Assembly: GCA_021464245.1 (NCBI GenBank)
Contig: JADCRB010000090.1
Coordinates: forward strand, 364,008-428,007
Reading direction: 5' to 3'
DNA length: 64,000 bases
Origin: Carallia brachiata
Lineage: Eukaryota > Streptophyta > Magnoliopsida > Malpighiales > Rhizophoraceae
Positions 1-64,000 of the stretch are shown here, one piece after another; positions within the stretch are counted from its first letter, which is position 1; each line of letters opens with the position of its first letter. The notes beneath the pieces are model-generated. The model ran no database searches. It saw nothing but the letters and a program-made list of their open reading frames with translations, and was not told the origin of the DNA. Made by a program: the position numbers and the translations under genes.

Positions 1-3000
1 GTTACAACCTAAAAAAAAATCTCTCGAGAAAACTTAGATCTCTATTCTAAAAACTTTGGGTTTCAATCATGGAAAAAAAAAGTGTAGAATTTATGAGGTT
101 GGAGGAGTAGCCATTGAGCCTCCTAAGTTCTAATAGACACAAAAACCAAAACGTATATAAAAGAAAAGTTGAGCATATTAGGATTTTGTAAAAGAGAGGA
201 TTTTATACACAAATTAAACGGAGTGATTTTTTATTCAGTAGAGAGTTTTGGATCCTACAGAATCAGCCCATAGGCAATCTGAACCAATTGTCCGTGGCAT
301 CCAAAAATGGTTAGCCCAAGTTATAGACGTGGAGCCCTGGTGGCTGTCCCTTCAACCAAAAAAGAAAAAAAAAATATCCTTAATCGAGCTGCAGACTAAC
401 TAGTTAAAAATAAGATTGTAATAATCGAATCGATTATAAAATTGGAATACTCAGAAGTTTAAGGTTCAACTATTTTAATTGAGATTGAACTAGTAAAATT
501 AGTATTTAATAGTAAACATATATATAAATATCATTGTATAAAAATATTAATAAGTAAATAAAATATAATATAAAATATAAGTTTTACATATATAAAATTA
601 TATTTGCGAGATTTTTATATTTGTTTATAATTTAAAATATGATAAAATTAAAATTACTTATCCCAAAGAATAAAGATAGGTTGGCAATTAAGGAAAAGTT
701 AATTTGAACATAATTTATTACATGATAAAATTGATTAATATATATATTGATAGAGTTTTAATAATGTGGTTTTTGTTCAAACAATGTTTTGTAAACTTAA
801 CATAATTTTAATAGATATAAATATGTTATTCATAATTAAATACAAAACAAAAATTATTAGCACATACAAATTTTTCATTTTAAGTTATCAAATAAAAGTA
901 AAATAATAAATTACTTTTATATATTTAATAACAAGATTACGTATTTAAAATTGTAATATTATCAATAAACGAAGAAAATTTTGAAAAACAAAAAAAAGGG
1001 AAGATATAAAGTTATGGATTGGTGCTCGGCCCTTGAAGTAATAAAAGAATTGATTGTACATATAAGAGGGGGAAGAGTTGGCTTAGTGGTTCGACATTGA
1101 CTAGGTAAACTTTGTGGCGTAAGTTCGAATTAGAGGAAGACTAGAAAATAACACGTAGTAACCTGCTAACTTACCACATCACTGTTTGGGATTCTGACCA
1201 ATCCGAATAAATTAGGATTTATTTGTTGGTTTTTGATCAATTCTCAAATTATTTAATTTTAAAGAGTAAATTGTATTAAATTAAAAATTAGTTCATGATT
1301 TATCTGATCAAATCGATTAGTCTAATTCAATTTTGATAACGTTGTTAAAAGTATCCCAAATAATTGTCCTTTTGGTTGGCTCGTGTCACTTCCCAGAAGA
1401 TTGAGGGGAATTTTGTTTTTTAATTTTGCCTCATGAAGTTTCATTAACGAGCATTAAAAAGGTACTTGCCCTGTGTAAAATTAGCATGCGAAGAATGCTC
1501 TGGCTAACCCGTGAGCCGGTTTAAGTCCTGTGCGATTCGTATTATATAGTATCATGTTTAGATTAAGTACAAATAATATTAAGGTTGGAGTCGTACCTAT
1601 ATTTTCTCACACATGATCTAGGCCAAATACATTCGTGATGAGTTGGGGCCTAAGTACAACTCGATTTCAGGCACAGCACGAAATCTAAGTACGGCTCAAA
1701 CACTAGCATTCTTAAAAATAAGTTTAAAAATCAGATGAGAAAGAAGTACGCAACAAAATTTGAACCGATTCAAAGGAATAAAAGTGTCAATTTTATCTAA
1801 TAGACTAAGAGTAATAGTTTATATATTTTCTTTATTTGTAAATTTTATTTAATAAAATAAAATATATCATCATTTCATAAATTTTTTTTCTTTATTTTTT
1901 CTTAAAATATAAATTACAAAAGTTAAAGACAATATTTATATGATAAATTTATTTTAATTTCAACAAAAAATTATATATAATATATTGATACTTATACAAA
2001 TAGTATAAATTATTTTATTTATATAAAAATGTTTTTATATTTTTAACAAAATAATGAAATAAAAATGAAAAAATAATTATTACTTATATAATATCACCAT
2101 GAACTAGAGAATATTTTTATTGTATTTTTTAAAAAAATTATTAGAAACAGCCATAAAATAGTCGTGAACAGCCTAAATATGATTAAAAAGAAATATTAAT
2201 TATATAATAGTGCGACTTAATTTAAGTACGATTAACGGCGTAGAACACATCGTAGTTTAGGAATGATTTGAGGCTTATGCCCAACAAAATGAGCGGTTCA
2301 AGTATGACACGGTGAGCGACGCAGGCACAACATGGTAAGCAGTCTAGGTACAGCACGGATAATGGCTCAACCACAGTAACACGAGCCTATAATGCTTGGA
2401 CTTGTAGACTGTGTCAATCTCATTATCCAAATTTTAAAGTATCTTGCGACACGACACAAAAGATAAATGGGTTATATTAAAGTATTACATGAAATAAGTG
2501 GGTTTAAAAAAAATTAATTTCGTACCTGACACCGTACGGCCCATTTGATATATCTTGCTTTGGCTTAAAGCAAAGTATTAATAAAATTGTGAATAGAGTA
2601 GATTAAGTTTTTATCCAGCTACTCTTGATTTACTTAATTTTAGAAATATCTAGGTATTTGATTCAAATTCTAATTTTTTTAGTATATTTTTTCTATGTGT
2701 AGTATTAGACAGTATTTTAGTAATTGGTTTGTAATTTTTGTTAGTATTTTAATATAATTATAATTTCAACATTTTTTGTATTTACTCAATTACTATCTAA
2801 TACACTTTGCAATTTATTTAATTCATTTTCACATTTATTCATATACGTTCACGCAACACAAATACTCATAATTAAGAAAAATGAAAGGAAAAAGGAAAAT
2901 AATTTCTAGAAAAAGAAAATAAAAATAATCATAAATTCTTTGTTTTGTTTTCGTAGAGAGGAACAAAAAGAAAAATATATTTTCAAATTTACCTTTTGTT

Positions 3001-3540
3001 TGTTAAAAAGGAAAAAAAAAATACTCATAATTTAAATATTTTTTTTAAAAAATGAAAAAACTCTCAAATACATTTTTGGCTTTTCAAAAAGAAAAAATAT
3101 CTGTAATTCAAGTCTCTCTCTATCTTTTCATTTAAATAAAATACATTCAAAGATAAACTTTCTAATAAATATAATAGTCCAGCATATCGCGCTGCGAGCC
3201 TAATATTAGTACTCAACCAAAGAGGGATGTACTACTCAACTACAATATTCAAATTAAATAAAGCTACCCAAACGGGTCCGTTGAAAAGGTACTCAGCAAC
3301 AACAACAAAATTAAAGCTTTTATATTTGACATATATAATGCAGACAAATTTAAAAATTTGGACTACCCCGATGTATCTTTCTTTTGGTTCAATTGAACTA
3401 AAATGAAGTGTTAATTATTGAATTCAGACTTCATTTCTTCCTATCCAAATTTATGCTTGGTGTAAAGTGACTACTATGATGTCTTCAACAGATCTCAACT
3501 TGTGGCCAACAAAAAAAATAGATCTCAAACTCAATGTAAT
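1..3540. other. AT-rich intergenic DNA
   Basis: No reading frame of convincing length or composition lies here. The stretch is AT-rich with many A and T homopolymers. The only internal structure I can support is the SINE-like segment near 1.07-1.24 kb, listed separately. Confidence 0.6.
1071..1240 (+). repeat. Candidate tRNA-derived SINE
   Basis: A pol III box A-like string (GTTGGCTTAGTGG, 1077-1089) is followed about 40 bp later by a box B-like string (AAGTTCGAATT, 1121-1131). That spacing is usual for tRNA-derived SINE heads. No acceptor stem, anticodon arm or 3' CCA context forms, so it is not a tRNA gene. The 3' boundary, target-site duplication and A or T tail are not clear, so the end coordinate is a guess. 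Confidence 0.35.
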
Positions 3541-4015
3541 TAAAATTGGATCGCACTGGCCAGTTCAGCCAATTAGACCAGTTATCGGTCTTAAGTCCGG
3601 TACAGTTTAGGCTTAAAAATGGAGGGCAGACCGGACCGATTAAAACCGGTCAAAAATCGGTTAAAATCGGTAAAAATCGGTCAAAAATCGAACCAGTTCA
3701 ATCGGATCAATTTAACTCAAAAAATTTCAAATTATAAGTTAATCCAAAATTTTATCTGAATTATAATTAAAACTCTAATTTTAACTAAAAATTTCAATTT
3801 AGTCCTAAATTAATTAAAACTTTCAATTTACTTTAAAATTAAAAAAATTAATATTTAACCACTTACTATAAATATCATTTTTTCAATTACTTTTTATAAA
3901 TATATATATATCATTAAATATCGGTTCAAATACCGTTTCAACCGGTTGAACCGGTTAAACCTTAACCTACTAATATTTTGTTCGATGACTGGTCCAGTTC
4001 TGAAAACCTTACTCA
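3541..4015. repeat. ACCGGT-rich dispersed repeat
   Basis: The segment is dense in CGGT, ACCGGT and AACCGGTT words, for example at 3635-3690 and 3920-3960. Its ends carry loosely inverted words, ACTGGCCAGTTC near 3556 and the complement of ACTGGACCAGTC near 3990. Such CCGGTT-rich segments recur in plant genomes as non-autonomous DNA-element remnants. Related words appear again near 53.3-53.45 kb. The 63-residue frame inside is a by-product of the repeat. Confidence 0.4.
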
Positions 4016-5480
4016 AAGTTGGTGTTGCAAAAATTATTTGAAACATCTATGCATGGTGAAATAGGATTTAAGGGGATTATTCAATAGATTATTAACTTAT
4101 CTTTGCATCATATTACAAATACGAGTTTTGCTATTAGTAAAATGTTCACTTATTCATTTCCCTGCTGCTGGAGGGAATTAAAACTTTGTTTTTTTTTTTT
4201 TTTTTTTTCTTTTTATATCTATGTCTGTACCGAAAAACAAAAAGTGGGTCGAACTCTTGTAGTCCAATTGTTAGCTCATATTTTGGGCCGAGATGGTCCT
4301 TTTCGATGAATGGGTAAATAGAATCCACAATGTTAATTTTGATATGAGAAGAGAATGATGTGGTAGATTAGATGGTAAATCACACATTTTCTTTAATTGT
4401 AGATATGCATAATTCAAAGACCCTTTGATTGGGGTGATGTCAAAACTGCAGCAAAATATTCATGGAATCTCTTAACCTCGGTTAATCACTAGTTAGAGTT
4501 TCCTTTTACTTAAATCAAAAAAATTGTGCTCTTTACTTTTCTACCAAAAAAAAACAAAAAATTTGCTCTTTGCTTTGAGGTCTCCAACAGGATTAAATGG
4601 CAAGTGTTTCGGTGTCGATTGAGGTCTTATATACACCCTTAAGTGGATAAATTGCTATTGAAATACTTCTAATCCTTGGTCTCTTTATGGACAATAGGCA
4701 ATTCCATTAGATCCCCAAACTCTCTATGAATACAGAAAAAGTAGTTGGCCGAATCAGTACCTCGAGCTGATTACCTTCAATCAGGCAATATAATTGTCCT
4801 CCTATTTTAGGTGGGTCGCATAACCCCCTCTTAAAGGGTCCTAACTGGAGTCGTATTCAAGTAAATATTCTTGTCCTTGTAAATAATAGGCAGCCAGAAG
4901 GCAACTTATAGTTAAGGGGTAAATGTTTATGACCAAAAGACCGGACGGAAACTATCCATCAATCATAATGTTTTAGTTAAAACAGGAAGAAAAAAAAGAA
5001 GGAAGAAGAAGAAGATAAATCTTCTGGTCATGTATTTTAGCCCTCTACTTAATTACGGCTCGTTCTTATAGGCAAACCAGGAGTTTTCCCTCTTCCTTAA
5101 CCCGGATTAGAGCTAAAAAGAAAAGTGATCAATCCATGGAAACTCCACCAAAAGCAAACTGCAGGTTTCTTTAAATTAAGTATGCATTTTATTTATCACG
5201 GCGAAACCTCAGACGAAGAGAGACAGACATGCAAGTTAAACGACTTTTGGGGGGGGGGGGGGGTGGTGGGTAATAAATAAGGACAAACATAGATAGTTTA
5301 GCACATCTGGATCCTTCGCATGTGAGGCCAAATCTGTGTTATCCTCATTTTGCTGCTGGCTTGCTTCCAGTTGCCTAGTAATCAACAATCAGAAAATGTC
5401 TATTAGAAAACATTATTTATTTTAGCAAAGACTTGGAATTCTCTTAGCGACAAGCATAATTTGCTACTAAGTTCTTGGAC
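4016..5480. other. Intergenic DNA without recognised gene
   Basis: Contains a T run near 4190-4208 and a 15-base G run at 5249-5263. The overlapping frames around 4.1-4.3 kb read through the T run and show no domain. Confidence 0.5.
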
Positions 5481-5684
5481 TTATAGGTGTTTCACCTTCT
5501 TCTTAGGCTCCCGGGGCTTCAGCTCGGCCTTGAGAGGGACGGTGGCCGGCTTGGAGGCCGGAGCTTTGGGTGCAGCAGCAGTATTGCTAGGCTTGGGTTG
5601 CTCCTTCTTGACCGGTGCGGCGGCGGCGGCGGCAGGTTGAGTGCCAGCAGGTTTATCAAACCCAATCCGTCTAATTCTCTCTCT
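5481..5684 (-). pseudogene. Ala/Pro/Lys-rich C-terminal protein fragment
   Basis: On the minus strand 67 codons are open from after a TGA at 5685-5687 to a TAA at 5481-5483. The predicted tail is rich in Ala, Pro and Lys, with a six-Ala run followed by PVKKEQPKP and ending near KPREPKKKVKHL. This stretch has much higher GC than its neighbours, which argues for former coding use. No start codon, TATA box or splice site could be tied to it. It may be the last exon of an unrecognised gene or a retro-copied fragment. Function unknown. Confidence 0.3.
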
Positions 5685-5779
5685 TCATCTCTCCTCTCCC
5701 TATCGGCATCTCTCTCTCCTCTCACTGCCTGGTGCCTCGCACCAGTGCCTCTCTCATTCTCCCTCACCAATCTCTTATA

Positions 5780-6136
5780 GTGTGTTTGGATTGAAGGAAA
5801 GATGAGTGAAAGAAAGGAGTGAGAAAAAAATTGTGAGAAAATAAAATTATTTATATAAGTAGAAAAAATTGTAAGAAAGAAATGATGAAAAAGAAAAATA
5901 AATAATAATTTGTGAGAGAAAAATTTGTAAGAAAAATAAGTTATTTAAATAAAGGAGAAAATTATGAGAAAGAAAATGATTTGAAAGAAAAAATGAATAT
6001 TAATTTATGAGAGAAAAAATTGTAAAAAAAATAAATTATTTAGATAAAAAAATTATCAAAAAAAATTAATAAAATAATAAAATAATAATTATATATATTT
6101 TTTCTCTAACTTTCTCTAGTAATCTAAACAAGCCAC
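5780..6136. mobile_element. MITE-like element with TA flanks
   Basis: The left end GTGTGTTTGGATT and the complement of the right end, GTGGCTTGTTTAGATT, form an imperfect terminal inverted repeat. Both ends abut the dinucleotide TA (5778-5779 and 6137-6138), consistent with a TA target duplication. The interior is AT-rich and built of about three tandem units of roughly 95 bp, starting near 5821, 5914 and 6009. There is no transposase frame. The superfamily is unassigned. Confidence 0.5.
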
Positions 6137-6138
6137 TA

Positions 6139-7820
6139 AGATGATCAATTTAGCAAATGGAAATGTTATATGGACATATATTTTGCAGCTTAATACTGTC
6201 CAAATTTATATTTTGTGTAACAAAAAAATATATTTTATGTAACTATAATAATAAAAAGTAATATAAATAAATATTATTATTTCTTTTTAATTTATAATTT
6301 TTAATTATAATTATACAAAATATATTTATTGTCGCACAAATCATATGATATTTAGATATTATTTGGCCAAATGCACCGCAAAGGGAAATGCCAAAAATGG
6401 CCGTTGGCCAATTACAAGGGCCATTATGGCCCTGTCGGACAGCAAGTTACAAAGTTGGACTTTTGCTCCGGTTTCTTTTTAGTTTTTCTTTTTTCTACCG
6501 ACAGTGTATGTAAAGGCTGGATCCATTGATAATAAATTAAAAGTACTTTATAAAATGTTTACCTTTTTTTTAAAAAAAATAATTTATTATAAGTATATCG
6601 ATTATTAAATTTATGAGTTGAAATCGAAATAACTTTATTTGAATATATCATTCAATTATTTTCGTAGAGGCAGACCATCCACTTGAATACTGTTAGGTCT
6701 GAACGGACATTTCTCATACTTGACTGCAGTATTAACGAATCTGATACTAATACTGTGTATTCAGCATAAATTCTTGCCTTTTGCAAGGGACAGACATCAA
6801 TGCTGAAACTCAAACTTTAAATAATATAAAAGAATACGAGTTGAGTAATTATCAGATTACTAACTTAGGTTGTTATTATGATTATGTATGCAAATAAATA
6901 TATAAAAATTATATACGCCGGATCAAAGCTGATCCCAAGCAGTCGTAAGTGGGCTAATCTAATCATACAGAGGATGGGTGCTGAATTGGGTTCGTAACCT
7001 ATAAGTCAAGGCAAAGTTAAGAAGTGTAGAGGAATGATTTAATGTTAACACTTTAATATTTAAATTAACAAAAAATAATGAATTTAATGAGAATGAGGTC
7101 ATTACTTTAGAAATAGTATTGTTAAAGTATTTACAAAAAATTTAGTGGACTCCCATTGGCTGGGAAGATGCAGTTAGGGAAGGATGCTGAGTAAGATTTT
7201 TAGGCTTGGGTCCAAAAATTTTGGACCGCTATTTAGCCTTATCAACGCGTGTACATATTTAAATTTGCACAAAAGATGGCAACAACACCAAATTAAACTT
7301 ATTTAATTTTGATATATAAACACCCAATGAAAAGCTTTTTTTAGGTATCATATATATTTTTGCAAGTTTTTTTTTTTAAGTGAAAACATATATTTTTGCA
7401 AGTTTGATTGCAAAGAGTTTCCTGTTGGATCCTACTGGAGTAATTAAACTGAAACCTTTAATTTCTTCCCTATGACCTCCGGTTAGACTTTGCAGGTAAA
7501 ATTGCTTGCTACTTATAGGCCTGACGGCTTCTGCCTAATCACTTTCCTTAGCCCCAAGGGGTAACGAAGAATTTAGACTTGGAAACAATTATGGTTAAAT
7601 TTTTATTTTTCTGTGTTTATTATTTTTCTTTATTTTTTTAGTATAATTAATTCATAATTTTATAATATATAAATTTATTTTATCATTTTAATATTTTGAG
7701 TAGACTGCATTTATTATGTTACGTTAAATCAAGAATAAAATATACTAAAAGCCAAAAAAAGAATAAAATATACTAAAAAAATAATAAATTAAATTAAAAA
7801 ATTCCCTATCTTTCTAAACT
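6139..7820. other. Intergenic DNA, nothing recognised
   Basis: AT-rich sequence with no supported frame. Similarity to copy B begins abruptly at about 7822, so the left edge of the duplicated block falls at the end of this interval. Confidence 0.5.
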
Positions 7821-8150
7821 TTGCGAGATTATTTACAAGCATGATCAAATTTTTGTGGTGTTAGAAGGATCTGAGCACATTTTCTTCAAACCCATTTAAT
7901 ACTTGATAGCTCATTACTGATTATTATTTTACTGTTTAAAAGAAAAGACTCTCTCTTTAGTTGCAGGAATCTTCCTGCAGGAGTGTGTGGCTCATTGCAA
8001 TACCCTGCGCAGTGGGGTGAAGAAAACTGAAGTCAAGTCTTGCTTTCCTGTCCACATATTTTGAGATGAAGTCGTCCCTGTCAATTAGCTATCTCACCTG
8101 CACTGGACTGTCAAAAAATAAAAGAATACAAAGACCGACACCTCTTACCC

Positions 8151-8160
8151 TATAAAAATA
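8151..8160 (+). promoter_or_regulatory. TATA box of peptide gene A
   Basis: TATAAAAATA lies 76 bp upstream of the chosen start codon and is conserved at the same spacing in copy B (31000-31009). Confidence 0.7.
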
Positions 8161-8226
8161 AGACATACAGAATGCAGTGTACCAATTCATGTGATACACT
8201 CCACACCAACCATGCGCGTTGAGAAA

Positions 8227-8650
8227 ATGGGAAACAAGAGTTCTGTTTCAATTGCTAAATGCTGTTGGTCTCTCTTCATCTGGTTCATCCTCATATCATC
8301 GTCAACGTGCCTCGCTTCTTCAAGAAAATTGGCTCATACAATCGCCAGACATAACCTAGGTAACGTATTTGTGGTGGGGGGCTGGGGGTGTTGACATGTA
8401 CAATAAAAAATAGTGTTTACTAAGTATAGAGAACCTCTGCCTTCCCTGTGAGCATAAAGCCTACCACTGCTGTAAATAGAGCTGGTCAAAATTGTCATTT
8501 GATTGTGATAGTCATGTATGAATTGTATGATGGGTATTGATCATTGTTACAGATGATTATCGACGTGGAGATGAGCAAGGAAATATTCATATTGATGGAT
8601 ATGTAGGCGGAAGCCATTCCGGTCATGGAGGGAGTGGTGGTTCCCCATGA
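8227..8650 (+). CDS. Small secreted peptide precursor, copy A (two exons)
   Basis: Exon 1 is 8227-8359 and exon 2 is 8553-8650, with a 193-bp GT-AG intron in phase 1, giving a 76-residue product. An N-terminal signal peptide (hydrophobic core about residues 13-28, likely cleavage near CLA-SS) is followed by a basic stretch, the second-exon start DDYRRGDEQGN and a Gly/Ser/His-rich tail (GSHSGHGGSGG). There is an in-frame ATG at 8212. I chose 8227 because copy B and gene C both start with an equivalent MG. The layout resembles plant secreted signalling-peptide precursors, but no CLE, IDA, CEP, RGF, PSK or PSY motif is present, so the family is unassigned. A TATA box lies 76 bp upstream. Confidence 0.75.
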
Positions 8651-9308
8651 TCTAAACTTTAAGGTTTGAAGGTTCTAAGGACTACAAGAGCTCCAAATAT
8701 GTAAAATCAACTATTGATAATTTCAAGCTGAATATTTTTATACGAGAAATTGCGGCAAAATTGATAGATGGAAAAGCTATTATCCACACCTGGGAATAAA
8801 AAAAAAACAAATATGTTATAATTAGGAAGCTGATTATTGCCTAGCTCCCTGCATCATAGGATTTATATTTGAAACACTAGACTCTCATAATCACTGCCTG
8901 ATGAATTACGATTACAATTTTCTGCTTAATTTCAAAACTTTTATGCTTGTTCATTCCACTAGTAAAATTCATATGGTATTAAAATTCATAAAATTCATCC
9001 GCTATCTAAAAAAGTTTTAAAATTCATATGGTTCCTTAGGAAATGAGAACAAGAAAAAATTAATATGGGAAGAAAAAGTAAGATTTTACCCAATATAAGC
9101 TGCTCATCACTAGGCATTGTGATCCTCCTCTTATTCCAATAGGCCTCACAATAGCAACAACATTGATTATATCTACCTGAGAGTATAGTTTTCTATTTTA
9201 TCTTGTTAATTAATATGTGCGATGTTTTTTAAGAATGCCATTTCTTTAGAATATGGGTGAGTTTGATTTTTTTTTCTTCTGGTAAAAAGTTTTAAATGGT
9301 TGTTGCAG

Positions 9309-9385
9309 TTGATGATTCAAGCGAAGATAACATTTGTGCGAACTTATATATGAGGCCCTATGGCAATATTGTAATAGGAAGCTAA
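9309..9385 (+). other. Candidate alternative terminal exon of peptide gene A
   Basis: After a pyrimidine-containing stretch ending TTGCAG, 25 codons are open in the same phase as exon 2 and end in TAA (9383-9385). If joined to exon 1 it would replace the Gly/Ser tail with a tail that starts VDDSSEDN and ends GNIVIGS. It resembles exon 2: both start with DD and contain QGNI- or YGNI-like words. That suggests an old exon duplication, or a leftover exon of another tandem copy. The same exon with a good acceptor is kept in copy B at 32248-32324. An AATAAA lies at 9513-9518. Expression is unproven. Confidence 0.5.
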
Positions 9386-10160
9386 TAGAAGTATGTTGGT
9401 GCTTTAATATCAAGAGTATTAAAGAGCTTAGATGCATCATCATTGTATATCAGGACCACATCTATATACTGTCCCCTTCAATGTGTCACATATCATGTGA
9501 AATATTGTCTATAATAAACAATAAAATGACAGACTAAATAATGTTTTGTCTGTTACCATTTGTCGCAACAAAAACTCCTGCAGTAATTAGAGCAAGCACT
9601 CATTATATGGGAAATGAAGTAAAGCCAAGATCTTGAATTTAATTTGATAAAGCTAATCATACTTTGGCATTAGTTGTGTTGTTAAGTTTTTCGATCCATG
9701 CGCTTATACATTAAACTTTTTATAATAAACAAGAACAAAATCTGGTGAAGCATAACGTTATTGTATTGAGATTCAGCTTGTCGTCGAGTAGATGAGATGA
9801 TGGTTTCTTGAATATTGGTGTTGGGAGCTGTACAAAATTGTTTTAATGACAACGAATTAATTTAAATGGAAGCTTTTTCTAAATTAACAATCAATTAGGG
9901 GAATACAACCCATCGGCGGAATATTAGAAAAATAGGTCGGTGTACAAAATCTTGCTCGGGTGAATTCCTTTTATTCATAAATTAAGAAATTTTAGGCAAG
10001 CAAGATAAGATAAATGTTTGGTATCCCCCTGGTACGTGTATCTGACATGCAAAATATCTATAATATTTTGGAATTTTCTTGAACCTGCATTATTGCTATT
10101 TCTACAGTTAGCACAAAAAAAAGTAAGAAATCTGAATTTTATAAGTGAAGGACTTCTTTT
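9386..10160. other. Non-coding downstream DNA of copy A
   Basis: Similar to copy B up to the exact Tat-1 insertion point. No supported reading frame. Confidence 0.5.
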
Positions 10161-11018
10161 TATAATGGGCGTAAATCTCGAGTCTGCAACAGTTAGATTC
10201 GAAAATATATAAACAAATTACAATAAAATATTGTAAAATAAAAAAAAAATTATGTGGGGTCGATTTTCGTACGGATTTTTCGATTAATGCTCATATGTGA
10301 TTTAGTCAAGGGCCGTGAAGGCTTGATTTTGACCGAAAGATGTATAATTTCCACAACGTGATCTTAAACTATAAGAAATAGATTCCACTGAGGGCCGATT
10401 GTTGATCTGAGGTGGACTAGTTGAACTCCGGTGAGGGTCTTGGGAAGGCTTGATCCCACTCGAATTGATTAGATTCCGGTGAGAGCCGTATGAGACTTGA
10501 TCTCACTCGGACTAGATAGATTCCGATGAGAGCCGTAGGAGGTTTGATCCCACTCGGATATTTAAGATTTTAATATCTTAGATTTTTGATCTAGCGGATC
10601 CAACTCAGTTGCAGTTAGAGAGTGTACACCCAAAATATTTAGAGAGAGAGAAAGAAAGAATGCAAAACTTTAGAAGAGAGGATTTTGCTTTGCATGGGAT
10701 GTATTGAAAGGTTTTGAGGGGATGCCTATTTATAGGGATTTGGGGAATGATGGAGTCCAAAAATTGTATGACTTGGATCATACATGGTAATGACCTTCTT
10801 TGGTGGTTGAATTTTGACATTTTGCAATCAAATGAAAATTAAAATTTTCATATGATTCATCATGAGTAGGATCCTATATGGTAAGGACCTGCTTTGGTGG
10901 TTGAATTTTGACATTTTGTAATCAAATAGAAATCATCATTTTCATATGCATGCACTTGTTGCTTTCATATTGGGAATGCATTGAATTTTTTTTTTTGTGA
11001 TTTTTTTTTGTGTTTATA
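10161..11018 (-). repeat. Tat-1 3' LTR
   Basis: Matches 18272-19130 end to end. Its outer end reads TATAATGGGCG where the other LTR has TGTAACGAGCG, and its inner end TGTTTATA corresponds to TGTTTACA. Confidence 0.9.
10381..10560 (-). repeat. Tandem 43-48 bp units inside the Tat-1 LTR
   Basis: About four units containing the words TTCCGGTGAGAG, GCCGTA and TTGATCCCACTCG start near 10383, 10426, 10474 and 10521. The other LTR carries the same array at about 18494-18670. Tat-2 and Tat-3 LTRs have only one or two such units. Confidence 0.75.
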
Positions 11019-11032
11019 AATGCCCCAACTTC
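11019..11032 (-). other. Tat-1 polypurine tract
   Basis: On the minus strand GAAGTTGGGGCATT abuts the 3' LTR, the expected position of the plus-strand primer. Tat-2 and Tat-3 have the equivalent GAAGTGGGGGCATT. Confidence 0.75.
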
Positions 11033-11403
11033 AAGACTTGGTGAGGAAGAAAAAAAAAAACCCTGAGGACGTGATCCGCACTGAATCTTGAAGTCTAGGT
11101 TGAATCTTGGAATGTTTGGATGAACATTGAATGTTGAAGTTTTCTAACTTCGATTAACCCAATTATTGTTAGATCGCAATAGGAAATCGATGCGATCTTA
11201 AGGAAGTCAGCAGTCCAACCAATATAGAAATTGACAATTTGGCTCCAAGTGACGTGGAGCTTCCATAACTCGTAAAGGCTAGCAAAGGTTTTTTGAAGTT
11301 CCAAAACTCTGGTTAGAATGTTGCAGTAGGCAAAGAACTTGAACCTCCCCATGAGGAAGACCCAGCACTACGGAACTTCAAGACCTGCACATAGAGAGAC
11401 GGA

Positions 11404-11691
11404 CTATGGTGATGATTCTCGAATCTGCTTCGACGTAAGGAGAGTAGTTAGAACTTTCCTATACGTCGCCGCATCTAAAGGAAGATGAGGATGATTGCAG
11501 CTTCTCGTCTCTCTGTGGTAGATGTGAACTAAGGAGAGTGGTTGGAACCCCATAACACCAATGGTGTTAGAGCTTGAGATTCGAGGGGCTTTAGGAGTCC
11601 CTCGAAGATGACTACTCCTTCTTTTCTTAGCTCGTGCACCTCTAACTTCTTGATCAAAGAACTTCCTGATACAAGTGTAGAGATTAGTCAT
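11404..11691 (-). CDS. Conserved small ORF between WOX and 3' LTR (Tat-1)
   Basis: A 95-codon frame starts at an ATG (11691) and continues with TCIRKFFDQEVRGARAKKRR. The same start region, TCLRKFFDQEVGGARAKKRR, is kept in Tat-2 (ATG 37129) and Tat-3, with a T/A-rich TATATATA motif about 70 bp upstream of each start. The product is basic and has no domain I recognise. Beyond about residue 30 the three copies diverge by indels. It may be a second captured host fragment or a short element protein. Confidence in function is nil; confidence that the 5' part is conserved is moderate. Confidence 0.4.
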   Translation of the reverse strand: MTNLYTCIRKFFDQEVRGARAKKRRSSHLRGTPKAPRISSSNTIGVMGFQPLSLVHIYHRETRSCNHPHLPLDAATYRKVLTTLLTSKQIRESSP

Positions 11692-11921
11692 TTTCTTTTT
11701 GAGAAAAAGAAAAATTAAGGGGTGAGTGTTATGACTTCGGCATACAGGATATCTATATATATACCAAAGATTTTTTTTTTTTGAAAAGTCAAAAGAATGT
11801 ACGCAGAATCTAGTAGGGTTTTTCACGTTCCTTTCCCGCATAAGAGACAAAAGAGGTAGCGACTGACGCGCGTCACGAAAGTCGTTACCGTGTGCTGCTA
11901 AAGTCGTTGCACCTTATCTTG

Positions 11922-12545
11922 TCAGCTGTCCTGGCGGGGCCCGAGGCATAGCTCCAAGTCAAGCCCGCCCTCGTTCGGTGGGCCGATCATGTTGACGTCG
12001 CTGGAGCCGTCCGGCTGGTTGATGCTGCCGGAATATTCTAGAAAGAGAGGCGAAGTTTCACCGGAATGACTTCTTTTTGCTAGAAAAGTTCCTCCTGAAC
12101 TTAAATACCTAGGAGGGATGAACCCTTGGCTGTCTCCGTAAGACCACCATGACCAGTACGCATGCTCCCATAGGCTACGACTTTGATCAACATATCGTGG
12201 AGAGACCATTGCAGTGGTAGAACATGGACTTAATTCATTTGAGGGTAAAGATGTACTGGTGAGATCTACTATAGGAATAGTAGGCTGTGCTTTGGAAATA
12301 GCATCTCTCAGCGCTGCTCTCTCCCTACTTCTCCGATTTTGGAACAAAAATTATACATTTTTTCCTTCGACTACCCATAGCGGGCGCAGTCGTGAGATAA
12401 GCTGGAGAATCCGTGATGAGTTAGGGACAATACCTCTATTGTTGTAGAAGAACTCCAAAATTTGTAGTTGCGCCATAGTTGGGTGAGATCTTTTTTGGGG
12501 TGACCTTTCTTCTTCCTTAACCTGTTGTTTTGCAGATGGTTCCAT
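11922..12545 (-). pseudogene. WUSCHEL/WOX-type homeobox ORF captured in Tat-1, one nonsense codon
   Basis: A 208-codon frame runs from ATG 12545 to TGA 11922 with a single in-frame TAA at 12351-12353. Residues about 20-80 form a WOX homeodomain: TMAQLQILEFFYNN in helix 1, a SRLRP turn, EGKNV, then the recognition helix ending FQNRRSRER. The stop falls in the recognition helix, just before FQN, and the usual Trp of WFQN is Leu here. The C-terminal part has a decayed WUS box (ETSPLFLEYSG where the clade has TLPLFP) and an EAR-type motif LDLELCLG before the stop. WUS proteins use these motifs for repression and TOPLESS binding in stem-cell control. No intron is apparent. A TATA motif lies about 90 bp upstream. 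Confidence 0.85.
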
Positions 12546-12632
12546 TTTTCTGCTGTAGAGGAGCAAAGGTTTGACATACAGGGAAGGCTGAAGCGAGATT
12601 GAAGCAGAAACTCAGACTCAAACTCATAATTG

Positions 12633-12641
12633 CTTTTATAT
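12633..12641 (-). promoter_or_regulatory. TATA motif upstream of Tat-1 WOX ORF
   Basis: ATATAAAAG on the minus strand, about 90 bp before the WOX start codon. It is conserved in position and sequence in Tat-2 (38098-38106) and Tat-3 (57956-57964), so it is a candidate internal promoter. Confidence 0.55.
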
Positions 12642-12659
12642 TTTTTGGACAGTTCACAG

Positions 12660-13140
12660 TTTATACTCATGCGGGTTAGGAGTTGGACTGGATGTTGAGT
12701 GTTGGATTTTGGATTTGGATTTAAGCTTTCAGGTTTTGGATTTGTGCATGGGCTTCTGGATTTGAGCTCGAGTGTTTGGGTTCGAGATTGGGTTTGATTT
12801 TTTTTTTTTGATTTGGGTTTGGGCTTTTTGGATTTGGGCTTTTGGATTTGAGGTTGAGAGTTTGGGTTTTTGGACTTAGGCTTTTGGATTTGGGGTCGAG
12901 TGTTTGGCTTTTAGATCTGAACTTGATATTCAGGCTTTGGAGTTGGGCTTGAGTTTTCTGATTTGGGTTTAAGTGTTTGGGCTTAGATTTTCGGGTTTCG
13001 ACTTTTGCTTGGACTTTCAGATCGGGACTTCCGAACTTTTTTTTTTATTTTTCCTTTTTTTGATTTTTTTCTTGTTTTTTGATTTTTTTTCTTTTTTTTC
13101 CTTTTTTGATTTTTTTTTCTTTTTTTAATTTTTTAAACTT
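12660..13140. repeat. TTTGG-word minisatellite and T-rich tract, Tat-1
   Basis: From about 12690 to 13020 the plus strand is built of degenerate units of about 30 bp with the words GGATTTGGG, GAGTGTTTGGG and GGCTTTTGG. A T-rich tract interrupted by GA (13038-13140) follows. It separates integrase from the WOX ORF in all three elements, at different lengths. A related module recurs at 16.38-17.24 kb. Confidence 0.75.
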
Positions 13141-13259
13141 TTTTACATATAATGTTGCTTCAGAAATTTACCATTGATCGGGTCAATTCAGATGCCTTCT
13201 TAGTTTGACAGCATGTAAGCATTGTGAGTATAGGTCTCTTGCACTAAGTATGACCCGTC

Positions 13260-14230
13260 TCATTTGGAAGTAAGCTTGTTACTAGGCCGGTGCTTCAAGT
13301 TGATGGGTCGTCGTACTGTAAGAACAAGGTTCCCAACTTGAAAAGATCGAAGGCGGACCCTGCGGTTGAACGTGTTGGTGAGCCGGGCTTGATAGCACTC
13401 AAGTTGCTGTTGTACTTCAAGTCTCCTTTCATTGAGGGCTTCTAACTCATCCAGACGTAGACAAGCATTCTCCTCCTGTGTGAGTCCTTCTAGAACAGCC
13501 ATGCGTAGAGATGGAATCTGTGTTTTCAACGGCAGTATTGCTTCGACACTGTAGACAAGTGAGTATAGCGTCGCCTGTATTGGAGTCCGGTAAGTTGTAC
13601 GATACGCCCATAATGCCTCCAGAATTCTGTCATGCCAACTTCTTTTGGATTTAGAGACTACTTTCGGTAATAGGTTGTACAAGGTCTTGTTGAATGCTTC
13701 AGCCAAACCATTAGTCGGGGCATTGTATATTGATGACTTGTACTACTTGAATTTGAACTTCTCGCAGAGCTTGTCCACCAAGTTGTTGTAAAACTGCTTG
13801 TTGCTATCAGTGATGATGAACCGAGAGACTCCATAGCGATAGATCAGATGAGTCCGAATGAAATTGACAATATGCTCCTTCTTTACTTCTCTAAGTGGAA
13901 TTGCTTCGGCCCATTTCGAGAAATAGTCTGTTACTGCCAGGATGTAGAGGTAGCCTAGGGACGACTTTGGCAAAGGCCCCACTAAGTCAAGACCCCAATC
14001 TTCAAAGGGCCAAAAACGAGACAGTTGGATGCGGTGGCTCTAGTGGGTGATGTATGTAATTGGCATGAAATTGACAAGCTTGACAGGTTTTAACAAACTC
14101 AATAGAATCATGTACCATGGTTGGCCAGTAGTATTCCCATTCTTATGAGCTGAAAGTACAATTTCAGCCCTGATTGATGTCTGCCACAAACGCCGGAATG
14201 TGCTTCTGCAAGAGCTTATTTTGCCTTTTT
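13260..14230 (-). pseudogene. Tat-1 integrase, decayed
   Basis: Inserts element cDNA into chromosomes. The zinc region (CQACQFH-type, about 14070-14100), the catalytic core (GPLPKSSLGYLYILAVTDYF, FIITDSN, YNNLVDKL) and the post-core WAYRTTYRTP and YSVEAILP words are recognisable. A nonsense TAG at about 13740-13742 cuts the core from the C-terminal part, and the D-N-G context reads TDSN rather than TDNG. It aligns along its length with Tat-2 integrase. Confidence 0.85.
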
Positions 14231-15780
14231 ATTGCCTAGGCAACGAAGTAAAACTCCATCAAAAGACCTTCGATACAGAGCATCCTTGAGATATATGAAG
14301 CGGAGAGCTCGTCGTTGAATTTCTGTCTTATGACGACGATTTTCGGGTAGCTTTCCGTGTTGTAGGTAGTCAATGATTGGTTGACGCCAATCCTTGTCCT
14401 CAGTGAGACGTACAGATACAGTGTTAGTTGCTGTAGTTTCTTTTTCATCCTTCTGCGACACGATCCATTTCTGGCATACGACAACAACTGTAGCTTGGAT
14501 TTCTGACTTATCAAGAGAAGTGGCTAGGTTAGCCAACGCGTCTGCCTGAGTGTTTTCTCGTCGAGGCACATGCTCCAAGGTAATGCTTTCAAATTCATCC
14601 ATTAGCTGTCGAGCACGCTGATGGTAAGGCACAAGGTCCTCTTTCTTCACATCATACAACCTTGTAAGTTTATTGACGACGAGCTGGGAATCTCCATGGA
14701 CTTCTATAGTTGGAATCTTCATATCGACATTCATTTGAAGACCAATAATTAAAGCCTGGTATTCAGCAACATTATTTAAACATAACTCATCGAGAATGAT
14801 AACATATGGTAGTATTTGTCGTTAAGGAATAACAAACACTACGCCGGCACCAGCACCATCACGCCTTGCTGCACCATCAAAGAATATCGTCCATGGTGGC
14901 AGTGTCTCAATGTAAAAGACCTCTTCATCCGGAAGATCATCTGTGAACGTCCAATCGGATAGGACAGGGTGATCTGTCAGGAAATCTGCTAGAGCTTGTC
15001 CTTTGACTGCTTTTTGAGGCACGTAGACAATGTCATAGCTTTGAAGAATTACTGCCCACTTAGCAAGTCGTCATGACAAGACTGGTCTAGATAAGATATA
15101 TTTGATAGGATCAGCTCTGGCAATGAGACGTACCGTGTGAGCCTGCATGTAGTGTTTTAACTTATCAATAGCGAAGAACAGTGCTAGACACGTCTTCTCG
15201 ATAGGTGAGTAGTTCATCTCTAGAGCATTCAAGGTTCTGCTCAAGTAGTATAGGGCAACCTCTTTTCCTTGCTCATTTTCCTGTGCAAGTAGAGCTCCCA
15301 AAGATCTTTCATGTGCTGCAATGTAGAGAATCAATGGCTTTCCTTGAATCGTTGCTCCCAGGACTGGTGGATTGAAAAGGTACTTTTTCATTCTCTCGAA
15401 AGCTTTGTTGCAAGCTTCATCCCACTCGAAGTTGACATCCTTCTTCATCAGTCGATGGAAAGGTTGACACCTCCCAGCTAAGTTGGAGATGAAACGACGA
15501 ATGTAGGCCAGCTTTCCTTGTAGACTTGGCAGCTCGTGGAGGTTTTTAGATTCAGGCATCTTTCGAATCGCTTCAACCTTTGACTAATCAATTTCAATGC
15601 CACTATGGCGCACCACGAACCGAAGAAACTTGCCTGATGTGACACATAATGCGTACTTGAGAGGATTCATTTTGAGTTGATGTTTGCGAAGTCTTTCAAA
15701 CTCCATTTTGAGATCCTTGAGATGGTCTTTGCGCTCCTTAGTGTTTCCCACTAAGTCATCAACATAGCATTCTACAATCT
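14216..15780 (-). pseudogene. Tat-1 RT tail, RNase H and second (archaeal-type) RNase H, decayed
   Basis: Frames at 15559-15071, 15022-14822 and 14734-14216 carry RT connection words (LQGKLAYIRRF, CQPFHRLMKKD), the first RNase H region (LYIAAHERSLGALLAQE) and then FFDGAARRDGAGAG, VHGDSQLV and NTQADALAN. These last match the catalytic acidic positions of the additional archaeal-type RNase H found in Tat-lineage Ty3/gypsy elements. Stops and small indels break the chain between the three frames. The RT core upstream is lost in a deletion near 15780. Confidence 0.85.
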
Positions 15781-16320
15781 TTTGGGGTGCGAAATGCCGT
15801 CAACTCCTCATCCTCTGGTGCCATCCTGATTTGGTTATAACCTGAAGAACCATCCATAAAGGATAATGCTTCGTAGCCCATTGTTGCATCGGCTGTGATC
15901 TCTGTTATGGGTAATGGAAAGTCATCTTTCGAACAGACCCTTCTAGATGTCGTGACATTGGCACATAGTGAAGGACTGGAGTGGAGCTTGAAGATGAGGC
16001 CTTCTGCGAGCGAGGTTCGGTAGGCTGTGGCAGCCTTCTATCTATCCGAGTCTGAGATTGAGCATCAATAGGGTCTTTGATAGCTTTTCCCTCTTTGTGG
16101 ATGCCCCCGGTCCAGGTAGCTTTTGAGGGAACGATCCCCGGATTGTCCGTGTCAGTGTAGAAGACTGCATCCACCAAATGTGGTTCAGCATCATCAAACG
16201 GCTTTAATCAGCATAGCTGGATTCACTTGAAGGTATAGATCCTGTCGAGGTATGAAGAGCATTGCCGAATTGGTTTTGCCAGACTTCAGTTGATTGTAAA
16301 GCTATAAGTAGTTGAGGGTT
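15781..16320 (-). pseudogene. Tat-1 RT/protease deletion scars
   Basis: Relative to Tat-2 about 110 bp of RT core are missing at 15780, and about 1 kb (RT N-terminus and linker) is missing at about 15925-15945, joining RT to the protease C-terminal linker (frame 16177-15905, DAVFYTDTDNP and ATWTGGIHKEGKA). About 0.5 kb holding the catalytic DDGSAVN region is missing at about 16210-16270. Function is lost. Confidence 0.8.
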
Positions 16321-16384
16321 AGTGATAAGAATTTGGAAAGCTTCAGGTACCTTCTTTATTGCTAACGTCATATGGTCCCTTTTT

Positions 16385-16690
16385 ACAGCGTGTCGCCTTT
16401 TATACTCGTGCGAGATAGGAGTGTTTGATTTGCTGGATTGTCGCCTTTTATACTCGTGCGAGGCAGGAGTATTAAGCTGTATCGTCGCCTTTTATACTCG
16501 TGGGAGGTAGGAGTGTTGATTGTTGGTTGCTGATCGCATTTTATACTCGTGCGAGGCAGAAGTGTTGATTGTTGGTTGCTGATCGCCTTTCATACTCGTG
16601 CGAGGCAGGAGTGTGCTGTTGAACTGCTGAGTTGCTGAACTGCTGAGTTGCTGAGCTGTTGAACTGCTGAGCTATTAAACTGTTGAGCTG
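16385..16690 (-). repeat. Tandem array of TATAAAA-bearing units in Tat-1
   Basis: Five units share, on the minus strand, the word GCACGAGTATAAAAGGCGA with small changes; they lie near 16387, 16438, 16482, 16532 and 16582. A run of CTGCTGAGTTG-type 11-bp repeats follows to 16690. A related single copy sits just upstream of the WOX ORF (CATGAGTATAAACTG, about 12658-12672). The array is absent from Tat-2 and Tat-3. Confidence 0.75.
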
Positions 16691-16699
16691 TTGAGCTGC

Positions 16700-17240
16700 T
16701 GACATGGGTTTTGATTCAAGATTTAAGTTTTGCCCCTGAATCTGAATTTGGACTTTAAGCTGACATTTGAATTGGGCTTTGAGCCCAAGTTTGAATTTAC
16801 TGGGTTTTGATTTTCGGGTTAGAATTTGGATCCAGGTTTAGAGTTTGCCCCCGAATTTGGATTTGGAACATTAGGTTAAAATTTGGGTTTGAGTTTTCAA
16901 CCCGAATTTGAGCCCAAATTTGGATTTGGGTTTTGAGCTCGATTTGAATTTGGATTTTGGGGATGGTTTCTAAACCTGCACATGAGTTTCAGACATTTTT
17001 TATTTTTTATTTTTTATTTTTATTTTTTTTCATTTTCTTTTTTTATTTTCTTCTTTTTTGTTGCTTTTCTTCTTTTTTTCTCTGTTTTTTTTACTTTTCT
17101 GCTTTTTCTTTTTTTTCTTTTTTCTCTTTGCTTTTTTTTTTTCGATTTTCATGCTTTTTTATTTTGCTTTTTTTTTTTATACATAACAATGGCTTAGAAA
17201 ATTACCGCTTGGTTGGGTTAAGTTCAGGTGAGTTTCTGTC
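16700..17240. repeat. Second copy of the TTTGG/T-tract module in Tat-1
   Basis: TTTGGATTTGGG-type words (16730-16970), a T-rich tract (16995-17180) and a tail ACATAACAATGGCTTAG followed by AAATTACCG and GGTT/AAGTTCAG words mirror, in the same order, the module at 12.66-13.2 kb. This is an internal duplication moved into the gap left by gag and protease. The Phe-rich frames here only translate the T tract. Confidence 0.6.
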
Positions 17241-17310
17241 GAAGATAGCAACTTGTTAATTTATGCTCTTGTCTAGCTGTAAAAGTTTTTGTCTTATTTT
17301 TGCAAAACAG

Positions 17311-17830
17311 GTCTTCTATGTTGGTGGTGTTGGTCATCATGACATCGGCGTTGGCAGACGATACCCCATGAGCCTGATTTTCCTAACTTGTTTCACCAGA
17401 GCGTGTTGGATTCTGCTGTTGAGAAGAATTTGATGCCCTGCCCCTAACTTGAGATGACTGAGGGTGATCTCCGCGGTTGACTGCATTAGCAGATCGGATT
17501 TGGTAATGCCTAATTTGGTGTTTTTCCTTAAGGACGACTAACTTGTTTTTTATCACATCATCTAGTTGTTGGAGAGATTGCAATTCCTGATCTAGTTCCT
17601 CCAATCCTTTGTTGAACCGTGAAATTATGCTATCCAACTCTACAAACATGTCTTCTATGCTGGCAGCGTCAGACATCATGACATCTATGTTGGTAAGTGA
17701 TGCTCTACGGAAGATTGTAGTGGAGGGTCCTTCTAATTTTTCCCAACTTGTTTCACTAGAGCGTGTTAGATTCTGCTGTTGAGCAGAATTTGATGTCCTG
17801 CCCCCAACTTCGATGGGGGTAGGTGATCGA
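17311..17830 (-). pseudogene. Tat-1 gag leader remnant with about 340-bp tandem duplication
   Basis: The words TCTTCTATG, CATCATGACATC, AACTTGTTTCAC, AGAGCGTGTT and TTCTGCTGTTGAG occur twice in order (from 17311 and from 17651). A 98-codon minus-strand frame (17679-17383) with a Leu/Glu/Gln-rich, coiled-coil-like part (EELDQELQSLQQLDD) replaces the N-terminal gag region of Tat-2. The gag core domain itself is absent. Confidence 0.6.
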
Positions 17831-18247
17831 CTCCTCCATGCGGTAAGAGAGTCAGGGGAGAGATCTTGTTACTGTGTGAGCTGTGGACTTTCTGTTTCAA
17901 TATTTTGTTGGGTTTGGATGACAAGGAATCGTGTCCTTTCGCGAGTTTGCAGGTCTACGTACCGGGATAAGGTAGTTGATGCAGGCAGTGGAGTAGTTGT
18001 CTTCTTTTTTGTGGCAGCGGTTGTACTCATATTTGACGTCATTGGTGTGCTGGACACCTGTTAGAAAATTTTCTTTTTTTTTTCTTTTTTGTTTTTCTTT
18101 TTCTCTGTTTTGTCTTTTTGTCTTTTCTTTTTCCTTTTCTTTTTTGTTTTTTTCTTTTTCTTTCGGCTTTTTTTTTTTGCTTTTTTAATTTTTTTGTTTC
18201 TTTTTACTTTTTTTTTTTTTAAGGAACAAGAGATGAGAGGTGAAGAG
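17831..18247 (-). other. Tat-1 5' leader with T-rich tract
   Basis: Homologous to the Tat-2 leader at 44.8-45.16 kb. A T-rich tract (A-rich on the sense strand) occupies 18068-18222. The Lys- or Phe-rich frames here are artefacts of the tract. Confidence 0.55.
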
Positions 18248-18265
18248 GTCTCACCGAGCGTGCCA
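18248..18265 (-). other. Tat-1 primer-binding site
   Basis: Reads TGGCACGCTCGGTGAGAC on the minus strand, six bases inside the 5' LTR. It starts TGG, as expected for pairing with a tRNA 3' CCA end, and is conserved in Tat-2 and Tat-3 with one or two changes. I cannot name the tRNA. Confidence 0.6.
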
Positions 18266-18271
18266 GAAATT

Positions 18272-19130
18272 TGTAACGAGCGTAAATGTCGAGCCTGCAA
18301 CAGTTAGACTCGAAAATGTAGAAACAAATTACAATAAAAAATTGTAAAATAAAAAGAAATTTATATGGGAATCGATCTTCGTACGGATCCTCCGATTAGC
18401 ACTCCTGTGTGATTTCGTCAAGGCCCGTGAAGGTTTGATCTTGACTGAGAGATGTTGAATTTCCACAGCGTGATCTTAAACTGTAAAAAATAGATTCCAC
18501 TAAAGGCCGAGGCTTGATCTCAGGTGGATTAGTTGAACTCCGGTGAGGGCCTTAAGAAGGCTTGATCCCATTCGAATTGATTAGATTCCGGTGAGAGCCG
18601 TAGGAGGCTTAATCCCACTAGGACTGGATGGACTCCGGTGAGGGACGTAGGAGGTTTAATCCCACTCAGATATTTAAAATTTTAATATCTTGAGTTTTTT
18701 ATCTAGTGGATACAACTTAGTGGCAGTTAGAGAGCAAACATCCAAAATATTTAGAGAGAGAGAAAGAAAGAATGCAAAGTTTTAAAAGAGAGGATTTTAC
18801 TTTGCGTGGGATGTATTGAAAGGTTTGAGGAGATGCCTATTTATAGGGTTTTGAGGGAGGATGGAGGCCAAAATCGTATGACTTGGATCATACATGGCAA
18901 TGACCCTCTTTGGTGATTGAATTTTGACATTTTGTAATCAAATGAAAATTAAAATTTACATATGATTCATTATGAGTAGGATCCTAAATGGTAAGGATTC
19001 TCTTTGATTGTTGAATTTTGATATTTTACAATCAAATGGAAATCATCATTTTCATATGTATGCACTTGTTACTTTCATATAGGGAATGAATTGATTTTTT
19101 TCTTTTTTGTGATTTTTTTTGGTGTTTACA
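18272..19130 (-). repeat. Tat-1 5' LTR
   Basis: Begins TGTAACGAGCG and ends GGTGTTTACA on the plus strand, next to the TSD CTTTT. The promoter TATA box CTATAAATAG (minus strand) is at 18837-18846. Confidence 0.9.
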
Positions 19131-22100
19131 CTTTTGAAATATTTTATTAGAAAAAATGAACAACAATTGAAGAAAACAAGTACAACTAAAAATATCGCAG
19201 GAAAATTGTGTGGACATAAGTAAACCATAATTGAAAAAATACTTGCGAAATTTTTATGAGAACATTTAACAAAAAAAATTTTTTCTTAATTAATTTTCTA
19301 ATCTAGTGGAGCCAAAAATTAATTTCGAGTGGAGACAAATATAAAAACTCATAATATTTTTCTCAAATCTTGGATTCCATGGAGGCAATTTCTCCTAGTC
19401 CACAACAAATAGATAGATCTTCTCGTGGTTTATGCATCGTGCAAGTGGTCCAGCCAACAGTCATAAACCACCTTCCTTGTCATTTCACAGATTTCTCGCT
19501 GTCTGTTTTTTTTTTTACTCACTTTTTAAAATGAATTAGGTTAAAAATTTCCTTGACCGTTAGCTGAGACGTTACATAAGGGTCTGACGTTGATCCAAAA
19601 CATGACAGTGAAGGGTGCTATAACTGCATGTACATGCATTGTGCAGCACACGAAAGTCACATAATTAATTCAATTATTTATTTATTATTTTTTCTTAAAT
19701 ATTAATATATTTTTTTACGATTTAATAGTATAAATTTTATGTAAAAATTTTATGATTATTTCTGTGTATTCTACATGCATTTTCTCTTTTGAAAAAAATT
19801 GGTTACATCATAGGTACTAAGTCACATTGCACCGGAGTGATCAAACGTGGTATTGTAAGGTTAGTATTTTTTGTTTTTTTTGGAGGTACAGAATTTAAGC
19901 TTAGTGTAACCAAGAAAAAACTAATATGGATTTATCTGAACACTGGTACAAACATTGAGGGTGTATTTTAGTATTGTGGGTGGGGGGGGGGGGATTCAAT
20001 ATCTTTCAACAGAGTACAAAAGCATACTTTCCAAGCTAACAGATCCCACACTTTTAGTACAATTAGTTTGAACATTCTATTAAAACTTATTAGTCTCATC
20101 TTCAAGTTTTAGTAAATCTATTATTCTTTCATCGTCTTTTGACTTCTCTTGTAATGAAAAAATAAAAGCTAACAGGTGGCAAAGAATGACAAACTTGGAG
20201 CAAAAACATTAGCTGCTAGATGCTTTATCATGCATCTGAATTAATTAATCAAACTGCTAAATTTTGCAGGATTCCCACATGAATTCTCGATGTGTCTCCA
20301 AAACTTTTGCCAACTTTTCGTGCTCTAAGCCATTAAGGTACAAATTTATTTTCTTTTTCTTTGTTTTTTTTCTTGAACTACTAGGAGCATACGATTCATA
20401 GCTAGCTTTTAAATCAGATCCAAACCATCGCTCCTAAATCGGAAGCCAATCCAAAATACTGTACATCGTTGGGCCAAAACTCTCCTTAATGGTGAGTGTT
20501 GGTCCCTTGCACTTCCCAGTAAAGTCTTTGTCAGAAATCTGAATGAAAGACACTACTTTGAAAAGTATTAACACTTTCATTTCCGCTATTTATTTATCTT
20601 GTGGCCCACTATACACATTAGCATAAGCAACGACTTCATTTCAAGTATAGTTGTCTAAATTGCACACAAGTGCGCCATGAGGAAAGACGAGCATTGACTT
20701 GGAATTAATTGTCGATCTTCATCATCCCTCTAAACAATACCTTATCATCTTCTAGTGAAAGCCACTTTTGAGTGGGTTCCCAAGCAACATTATGTTTGAC
20801 AAAAGGAAAGAGAGAGAAAAGTGAGGACAAAAGAGGCGATTGTTATATTTGGAAGACTTTGAAAGATAAGAGAGAAAAATGTTCGATTCTCTTCTTCTTT
20901 TTGTTTTGTTTTTTCTTGTTTTTAATTTTCTTTTTCTTTATTGGCTCACCAAATCTTTGAGTGAAAATTTGTTAATTTTCCAACCACTATCTTTTATTGA
21001 ATGGTTCTGTAACTCCTATTGTATATATAAATTAAATACTTATATTATGTGAGTAAAATGAATATTTTTATACATATTATTTTTCTTCAACTCATTTTTC
21101 ATCATGTTTTAAATAAGAAAATTTTAATTTTTTTCCCTTCAATTACTTTTCGCAAAATAAGAAAGGATGGATACAACATTTGACAAAAAATAATCATATT
21201 ATTATTATTAAAATTGTATTTTTTTTTTCTACAGAGGAGATGGTAGCTTATCAGTAAGGAGGGGATAGGTAAGGGAGGTACACAACTTTGACCACTTTAA
21301 CTAAAAAGGATCCTTATTAAAATTGTGATTAAAATTAAAGAGAAAAAAAAATTGATTGGTTAGAATAAACTTTTATAGTGGACTTCATCATACAAGATTT
21401 ACTTTTATTATTTTTTAATTTTCTTTTTCCTTTCTTTTTATTCCCTCCCTACTGATGGTTTACGATTTTGTTCCTGGCTTTGCGTATTCCTTTTATTCCT
21501 ACATCTTTTCCAATGGCACATCTCTTGATTACCTTTCATCTCTTTCATGGTAGACAGTACCACTTTTTCTACTTCTACAAATCAAGCACCAAAAGTTTCT
21601 TAATCTTCTTGTTCTTTTTCTTTCTTTCAAATTTGAAGTCCAAAACCTAATCTAATTATCTATCAAAACTCAATCCCAAATCAAGTCCTAACTAACAAAG
21701 TAATATCATTGAGAGTTGTATAAACATATTTAGGAAGTGGCTTGAATAGGCTAATGCTTATAGTGGAAAATTTGTCCAACTGCTAAATTCTGCTTTTTAG
21801 GTAAGCTTTTCATATTTTTGTTGTAAGTTTTGTTTAATGGATGATTAAATTGTGTGGGTACTCAATTTATTATTAAAGACAGAGAATCTAAAGAATTGGG
21901 TTTGATTGAGGTAAGAAGAGGAGATTGGCAAGTTTCAGACAATGAGTCCATGTCTAAATTGATGAAGATGTAACTCCTAATTTACAGAGAATTTGGACTT
22001 AAAAATTTAGGAGAAGATGCATGATAGATCTATTTTCTTCCAACAAAATTTCAAAATTTTTAGACTAATATAAATAGGTGAATTAACAGCTGAATACAAA

Positions 22101-23035
22101 ATAGTTTCCTTGGTGTTTGTTGTTGGGCAGCATGTATTGCAGGATTTTCAATTAAATTATTGGTTTTAACATTTAACATGAAATTAATATAGAACAAAGT
22201 AGACATGTAGTTTTATGTCCAAAAAGAGTTCCAAGGAAAAATACGATCCAAAAATATTTTTATAAATCCCTTAAACATGCTGTTAGTTTTTAATAGATTA
22301 GGTAATAGTCCATATTTCAAACCATGAGAGTTTAGATTTGAGGGGAGAATGAGTAATCATACGTTAGGGAGTTCAAGAGGCAATTTCATTAGTTATATTT
22401 ACCTTTTTTCATTTTCATAATCTCAATGTTAATGTTTATATCTTTACTCGTATTCTTTCTATGTCCGACATAGACCACAATACACTCTTTTTAGCTATAG
22501 TCGCGATAGGAATTTTGTGTTTGATCTGTGAATGGTTATAATATGTGCAATGTATTAGGTGTATTGTCTATATATTTATTTTAATTATTGCATGTTTATT
22601 AGTGAGTAAAATGAGAATCATTTTTGGAAATCCAAATAACTAACAAGTAGTTGACTTTGTAATTGTTTCTAAACTAATTAGAAACCCTTAAGTAGAGGAC
22701 AGGAGAGTGACTTATTAGAACTGGCATATATATATACACACTCCCGTTTTATTGTGATATGATTGGTTGGTTTATGAGACTTTTGATGCCATTGAAAACT
22801 TTGAGGTACTTTTCAATTGTCTTTTGGCTCCGTTTGAGTAGAGCATGTCACATTGAGTTAATATTAATTTATTACTGGATGTGAAAATTATAAGATGAAA
22901 AACCCCTTGGTGACTTATTATCTATTATGGGATAATTTATTTGATTAAAGGAAAATATTTATATAGTTAAAATGAAGTTTCAAAAAAATTTTAGGAAATC
23001 TCCCTCTTATTTTTCAAATAAGCTTTCAACCCTGA
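19131..23035. other. Non-coding part of copy A
   Basis: Matches 33200-35662 and then 45986-47340 of copy B, with Tat-2 interrupting the latter at about 21607 here. No supported gene. Holds a G run at 19982-19993 and many A/T runs. Confidence 0.6.
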
Positions 23036-25340
23036 AATCTCCCACTTATTTTTTGCTGATGACAGTTTGATGTTCACACAAGCATCAGTTCAGGAAACAA
23101 ATATGTTGAAAGATATATTGGCTATCTATGAAAGGGCATCGAGATGGAAAGTTAACCTGAGCAACATTGAATTGCTGTTTACCAAGAATGTCCAGGATGA
23201 TGTGAGGAAGCCCATACAAGTTGCCTCAGTGTAACAGCAGTGAGGACTCAACAAAAGTACCTGGGACTTCTAATCAATATCAGTTATTGAAAAAGGAAAG
23301 CATTTAGCCCAATCCTGGACAGAATAAGGTGTTAGTCCTGTTGCAACTTAAGAGGCACGGTGAATTGGGTGCGTTTCGATTCAGTCAGTCAGTGACCCAA
23401 CTCCAAAACCTTAGTGAACAATAGTATAAACAAATAATCATAACTGAAAACACAAAAAAAAAAAAAGAGTTTGAGACAGAGAAACGTACACATGGATTTT
23501 ACACTGGTTCAACCCACACTGGGAGCCTACGTCTAGTCCCCAAGGTTCTTCTCTTGAGATTTTCACTATCACCAAAACCTCTTCTTTTGGAGGATAAAGA
23601 TAAATCCTTACAAGTTTCTGACTTTAGATTCCGCAAAGTAAACACAAAAAACACCTTGTTCTTTCGACAACATAAAGTTCACTAGCTTTCATTTAGAGCA
23701 CACATAGGTTTTTTTTTTCTTTTCTTTACACTTTAAATTTCTCTCTTAGCGCAATCTCAAATGCAATGTTAAAGTCTTTATCTCTTCTATAAATGCACAC
23801 CTCTCTAACCCTAAAAGACACACTCTTATAGGAAAGAGAGATAAAACTAGCCGTTGGGTATTAATTCTCTACCATATAGAGAATTATTCCCAATAAGGAA
23901 ACTTGATAGTTACCTATCGTATCTTCAGTGATTAACCGTGTCTCTAGTCTTGTTGGAAATAATTTTTCTGATAGATTGTCATAAATGGAACTTTCCTTCT
24001 TTGCATGAGATCCACCTTAATCTCCATAAATACTTTTCTTAATAGAGAAGTTGGCAGAACTAACAAGATCCTTAGAGAATAATTAGCTCACATTCAAATT
24101 TCATAATAGGATCTTGCCATAATAAGCATGATAATAAATAATATAATTACTATAATAAGCTCAATCATGCATTAATAGAAGAATATATCTATAAAGGCAC
24201 AATAAGTGAATAAGTAAATAATCTATCAATTATGGGGGCACATCCAATATAATACCATGATCCCTAATCTCCACAATCTCCTCCTTTTTGATGATGAGTA
24301 AATACATTGTGAAAATGGAGTACATATTGGCTAAGGAGAGGGTGGAATATAGTGGAGGGAGCTCTTCTTCTAGAAGAACTTTGAAGGCATGAAAAAGATT
24401 GTGAAACACTTTATCTGGAGAGCTCTTAAGGACTTGTTGCCAGTAAATTCAGCTTTAATCTCCCAAGGAAAGAGGATTTATCTGCATTGCTGTTACTATG
24501 GGGTTAAGGATGAGACTGTGAGCCATGTTTTATTCTATTGTGATCGGGCAGTAGGTTTCTGGCTTTTGTTTTGCTGGGAATTCGAACCCATCAACTTTGC
24601 CATGTACCCTTTCATGAATGGCTTGGTGGGATATTTGAAGATAACGACAAGGTGTGTCCAAAAATGGCTTGCATAACGACATGGTCTGTTTGAAACTCTA
24701 GGAATTTATTTATCCACGAATAGGTTTTGAGGCAACTTGAATAGGTGGCTCTATCAGCTATCTTAGTTCTAAAAGAATATAAAAGGATTGAGAATTGTTC
24801 CCCTCAACCATTACACCGGTGATAGCAAAGCATCGACATCTCCGTCCTGTGGGTTATGGTAAGATTAACACTGATGCATCTTGGACAGTTAGCAAGGCCA
24901 GTATCAGGGCTATTTGCAGAGATGAGAGGGAGAAGCCATTGTTTTTATTCTCTGAGTTGTTCTCAGGATGTGGTTGGATAGTAGTGGGGGAGTTGTTGGC
25001 AATAAGAGAAGCGTTGCAGTGGGCAATGGTGGCATCATTGACTTCTCTAATAGTGGAAACTAATTGTTGCCTTACCCAACAGGCCATTTGTAACAAAGAG
25101 CTGTGTTGGACATCAGAGGGAGTTTTAGTTGAAGATATTTGAATGATTTCTTCTCAGATTTAGCATATCTAGTCTGCTTACCTAAGTCATGCATTTAATG
25201 GCGTTGCCCATTCCTTTGCACAATTGTCTGTTATTAGCTACAATGAATCTTTGACTTTTAATTTTTATTTAAACCATGTTTATGAGCTATTGAAAGAGGA
25301 TGTAAAGCGACATTTACATAGAGAAAAAAAAGACATCTTC
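23036..25340 (+). pseudogene. LINE (non-LTR) remnant, copy A
   Basis: Non-LTR retrotransposons encode an RT, a C-terminal zinc-finger region and, in some plant lineages, an RNase H. Here SHLFFADDSLMFTQ (about 23042-23083) is the RT catalytic block and reads on to about 23235. The chain resumes at about 24300 with the zf-RVT-like part (IWRALKDLLPV, DETVSHVLFYCD) and an RNase H-like domain (YGKINTDASW, SLIVETNCCL). Stops and frameshifts interrupt it, the 5' part is missing, and an older LTR-type element splits it. The 3' end near 25340 is A-rich. Confidence 0.75.
23322..24290 (-). mobile_element. LTR-type insertion nested in the LINE, copy A
   Basis: The segment starts TGTTGCAACTTAAGAGG and matches 47660-48480 of copy B, so it predates the duplication. 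At its right end the minus strand reads AAAAAGGAGGAGATTGTGG, which is the polypurine-tract-to-LTR junction typical of Ty1/copia elements. Here it is probably one LTR plus a trace of internal DNA, the rest having been deleted together with part of the LINE. Confidence 0.5.
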
Positions 25341-25817
25341 TTTTTGCTAAAAAAACAAAGCTTAAAAAAAAGATAATAAAATATTCACTTGTTCGTAATT
25401 ATTATATTTTGTTGTGTGCTAATCCTCGCAGACATACTTAAATTGAAATATGATTATTGGATCTTCAGCTAGCGGATAGGGTAGTAGCCAATGTGTACAT
25501 CGTGATTATTTATGCACATGTTTTGTGCTTGGGCTGTGATGGAAGTGATTATGTGCTATGACTATTGGCTAAACTCAAAGTGGCATATTTATATATATTA
25601 TAAATATGATTGGATAGAAGTGTTTGTCCTCGTTATTTCTCTCCCTTTATGTCCGAAATTTTGCATATTGTATATATACATAAATATACAGGTAGTATTT
25701 GATTATGTTTCTAACTTTTATATATATTATAACATTATATTTTACTGTATTATTCTTATTTGATTAAGTCCTTCTCTCACATTGTACATATAATGACTGT
25801 TCACCAAGTGGTTAAAA
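25341..25817. other. Non-coding DNA between LINE and copia element
   Basis: AT-rich, matching 52376-52859 of copy B. No supported gene. Confidence 0.5.
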
Positions 25818-26010
25818 TGTTGAAGAAAATGCTTCAGATATATTTGTAATCTTTTGTTGTATTTATTATCTCTGTTTTTTTCCCATTATCTGGACTGCCA
25901 GTTAGTTTTTGTGGTTCTTATCTGGTGGTTGCCAGCAACTCAAGCTCTATCGTGTATATAAAGTAAGCTTATGTAATTCTGTTTTAACAATGCAATAGAC
26001 AACAATTTCA
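25818..26010 (+). repeat. Copia 5' LTR
   Basis: Matches 27393-27585 (same length, roughly 90% identical by eye) and 52860-53052. Confidence 0.8.
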
Positions 26011-26029
26011 CCTTCTAAAAAAAACATCA

Positions 26030-27240
26030 ATGGCAACTTTCACTCAAGATTCTACTACATTGGTTACTTCTCAAAACCCTATGGCAATCAAAATTCAGAT
26101 TCCCTCTACTTCAATTCTCCAAGCCGTTTCAACAACTACTCATACCTTTGCTGTTAAACTAAATACACAAAATCACTTGGCATAGAAGATATAGTTTGTT
26201 CCTCTTCTAAATTTTCACTAGTTAAATGTCTATATTGATGGCATGTCAAAGGCTTTAGAGAAAAGCATTCCGTCATCTAGCAATTCGACAACAACCATTA
26301 CAAATTTGGAATTTGAAGCTTGGTTCCATCGTCTTAGTTGTTTTTTTCTTCAGTTTGGGTTCAATGTCTCTAAAGTAGACTCTTTTCTATTTATCTATCA
26401 AAATGGTTTGGATGTGTTGTTTCTCTTTTGTTGTGTGGATGATTTGATTATTACAGGTTCCAGTTCAGCTTTGATTGTATAGTTTATTTGTAGAATGTAA
26501 TAAGAATTTTTGGTAAAAGACATAGATGATTTGCATTATTTCCTTGGGACTGAGGTCTCTAAGAGAGCTAATAGACTCTTACTTACTCAATCTCGATATA
26601 TATCAGATATTCTTCAACGAGCTGGAATGGAAGCATGTAAGCCATGTTACCCGTCAATGGTCACTCATCCTCTATTATGCAAAGTTGCTGGACAACCCTT
26701 CACTCAAGGTGATTTGTATTGGAAAATTGTTGGAGCTCTGTAGTATCTTCAATTGACGTGTCCGAATATCTCCTTTGTAGTTAATTGTTTGTGCCAATAC
26801 ATGCATCAACCATGTGAGGACCATTGTACTGCTGTTAAACGAGTTTTAGGGCATCTTTGTGGCACACAAGATTTCAGCATCTATATTTCAAGGTCATTCT
26901 CTCTTCATTTACAGTGTTTTAGTGATAGTGATTGGGCTAGGTATCCTGATGACCAATGCTCTACCAATGCATATGGCTCCTACCTTGGAAATTCTTTGGC
27001 CTCGTGGATATCTAAGAAGCAACCAACGATTGTTGGATCGTCTACTGAAAATGAATATAAGGCCCTAGCAAATGCAACTACAGAACTCATATGGGTTCAG
27101 TCTCTTTTGTGTAAAATTGGAGTTCCTTCAAAAAGTCGCCGAGTACTTTGATGCAATAATATTGGTGCAATATATTTGTTTGCAAATCCAATGTTTCATA
27201 CACTTACAAAGCATATTGAAATTGATTATCATTTTTTTGC
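26030..27240 (+). pseudogene. Copia gag start joined to RT and RNase H
   Basis: From the ATG at 26030 a gag-like start is read (MATFTQDSTT; FAVKLNTQNHLA) with a stop at 26182-26184. After LEFEAWFHR the sequence passes straight into RT: CCVDDLIITGSS is the catalytic block, followed by [10 protein letters not shown] and [13 protein letters not shown]. RNase H words (SDSDWARYPDD, KKQPTIVGSSTENEYKAL) end near 27100. Protease, integrase and the N-terminal RT are deleted, apparently at an AW-coding microhomology. Several stops are present. Confidence 0.75.
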
Positions 27241-27392
27241 GTGAGCTAGTAGCCAATGGGACTCTACAAATACATTTTTGTTCCCAAAAGACCAAGTTAC
27301 AGATATCTTCACCAAGGTGTTACGTGCTGCTCGCTTTCAATTCTTGCGCAACAAGTTGAAGCTTTGGCAACAACCAACAGCTTGCCGAGGGA

Positions 27393-27585
27393 TGTTGTAG
27401 ATGATGCTTCAGTTATATTTGTAATATTTTGTTGTATTTGTTATCTCTGTTTTCTTCCCTTTATCTGGATTGCTAGTTAGCTTCTGTGGTCCTTATCTGG
27501 TGGTTGGCAACAACTCAGGCTCCATCGTGTATATAGAGCAGGCTTATGTAATTCTGTTTTAGCAATATAATACACAACAATTTCA
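27393..27585 (+). repeat. Copia 3' LTR
   Basis: Starts TGTTGTAGATGATGC and ends ACAACAATTTCA, a copy of the left LTR. Confidence 0.8.
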
Positions 27586-27672
27586 CATATGTTCTCGCTT
27601 TCCCACAATACTCATCCCATAATTTTTAACATTTTTCGGCCAACTACTGATAAACGTGATCATCCTTCAATG

Positions 27673-28094
27673 TGTTGGTTAATATTATATTAGTATTACC
27701 ATTGGACTCTAGGCTAAACATCCTAGCCTATGGTGTTTGTAATAAGTGCAGTCTATCAATGCTTATAAGGTTATGAGAGTGTTTAAGGAAATGAGGTTGC
27801 ACATTAACCAACAGTTTAAGTTTTTGGTATGATGACAAGTGCTTGATGTTAATGATTGGTATCAGAGCGAGGTCATGGGTTCATTTCCCAAAGGTACCAC
27901 TAAGGGGGTGACTGTTGGTTAATATTATATAAGTGTCACTTTTGAAATCTGGGTCTAAGACACAACCCATAGCGCTTGTAATGAGTATAGCCCTTCAATA
28001 CTTGATGCGGCTTTGAAAATGTTTAATGAAATAAAGTTATACCTCAACTAACAGCTTAAACTTTTGATGTGATAACAAATGCTTGATTCTAACA
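27673..28094 (+). mobile_element. TRIM (terminal-repeat retrotransposon in miniature)
   Basis: Two 182-bp direct repeats (27673-27854 and 27913-28094), each starting TGTTGGTTAATATTATAT, enclose only 58 bp. The internal DNA starts with TGGTATCAGAGC (27857-27868), the standard primer-binding site for initiator methionine tRNA, and ends with a purine-rich CTAAGGGGGTGA next to the second repeat. There is no coding capacity. The target duplication is not clear (CAATG versus CGACG), and the repeats differ by about a quarter, so it is old. Confidence 0.85.
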
Positions 28095-28440
28095 CGACGT
28101 TCTTGGATTCTTAGTAGAGATTTCAAGTATTGCCTTGCAATTTAAGTTGTTTTTTCTCATCCTTAAAGCTCCGCTAGACTTTTTGTCTTTCTAATCATGT
28201 GATTGAGAACCTTAATGGTATTTCTTATTATTTTGGGTTGTGAATAGAAGACTTAGACTTACAGACGATTTGAGTTTATGGATTTGGTAGACAATAGGTT
28301 CATTTACATGGTTGTAAATATTATAATTTCTAATCCGCTTTAGGGCTTGGGTTGTTATTAATTTTCAAGTTCGCATTACCTTTGGCAGGTTAGTTATCTC
28401 GAATAACATGCTAGTCACGGCCTCTGTTTCTTACTTTTAA
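28095..28440. other. Intergenic DNA
   Basis: Nothing recognised. Lies between the TRIM and the gene-less copy of the C flanks. Confidence 0.4.
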
Positions 28441-30060
28441 TTTTGCTCTCCATCATTTTCTTTTCTGTTGCCATCTTTTCCCTCTGCTTTCCGATTCGAA
28501 CACAGCGCAATCCTACTTTTTTGCAAAAAAATACAATTTCTATGCATCATTTGTATCACGGAAAATATTCATTTCCCTTTTACACAGCAAAGAATAAAAA
28601 TACAACTTTTAGTGCAGACTGACCCAACAATCACACTTTAAATCTTGCACCAAAAAAAAAAAACAGTATTTTCCATGTTCTACAAAATTAATTCAACATG
28701 GGTACCTTTATTTCCGGCCACTATCATCATCATTTGGAAAATTTGCAAGCCAATGCCTGCTGGTCACAGCCTTCTTATTATCACGACTGGGGAAAATCGG
28801 TCAATAGACTTTGCAATCTTCGTGGCAATGGTCCAACTCCAAGTCCAGCAGTATCGTGTGCCCCACCATAAAATCGCGAATCTTCGAGCAACCATCCATA
28901 TGCTTCACGCTTGACAAATCGCAGGTTTAAATTTACCTCAACAGCATTATTTATATATAGACTTTTATCTTTGGAAGACTCTAGGTTCAAAATTTATATT
29001 TTTATTTCAAAAGAATTTATTTTTAATCCTAAAAAAGGAATATGGTATATGAAAATAAGAAATACTACTATCATTATATGACTCACCGACTATGGCCTCT
29101 GTGTAAGCTTCATGTAACACTAATTATGTCTCATATTATTTTCTATGAATTTACTAAGCTTATCTTAAAAAAAATGTAAGCGTCATGTAACACTAATTAT
29201 GTCTCATTTTACCGATTCTGTTCAAGACCGTTGCATTGTGTCTCTTTTGAACTGTTGCCTTCCCCAATCTCATATAGAGGGATATGTATAATTTCAGTCC
29301 TAAATCTTTAGTCTTTTTACGTTTAAGTTTTAAATTTTTTTAATGTTTCATTTGAATTTTAAACATTTTAATTTCTTACTAAATCAGTCTTTTAGTTTAC
29401 AAAAAGTAGTCAATCCGTTAATAAATGAGTTTAAAATAATGAAAATTATTTAAAAAAAGTTAAATACACAAATTAAATATTTTTTTTATTAACAAAATTT
29501 TTTTCATCAACAAAATATGCACATTAAATATTTTTTTAATCAACAAATATACGAATTAAATAGGTAATATGCATTTTTTTGTAGAAAAATATTCAATTCA
29601 TGTATTTAATCTTTTTTTAAATAATTTTTTGTAAGGTTGAAATTATTTTTTAATAGATTGATCACTCTTAGTCAACAAAGAGACTGATATAGTAGAACAT
29701 CAAAAGGTTTAGAACTCAAATTAAATGTCAAAAAAATTTAGAATTCAAATGTAAAAAAATCTAAAGGTTTAAAACCTAAAATATGCATATCCCCTTATAT
29801 AGACACGTTTTTTTTTTTTTTTCATTTGGAAGAGTAAAAAGTTTCGGAGGTGACAATATAAAATTTTTGGTTCGCCATGTGAATATACCTAATCATGTTT
29901 GTTATGATAATCCGGTATTGCAAAAGATGATTCGAATAAATAAAGAAGGCATTGAGCTGTCTCGCATTCCATAAGGAAGCACTTTGAAGCCGCGAACGCC
30001 TTACGTATATTTTAAAAGAAGTAGAAGCAACGTAATTAGCATCAATCATCACTCCAGATA
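28440..30060. repeat. Gene-less relic copy of the gene C flanks
   Basis: 28510-28930 matches 55090-55500, the DNA upstream of gene C (words ACCTTTATTTC, TTTGCAATCTTCGTGGCAAT, CGTGTGCCCCACCA). 29085-30010 matches 63465-63880, downstream of gene C (TGTTCAAGACC, AGAGTAAAAAGTTTCGGAG, GGAAGCACTTTGAAGC). The interval 28930-29085 holds no trace of the two exons. A peptide gene copy has therefore been lost here, or never came along. Short frames in the conserved parts are not kept between the two copies. Confidence 0.7.
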
Positions 30061-30642
30061 ATAGTTTGATAATAATTTAACGTATTTTCTTTACGTTAGA
30101 CTTGGGTTCAAGTACAATGACTACACTTTAGAGGCAATACTTCATTTGACTGTCAATTTGACTATGCACGCACAATTTTAGTTCAATACTTGTTAACATT
30201 GTAATCGAATTAGAGGAGGCTACTAAAGTCTAACACTGCTCGGAGTGGTGGGTTCACCCAATAGGGATGGTTAAATAAAGATAGCAATAGGTAATTTTTG
30301 AACTCAATTCATATGTACGATAACCAACATACCGATGATACACTGTTTTTTAATGTTAAAAAAAAATTGGCATCAATCATCTTTTTTGGCTCTTACTATT
30401 CTTACTTAGGCACATTATTTGTGGAGTATAATATATACATAATCTTATACTATATTAATTTATTTGATTTTGTGTTAAAAAATTATTTTACTAAAAAATT
30501 TAAATTTTTAGTAAGGTGTAATCATGTATCATATATTAATGACTAGCAAAGTGGTCAAAAATCTAGAAATTCATAGCTACCGTATTGACTATTCCACATT
30601 TGCTTTAATTGACTTCTCTTTTTTTGTTTTTTTTTTTGTCAT
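30061..30642. other. Intergenic DNA before copy B
   Basis: AT-rich, no supported gene. Similarity to copy A starts at about 30643. Confidence 0.5.
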
Positions 30643-30999
30643 TGCGAGATTATTTGCATACATGATCAAATTTTTGTCATTTTGTGGTGTTAGAAGGATC
30701 TGAGCACATTTTCTTCAAACCCATTTAATACTGTGATAGCTCATTACTGATTATTATGTCACTGTTTAAAAGAAAAGACTCTCTCTTTAGTTACAGGAAT
30801 CTTCCTGCTGGAGCGCGTGGCTCCTTACAATACCCTGCGCAGTGAGGTAAAGAAAAATGAAGTCAAGCCTTGCTTTCCTGTCCACATATTTTGAGATGAA
30901 GTCGTCCCAGTCAATTAACTATCTCACCTCCACTGCACTGTCAAAAAAAAATAATAATAAATAAATAAATAAAAAATAAAAAACCAACACCCTGTACCC

Positions 31000-31009
31000 T
31001 ATAAAAATA
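31000..31009 (+). promoter_or_regulatory. TATA box of peptide gene B
   Basis: TATAAAAATA, 75 bp before the start codon, as in copy A. Confidence 0.7.
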
Positions 31010-31074
31010 AGACATGTTGAATGCAGTGTACCAATTCATGTGATACACTCCACACTATCCATACGCATTGCGGA

Positions 31075-31536
31075 ATGGGAGACGCGAGTTTTGTTTCAAT
31101 TGCTAAATGCTGTTGCTCTTTCTTCATCCTGTTCATCCTCATATCATCGTCAACGTGCTTCGCTTCTTCAAGAAAAATGGCTCATACCATCACAAGACAT
31201 AACCTAGGTAATGTATTTGTGGTGTGGGGGTGGGGTTGTTAACATGTACAATAAACAATAGCGTGTAGTACGTACAGGGGGATGGGGATGGGGGAGGCAG
31301 GGTTCGAACCTCTGCCTTCCCTGTGAGCATAAAGCCTTCACGGCTGTAAATAGAGGTGGTCAAAATTGTCATTTGATTGTAATAGTCGTTTATGAATTGT
31401 TTGATTGGTATTGATCATTGTTACAGATGATTATCGACGTGGAGATAAGCAAGGAAATATTCATATTGATGGATATGTAGGCGCAAGCCGTTCCGGTCAT
31501 GGAGGCAGTGGTTTTCCTGGCGGTGGTAACCCATGA
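31075..31536 (+). CDS. Small secreted peptide precursor, copy B (two exons)
   Basis: Exon 1 is 31075-31207 and exon 2 is 31427-31536, with a 219-bp GT-AG intron in phase 1; the product is 80 residues. A signal peptide (FFILFILISSSTCFA) precedes a basic linker, then DDYRRGDKQGNIHIDGYV and a Gly-rich tail ending GFPGGGNP. Compared with gene A the tail is four residues longer. Replacements cluster in the tail and N-terminus, while the DDYRRGD..GNIHIDGYVG block is nearly unchanged, which hints that this block or its border with the tail matters. Family unassigned. TATA box 75 bp upstream. Confidence 0.75.
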
Positions 31537-32247
31537 CTTAAACTTTAAGGTTTGAAGGGATCGAACTAACTATATGATTAATTAGGAAGTCGCATTTGAT
31601 TAATAAGAATATATAATTTATTGATGGTTCTAAGGACCACAAGAGCTCCAATTATGTAAAATCAACTATTGATAAATTTTGAAGCTCAAAATTTTTATAC
31701 GAGAAATTCCAGCAAAATTGATAGATGGAAAAGCTATTATACACACCTGGGGAAAAAAAAAAAAACAAATATGTTATAATTAGGAAGCTGATTATTGCCT
31801 AGCTCCCTGCATCATAGGATTTCTATTTGAAACAGTAAACTCTCATAATCATTGCCTGCTGAATTACGATTACAAGTTTCTGGTTAATTTCAAAACTTCT
31901 ATGCTTGTTCATTCCACTTGTAATAAGATTCTTCTGCTATCAAAAAAAGTATTAAAAATTCATATGGTTAATCAGGAAATAAAAACAAGAAAAAAATAAA
32001 TATGGGAAGAAAAAGTAACAGTTTACTCAATATAAACTGCTCATCACTAGGCATTGTGGTCCTCCTCTTATCCCAACAGGCCTCACAATTGCAACAACAT
32101 TAATTATATCTACCTCAGAGTATAGTTTTCTATTTTATCTTGTTAATTATTTTGTGTGATGTCTTCGAAGAATGTCATTTCTTTTCAATATGGGGTGAGT
32201 TTGATTTTTTTGTTCTTCTGGTAAAAACTTTTAAATGGTTGTTACAG

Positions 32248-32324
32248 GTGATGATTCAAGCGAAGATAACATTTGTGGGAACTTATATAGAAGGCCCCAG
32301 GGCAATATTGTAATAGGAAGCTAA
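32248..32324 (+). other. Candidate alternative terminal exon of peptide gene B
   Basis: Same length (77 nt), phase and stop as 9309-9385, behind the acceptor TTACAG. It would start GDDSSEDN and end RRPQGNIVIGS. Relative to copy A it has about six base changes, most of them changing residues, so strong purifying selection is not evident. Confidence 0.5.
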
Positions 32325-35300
32325 TGGAAGTATTTGGTGCTTTAATATCATTAGTATTAAAGAGCTTAGATGCATGATCATTGTATCTAGACCACATGTG
32401 TGTACTGTTCCCTTCGTTGCGTCCCATTTCACGTGAAATGTCGTGTATAATAAACAATAAAATGACAGAGACTAAATAATGTGTTGTCTGCTACCATTTG
32501 TCGTAATTAAAACTCCTACAGTAATTAGAGCAAGCACTCATTATATGGGAAATGAAGTAAAGCCAAGATCTTGAATTTAATTTGATAAAGCTAATCATAC
32601 TTTGGCATTAGTTGTGTTGTTAAGTTTTTTCGGTCCATGCGCTTATACATTAAACTTTTCATATTACACATGAACAAAATCTGGTGAAGCACAACGTTAT
32701 TGAACTGAGATTCATCTTGTCGTCGACTAGATGAGATGATGGTTTCTTGAATATTGGTGTTGGGAGCTAAACAAAATTGTTTTAATGACAACAAATTAAT
32801 TTAAATGGAAGTATTCTCTAAATTAACAATCAATTAAGGCAATATACCATCTGCGGAATATTAGAAAAATAAGTCGCTGGACAAAATCTTGCTCGGGTGA
32901 AATCCTTTTATTCATGAATTAAGAAATTTTAGGCAAGCAAGATAAGATAAATGTTTGGCATCCCACTGGTACGTGTGTCTGACATGCAAAAATGTCTATA
33001 ATATTTTGGAATTTTCTAACTCAATGTGAGAGAAAACAAAAAAAAAATTATGTGGGACAGAATTAAAATGAAAAAAAATTTGATAATTCTATAATATTTT
33101 GGAATTTTCTAATTCAATGTGCCCAAAATCTGCATTATTGCTATTTCTACAGTTAGCGCAAAAAAGTCAATAAATCTGAATTTTATAACTGCAACTTCCT
33201 TTGAAATATTTTATTAGAAAATATGAATAACAATTGAAGAAAATAAGTAAAAAGAAAAATATCACAAAGGATATTGGGTGTACATCAGTAAACCATAATT
33301 CAAAAAATACTTGTGAAATTTTTATGAGAACATTTAACAAAAAAAAAATTATTTCTTAATTAATTTTCTAATCTAGTGGAGCCAAAAATTAATTTTGAGT
33401 GGAGACAAATATAAAAACTCATATAATATCTTTCTCAGATCTTGGATTCTATGGAGGCAATTTCTCCTAGTCCACAAAACATAGATAGATCCGCTCATGG
33501 TTTATGCATCGTGCAAGTGGGTCTAGCCAATAGTCATAAACCACCTTCCTTGTGATTTCAAAGATTGCTCACTGTTTAGTCCCAAAATTTCCTTGACCTT
33601 AGTTGACACGTTACTTAAGCGGTCTGATTAAGATTCTCGTTGATCCAAAGCAAGATAGTCAACACTGTTATGGCTATGTATACACTCGTCGCGCAATGCA
33701 CAAAAGTCACGCAGTTAATTTAATTTTTTATCTATTTTTTAAAATATTAATATATTTTTCACGATTTAACGATTTAAATCTTGTATGCAAATTTTATGAA
33801 GACTTTTGTGTACACTATATAATTTTCTCCTTTTGAAAAAATTTGGTTACATCATACTTACTAAGTCTGATCGCATCGGACTGATCGAATGTGGTATTGT
33901 AACGTAAGTATTTTTTGGTTTTTTTTTTAGGGATAAAATTTAAGGTTAGTGTGACCAAGAAAATTTTTTTAAGGATTTATCTGAACGCTGGTATAAACAT
34001 TGAGGATGTATTTTAGTATTGTAAGGGGGAATTCAAAATTATTCCCAGAGTACAAAAGCATACTTTTGAAGCTAACAGATAACATGCTTTTATTACAATT
34101 AGTTTGAACATTCTATTAAAATTTATTAATTTTGTATTTAAATTTTAGTAAATCTATTCTTCCTTCATCGTTTTTCAACTTCTCTTGTAACAAAAAAATA
34201 AAAGCTAAGAGGTGGCAAAGAACGACAAACTTGGAGCAAAAGCATGAGCTGCTAGATGCTTTATCGTGCATCTGAATTAATTAATCAAACTGCTAAATTT
34301 TGCAGGATTCCCATATGAATTCTCGATACGTCTCCAAAACTTTTGCCAACTTTTCGTGCCCTAAGTCATTAAGGTACAAATTTATTTTCTTTTTCTTTGT
34401 TTTTTTCCTTGAACTTCTAGGAGCATATTAGTCATAGCTAGCTTTTAAATCAGATCTAAACCAGCGCTCCTAAATCAGAAGCCAATCCAAAATACTGTAT
34501 ATCGTAGGGCCAAAACCCTCCTACATGGTGAGTGTTGGTCCCTTGCACTTCCCAGTGAAGTCTTTGTCAGAAAACTGAATGAAAGATGCTACTTTGAAAA
34601 GTATTAACACTTTCATTTCCACTATTTAGTTATCTTGTGGCCCACTATAGACATTAGCATGAGCAACGACTTTATTTCAAGTAGAGTTGTCCATGTTGCA
34701 CACTAGTGGGTCATGAGGAAAGACACGCATTGACTTGGAATTAATTGTCGATCGTCATCATCCCTCTAAACAATACCTTATCATTTTCTAATGAGGCCCG
34801 GTTTTAGTGGGTTCCCAACCAACATTATGTTTGACAAAAGGAAAGAGGGAGAGAAAAGTGAGGACAAAAGAGGCGATTGTTATATTTGGAAGACTTTGAC
34901 AGTTAAGAGAGAAAATTGTTTGATTCTCTTCTTCTTTTTGTTTTTTTTTTTTGTGTGTCTTTGATTTTCTTTTTCTTTATTGGCTCCCCAAATCTTTGAG
35001 AGAAAATGTGTTAGTTTTCCTACCACTGTCTTTTATTGAATGGTTCTATGACTCCTATTGTATATATAAATTAAGTACTTATATGATGCAAGTAAAATTA
35101 ATATTTTTATACATATTATTTTTCTTCAACTCTCTTTTCATCATTTTTTAAACAAGAAAATTTTAATGCTTTTTTCCCTTTCATTACTTTTTCTCAAAAT
35201 TAGAAAGGATGGATGTAATATTTGACAAAAATAATCATATTATTATTATTAAAATTGTATTCTTTTTTTATTTATAAAGAAGATGGTTGTCCATCATTGA

Positions 35301-35662
35301 AGAGGGGATAGGTGAGGGAGGCATATACCTTCTACCATTTCAACTAAAAAGGACCCTTGTTAAAATTGTAATTAAAATTAAAGAGAAATATATTATAAGA
35401 AAAAAAATTTGATTGGTTAGAATAAACTTTTATAGTGCACTTCACCATACAAGATTAACCCTTATTATTTTTTTAATCTTCTTTTTCCTTTCTTGTTTTT
35501 TTCCTCCTTATCGATGGTTTAACCATTTTATTCCTAGCTCTGCGTTTTTTTCTCCATCTTTTCCAATGACACATCTCTTGATTATCCTTCATCTCTTCCA
35601 TGGTAGACAATATCACTTTTCCTACTTTTACAAATCAAGCACCAAAAGTTTCTTAATCTTCT
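32325..35662. other. Non-coding part of copy B
   Basis: Matches copy A 9386-10160 and 19131-21606. Contains the empty Tat-1 site. No supported gene. Confidence 0.55.
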
Positions 35663-36333
35663 TGTAAAGCGTAAATTTCGAGTCTAAAATAATTAAACTC
35701 GAAAATACAAAAATAAATTACAAATAAAAATTTAAAATAAAAGAAAATTTACGTGGGGTCGATCTCCGTAGATCCTCCGATTAGTGTTCTTTTTTTTGAC
35801 TCCGTCAAGGGATGCACGAGCTTGATCTTGACAGAAATAATTTCCACAGCTTTTTCTTGAACTGGGTTGACTGAACTGGATCTGATTTGGACGTTTTGAC
35901 TACGGTTAAGAACCGCATAGACCTAACTTGAGCCGATCTGGCTTAATTTCACCGAGGATCGAAGGGACTTGTTCTCGGATGAGCTGCCTAGATTTTGCTG
36001 AGGGCCGTATGAGGTTTAATCCCAGCCGGATTTGTAGTAATTTGATATTTTTAAGATCTATATTCTCATAAATTCAGATCTAGAGCGATCCGAGAATATA
36101 AATTTAAAAATAACTTTAGAAATGGAAATAGCAAATTTTTTGGGCCTTACCCCTGAAATATCTCTCAAAAAGGAGTTAGGAGAGTATACTGCAGAGTAAA
36201 AGCACGTAAGAAAAGGAGAAATTTTCTTAAGAGATTTTCAAAATTTTCTTTTTCTCTCAAATTCTCTGAATTTTTCTGTTTACAGATTTGCTGAATATGT
36301 TTTGAACTGGAGGGCAGGGGCCTATTTATAGGG

Positions 36334-36368
36334 TTCCTTTCCCATGTGAACATCACATGGGAAAGGAA
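36334..36368. repeat. Perfect 16-bp hairpin in U3
   Basis: TTCCTTTCCCATGTGA, loop ACA, then its exact complement. It sits just upstream of the TATA box on the element strand. The 5' LTR carries the same hairpin at about 45849-45883. Confidence 0.8.
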
Positions 36369-36396
36369 TCTTTTTAATTGAAAATATTTTTCAAAG

Positions 36397-36430
36397 TTGG
36401 CGTTGCCGACTTTGAAATCGGCAACGCCAA
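36397..36430. repeat. 13-bp GC-rich hairpin in U3
   Basis: TTGGCGTTGCCGA and its complement flank CTTTGAAA. In the 5' LTR copy (about 45912-45945) one arm base differs (GCCAA for GCCGA). Confidence 0.75.
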
Positions 36431-36472
36431 TTTTGACTTTTTTTTTTTTTTTCTTTGAAAATGATGTTTACA

Positions 36473-36486
36473 AATGCCCCCACTTC
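36473..36486 (-). other. Tat-2 polypurine tract
   Basis: GAAGTGGGGGCATT on the minus strand directly before the 3' LTR. Confidence 0.8.
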
Positions 36487-36937
36487 AAGGGTCGGTAAGA
36501 AAGATTTTTACAGAGATGATTCGAACCGAGTCTTGAAGTCCAGTTTGAAATTTGGAAACGTCCTGATGAACATTGATTATTGGAGTCTTCTAACTCTGAC
36601 TATGTCTGTTGTTGTTGGATCGCAATAGGAACCCGATACGATCTTGAGAAAGTTAGCAGCCCAGCCAATATAAAAATTGACTTTCTGGCTCCAGGTGCAT
36701 TCGAGCTTCCATAGCCCGCAAAGGATTTTTTATATGTCTTAAAGTTCCAAAGCTCTGGTGAGGATGATCCGGTAGGTAAAGAACTTGAACCTCCCCAAGA
36801 GGAAGGCCCAGCACTTCGGAACTTTAAGACCTGCGCACAGAGAGACGGGTTATGGTGATGATTCCCGAATCTGCTTCGACGTAAGGAGAGTAGTTGGAAC
36901 TTCCCTGCACGTCGTTGTATTTAGATCCAGGAGACGA
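36487..36937. other. Tat-2 non-coding DNA before the 3' LTR
   Basis: Conserved with Tat-1 11033-11403 and Tat-3 56345-56707 (for example TTGGATCGCAATAGGAA and AACTTGAACCTCCCC). No frame is shared by the three copies. Confidence 0.5.
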
Positions 36938-37129
36938 TCAGAACTTCTCGGCTCGCTGCGATAGATGTGAACTAAGGAGAAGTTGGAACTCCATGACACC
37001 GATGGCGTTGGAGAATGAGTTTCGAGGGTTTAGGGATCCCTCGAGAAGACTACTCCTTCTTTTCTTAGCTCGTGCGCCTCCAACTTCTTGATCAAAGAAC
37101 TTCCTGAGACAAGTGCAGAGACTAGCCAT
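36938..37129 (-). CDS. Conserved small ORF (Tat-2)
   Basis: A 63-codon frame from ATG 37129 starts MASLCTCLRKFFDQEV and continues with a basic AKKRRSS stretch. It is the counterpart of the 95-codon frame in Tat-1. Frame-changing indels shorten and alter its C-terminal part. A TATATATA-like stretch lies about 65 bp upstream (37181-37190). No recognised domain. Confidence 0.4.
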   Translation of the reverse strand: MASLCTCLRKFFDQEVGGARAKKRRSSLLEGSLNPRNSFSNAIGVMEFQLLLSSHLSQRAEKF

Positions 37130-37307
37130 TTTCTTTTGAGAAAGAAGAGCTGAGGGGTGAGTATTATACTCGGGAATGCAAGATATATATACATACGATA
37201 AAGGTTTTTTTTTTTTTTTTGAAAAGTCAAAAAGAAGGTACGCAGAATCGAGTAGGGTCCTCCACGTCCTTTCCTGCATAAGAGACAAAAGAGCAGCGGC
37301 TGACGCG

Positions 37308-37392
37308 TGTCACGAAAGTCGTTACCGTGTGTTCAGAAGTCGTTGCCGTGTGCTGCAGAAGTCGTTACCGTGTGCTGCCAAAGTCGTTGCAC
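37308..37392. repeat. 22-bp tandem repeat after the WOX ORF (Tat-2)
   Basis: AAGTCGTTACCGTGTGCTGC-type units occur three times, then a partial unit. Tat-1 has one unit at 11877-11910, Tat-3 has three. Confidence 0.8.
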
Positions 37393-37410
37393 CTTATCTT
37401 GTCGGCCGTC

Positions 37411-38010
37411 CTAGCGGGGCCCGAGGCGCAGCTCCAAGTCAAGCTCGACCTCGTCTGGTGGGCGATGATGTTGACGTCGCTTTCCGGCTGGTTGATGCTG
37501 CCGGAATATTCTGGAAAGAGAGGCAAAGTTTCGCCGGAATGACTCCTTTCTGTAGAAAAATTCCTCCTAGACTTAAGTACTAGGAGGGATGAACCCTTGG
37601 CTGACTCCGTAAGACCACCAGGACCAGCATGCATGCTCCCATGGGCTACGGCTTTGATGATACCTGAAGAGACCATTGCAGTGGAGAACTCGGACCTGCT
37701 TCATTTGAGGCGAAGTTGTACCGTGGGATCTACCATCGGAACGCAGACTGTTCTTTGGAAAAATCAGCTCTCAGTGCTGGTTTCTTCCTGCTTCTCCGAT
37801 TCTGGAACCAATAAAACACATTTTTTCCTTCGATTGCCCCGAGGGGCGCAATCGTGAGACAAGTTGGTAAATCTGAGATGCATTAGGCATAATACCTCCA
37901 TTGTTGTGGAAGACTTCCTCCAAAATTTGCAGTTGTGCCATGGTTGGTTGCCACCTTGTGCGGGGTGACCTTTCTTCTCCCTTGTCTTGAGGTTCTGCAA
38001 CTGGTTCCAT
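37411..38010 (-). pseudogene. WUSCHEL/WOX-type homeobox ORF captured in Tat-2
   Basis: Begins at ATG 38010 (MEPVAEP) and ends at TAG 37411. The homeodomain starts RTRWQPTMAQLQILEEVF and continues GGIMPNASQIYQLVSRLRP. A 1-nt deletion at about 37842 then shifts the frame, and the recognition helix (FYWFQNRRSR) lies in the new phase. A second indel near 37740 is shared with Tat-3. The C-terminal part carries a perfect WUS box in SGETLPLFPEYSG (TLPLFP at 37512-37529). Another 1-nt loss near 37465 removes the EAR-type LxLxL tail from that frame. In the WUS clade these elements mediate DNA binding and TOPLESS-type repression. Tat-1 and Tat-2 differ enough to show long residence in the element family. 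Confidence 0.85.
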
Positions 38011-38097
38011 CTTTCTTGTGGCAGAGGAGCAAAGGTCTGGTGTGTGGTGAAGATCGGTTGAGACTGATGCTGAGTTTCAGACTCAAACCCTCCGTTG

Positions 38098-38106
38098 CTT
38101 TTATAT
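38098..38106 (-). promoter_or_regulatory. TATA motif upstream of Tat-2 WOX ORF
   Basis: ATATAAAAG, about 90 bp before ATG 38010, at the same place in all three elements. Confidence 0.55.
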
Positions 38107-38149
38107 TTTTGGGCCGTTCACAGTTTATACTCATGCGGGCCAGGAGTTG

Positions 38150-38461
38150 GATTGGATTTTGAACTTGGGTTTTGGACTGTGTCTGGAACTTGGAATTTTT
38201 GGGTTTTGGGCTTTGAATTGGATTTGGGTTGAGTGTTTGGGCTTCTAGACTTGGATTTTTGGATTTGGGTCGAGTGTTTGGGTTTGGACTTTTGGATTTG
38301 GGTTGAGTATTTGGGTTTTGAGTCTAGACTTAGTTTTTAGGTTTTTGAGTTGGGCTTGAGTTGGGCTCAAGTGTTTGGGTTTGGATTTTCGGGTTTGGAT
38401 TTTCGCTTGGACTTTCAGATCGGGACTTCCGAACTTTTTTTTTTTTTGATTTTTTTTTTTT

Positions 38462-38517
<56 letters not shown>

Positions 38518-38545
38518 ATTTTTTTTTTAAACATATTTACACATA
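38150..38545. repeat. TTTGG-word minisatellite and long T tract, Tat-2
   Basis: Units of GGATTTGGGTTGAGTGTTTG type run from about 38180 to 38400. A nearly pure T tract with rare GA interruptions covers 38436-38530. It separates integrase from the WOX ORF. Confidence 0.8.
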
Positions 38546-38686
38546 ATATGTTTCAGAAATTTACCATTGATTGGGCCGATTCGGACGCCTTCTTGGTCTG
38601 ACAGCATGTAAGCGTTGTGAGTGTAGGCCTCCTGCACTAGTATGGCCCGTCCCATTTGGAAGTAAGCTTGTCACCAGGCCGATGCT

Positions 38687-39640
38687 TCATGTTGATGGGC
38701 CGTCGCACTGCAAGAACAAGGTCTCCAACTTGAAAAGATCGAGGGCGGACCCTGCGGTTGAACGTGTTGGTGAGCCGGGCTTGGTAGCACTCAAGTTGCT
38801 GTTGTGCTTCGAGCCTCCTTTCATCGAGGCTTCTAACTCATCCAGACGTAGGCGAGCATTCTCCTCCTGTGTGAGTCCTTCCAGAACAGCCATGCGCAGG
38901 GATGGAATCTGTGTTTCCAACGGCAGTATTGCTTCGACACCGTAGACAAGTGAGTATGGCGTCGCCTGTGTTGGAGTCCGGTAAGTTGTACGATACGCCC
39001 ATAATGCCTCCGGAATTCTGTCATGCCAATCTCTTTTGGATTTAGAGACTACCTTCCGCAACAGGTTGCATAAGGTCTTGTTGAATGCTTCGGCCAAGCC
39101 ATTTGCTGGGGCATTGTACATGGATGACTTGTACTGCTTGAACTTGAACTTCTCGCAGAGCTTGTCGATTAAGCTGTTGTAGAACTGCTTACCATTATCA
39201 GTGATGATGAATCGAGGGACTCCATAGCGATAGATCAGCTGAGTCCGGATGAAATTGGCAACATGCTCCTTCTTTACCTCTCTAAGTGGAATGGCTTCAG
39301 CCCATTTTGAGAAGTAGTCGGTTGCTGCGAGGATGTACAGGTGACCCAGGGATGACTTTGGCAAGGGCCCCACTAAGTCGAGACCCCAAGCTTCAAAGGG
39401 CCAGGATGAGACAGTTGGATGCAGTGGCTCCGGTGGTTGATGTATGTAATTGCATGAAATTGACAAGCTTGACAAGTTTTAGCAAACTCAATGAATCACG
39501 TACCATGGTTGGCCAGTAGTATCCCATCCTTCTGAGTTGGAAGTGCAACTTAGGCCCTGATTGATGTCCGCCACAAACACCAGAATGTGCTTCAGTGAGA
39601 GCCTGTTTTGCCTCTTCATTGCTAGGCAGCGAAGTAAACT
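38687..39640 (-). pseudogene. Tat-2 integrase
   Basis: The catalytic core is open from 39475 to 38687. It has GLDLVGPLPKSSLG and ATDYFSKWAEAIPL with the first catalytic Asp, FIITDNGKQF with the second, and NGLAEAFNKT with the catalytic Glu. LWAYRTTYRTPTQ and YGVEAILPLE words and a GPY/F-like tail follow. The upstream HHCC zinc region (SGVCGGHQSGPKLHFQLRR; CQACQFH coded near 39460-39480) is split by two 1-nt losses that Tat-3 shares. Confidence 0.88.
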
Positions 39641-39712
39641 CCATCAAAAGACCTTCGATACAGAGCATCCTTGAGATATATGAAGCGGGGAGCTCGTCGT
39701 TGAATTTCTGTC

Positions 39713-41194
39713 TTATGACGACGATCTTCGGCAGCTTCCCGTGCTGTAGGTAGTCAATGATTGGTTGGCGCCAATCTCGTCCTCCGCGAGACGTACAGAT
39801 ACAGCGTTGGCTGCTGTAGTTTCTTCATCATCCTTCTGTGGCACTATCCATTTCTGGCATACGGCAACAACTGTAGCCTGGATTTCTGACTTTGCAAGAG
39901 AAGTGGCCAGGTTAGCCAACGCGTCTGCCTGAGTGTTTTCTCGTCGAGGCACATGCTCCAAGGTGATGCTTTCAAATTCATCCATTAGCTGTCGAGCACG
40001 TTGATGGTAAGGCGCAAGGTCCTCTTTCTTCACATCATACAATCCTGTAAGTTGGTTGATGACGAGCTGGGAATCTCCATGGACTTCTATAGTTGGAATC
40101 TTCATATCGACAGCCATTTGAAGACCAATGATCAAAGCCTGGTATTCAGCAACATTATTTGAACATAACTCACCGAGAATGATAGCATATGGTAGTATTT
40201 GTCGTTGAGGAGTGACAAACACTATGCCGGCACCAGCACCATCACGCCTTGCTGCACCATCAAAGAACATCGTCCATGGTGGCAGTGTCTCAATGTAAAA
40301 GACCTCTTCATCTGGAAGATCATCTGTGAACTCCCAATCTGACGGAACAGGGTGATCTGCAAGGAAGTCTGCTAGAGCTTGTCCTTTGACTGCTTTTTGA
40401 GGCACGTAGACAATGTCGTAGCTTTGTAGGATTACTGCCCACTTGGCAAGTCGTCCTGACAAGATTGGTCTAGATAAGATATATTTGACAGGATCAGCTC
40501 TGGCAATGAGACGTACCGTGTGAGCTTGCATGTAGTGCCTCAGCTTGTCAATGGCAAAGAACAGTGCTAGACATGTCTTTTCAATGGGCGAATAACTCAG
40601 CTCCGGACCGTTTAGTGTTCTGCTCAAGTAGTACAGGGCAACTTCCTTTCCCTGCTCGTTTTCCTGTGCAAGCAAGGCTCCCAAAGATCTTTCCTGCGCT
40701 GCAATGTAGAGAATCAACGACTTTCCTTGAATTGGAGCACCTAGGACCGGTGGATTGGAAAGGTACTTCTTTATGCTCTCAAAGGCTTTGCTGCAAGCTT
40801 CGTCCCACTCGAAGTTGACATCCTTCTTCATCAACCGATGGAAAGGTTGACATCTCCCAGCTAAATTGGAGATGAAACGGCGAATGTAGGCCAGCTTTCC
40901 TTGTAGACTTCGCAGCTCGTGCAGGTTTTTAGGTTCAGGCATCTTTTGAATTGCCTCAACCTTTGACTGATCAACTTCGATTCCACGATGGCGCACCACG
41001 AACCCAAGAAACTTTCCTGATGTGACACCGAATGCGCACTTGAGAGGGTTCATTTTGAGCTGATGCCTCCGAAGTCTTTCGAACACTGTCTTGAGATCCT
41101 CGAGGTGGTCTTTGCGCTTCTTAGTCTTTACAACTAAGTCATCAACATAACATTCTACAATCTTGTGCAGCATGTCATCAAAAATTTTTTGCAT
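39713..41194 (-). CDS. Tat-2 RT palm end, RNase H and archaeal-type RNase H
   Basis: A 493-codon open frame. YVDD at residues 16-19 is the RT catalytic block. The connection with LHELRSLQGKLAYIRRF follows. Residues about 155-280 form the standard RNase H region (LYIAAQERSLGALLAQE, SPIEKTCLALFFAIDKL). Residues about 303-435 form a second RNase H with the acidic set D312 in FDGAA, E350 in NVAEYQAL, D374 in HGDSQLV and D424 in TQADALAN. This double RNase H marks the Tat lineage of Ty3/gypsy. The frame is cut at its start by the shared RT frameshift near 41215 and at its end by a 1-nt loss near 39780. Confidence 0.88.
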   Translation of the reverse strand: MQKIFDDMLHKIVECYVDDLVVKTKKRKDHLEDLKTVFERLRRHQLKMNPLKCAFGVTSGKFLGFVVRHRGIEVDQSKVEAIQKMPEPKNLHELRSLQGKLAYIRRFISNLAGRCQPFHRLMKKDVNFEWDEACSKAFESIKKYLSNPPVLGAPIQGKSLILYIAAQERSLGALLAQENEQGKEVALYYLSRTLNGPELSYSPIEKTCLALFFAIDKLRHYMQAHTVRLIARADPVKYILSRPILSGRLAKWAVILQSYDIVYVPQKAVKGQALADFLADHPVPSDWEFTDDLPDEEVFYIETLPPWTMFFDGAARRDGAGAGIVFVTPQRQILPYAIILGELCSNNVAEYQALIIGLQMAVDMKIPTIEVHGDSQLVINQLTGLYDVKKEDLAPYHQRARQLMDEFESITLEHVPRRENTQADALANLATSLAKSEIQATVVAVCQKWIVPQKDDEETTAANAVSVRLAEDEIGANQSLTTYSTGSCRRSSS

Positions 41195-41857
41195 AGCACG
41201 TTGATAAGTGGCGCCAGCATTTTTAATCCAAACGGCATAACTTTGTAGCAGTATATACCTTTTGGGGTGCGGAATGCTGTCAACTCCTCGTCTTCTGGTG
41301 CCATTCTGATTTGGTTATAGCCTGAAGAACCATCCATGAAGGACAATGCTTCGTGACCCGTTGTTGCATCGACTGTGATCTCCGTTATGGGCAACGGAAA
41401 GTCATCTTTCGGGCAGGCCTGTTAAGATCTCGAAAATCAACACATACCCTCAACTGTCCATTCTTCTTTCTTACCGGGACAATGTTGGCAATCCACGTTG
41501 GGTAGGTGACCTCTCGGATGAAGCCAGCATTGATCAGCTTGTTACCTCCTCCTCGATTTGTGGAATGAGTTCCGGGCGGAACCGTCGTTGTGGCTGCTTG
41601 ACAGAACGAACACCCTTCTTTACTGCTAGACGATGCACCGCAATTTTTGGGTCAAGTCCAGGCATTTCTTTGTAACTCCATGCGAACACGTCCCTGTATT
41701 GACTTAATACCTGAACATATTCTTGCTCTTCTTCTGCAGTAAGTAAAGCACTTACAAATGTAGGTCGAGGATCTTCCGGAGAGCCAAGATTGACCTCCTT
41801 GAGTTCATCAACAGTTGCTTGGCCACCATCTTCAAGTTCCGGGGGAGCCTCCTTCAC
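41195..41857 (-). pseudogene. Tat-2 RT N-terminal part, frameshifted
   Basis: The frame at 41857-41534 holds the pre-RT part (YRDVFAWSYKEMPGLDP). The frame at 41394-41155 holds DGSSGYNQIRMAPEDEE and TPKGIYCYKVMPFGLK. Losses near 41535, 41425 and 41215 break the chain. The last one removes a base from an A run just after FGLK and is present at the same place in Tat-3. Confidence 0.85.
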
Positions 41858-43422
41858 TTCACCATCTGATGAGTCGACTCAGCCTCCTCGCTAATTGTGA
41901 CATGAAATGCAAAACCTCTGACTTCACCTTCTTTGTTTGACTGGATAAGCCTGTCTTGTTTGGTGGTGGTGGTGATGGCACGTGCATCAGCTGCTCGGCT
42001 TCGGCTCTTTAGCGTGATCCGCACAGGTGACTTCTCCTGATAGCCTAAGCCAGGTCGGGACTGTGATGATTGAGAAGCGGCGCCATGTGTGGACAGCGTA
42101 CCCATTGTGCTCGGGTTTGAGAAGTCATAGCCCGCCTTTGCCAAAAGCTTGTATGCATTAGGATCAAATCCTTCATGTGTTCTTCTTTCTGGAAGTGAGC
42201 CGCCTTCGACTGCCCCCGTGTGTGGTTTGACGAAGCCTTTTAATGGTTTTGAGACAAAACCGGCTCAATCTTTGGTATCGGCAGAGTGTAAGTCTCCTTC
42301 AGGTTGTGCAGCTCCTTTGTTTTGGGTTGGCTATGACCTTGCTCCTGTTTAAGATCAATACAATAAGAGAAAGGGGGTTGACCTTCTGAGCGTCGTGACT
42401 TCGGCACATAGCGTAGGACTGGAGTGGAGCTTGAAGATGCAACATCCTTCGGACGAAGTTCAGCAGGCTGTGGCAGCTTTTCATTTGTTGGAGCCTGGGT
42501 TGGCATTGGCAGGTTCTTCGACAGCTTTTCCCTTTTTGTGGATGCCCCCAGTCCAAGTAGCTTTTGATGGAATGATCTCCGGATTGTCTGTGTCGGTGTA
42601 GAAGACTGCATCCGCCAAATGTGATTCAGCATCATCGAACGGCTTTAAGTCAGCATTGACCTTTTGAACGCCACCATTGTAGTACTTGAAGCACTGATGC
42701 AGGCTTGAGAGCACAACTCCATTTCCATGAATCCACGGTCGTCCTAGCAACATCTTATATGTGGTACGTGCATCAATCACGTGAAATAGAGTGCTAGAAG
42801 TGAGATTACCGATAGTTAGCTCCAAGCGAATCATCCCAATTGCTTTCTGTCCTCCTTGATTAAAGCCATGAATCATCAAGCGGCTGTCTGATAATTCATC
42901 AATGCCGATGCCGAGCTCCTTTATGGTGGATTTTGGGATAATATTGACTGCCGAGCCATCGTCGATCAGAATACGTCGGACCTTCTGCTCTTTTACATAG
43001 CCTGATACATACAGCGGCCGATTGTGGGGTTTGGACCCCAGCAGGAGATCCTCATCTGAAAATGAGATAGCAGAGTAACATCCGACGTGATTTTGGTCCG
43101 CCTGTTGCTCCGCTGAGTTAGAATCATTTGATGGCTGTGATTCAGCTGAGGTCTGGAGAGTATTGCTGACTTGATTTTGCCACACTTCTGTTGATTGCAA
43201 AGCTATAAACAGCTGAGGGTTAGCGAGAAGGGTTTGGAGAGCTTCATATACCTTCTCCGTTGTCGACTTTTTGTTGTCGAGCGGCTCCTCCTTATGGTGT
43301 GTCACTTCTTCTGATGGTTTTGAAGTGATGGTGGTCTGGTTTGCAGAAGTTATGCCTTCCTGGTCCAGAATGATTTTATTCTGGCTTTGAGCTTCATGAT
43401 TAGCTCCTTCAGGACGAAACAC
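41858..43422 (-). pseudogene. Tat-2 aspartic protease and linker
   Basis: The 313-codon frame 43422-42481 contains the retropepsin region: VRRILIDDGSAVNIIPKS gives the active site (DDGSA in place of the usual D-T/S-G), and LGRPWIHGNGVV is the flap-end word. The protease cleaves the Gag-Pol chain. A low-complexity linker to RT (42480-41858) is broken by several indels. Tat-1 has lost the catalytic part, and Tat-3 has lost all of it. Confidence 0.82.
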
Positions 43423-44999
43423 TTCTCGGTTGGATGACTTACTATCCGGTGATATTTGCAGAATCTCGGATCGCTGACTCGATCCTTTTCATTCGGCCGC
43501 TTGCACTCTGGGAGTTCGATCAGCTTCGCCTCCAAGAGTTGTTCAAGAATGTCGGGGACGTCTGAGTCGGGGAATGGATACTGCTTCTGCTCCAACTCTC
43601 GCAATGTCACCTTCCGCCTTTCCTGTTGTTTTGGCTGAGTTATTTGGGTCGGAGGATTTACCTTAGCTTTGGCGCCCACTTTTACTGGTGCGGCTTCAAC
43701 AGTCATCACTTCTTTTCCTTTTCCGGAGCTGTTGGGTTTCTTAATCTCCCTTCTGCCCCCTTGCTGGTCCAACTGGATGGGAACCGTGCCTCCGGAAGTC
43801 TGGATGCTTATCTCCATATCATGTGCGCGGGTCGCCAGTTCTTCGAAAGTTCGGGGTTTGACACCCTGCAGGATGTATAACAGCTCCCAATGCATTCCCT
43901 GGATGCACATCTCCACGGCAGAAGTCTCCGTCAGGCGATCTTTGCAGTCCAAGCTGAGGGCACGCCATCTGTTGATGTATTCGACAACGGGCTCTCCTTT
44001 CCTTTGTTTGGTGCTGGTAAGCTCCATCATACTTACCGTCCTTCGAGTGCTGAAAAATCTGTTGAGGAACTCTCGTTGTAGCTGTTCCCAACTGTCGATC
44101 GATTCTGGTTCAAGATTTATGAACCAGGTGAAAGCGGTCTCCCTGAGTGAACGAACAAACTGCTTCACCAAGAGATCTCCATAAGTCCCTGCGTTGTTGC
44201 AGGTTTCAACGAAGTGGGCGATGTGCTGTTTGGGATCGCCTCGTCCGTCGAATTGTTGAAATTTGGGCGGCTGGTAGCCCAAGGCATGTTGAGACTTTCG
44301 ATCCGTCTGGTGTACGGTTTGACGTACATCTGTGATCCTTGGAAGGATGTAGCTTGTTGCAGTCGGATCGTATTGGCTATCATTTCCTGCAATTGTTGAA
44401 CAGATAGCGAAGCTACAGAATTTGAGGGTGGCAGCTGTGTAGAACTACCTGGTCGCTTTTCTGCAGGGAAGACGTCGGCTGGTGTGGCTTCTGGAGTGAA
44501 ACCGGGTGGATATGGTTGCTCCTCGCGGATTTCGGGATCAATTGGATCGGGGCTTTCCTTTGAGAGCGCGATCTGTTGATCTTTTTCCTCCACGACTCTG
44601 ATCAGCTGCAAAATTTTGTTCTCCAATTCTGAAATTTTTCCTCTGTGCTGGTTGTGTTGGTCATCATGACGGCAACAGATGAGGCTCCGGGAAAGACTGG
44701 GGGAGAAAACTCTTCTGATTCTTCTGTGTGAGTCGGATTTGTTGAGCAGGCTTCGTCGTGTTGCCCCCGACTTCGATCGGGGTGGGTGATCGACTCCTCC
44801 ATGCGGCAAGAGAGTCAGGGGAGAGATCCTGTTGTGCAGCTGTGGACTCTCCATTTCGAATTTTGTCGGGTTTGGACGGCAAGAAATTGTGTCCGTCCCC
44901 GGGTTTCTGGACCTGCGTACCCAGGTAGGGTAGTTGATGCAGGCAATGGAGCCGTTGCCTTCTTTTTGTGGCAGCAGTTGTACTCCTTTTCGGTGCCAT
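43350..44999 (-). pseudogene. Tat-2 gag, frameshifted
   Basis: The likely start is ATG 44999 (MAPKRSTTAATKRR). The main domain is the 310-codon frame 44282-43350, with FQQFDGRGDPKQHIAHFVE, FINLEPESIDSWEQLQREFL and QGMHWELLYILQGVKP, typical of the Ty3/gypsy gag retrotransposon domain. It ends in a Cys/His-type word (CKYHRIVSHPTEKCFVLK) as in Tat elements. At least one base is missing near 44285, and further shifts lie at 44.6-44.85 kb. Gag forms the particle in which reverse transcription occurs. Confidence 0.85.
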
Positions 45000-45161
45000 T
45001 TGATGTGCTGAACACCTGTAAATTTTTTTTTTTTTTTTTTACTTTTTACTTTTTACTTTTTTTTTACTTTTTACTTTTTTTTTGACTTTTTTTTTTTTCT
45101 CTCGGCTCCCCTTTTACCTCTTTTTTTTTTTTTTTAAGGAACAAGAGATGGGAGGTGAAGT
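45000..45161 (-). other. Tat-2 5' leader
   Basis: T-rich on the plus strand (45019-45135) with repeated ACTTTTT words. Untranslated leader between primer-binding site and gag. Confidence 0.6.
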
Positions 45162-45179
45162 GTCCCACCGAGCGTGCCA
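45162..45179 (-). other. Tat-2 primer-binding site
   Basis: TGGCACGCTCGGTGGGAC on the minus strand, six bases inside the 5' LTR, identical in Tat-3. It does not match the initiator-methionine site and I cannot assign the tRNA. Confidence 0.65.
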
Positions 45180-45185
45180 AAAATT

Positions 45186-45985
45186 TGTAAAGCGTAAATT
45201 TCGAGTCTAAAAAATTAAACTCGAAAATACAAAAATAAATTACAAATAAAAATTGTAAAATAAAAGAAAATTTACGTGGGGTCGATCTCCGTAGATCCTC
45301 CGATTAGTGTTCCTTTTTTGACTCCGTCAATGCACGAGCTTGATCTTGACAGAAATAATTTCCACAGCTTTTTCTTGAACTGGGTAGACTGAACTGGATC
45401 TGATTTGGACGTTTTGACTACGGTTAAGAACCGCAGAGACCTAATCTGAGCCGATCTGGCTTAATTTCACCGAGGGTCGAAGGGACTTGTTCTCGGATGA
45501 GCTGCCTGGATTTTGCTGAGGGCCGTATGAGGCTTAATCCCAGCCGGATTTGTAGTAATTTGATATTTTTAGATCTATATTCTCATAAATTCAGATCTAG
45601 AGCGATCCGAGAATATAAATTAAAAATAACTTTAGAAATGGAAACAGCAAATTTTTTGGGCTTACCCCTGAAATATCTCTCAAAAAGGAGTTAGGAGAGT
45701 ATACTGCAGAGTAAAAGCACGTAAGAAAAGGAGAAATTTTCTTGAGAGATTTTCAAAATTTTCTTTTTCTCTCAAATTCTCTGAATTTTTCTGTTTACAG
45801 ATTTGCTGAATATGTTTTGAACTGGGGGGCAGGGGCCTATTTATAGGGTTCCTTTCCCATGTGAACATCACATGGGAAAGGAATCTTTTTAATTGAAAAT
45901 ATTTTTCAAAGTTGGCGTTGCCAACTTTGAAATCGGCAACGCCAATTTTGACTTTTTTTTTTTTTCTTTGAAAATGATGTTTACA
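45186..45985 (-). repeat. Tat-2 5' LTR
   Basis: Near-identical partner of 35663-36472. The promoter TATA box CTATAAATAG on the minus strand is at 45837-45846, downstream of the two hairpins on the element strand. Confidence 0.92.
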
Positions 45986-47340
45986 ATTCTCTTTCTTTTT
46001 CTCTTTTTCAAGCTTGAAGTCCAAAACCTGATCTAATTATCCAGCAAAACTCATTCCCAAATCAAGTCCTAATTGACAAACTAATATCATTGAGAGTTGT
46101 AGAAACACATTTAGGAAGTAATTTGAATAGGCTAAAGCTTATAGTGGAAAAATTGTCTCGACTACTAAATTTCTCTCTTTCGGTAAGCATTTCATATTTT
46201 TGTTCTAGGTTTAGTTTAATGGGCGATCAAATTGAGTGGCTACTCAATTTATTATTAAAGAAATAGAGAATGGAAAGAATTGGGTTTAATTGAGGCAAGA
46301 AGAAGAGAGTGGCAAGTTTCGGACAGTAAGTCCAGGTCTAAATTGACATACATTTAACTCCTAATTTACAGATAATTTGGACGTAAAAAGTTAGGAGAAG
46401 ATCCATGATGGAGTTATTTTCTATCAACAAAATTTCAAAATTTTGGGAGTAATACAAATAGGTGAATTGGTGGTCGAATACGAAATAGTTTCCTTGACAT
46501 TTGTTGTTGGGGAACATATATTACAGGATTTTCAATTAATTGCTGGTTTTAAAATTTGACATGAAATTAATACTAGACTAAGTAGACATGTAGTTTTATG
46601 TCCACAAAAAGTTTCAAGGTCAAATATGATCAGAAAATATTTTTTCAAATACCTTAACATGCTGTCACTTTTTAATATATTAGGTAACAGTCCGTATTTT
46701 AAACAATGAGAGTTTAGATTTGAGGGAAGAATGAGTAATCATACATTATAAAGTCCGAGGGGCGATTACATCAGTTACATTTACATTTTTCATTATGAAA
46801 ATCTCAATATTGATGTTTATATCTTTACTCGTATTTCATCTATGTTCGACAAAGGCCAGAATACGCTCTTCTTAGCTATGGTCGTGATGGGAGTTTTGTG
46901 TTTGATCTATGAATGGCTATAATATGTGCAATGTATTAGGTGTATTGTCTATATATTTATTTAAATTATTGCATGTTTAGTAGTAAGTAAAATGAGAATC
47001 ATTTTTGGAAATCCAGATAACTAACAAGTAATTGACTTAACAATTGTTTCTAAAATAATTAGAAACCATATATATATATATATATATATACTCTCATTTT
47101 ATCATGACATGATTGGTTAGTTTATGAGATTTTTAATGCCATTGAAAACTTCAAGGTACTTTTCAATTGACTTTTAGCTCCATTTGAGGAGAGCATATCA
47201 CATTTAGTTAATATTATTTTATTATTAGATATAAAAATTATAAGATGAAAAACCTCTTGGTGACTTATTATCTAAAGGAAAATATTTATATAATTAAAAT
47301 AAAGCTTTCAAAAAAGTTCAGAAATCTCCCACTTATTTTT
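45986..47340. other. Non-coding part of copy B after Tat-2
   Basis: Continues the match to copy A from about 21607. A (TA)n run lies at 47068-47091. No supported gene. Confidence 0.55.
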
Positions 47341-48621
47341 CAAATAAGCCAAGCCTTTGAAATCTTCCACTTATTTTTTACTGTTAATAGTTTGATGTTC
47401 ACACAGGCATTAGTTCAGGAAGCAAATAAGTTGAAAGATATATTGGCTATCTATGAAAGGGCATTGGATAGAAAGTTAAACTAAACAAGACTGAATTGTT
47501 GTTTAGCAAGAATGTCCACGATGATGTGAGGAGGCCTATACAAACCTACTTCAATGTAGCGGCAGTGAGGACCCAACAGAAGTACTTGGGGCTTCCAATG
47601 AGTATCAACTATTCAAAAAAGAAAGCAATTAGCCAAATCTTGGACAAAATAAGGTATTAGTCTGTGTGCAACCCAAGAAGGGGGTGAATTGGGTTTGTTT
47701 CGATTCTAGTCAGTCAGTGACCATTTCTATATGGTCGGCTAGGTATGGTCAATTAGAGGTTTGGTATAATCGGTCACACGCCTCATAGAAAATAACTCAA
47801 CTCCAAAATATTAGGGTGCAATAGTATAAACAATAATCAGAACTAAAAACACAACAGAAAATAAAAGAGTTTGAGAGAGAGAAAAGCGAGCACACGGATT
47901 TAATGCTAGTTCGGCCCAAACTTGGAGTATGTGTCCCATTCCCAAGGTTCTTCTCTTAAGATTTTCACTATCACTAAAACCTCTTTTTTTGGGGGGTGAT
48001 GATAAACCATTACAAGTTTCTAACCTTAGCTTCTTATAAGAACACGTTATTCTTTCAACAACACAAATCTCACTGGCTTTCACTTAGAACACACACACTT
48101 TCTTTTCTCTTTTCTTCACACTTTGAATTTCTCTCCTTGCACAATCTCAAATACAACGTTCAAGCCTCTATCCTTTTTGTAAATGCACACCTTTCTAACC
48201 TTAAAAGACACACTCTTATGGGAAAGAGAGTTAATACTAATCGTTGGACAATAATTCTCTACCATATAAAAAATTATTCCCAATAAGGAAACTTGACAGT
48301 TACACTGTTGTATCTTTAGTTATTGACTGTGGCTCGAGTTTGGTTGACCATAATATGTCTGACAGTTTGTCACCAACGAAAATTTGCTTCTTTGCACTCG
48401 ATCCACCTTGATCTCCATTAATACCTTACTTAAACAAGAAGCATAATACCATAAAACAAAAGATATAATGGTCAATCAACCAAAGTAATAGTTAACTACA
48501 GATAACCATATAGCAAAAGAAACATAATCAGTCATAGCAAAGTATCAGAGCAATAAGCAAAAGTATTAAAGCAGTAAATAGGGTCTATGATCGACCATAA
48601 CCAAACAGTGATTAGTCAGAA

Positions 48622-49797
48622 CTAAGGTAGAAACAAAGTGCAAGAAATAAAAATGCAAAATGCAAACCCTAGTCCAAGAGTCATCATCAACCTCACTTCT
48701 CGCCATTTTCCATTATCAAAAACTCTAGTCAGTCTGCTTTCTTTTCTTCTTTGACTGGACATCCACTTCCATACCATGAACTTGTTGAAGCAACTTGAGA
48801 ATGACACCAGTGATACCTTGGAAGATTTCATAAAATAGTGGACTTCTACCTTGAAAACATTCAGGCTGGCACTGAGTTCATCCACTTTATTTTGTAGAGT
48901 AGCAATTTTCTATAAGATAGGTATAGAATCCTCTCTAACTCTTGTGGAAAAGGACGAACTAGGAAGGGTCGTGTGAGATACTTAATCAGATATGGACTCT
49001 TTAGAAGGCACAAACCAAATATCTTTGTTTTCCTTCAGCTTCATTTGCCTTAGAGTAGTGGTGCTAATAGTTCTGTCCTTGGTGAAAAGGACAGCGGTTT
49101 TACCCATGGTATGCACACCTAACTTCAATAGTAGACTTCTAAGTTGCATACCATAGGAAAGATATTTTAGATTCTCATTCTTTACCTTTCCAATTAGCTT
49201 CATCATAAACTTAGGAAGACTAAAACATGCTTTCTTTAAGACAAAAGTCAGAATGCACACATCAACAAAAGTAAGATGATCATAATACGTACCTCGAGGA
49301 TTGATGTTACAAGAGATCAATCGCTGAATAGCTCATGACTTGAGTGGCAATGAAGAGGTAGCAGTGGGCTTTTTGATCATCTCTTTCGCATTCTCACCTT
49401 CACCTTCGAAAATGGTAAGGATCTGTTCATGAGCACTATAACTTTCGGTTATCCATGGTTCTTCTACTTCAACAACATCACCTCCAAGCGTTATGTCTAA
49501 CTTCTCCAAAATCAACTTGGGTGTGATTTTGATCTCCTTACCATTCACATAAGATGTAAGTTCTGAAAAGTCATCATCAATCTCTATATTCACAAAAAAA
49601 AATTGAATCATCATTGGATAGTAGTCACAACTAGAAGTCAAGAACGTGTCCCATTTTTGAAACACAAAGTCATCTAAGAAACCATTCATCTCAAAGTTTG
49701 CATATGACTCTATCTGCAATGGTCTACCAACATATATAAGCTTGTGCATGTATTTAGCAATAAATTCCTTTGCAATAGCCTTAGTTTTGAATTTCAT
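48622..49797 (-). pseudogene. Putative plant transposon protein domain (Transposase_32-like), broken
   Basis: Frame 49797-49333 reads AIAKEFIAKYMHKLIYVGRP, then YYPMMIQFFFVNI and SYVNGKEIKITPKLILEKLD. Frame 49320-48982 continues with CFSLPKFMMKLIGKV and YLSYGMQLRSLLLKLGVHT. These follow the order of the conserved plant transposon-associated domain: a V-RGK-like strand, then an LPYGM-L-LF-HFGV helix. A last frame (48885-48622) may be its C-terminal tail. Stops at about 49330 and 48960 break it. Role unknown. Confidence 0.5.
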
Positions 49798-50445
49798 ATG
49801 GCATTACCTTTGAGGTGTTAGCTAATCAAAAGCAAGAGCTGATTGACCAGGGACTACTTTTGTCTAAGTTGTTGCTGGTGATGACTAACTAGCTGAAACT
49901 GTCTGATCAGTGGTAGCTACTGGTGGATTAGTCGATACATCAATCTGATCAGGAGCTAATAGAGCAGACTTAGATTACTAGGATTTTGTTGGAGATGAAT
50001 TGGTAGGAGCAACTTCAATGGTTCATTTCTTCATCTTTCTAAATGATGGCTACTCTGGCTTTGTGGTTTTCCGAACCAGAGGAGGATCAGAAATTGGTAA
50101 CCTGTCTTGTGGCTGAAACATAGCAAAAACCCTTCATCGATGAGCAGAGGAGTGAGTTGTGTCGAGTTAGGGGCTTCTTCGACCACGAGATCTTTTCTTT
50201 TGCCAGAGATCACCTATCTTCTTGTAGACAGAAAAAAATGAAGACTTGGAAGAAGGGGTTTCAGATCCTTCAGAACCAAGAGGAAAGTGAGAGTTCAATA
50301 ACAACTTGCTTGCTAGCTAGCAACAACACTTCAGAGGAGGTGGCAACTAGGGTTTGGTTAGAAACCCTTGAATATCTCCTTACATAGGTGGCCTTTACTT
50401 TGCCCTTGGAAGTTGAATCTTTTGTCATAATTGGGGGATGTGTGA

Positions 50446-50500
<55 letters not shown>
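50446..50500. repeat. (AT)n(TG)n microsatellite
   Basis: A short AT run (50446-50456) and about 21 TG units (50457-50499). Confidence 0.95.
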
Positions 50501-50504
<4 letters not shown>

Positions 50505-52859
50505 TGTATGCATTATCTAGATAAGGATAGAAATAATTTTGAAAATTGAAATTGAAGGAGTATCCCTAAAAAAAAGGTGATTTGCATTTTTCAAAAACGG
50601 ATAGGGATAAGGAAAGTTTTGAAAAATTATTAATCAAGCTAGCAAGGAAGTGTTAATAAACTATGTTCTGCAGGAGATTCCTATTTAATTAATTAATTGT
50701 TCCAGTTCGCCAATATTGCTTATCATGAGATAACTCTTTTAATTAACAAATTTTGGTGGGGGATTATTGATTTTGCTTACAGGATGCATTAGACTTTATG
50801 GGAAAAAATGACTTTGCCAAAGCTAGTGCGTGGTTTGGGTTTTAGAGACTTTTGAGAGTTCAACCTCGCTATGATAGGGAAACAAGCATGGCACCTCATT
50901 TTTTACCTTACCTCCTTATTAGCATAGATATTAAAAGCTCGGCACTATAGAGGAAAGCCATTTTTAGAAGCTGAGTTGGGTACAAATCCCAGCTATACAT
51001 TGAGGAGCATATTGGAAGCTCGGTCTTTGGTAGGTAGAGGCCTCCAATGGTAGGTAGGAAATGGGGAGTTAACTCACTTCTGGGAGGATCCATGGCTTCC
51101 AGAGCAAAATGGCTTCTAAATACTTTCCCCGAGAATTCAAGATGACATATCTCATGTTGATTTGTTTGTTGACCTAGACACTAAAAGTAAGTGGATTAGA
51201 GCAATCAAGAATATGTTCATACCATTTGACTGTGCAAAAATTCTAAACATCCATATTAGCGATTGAGACATTCCAGATAAAATGGTGTGGCATTATAGTA
51301 AGACGAGTGAATACACTGTGAGAACGAGGTACGTATTGGCTTAGAAGAGAGTGGAATTTAGTGGAAGGAGCCCTTCTTCTAACAGATGTTTGAAGGCATG
51401 AAAGAGATTGTGGTCTTTGGAAGTTCCCTAGAAAATGAAATACTTTATCTGTAGAGCTCTTAAGAACCTGTTGACAGTAAATGCAACTTTAATCTCCCAA
51501 AAAATGAGGATTGATTTGCATTGTTCGTACTGTGGGGTTGAGGATGAGACAGTTAGCCCCGTTTTACTCTATTGTGATTGGGCAGCAAGTTTTTGGCTTC
51601 TTAGTCTGTTGGGCATCCAAACCTATAAGCTTGGCCATGTACCCTTTCATGAATGGATATGTGGGATATTTGAAGACAATAATAGGGTGTGTGCGGAGAT
51701 GGCTTGTGTAATGGCATGGGCCGTTTGGAACTGTAGAAGTTTATTTAACCACGAAGGGGTTTTGAGGCAACCTGACTAGGTGGTTACATAAGCAATGTCA
51801 ATTCTGGAAGAATATAAAAAGGTTCGAGAATTGTCCCCCCCAACCACAGGACTGGTGATAACAAAGCATTGGTAGCTCCCTCCGGCGGATTATGCTAAGA
51901 TTAACATTGATGCACCCTAGACAGCTAGCAAGGCAAGTATCAAGGCTGTTTGGAGAGATGAGAGGGCAAAACCACTATTTTTATTCTCTCAGTCATTTTC
52001 TGGATGTGCTTCGACAATAGTAGGGGAGTTGCTCGTAGTAAGGGATGCAATGCAGTGGGCAATAGTGGCATTATTGACTTCTATAATAATGGAAACTAAT
52101 TGTTGCCTTGCCCTACAGGCCATTCGTAACAAAGACCTCTGTTGGACATCTGAGGGAGTTTTAGCTGAAGATATTTGGACGATTTCTTCTCAGTTTCAAC
52201 ATATGCAGTTTGCTAACCTAAGTCGTGCATTAATAGTGTTGCCCATTCCTCAGCACAATAGTTTGTTATTAGCTACAATGAATCTTTGTCTTTTAGCTTT
52301 TGTTTAAACCATGTTTATGAGCTATTGAAAGAGGATGTAAAGCTACCTTTACATGAATAAAATAAGACATCTTCATGCTCAAAAAAAAAAAAATGAAGCT
52401 TACAAAAAAATAAATAAATAAAATATTTACTTGTTCGTAATTGTTATATTTTGTTGTATGTTAACCTTACAAACATATTTAAATTGAAATATGATTATTT
52501 GATCTTTAATGACCGAATAGGGTAGTAGCCAATGTGTACATCGTGATTATTTATGTGCTTGTTTTGTGCTTAGGCTGTGACGGGGAGATTATAGGCTGTG
52601 ATTGTTGGTTAACCTCAATGTGACATATTTATATATATTATATAGATATCATTGAATAGAAGTATTTGTCCACATTACTTCTCTCTCTTTATGCCCAAAA
52701 TTTTGCATATTGTATACATACGTAAATATACGGGTAGTACTCGATTGTGTTTTAACCTTTTTATATAGCGGAACATTATATTTTACTGTATTATTCTTAT
52801 CTGTTCACATCTTTCTCTCATATTGTACATATTATGACTACTTACTAGGTGGTTATACT

Positions 52860-53150
52860 TGTTGAAGATAGTCCCCCGATTATATTGGTAATATTCTGTC
52901 ATATTTGTTATCTCTATTTTCCTCCCTTTATCTGGATTGCTAGTTAGTTTTTGTAGTTCTTATCTGGTGGTTGTCAACAACTCAGTCTCTATCATGTGTA
53001 TAGAGTAAGCTTCTATAATTCTATTTTAGCAGTGCAATACACAACAATTTCACCTTCTAAAAAAATATCAATGGCGACTTTCACTCAAGGTTCTACTACA
53101 TCAGTTACTTATCAAAACCCAATGACAATCCAAAGTCAAATTCTCTCTCA
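52860..53150 (+). mobile_element. Copia 5' LTR and gag start, truncated (copy B)
   Basis: LTR 52860-53052 (193 bp) matches 25818-26010. The gag start ATG at about 53071 (MATFTQGSTT) follows. Similarity stops at about 53150, the right edge of the duplicated block. Confidence 0.75.
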
Positions 53151-53480
53151 GTGGTGACCAAAAAATATACACCCAAAATATACTTGGAAATAAGTATATT
53201 AAATATTTTGAACTTTAGATCTGCAACATCTCCCTTAATGGCGTCTAAGAAGTATGCGCCCAAAATACAAAAATGTAAGCAAGTGGAAAATGAGGATTTT
53301 GGCCAACTTGGTCCACCTGAGACCGATTCACAAGTCCGACCATTGAATAAGCCATTGACTGGATTTTAACCGATTTAGTCTTCCACCGAATTTCGTCTAC
53401 AATCTAGACCGGGCCTCAAATCCAGTCGCTGGACCAATTGATTCAACTGACTAAATGATCTGAGTTAGACAAAATTGGCT
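53151..53480. other. Junction DNA between copy B and partial copy C
   Basis: Contains loosely ACCGG-like words near 53320-53450. The 72-codon frame at 53151-53369 has no recognisable feature. Confidence 0.4.
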
Positions 53481-55699
53481 AGGGTGCTTGCTATGCATCG
53501 TGCAAGTGGATCTAGCCAAAAGCCATAGACCACCTTTCTTCTAATTTCAAAGATTCCTTGTATATCGAGTACCGTTACTTTTACACATTTATTTAATGAT
53601 AAATGTTGGTAGGCATAAAATTGAGTCAAAGGCTATTTAGAGAGGTATTAGGAAAAATATTTGAATTTATTTTTAAAAATCATGTTTTAGGATAACATTA
53701 TGTATATTTTAGAAAATACTAAACATGTTTAGATTTGAATTTTAAAAACATAAAATAAAATAATTTTTGACTGTTCTTTGTCTAATTTCTTTATTGATAT
53801 GCCAAAACTTTGGGGAAAAGTTTTTCACCAGGATGTAGCATCCGGATGCAACTTCCGGAGAAACCAACAAAGTACCACCGATTGTAATTTAAGTGTAGCC
53901 GTGTTGGTTTTTTCAGAGAAAAAAGTTACTTTGAATGAAAAAATATTTTTTTAACGTATATCAAATAAAATCTACATATTAAATTCTAAAGTAACACTCA
54001 TTTAATTTTATATTTTAATTTTATAATTTTTTATTTTTTTTTTTAATATTATTATCTTAAATTAATGATCGGTTGTATTTTTAAGTACTTACACTTTAAT
54101 TCGGAGGTATGGTCTGGATGCATGGTTCAGTGTTGTATTATCACTCGAAACTTTTTTTTCAAGAAAATTAAATTAAAAAAAGCTCTCAACTTTAGCTGAC
54201 ACTTTTTTTTTCTAAAATTTTTAGAATGTCATTCAATTGACACGTTACGTAAGTTGAATGCCGGAAATGGGTCCGATTAAGATTATCGTTGATCCAAAAC
54301 AAGACGGTCATCGCGGTTATATTCTATGGTCGACCGTATCAATGAAAGGAAAAAGATAGTTCGGTATCCGCATCCTGTGAGGTTGCAAAAAAAATTTAAT
54401 ATGAATTTTCGATACATAAAAATATATTTTTTAAAAAAAATTGGTTACATCGTTCGTACTATCTCACTTTCGCACACAAGTCATTAAACGTTTTCTTTTC
54501 AAAGGCATGTGCGTAGAATTTATTGTCTGCTGTTATCTTGTGGACCACTAATCCACCATAGACATCAGCCACAACTGCACAAGCAACGCCCTCATTGACT
54601 TGGAATTAATTGTCCATCGTACCAGCTCACTGGCCAACATTGTGTTCGGGAAGAAGAAAAGAAAGAAAAGCGGGAGAGAAAATTAATGCCAAAAGAAAGG
54701 ATTATTATATTTGGATGAAGTTTTAAAAATGTGCGAAGAAAATTTGTGACTCACTTTTTACTGGTTGGCCCACTAAATGTATTCTTTTTGAAATTAACAA
54801 AAAATTATTGATTTTTATACTATTTTTAGTAAATAATTTTAATATCTTTATTGTATACATATTGATATTATATATTATAAAGTACAAATTAATATTCTCA
54901 TACGCATCATTTTTTTACCACTCACTTTTCATATATTTTCAAATAAAAACTTTTGTTTTTCTCTTTCTCATTACTTTTTTCTAAACAAAGAAATGCTGAA
55001 AAATTATTTTACCTCATTTTCTTCCGTTCCACTTTCTTCTCCGCTTACTTTTTTGGTTCAAACACAGAATAAACGTCTTTCCTCTATCAAAAGAAAAAAA
55101 AACACAATTTGTACGTTTCGTTTATATCACGGAAAATATATTTTTCCCTTTCAGACAGAAAATGTGTGATAGAGGAGCCTGACCCAACCCAACAATCAGA
55201 CTTCTAGCACCAAAGAATAACAGATATAAAAAAAAAAAAATACTCTCCATGTTCTACAAATATTAATTCAATGAGGGTACCTTTATTTCTCCCCACTATC
55301 ACGATCATTTGGAAAAATTTGCAAGGCAATCCCCACCGGTCATGGCTTTATTCCTGATTATGACCGGGAAAGTCAGTCAATGGACTTTGCAATCTTCGTG
55401 GCAATGGTTCCACAATATCGTGTGCCCCACCACGAAATGGCGAGTCTTCGGGCAACCATCCGTACGCTTCACGCATCGGCATTTTTGCGCTAAACAAATC
55501 ACAGCTCTAAAATCACCTTATATATAATAAAATTATGTGGCTGTTAGGTGATTAAAATAAAAAAAACTTAGCTGTCAGGTATTATTATATAAATTAAAAT
55601 ATTATTTTATTTTTATTTAAAATTAAACTTTATAGTATATATATATATACTTCTGTGTGCATATGCGATCATTCCCACGCCAATCAGACCACAAGACAC
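53480..55699. repeat. Partial third copy (C): flank upstream of gene C
   Basis: 53490-54800 resembles copy A 19430-21000 and copy B 33500-35010 (GCATCGTGCAAGTGG, CGTTGATCCAAA, GACTTGGAATTAATTGTC). 55090-55500 resembles 28510-28930. A TATATATATATA stretch near 55638-55649 is the likely native TATA region of gene C. Confidence 0.65.
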
Positions 55700-56330
55700 T
55701 GTAAAGCGTAAATTTCGAGCCTAAAATAATTAAACTCGAAAATACAAAAGTAAATTACAAATAAAAATTGTAAAGTAAAAGAAAATTTACGTGGGGTCGA
55801 TCTCCGTAAATCCTCCGATTAGTGTTCCTTTTTTGACTCCGTCAAGGGCTGCACGAGCTTGATCTTGACAGAAATAATTTTCACCGCTTTTTCTTGAACT
55901 GGATAGACTGAAACTGTGTCTGATTTGGACGTTTTGACTACGGTTATGAACCGCAGAAATCTGATCTGAGCCGATCTGACTTAATTTCACCGAGGGTCGA
56001 ATGGACTTGTTCTTGGATGAGTTGCCTGGATTTTGCTGAGGGCCGTATGAGGCTTAATCCCAGCCAGATTTGTAATATTTTGATTTTTTTTTTCTTTTTT
56101 TTTTTCGCTTCGCTGCCTATTCTGCGCTTTTTTTTTTTTTTTTCTTTTTTCTTCTTCTGCCTGCTTTTGCTGGCTCCCCTCTGCATTTCATTCAATTGGG
56201 GAGGCCATTTATAGGCCTCCCCCATGCCTGCCTGCCACCAACCAAATGGTTGGTGGCATTAATTAGGTTGGCGGCTACCAACCATATAATATATATTTTT
56301 TTTTTTTTTATAAAATTCGATTAGTTTACA
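55700..56330 (-). repeat. Tat-3 3' LTR
   Basis: Begins TGTAAAGCGTAAATTTCGAG and ends TTAGTTTACA. A hairpin GCCACCAACCA/TGGTTGGTGGC is at 56234-56257. The U3 half is unrelated to Tat-2. Confidence 0.92.
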
Positions 56331-56344
56331 AATGCCCCCACTTC
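56331..56344 (-). other. Tat-3 polypurine tract
   Basis: GAAGTGGGGGCATT on the minus strand beside the 3' LTR, identical to Tat-2. Confidence 0.8.
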
Positions 56345-56707
56345 AAGGGTCGGTAAGAAAGATTTTTTACAGAGATAATTCGAACCGAGTCTTGAAGTCT
56401 AGTTTGAAATTTGGAAAGTCCTGATGAACATTGAATCTTGGAGTCTTCTATCTTTGACCATGCCTGCTGTTGTTGGATCGCAATAGGAACCCGATACGAT
56501 CTTGAGAAAGTTAGCAGCCCAGCCAATATAAAAATTAACCTTCTGGCTCCAGGTGCATTCGAGCTTCCATAGCCCGCAAAGGATTTTTTATATGTCTTAA
56601 AGTTCCAGAGCTCTGGTGAGGATGATCCGGTAGGTAAAGAACTTGAACCTCCCCAAGAGGAAGGCCCAGCACTTCGGAACTTTAAGACCTGCGCACAGAG
56701 AGACGGG

Positions 56708-56980
56708 TTATGGTGATGATTCCCGAATCTGCTTCGACGTAAGGAGAGTAGTTGGAACTTCCCTGTACACGCTGCATTGTAGATCCAGGACGAAGCTTCT
56801 CGCTCGTGGTAGATGTGAACTAAGGAGAGTAGTTGGAACTCCATGACACCGATGGCGTTGGAGACTGAGTTTCGAGGGTTTTAGGGATCCCTCGAGAAGA
56901 CTACTCCTTCTTTTCTTAGCTCGTGCGCCTCCAACTTCTTGATCGAAGAACTTCCTGAGACAAGTGCAGAGACTAGCCAT
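56708..56980 (-). pseudogene. Conserved small ORF (Tat-3)
   Basis: The start MASLCTCLRKFFDQEV (ATG near 56980) reads on through a basic stretch, with a C-terminal part that differs from Tat-2 because of indels. It ends SKQIRESSP as in Tat-1. A longer frame upstream (to 57238) reads through non-coding DNA. Function unknown. Confidence 0.4.
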
Positions 56981-57165
56981 TTTCTTTTGAGAAAGAAGAG
57001 CTGAGGGGTGAGTATTACAACTCGAGAATGCAAGATATATATACATACGATAAAGTTTTTTTTTTTTTTTTTTTGAAAAGTCAAAAAGAAGGTACGCAGA
57101 ATCGAGTAGGGTCCTCCACGTCCTTTTCTTGCATAAGAGACAAAAGAGGCAGCGGCTGACGCGTG

Positions 57166-57248
57166 TCACGAAAGTCGTTACCGTGTGTTGCAGAAGTCGT
57201 TGTCGTGTGCTGCAGAAGTCGTTACCGTGTGCTGCCAAAGTCGTTGCA
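57166..57248. repeat. 22-bp tandem repeat after the WOX ORF (Tat-3)
   Basis: Three AAGTCGTTACCGTGTGCTGC-type units and a partial one, as in Tat-2. Confidence 0.8.
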
Positions 57249-57267
57249 CCTTATCTTGTCGGTCGTC

Positions 57268-57868
57268 CTAACGGGGCCCGAGGCGCAGCTCCAAGTCAAG
57301 CTCGACCTCGTCTGGTGGGCCGATGATGTTGACGTCGCTTTCCGGCTGGTTGATGCTGCCGGAATATTCTGGAAAGAGAGGCAAATTTCGCCGGAATGAC
57401 TCCTTTCTGCTAGAAAAATTCCTCCTAGACTTAAGTACTAGGAGGGATGAACCCTTGGCTGACTCCGTAAGACCACCAGGACCAGCATGCATGCTCCCAT
57501 GGGCTACGGCTTTGATGATACCTGAGAGACCATTGCAGTGGAGAACTCGGACCTGCTTCATTTGAGGGCGAAGTGTACCGGTGGGATCTACCATCGGAAC
57601 GCAGACTGTTCTTTGGAAAAATCAGCTCTCAGTGCTGGTTTCTTCCTGCTTCTCCGATTCTGGAACCAATAAAACACATTTTTTCCTTCGATTGCCCCGA
57701 GTGGGCGCAATCGTGAGACAAGTTGGTAAATCTGAGATGCATTAGGCATAATACCTCCATTGTTGTGGAAGACTTCCTCCAAATTTGCAGTTGTGCCATG
57801 GTTGGTTGCCACCTTGTGCGGGGTGACCTTTCTTCTCCCTTGTCTTGAGGTTCTGCAACTGGTTCCAT
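57268..57868 (-). pseudogene. WUSCHEL/WOX-type homeobox ORF captured in Tat-3
   Basis: ATG 57868 to TAG 57268. A 1-nt loss near 57782 in helix 1 shifts the frame. After it the homeodomain is open through GGIMPNASQIYQLVSRLRP and IEGKNVFYWFQNRRSR, the best-preserved recognition helix of the three copies. An indel near 57600, shared with Tat-2, and a further local one break the middle. The C-terminal frame has NLPLFPEYSG (WUS box, one residue off) and keeps an intact EAR-type LDLELRLG tail just before the stop. The Tat-2 copy is broken at different homeodomain and tail positions. Confidence 0.85.
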
Positions 57869-57955
57869 CTTTCTTGTGGCAGAGGAGCAAAGGTCTGGTG
57901 TGTGGTGAAGATCGGTTGAGACTGATGCTGAGTTTCAGACTCAAACCCTCCGTTG

Positions 57956-57964
57956 CTTTTATAT
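57956..57964 (-). promoter_or_regulatory. TATA motif upstream of Tat-3 WOX ORF
   Basis: ATATAAAAG about 90 bp before ATG 57868. Confidence 0.55.
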
Positions 57965-58009
57965 TTTTGGGCCGTTCACAGTTTATACTCATGCGGGCCA
58001 GGAGTTGGA

Positions 58010-58412
58010 TTGGATTTTGAACTTGGGTTCTGGACTGTGTTGGAACTTGGAATTTTTGGGTTTTGGGCTTTGATTGGATTTGGGTTGAGTGTTTGGGCTT
58101 GGATTGGATTTTTGGATTTGGGTTGAGTGTTTGGGTTTGGATTGGATTTTTGGATTTGGGTCGAGTGTTTGGGTTTGGACTTTTGGATTTGTTTGAGTGT
58201 TGGGTTTTGGCTTAGGTTTGTGTTTCTGAATTGGGCTCAAGTGTTTGGGTTTGGATTTTTGGGTTTGGATTTTCGCTTGGACTTTCAGATCGGGACTTCC
58301 GAACTTTTTTTTTTTTTTTTTTGATTTTTTTGATTTTTTTTTTTTTTTTTTTTTTTTTTTATTTTTTTGATTTTTTTTTTTTTTTTTGATTTTTTTGATT
58401 TTTTTTTTTCAA
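58010..58412. repeat. TTTGG-word minisatellite and T tract, Tat-3
   Basis: TTGGATTTGGGTTGAGTGTT-type units (58070-58280) and T-rich DNA with GA interruptions (58304-58410). Unit number differs from Tat-2. The Pro/Lys/Asn/Gln-rich minus-strand frame here translates the repeat. Confidence 0.8.
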
Positions 58413-58570
58413 ACATATTTACACATAATACTGTTTCAGAAATTTACCATTGATTGGGCCGATTCGGACGCCTTCTTGGTCTGACAGCATGTAAGCGTTG
58501 TGAGTGTAGGCCTCCTGCACTAAGTATGGCCCGTCCCATTTGGAAGTAAGCTTGTCACCAGGCCGATGCT

Positions 58571-59500
58571 TCATGTTGATGGGCCGTCGCACTGCAAGAA
58601 CAAGGTCTCCAACTTGAAAAGATCGAGGGCGGACCCTGCGGTTGAACGTGTTGGTGAGCCGGGCTTGGTAGCACTCAAGTTGTGTTGTGCTTCGAGCCTC
58701 CTTTCATCGAGAGCTTCTAACTCATCCAGACGTAGGCGAGCATTCTCCTCCTGTGTGAGTCCTTCCAGAACAGCCATGCGCAGGGATGGAATCTGTGTTT
58801 CCAACGGCAGTATTGCTTCGACACCGTAGACAAGTGAGTATGGCGTCGCCTGTGTTGGAGTCCGGTAAGTTGTACGATACGCCCATAATGCCTCCGGAAT
58901 TCTGTCATGCCAATCTCTTTTGGATTTAGAGACTACCTTCCGCAACAGGTTGCATAAGGTCTTGTTGAATGCTTCGCCAAGCCATTTGCTGGGGCATTGT
59001 ACATGGATGACTTGTACTGCTTGAACTTGAACTTCTCGCAGAGCTTGTCGATTAAGCTGTTGTAGAACTGCTTACCATTATCAGTGATGATGAATCGAGG
59101 GACTCCATAGCGATAGATCAGCTGAGTCCGGATGAAATTGGCAACATGCTCCTTCTTTACCTCTCTAAGTGGAATGGCTTCAGCCCATTTTGAGAAGTAG
59201 TCGGTTGCTGCGAGGATGTACAGGTGACCCAGGGATGACTTTGGCAAGGGCCCCACTAAGTCGAGACCCCAAGCTTCAAAGGGCCAGGATGAGACAGTTG
59301 GATGCAGTGGCTCCGGTGGTTGATGTATGTAATTGCATGAAATTGACAAGCTTGACAGTTTTAGCAAACTCAATGAATCACGTACCATGGTTGGCCAGTA
59401 GTATCCCATCCTTCTGAGTTGGAAGTGCAACTTAGGCCCTGATTGATGTCCGCCACAAACACCAGAATGTGCTTCAGTGAGAGCCTGTTTTGCCTCTTCA
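58571..59500 (-). pseudogene. Tat-3 integrase
   Basis: Nearly identical to Tat-2 integrase, including the two 1-nt losses in the zinc region. It also has a private 1-nt loss near 58976 that breaks the frame at the catalytic Glu segment (NGLAEAF), and another near 58682 in the C-terminal part. Confidence 0.87.
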
Positions 59501-59504
59501 TTGC

Positions 59505-60717
59505 CTAGGCAGCGAAGTAAAACTCCATCAAAAGACCTTCGATACAGAGCATCCTTGAGATATATGAAGCGGGGAGCTCGTCGTTGAATTTCTGTCTTAT
59601 GACGACGATCTTCGGCAGCTTCCCGTGCTGTAGGTAGTCAATGATTGGTTGGCGCCAATCCTCGTCCTCCGCGAGACGTACAGATACAGCGTTGGCTGCT
59701 GTAGTTTCTTCATCATCCTTCTGTGGCACTATCCATTTCTGGCATACGGCAACAACTGTAGCCTGGATTTCTGACTTTGCAAGAGAAGTGGCCAGGTTAG
59801 CCAACGCGTCTGCCTGAGTGTTTTCTCGTCGAGGCACATGCTCCAAGGTGATGCTTTCAAATTCATCCATTAGCTGTCGAGCACGTTGATGGTAAGGCGC
59901 AAGGTCCTCTTTCTTCACGTCATACAATCCTGTAAGTTGGTTGATGACGAGCTGGGAATCTCCATGGACTTCTATAGTTGGAATCTTCATATCGACAGCC
60001 ATTTGAAGACCAATGATCAAAGCCTGGTATTCAGCAACATTATTTGAACATAACTCACCGAGAATGATAGCATATGGTAGTATTTGTCGTTGAGGAGTGA
60101 CAAACACTATGCCGGCACCAGCACCATCACGCCTTGCTGCACCATCAAAGAACATCGTCCATGGTGGCAGTGTCTCAATGTAAAAGACCTCTTCATCTGG
60201 AAGATCATCTGTGAACTCCCAATCTGACGGAAGGGTGATCTGCAAGGAAGTCTGCTAGAGCTTGTCCTTTGACTGCTTTTTGAGGCACGTAGACAATGTC
60301 GTAGCTTTGTAGGATTACTGCCCACTTGGCAAGTCGTCCTGACAAGATTGGTCTAGATAAGATATATTTGACAGGATCAGCTCTGGCAATGAGACGTACC
60401 GTGTGAGCTTGCATGTAGTGCCTCAGCTTGTCAATGGCAAAGAACAGTGCTAGACATGTCTTTTCAATGGGCGAATAACTCAGCTCCGGACCGTTTAGTG
60501 TTCTGCTCAAGTAGTACAGGGCAACTTCCTTTCCCTGCTCGTTTTCCTGTGCAAGCAAGGCTCCCAAAGATCTTTCCTGCGCTGCAATGTAGAGAATCAA
60601 CGACTTTCCTTGAATTGGAGCACCTAGGACCGGTGGATTGGAAAGGTACTTCTTTATGCTCTCAAAGGCTTTGCTGCAAGCTTCGTCCCACTCGAAGTTG
60701 ACATCCTTCTTCATCAA
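59505..60717 (-). pseudogene. Tat-3 RNase H and archaeal-type RNase H
   Basis: Frames 60717-60205 and 60245-59505 carry the standard RNase H and the additional RNase H (FFDGAARRDG, HGDSQLV, TQADALAN). A 2-base loss near 60231 separates them. In Tat-2 the same stretch is one frame. Confidence 0.86.
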
Positions 60718-60743
60718 CCGATGGAAAGGTTGACATCTCCCAG

Positions 60744-61868
60744 CTAAATTGGAGATGAAACGGCGAATGTAGCCAGCTTTCCTTGTAGACTTCGCAGCTC
60801 GTGCAGGTTTTTAGGTTCAGGCATCTTTTGAATTGCCTCAACCTTTGACTGATCAACTTCGATTCCACGATGGCGCACCACGAACCCAAGAAACTTTCCT
60901 GATGTGACACCGAATGCGCACTTGAGAGGGTTCATTTTGAGCTGATGCCTCCGAAGTCTTTCGAACACTGTCTTGAGATCCTCGAGGTGGTCTTTGCGCT
61001 TCTTAGTCTTTACAACTAAGTCATCAACATAACATTCTACAATCTTGTGCAGCATGTCATCAAAAATTTTTTGCATAGCACGTTGATAAGTGGCGCCAGC
61101 ATTTTTAATCCAAACGGCATAACTTTGTAGCAGTATATACCTTTTGGGGTGCGGAATGCTGTCAACTCCTCGTCTTCTGGTGCCATTCTGATTTGGTTAT
61201 AGCCTGAAGAACCATCCATGAAGGACAATGCTTCGTGACCCGTTGTTGCATCGACTGTGATCTCCGTTATGGGCAACGGAAAGTCATCTTTCGGGCAGGC
61301 CTTGTTAAGATCTCGAAAATCAACACATACCCTCAACTGTCCATTCTTCTTTCTTACCGGGACAATGTTGGCAATCCACGTTGGGTAGGTGACCTCTCGG
61401 ATGAAGCCGCATTGATCAGCTTGTTACCTCCTCCTCGATTTGTGGAATGAGTTCCGGGCGGAACCGTCGTTGTGGCTGCTTGACAGAACGAACACCCTTC
61501 TTTACTGCTAGACGATGCACCGCAATTTTTGGGTCAAGTCCAGGCATTTCTTTGTAACTCCATGCGAACACGTCCCTGTATTGACTTAATACCTGAACAT
61601 ATTCTTGCTCTTCTTCTGCAGTAAGTAAAGCACTTACAAATGTAGGTCGAGGATCTTCCGGAGAGCCAAGATTGACCTCCTTGAGTTCATCAACAGTTGC
61701 TTGGCCACCATCTTCAAGTTCCGGGGGAGCCTCCTTCACTTCACCATCTGATGAGTCGACCAGCCTCCTCGCTAATTGTGACATGAAATGCAGAACCTCT
61801 GACTTCACCTTCTTTGTTTGACTGGATAAGCCTGTCTTGTTTGGTGGTGGTGGTGATGGCACGTGCAT
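60744..61868 (-). pseudogene. Tat-3 reverse transcriptase
   Basis: Frame 61868-61416 holds the pre-RT part. Frame 61336-61037 holds CVDFRDLNKACPKDDFPLP, DGSSGYNQIRM and the FGLK word. Frame 61076-60744 holds YVDD. The frameshift after FGLK, near 61100, is identical to that in Tat-2. A private loss near 60772 breaks the connection. Confidence 0.86.
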
Positions 61869-62140
61869 CAGCTGCTCGGCTTCGGCTCTTTAGCGTGATC
61901 CGCACAGGTGACTTCTCCTGATAGCCTAAACCAGGTCGGGACTGTGATGTTTGAGAAGCAGCTCCATGTGTGGACGGCAGCGTACCCATTGTGCTCGGGT
62001 TTGAGAAGTCATAACCCGCCTTGGCCAAGAGCTTGTATGCATTAGGATCGAATCCTTCATGTGTTCTTCTTTCTGGAAGTGAGCCGCCTTCGACTGCCCC
62101 CGTGTGTGGTTTGACGAAACCTTTTAATGGTTTTGAAGAT
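61869..62140 (-). pseudogene. Tat-3 protease-RT linker remnant and gag/protease deletion joint
   Basis: Frame 62028-61741 (MAKAGYDFSNP) matches the Tat-2 linker. At about 62137-62140 the sequence jumps from linker DNA straight to the primer-binding site, so gag and protease are absent. Confidence 0.8.
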
Positions 62141-62158
62141 GTCCCACCGAGCGTGCCA
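62141..62158 (-). other. Tat-3 primer-binding site
   Basis: TGGCACGCTCGGTGGGAC on the minus strand, identical to Tat-2. Confidence 0.65.
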
Positions 62159-62164
62159 AAAATT

Positions 62165-62833
62165 TGTAAAGCGTAAATTTCGAGCCTAAAATAATTAAAC
62201 TCGAAAATACAAAAGTAAATTACAAATAAAAATTGTAAAGTAAAAGAAAATTTACGTGGGGTCGATCTCCGTAAATCCTCCGATTAGTGTTCCTTTTTTG
62301 ACTCCGTCAAGGGCTGCACGAGCTTGATCTTGACAGAAATAATTTCCACCGCTTTTTCTTAAACTGGATAGACTGAAACTGTGTCTGATTTGGACGTTTT
62401 GACTACGGTTATGAACCGCAGAAATCTGATCTGAGCCGATCTGACTTAATTTCACCGAGGGTCGAATGGACTTGTTCTTGGATGAGTTGCCTGGATTTTG
62501 CTGAGGGCCGTATGAGGCTTAATCCCAGCCAGATTTGTAATATATTTTGATTTATTTTTTTTTTTACTATCTCTCTCTCTTTTTTTTTTCGCTTCGCTGC
62601 CTCTTCTGCGCTTTTTTTTTTTTTTTTTTTTTTTTTCTGCCTGCTTTTGCTGGCTCCCCTCTGCATTTCATTCAATTGGGGAGGCCATTTATAGGCCTCC
62701 CCCATGCCTGCCTGCCACCAACCAAATGGTTGGTGGCATTAATTAGGTTGGCAGCTGCCAACCTTCAAGGTTGGCGGCTGCCAACCATATAATATATATA
62801 TATATATTTTTTATAAAATTCGATTAGTTTACA
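62165..62833 (-). repeat. Tat-3 5' LTR
   Basis: Matches 55700-56330 with an extra GGTTGGC/GCTGCCAACC palindromic block near 62746-62787. The TATA box CTATAAATG on the minus strand is at 62686-62694, inside a GGGGAGGCC-type palindrome. The hairpin GCCACCAACCA/TGGTTGGTGGC is at 62714-62737. Confidence 0.92.
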
Positions 62834-62845
62834 GACACCAAGCAA

Positions 62846-63242
62846 ATGGGAAACAATAAGAGTTTTATTTCAATTGTAAAGTTCAGCTCACTCTTCATTT
62901 TGATATTCCTTCTCATCTTATTCTCAAGAGGCCTCGCTGCTGCAAGAAAATTGCCTTATGCTGACTCACCTCCAAGTACGTACGTTCGTATTAGTAACTG
63001 TGTTTTGTTCTTCTTTCTTTTTTTTTTTTTTTTAACCAACATTAGCATATGAGTGTATGTATCAATATCTGCATGTGTACACGGGAGTGGCTTGATAAAT
63101 TTTTTCTTTTGACGCAGTAGGTGTGAACGGTCATTACCATGGTGCAGTTAAAGTTCGAAATTTAGCGTCTTTCACGGCATCGATGGATCCGCGAAGAAGC
63201 GTTTCGAATCATGCTGGCACTAGCAGTGTCCACGGCCGCTGA
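62846..63242 (+). CDS. Small secreted peptide precursor, gene C (two exons)
   Basis: Exon 1 is 62846-62975 and exon 2 starts at 63121 (or 63118) and ends at TGA 63242; the intron is in phase 1 like genes A and B. The product is about 83 residues: a signal peptide (FSSLFILIFLLILFSRGLA), then ARKLPYADSPP, and a mature region with RNLASFTASMDPRR and a Ser/His-rich end SVSNHAGTSSVHGR. The first exon clearly matches A and B (MGN start, SARK/AARK junction), but the second exon has diverged almost completely. The acceptor is a tandem CAGTAG. Tat-3 separates the gene from its native TATA region. Family unassigned. Confidence 0.7.
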
Positions 63243-64000
63243 GCATGAAATTGAATATGTTCAATACTAAGTTCCATTATAAAATGCAGTAAAAAAAAAA
63301 AAAAAAGCATATATTTTTGTTCGAATAACTGTCAATTTGTCTGCAGAAGTGCTTCCTAAAAACTGTGAACCAAATTTCTCTCATGATCCTATTAAAAATT
63401 TAGACTTTTACTTGAAAGGTCTTAATTTTTAACTAACTTAGAATTGGGAGTACTATTTTTTTTTGTTTAGTTCACCCTCCATGCCCTCTGTGTAACAATT
63501 TTTTTTTTTTACTTTGTATGAAATTATTGTGCTTATTTTTATAATAAAATATAACTGTCATTTAGCACTTATTCTGTTACCAATTATGTTCAAGACCAGT
63601 TCATTGCGACTCTTACAAGCCGTTGCCTTCCACAATCTCATATATACACGTTTTATTTTCATTTGAAAGAGTAAAAAGTTTCGGAGTGACAATATAAAAT
63701 TTTGGTTCGCTATGTCTGAATATACGTACGTAAGCATCTTTATTATGATAATCTGGTATTACGCAAAAGGTTATTCAAATAAATTTAGCTAGTAAAGAAG
63801 GCATTGAGCTGTCTGGCACACTACAAGGAAGCACTTTGAAGCTGCAAGCGCCTTACAGATATGTACACAGAAGTAAAGCCAAGATAATTAGCATCAATTA
63901 TCTTTTTTTCATACTTGTTATTCTTCAATTATACACGTAATCCTTCAACACACAAATTTGTTTGATCATTTTTTTTTTTTAATTGAACTCCACTCAAAGT
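63243..64000. other. Downstream flank of gene C
   Basis: 63465-63880 matches the relic flank at 29085-30010. The remainder is AT-rich with several T runs. No supported gene to the window end. Confidence 0.55.

Follow-up and report, generated by a model that had tools for sequence, protein, structure and literature searches.

Can a plant retrotransposon carry a gene for a stem-cell regulator, and if so, what would the element gain from it? This question is raised by a stretch of 64,000 nucleotides from Carallia brachiata (hereafter, the window), in which a preliminary description, made from the sequence alone, had reported a WUSCHEL/WOX homeobox gene captured by a family of Tat-type elements. 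The comparisons presented here indicate that the capture is old, and that the gene has probably been retained by this Tat-lineage family as an accessory transcription-factor gene.

The elements of the window

Self-BLAST revealed three Tat-lineage Ty3/gypsy copies, T1, T2 and T3, each on the minus strand. Together with the comparison of the LTRs, it placed T1 at 10161..19130 (3' LTR 10161-11016, 5' LTR 18270-19130), T2 at 35663..45985 (3' LTR 35663-36473, 5' LTR 45185-45985), and T3, which is young and internally deleted, at 55700..62833 (3' LTR 55700-56330, 5' LTR 62165-62833). The LTR divergence K is 0.134 for T1, as against 0.015 for T2 and 0.018 for T3, in agreement with the earlier distinction of one old and two young elements. 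Inspected by eye, the LTR ends read TG...CA, with the exception of the far end of T1, which reads TA; 5-bp TSDs were recognized in T3 (GTGTC), in T1 (AAAAG), and in three copies from elsewhere in the genome (L012, L013, L020; see below), and a perfect 5-bp TSD was sought by eye in L015, L016 and T2 and found in none of them.

The coding regions of T2, all on the minus strand, are consistent with this lineage. Pfam recognized gag in the ORF at 43353..44444 (Retrotrans_gag, E 3.5e-15), RT, RNase H and a second RNase H in the ORF at 39716..41314, and the integrase core in the ORF at 38690..39478 (rve, PF00665, E 6.3e-11), while a weak aspartic protease match in the ORF at 42484..43488 stayed below the Pfam cut-off. 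A second RNase H (aRH) beside the RT-linked one is a hallmark of Tat, according to the available part of PMC6317226. Both RT_RNaseH and RVT_3/RNase_H were matched in the single T2 ORF, the latter at approximately 39905-40264 (limits derived from residues 351-470), and the integrase follows, which bears out the assignment to Tat made earlier. The order gag - PR - RT - RH - INT between the LTRs, with PR below cut-off, is also that expected for Tat. The best match of T2 pol is a Cucumis melo protein with 73% identity.

The WOX gene is located 3' of the integrase, in sense orientation, ahead of the 3' LTR. The whole stretch from pol to the 3' LTR measures about 2.2 kb in T2, versus 2.9-6.6 kb in the Retand survey (PMC11963269, available part). 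In the interval between integrase and WOX gene, all three elements also contain low-complexity repeats spaced by about 13 bp (38331-38552 in T2, 58201-58422 in T3 and 12945-13141 in T1).

Apart from the elements, the window includes a diverged host duplication of about 80-89% identity (7821-10079 / 30642-33017, 19133-24050 / 33200-48441 and 24293-26107 / 51302-53148), one copy of which is interrupted by T2; the duplication thereby preserves the empty site of T2 and an approximate one for T1. The duplicated host copy runs uninterrupted across the insertion point of T2 at 21606-21612 (self-BLAST). Five short ORFs are present in the duplicated stretch 19133-24050, and a Copia-like fragment, recognized by eye, and a fragment with a Pfam match to Transposase_32 that stays under the cut-off lie at 26744-27151 and 49336-49803.

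The WOX gene in T1, T2 and T3

The interval 37411..38010 (minus strand), to which the preliminary description had drawn attention, is exactly the ATG-to-stop span of the T2 WOX gene, 600 nt long and with its frame broken by deletions. Its homeodomain is split over two frames at 37769..37959 (both pieces recognized by Pfam, the outer limits derived from the ATG), with helix 3 at 37788-37816, and is followed by a WUS box TLPLFP at 37513..37529 and by an EAR-type motif LDLEL at 37430..37443, the last two located by motif reading and all of them on the minus strand. The T1 gene (11922..12545, minus strand) is 624 nt long and has a single in-frame stop in helix 3, and the T3 gene (57268..57868, minus strand; 601 nt) is again broken by deletions, some of them common with T2. 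The order homeodomain, WUS box, EAR motif between integrase and 3' LTR, as previously reported, is present in all three elements, with the WUS box of T1 altered to TSPLFL.

The homeobox nature of the gene, for which a profile search had been proposed, was confirmed by Pfam Homeodomain matches to pieces of all three copies, with E values of 7.6e-9 for the T3 piece, 1.8e-5 for T1, whose stop was replaced by X, and 7.7e-6 and 8.5e-4 for the two T2 pieces in different frames, the latter value falling short of the curated cut-off. In the PDB, the T3 piece matched the homeodomains of WUSCHEL (E 2.7e-13) and STENOFOLIA (E 4.4e-12).

It had also been stated that each element has a sense ORF of about 200 codons. 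The gene is there in each, and in sense, but in none is the frame uninterrupted: that of T1 is open apart from the helix-3 stop, and T2 and T3 have several frame-breaking deletions of 1-5 bases each, so that the motifs first cited for them sit in different frames. Some private single-base deletions fall within homopolymer runs and may be assembly errors. T2 and T3, whose insertion sites differ, have in common deletions that disrupt the frame after the homeodomain; their parent was therefore already broken and was still mobilised, which means that the gene is dispensable in cis.

Copies across the genome

The assembly to which the window belongs (337.5 Mb, 164 contigs) was searched for further copies. 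A helix-3 32-mer found 663 matches with up to 3 mismatches, and its reversed control 0; an integrase 32-mer, which may match relatives without WOX as well, found 773, and its control 0. Of the 100 exact integrase sites listed, at least 48 are followed on the same strand, after 1026-1261 bp, by an exact helix-3 site; this is a minimum, since mismatched WOX sites are left out of the listing. A chance resemblance to a homeobox was ruled out by the Pfam and PDB matches and by the 663 versus 0 helix-3 matches.

In a Pfam Homeodomain search of the genome, 150 of 1348 candidates were scored, 78 of which, by our own count, had nearly equal scores of 49.5-49.6 bits. Twenty copies, each with a 229-aa stop-to-stop frame, were fetched from those 78. 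All 20 belong to the element, and 18 encode a clean 207-aa protein, the C-terminal frames of L009 and L011 being altered. The protein is identical in 10 of the 20, so that many of the open frames trace to one recent burst. A second set of 20 stretches gave eight more element copies (L031-L033, L036-L040) and 12 host WOX genes. A search with the 207-aa protein yielded 2319 candidates, 150 of which were scored. Each of these matches the query with 86-100% identity along 186 or more of its 207 aa; 115 of the 150 are stop-free within the match and 35 contain at least one stop (own count). The gene is thus carried by genome-wide copies, and is not a local peculiarity of the three in the window, a point on which the preliminary description had asked for a check.

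The fetched stretches, up to 10 kb long, show a 3' LTR after the WOX gene in 20/20 cases, and both LTRs are visible in six of them, as they are in T1, T2 and T3. For these six (L028, L015, L012, L016, L013, L020), the LTR divergence K ranges from 0.0031 to 0.0225. With the rice substitution rate of 1.3e-8 per site and year, the six young copies date to 0.1 to 0.9 million years and T1 to about 5 million years. L052, in which the WOX gene is intact and 624 nt long as in T1, branches between T1 and the other copies. In the young derivatives L012, L013, L015, L016 and L028 the gag stretch is absent or replaced, and the WOX frame is open; the sequence in place of gag in L015 showed by eye merely low-complexity or unremarkable frames.

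It should be considered whether these are host genes after all, either a WOX expansion with elements inserted into or beside it, or a domesticated gene derived from the element. The genome does have an ordinary-looking set of host WOX genes, including two WUS genes, but an element LTR follows the gene in every fetched stretch, nine copies (the six above and those of the window) have both LTRs, T2 has its empty site, and the helix-3 matches stand beside a comparable crowd of integrase matches. An expansion of host genes was ruled out by the flanking LTRs and by the T2 empty site, and we consider any version of this explanation exceedingly improbable.

The encoded protein and its donor

The intact element protein of 207 aa comprises a homeodomain (Pfam E 2.3e-12), a WUS box (TLPLFP) and a C-terminal EAR motif (LDLEL), in the layout M(E/K)P...TRWQPTMAQLQILEEVFHNN..., homeodomain, Ser/Pro-containing stretch, ETLPLFP, and C-terminal LDLEL(H/R)LGP. 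In a PDB search with the A2 profile, the best matches were WUSCHEL (1.1e-16) and STENOFOLIA (2e-14). The profile-profile match between element and WUS alignments spans the homeodomain alone, the WUS box and the EAR motif being assigned by motif reading. Among 25 aligned copies, TLPLFP, which is invariant in 15 WUS orthologues, is present in 17 and LPLFP in 20, and 24 have the EAR core LDLEL. Both the WUS box and the part that EAR plays in TOPLESS recruitment are described in the available parts of PMC9781121 and PMC6788696. The element C-terminus LDLEL(H/R)LG is a general EAR (LxLxL) that departs from the form L[DE]L[ST]LN of WUS orthologues.

Searches of 5.8 billion proteins returned members of the same family. 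The A2 search gave WOX-family homeodomain proteins among its 25 matches, three of which (P0023 from Asimina, P0024 from Hordeum, and P0025) look intermediate-clade by their homeodomain, the rest being modern-clade; the best 120 of the 443 matches of the A3 search were headed by WUSCHEL orthologues, with a Hibiscus protein at the top (82 bits). The best WUS match of the element protein has 43% identity over half of the query. No annotated element-borne relative from other plants was recognized in the 25 A2 matches or in the best 120 of the 443 A3 matches, a null result that carries little weight, as repeat masking usually hides genes of this kind. Of 42 pattern matches in IMG/VR, none was confirmed.

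When 41 homeodomains are compared in a tree, all element copies fall into one clade, which has a long stem and a support of 100/100. A tree of 56 homeodomains (T1 left out; 66 columns) recovered the element clade with 99/100 and placed it on the modern side of a 96/92 branch, apart from WOX9, WOX11-like and WOX13. The tree with host WOX genes that had been suggested as a test of capture therefore yields one clade of element copies nested within the WOX family.

In the preliminary description, the recognition helix NRRSR had been judged closer to WOX11/12-type members, and the donor possibly an unusual WOX. Helix 3 does read NRRSR, and NVFYWFQNR, found in 23 of the 25 aligned copies, is the intermediate-clade signature, the modern-clade signature NVFYWFQNH not being matched (PMC6788696, available part). 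Nevertheless, tree, spacing and C-terminal motifs all give the modern clade: the placement in the tree is that just described, the element homeodomain shares with WUS a spacing of 66 residues, as against 65 in the WOX9 and WOX11-like rows, and the same source, as far as its available text goes, lists the WUS box as a modern-clade feature and gives a C-terminal EAR for WUS, WOX5 and WOX7 (PMC6788696). A WOX11/12-type donor, from the intermediate clade, is accordingly regarded as very improbable.

Within the modern clade, the best tree joins the element with WOX2, at a support of 36/23, and the alternative of element plus WUS differs from it by a delta lnL of 0.18 (AU p 0.346). WUS would be favoured over WOX2 by the exact TLPLFP, by the C-terminal EAR, and by the WUS-type spacing, which one WOX2, from Spinacia, also has. 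Since the letters of the EAR motif are not those of WUS and helix 3 is of the intermediate-clade type, the gene is filed here as a WUS-clade WOX and not as a WUS orthologue.

The host WOX genes, named from sequence, are two WUS genes (L034, L035), WOX5, two WOX4, two WOX1, WOX2, WOX3, WOX9 and two WOX13. Host WUSb is identical to Erythroxylum novogranatense WUS at all but 1 of the 66 homeodomain positions and groups with it at 100/92, which would point to a host in the Malpighiales close to Erythroxylaceae. Like angiosperm WUSCHEL, the element protein has a WUS-spaced homeodomain, TLPLFP and a C-terminal EAR-type motif, but host WUSa (L034) is a protein of 308 aa encoded by three exons with two GT-AG introns, and its helix 3 reads NHKAR, whereas the element gene encodes 207 aa, reads NRRSR and is intron-free. 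The lack of introns, as compared with the two in host WUS, would fit the capture of a spliced transcript. On the whole, Pfam, the genome copies and the nested clade support the capture of a WOX gene by the Tat family.

A putative promoter

A TATA box, TATAAAAGC, lies 95 nt upstream of the WOX ATG in each of the three window copies, at 38097..38105 in T2, 12632..12640 in T1 and 57955..57963 in T3 (all on the minus strand), and may mark an internal promoter. It is found 95-96 nt before the ATG in 24 of the 26 genome copies with placeable start and flank, and is absent from the other two, L031 and L033. Between T1 and a young copy, 44 of the 50 bp directly upstream of the gene are identical, and 38 of 50 in the segment around the TATA box. 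As to the context of the ATG, position -3 is A in all six copies considered (T1, T2, T3, L017, L024, L026), and the +4 base is G or A, since the protein begins with MK in 10 of the 20 fetched copies. The fixed spacing of the TATA box and the ATG context speak for a putative transcription unit of the gene's own.

Selection on the gene

Codon models were fitted to 25 copies, namely 24 that had been picked because their frames are open, and T1, in which the stop was masked. The whole gene has an omega of 0.68 (2 delta lnL 11.6 versus omega 1), and a smaller run on 19 partly masked sequences gave 0.69 (2 delta lnL 7.9). Pairwise NG86 omegas fall below this, at 0.33-0.60 for the more distant pairs; the value of 0.68 from the transition-biased codon model is preferred. 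The signal is concentrated in the homeodomain, with an omega of 0.395 (2 delta lnL 17.5) and an estimate of 0.25 on inner branches, while the C-terminal part, at 0.81, did not depart significantly from 1 (2 delta lnL 2.3) in the same 25 copies. Models that gave the T1 path, the inner branches and the end branches omegas of their own fitted hardly better. The homeodomain is therefore under purifying selection in copies chosen as open.

These values have to be weighed against the simplest alternative, that the WOX gene was captured by chance, is useless to the element, and owes its open frames to the recent amplification of one intact parent. Several observations are in its favour: T2 and T3 stem from a parent with a broken gene, half of the fetched copies encode one identical protein, the C-terminal omega is near 1, and T1 and a young copy are no more similar in nucleotide sequence over the gene than over the non-coding stretch that follows it. 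Against it stand the homeodomain omega and the matches that are stop-free even at 87-91% protein identity, and also in L052. In addition, the coding indels between T1 and intact L017 are all multiples of three (2/2, or 3/3 in another alignment), as against 3/16 in the flanks, and the gag-less young derivatives retain an open WOX gene. We consider a mere passenger unlikely. Our reading is that the DNA-binding part is constrained, that the remainder is relaxed, and that the gene is not required in cis.

What the protein may do

The sequence of events that we favour is as follows. A Tat-lineage Ty3/gypsy family would have taken up a WUS-clade WOX gene in spliced form, presumably via RNA, in sense orientation between integrase and 3' LTR, before the insertion of T1 (K 0.134, about 5 million years). 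The gene would have been retained through the later bursts of the family and would now serve as an accessory transcription-factor gene, probably transcribed from an internal promoter rather than from the LTR alone. Its predicted product is a nuclear homeodomain protein that would act in trans and recruit TOPLESS-type co-repressors by its EAR motif and WUS box. The least certain step is the benefit: the element might gain by shifting the host cell to a meristematic, proliferating state in which insertions become heritable. That the WUSCHEL-type protein pushes or holds cells of the shoot meristem, the source of the germline, in a stem-cell-like condition is conceivable, but doubtful.

It is also conceivable that the protein binds the LTR or the internal promoter of its own element and times its transcription, in the manner of retroviral accessory regulators, with no action on host development. 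The measurable selection sits on the DNA-binding domain, in keeping with this, and LTR elements and retroviruses offer a precedent in their nuclear accessory proteins (PMC11963269, available part). However, of eight WUS-type motifs, none occurred above shuffled expectation in six LTRs, and we regard self-regulation, too, as conceivable but doubtful. The DNA specificity may have shifted with the changes in helix 3, so that the motif search in the LTRs could miss sites. Beside action on the meristem, self-regulation and no action at all, other regulatory roles make up the remainder.

Comparison with known elements

No description of a WOX-bearing retrotransposon was found in the open-access PMC literature, subscription papers and preprints being outside the scope of the search. 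That plant LTR retrotransposons can capture host genes is itself known, from Bs1 and from the orchid AlkB elements. For the YgdH domain of Citrus gypsy elements, the source study is reportedly Steinbauerova 2011.

In PMC9289625, 121 angiosperm genomes were screened and 15 extra domains counted, and neither 'homeo' nor 'wuschel' occurs in the available part of its text; 'homeo' does not occur in that of PMC13317346 either. Among the systems covered by the former, the Phalaenopsis Ty3/gypsy elements have captured an AlkB-type m6A demethylase, which differs from the present case in being an RNA-modifying enzyme and not a developmental transcription factor, and in a different host (PMC9289625, available part). 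The Citrus gypsy elements have a YgdH (LONELY GUY-type) domain, a relative of cytokinin-control genes, but this accessory too is an enzyme, unlike WOX (PMC9289625, available part). Retand shares with our family the Tat lineage, an additional coding region between pol and 3' LTR, and a suspected DNA binding; its TRP28, however, is antisense and is not described as a copy of a host gene, whereas the ORF here is sense and a WOX, and in the available part of the survey no known domain is given for any sense ORF in the same region of its Retand clusters (PMC11963269). Maize Bs1 is likewise an LTR retrotransposon that has transduced parts of host genes, but it carries pieces of three genes, with a full-length ORF in none (PMC13317346, available part). 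What is new with respect to the literature searched is a developmental master regulator, with DNA-binding and repressor motifs, present in several hundred copies of which more than 100 are readable.

Such copies call for caution in counting the WOX gene family of related species. If they are expressed, a stem-cell-type regulator resides in mobile DNA and far outnumbers the two WUS genes of the host, and whether retrotransposons manipulate plant meristems becomes a directly testable question. Should the action on the meristem prove true, then, taken together with the LONELY GUY-type domain of the Citrus elements, the capture of meristem regulators would be a recurrent strategy of plant retrotransposons.
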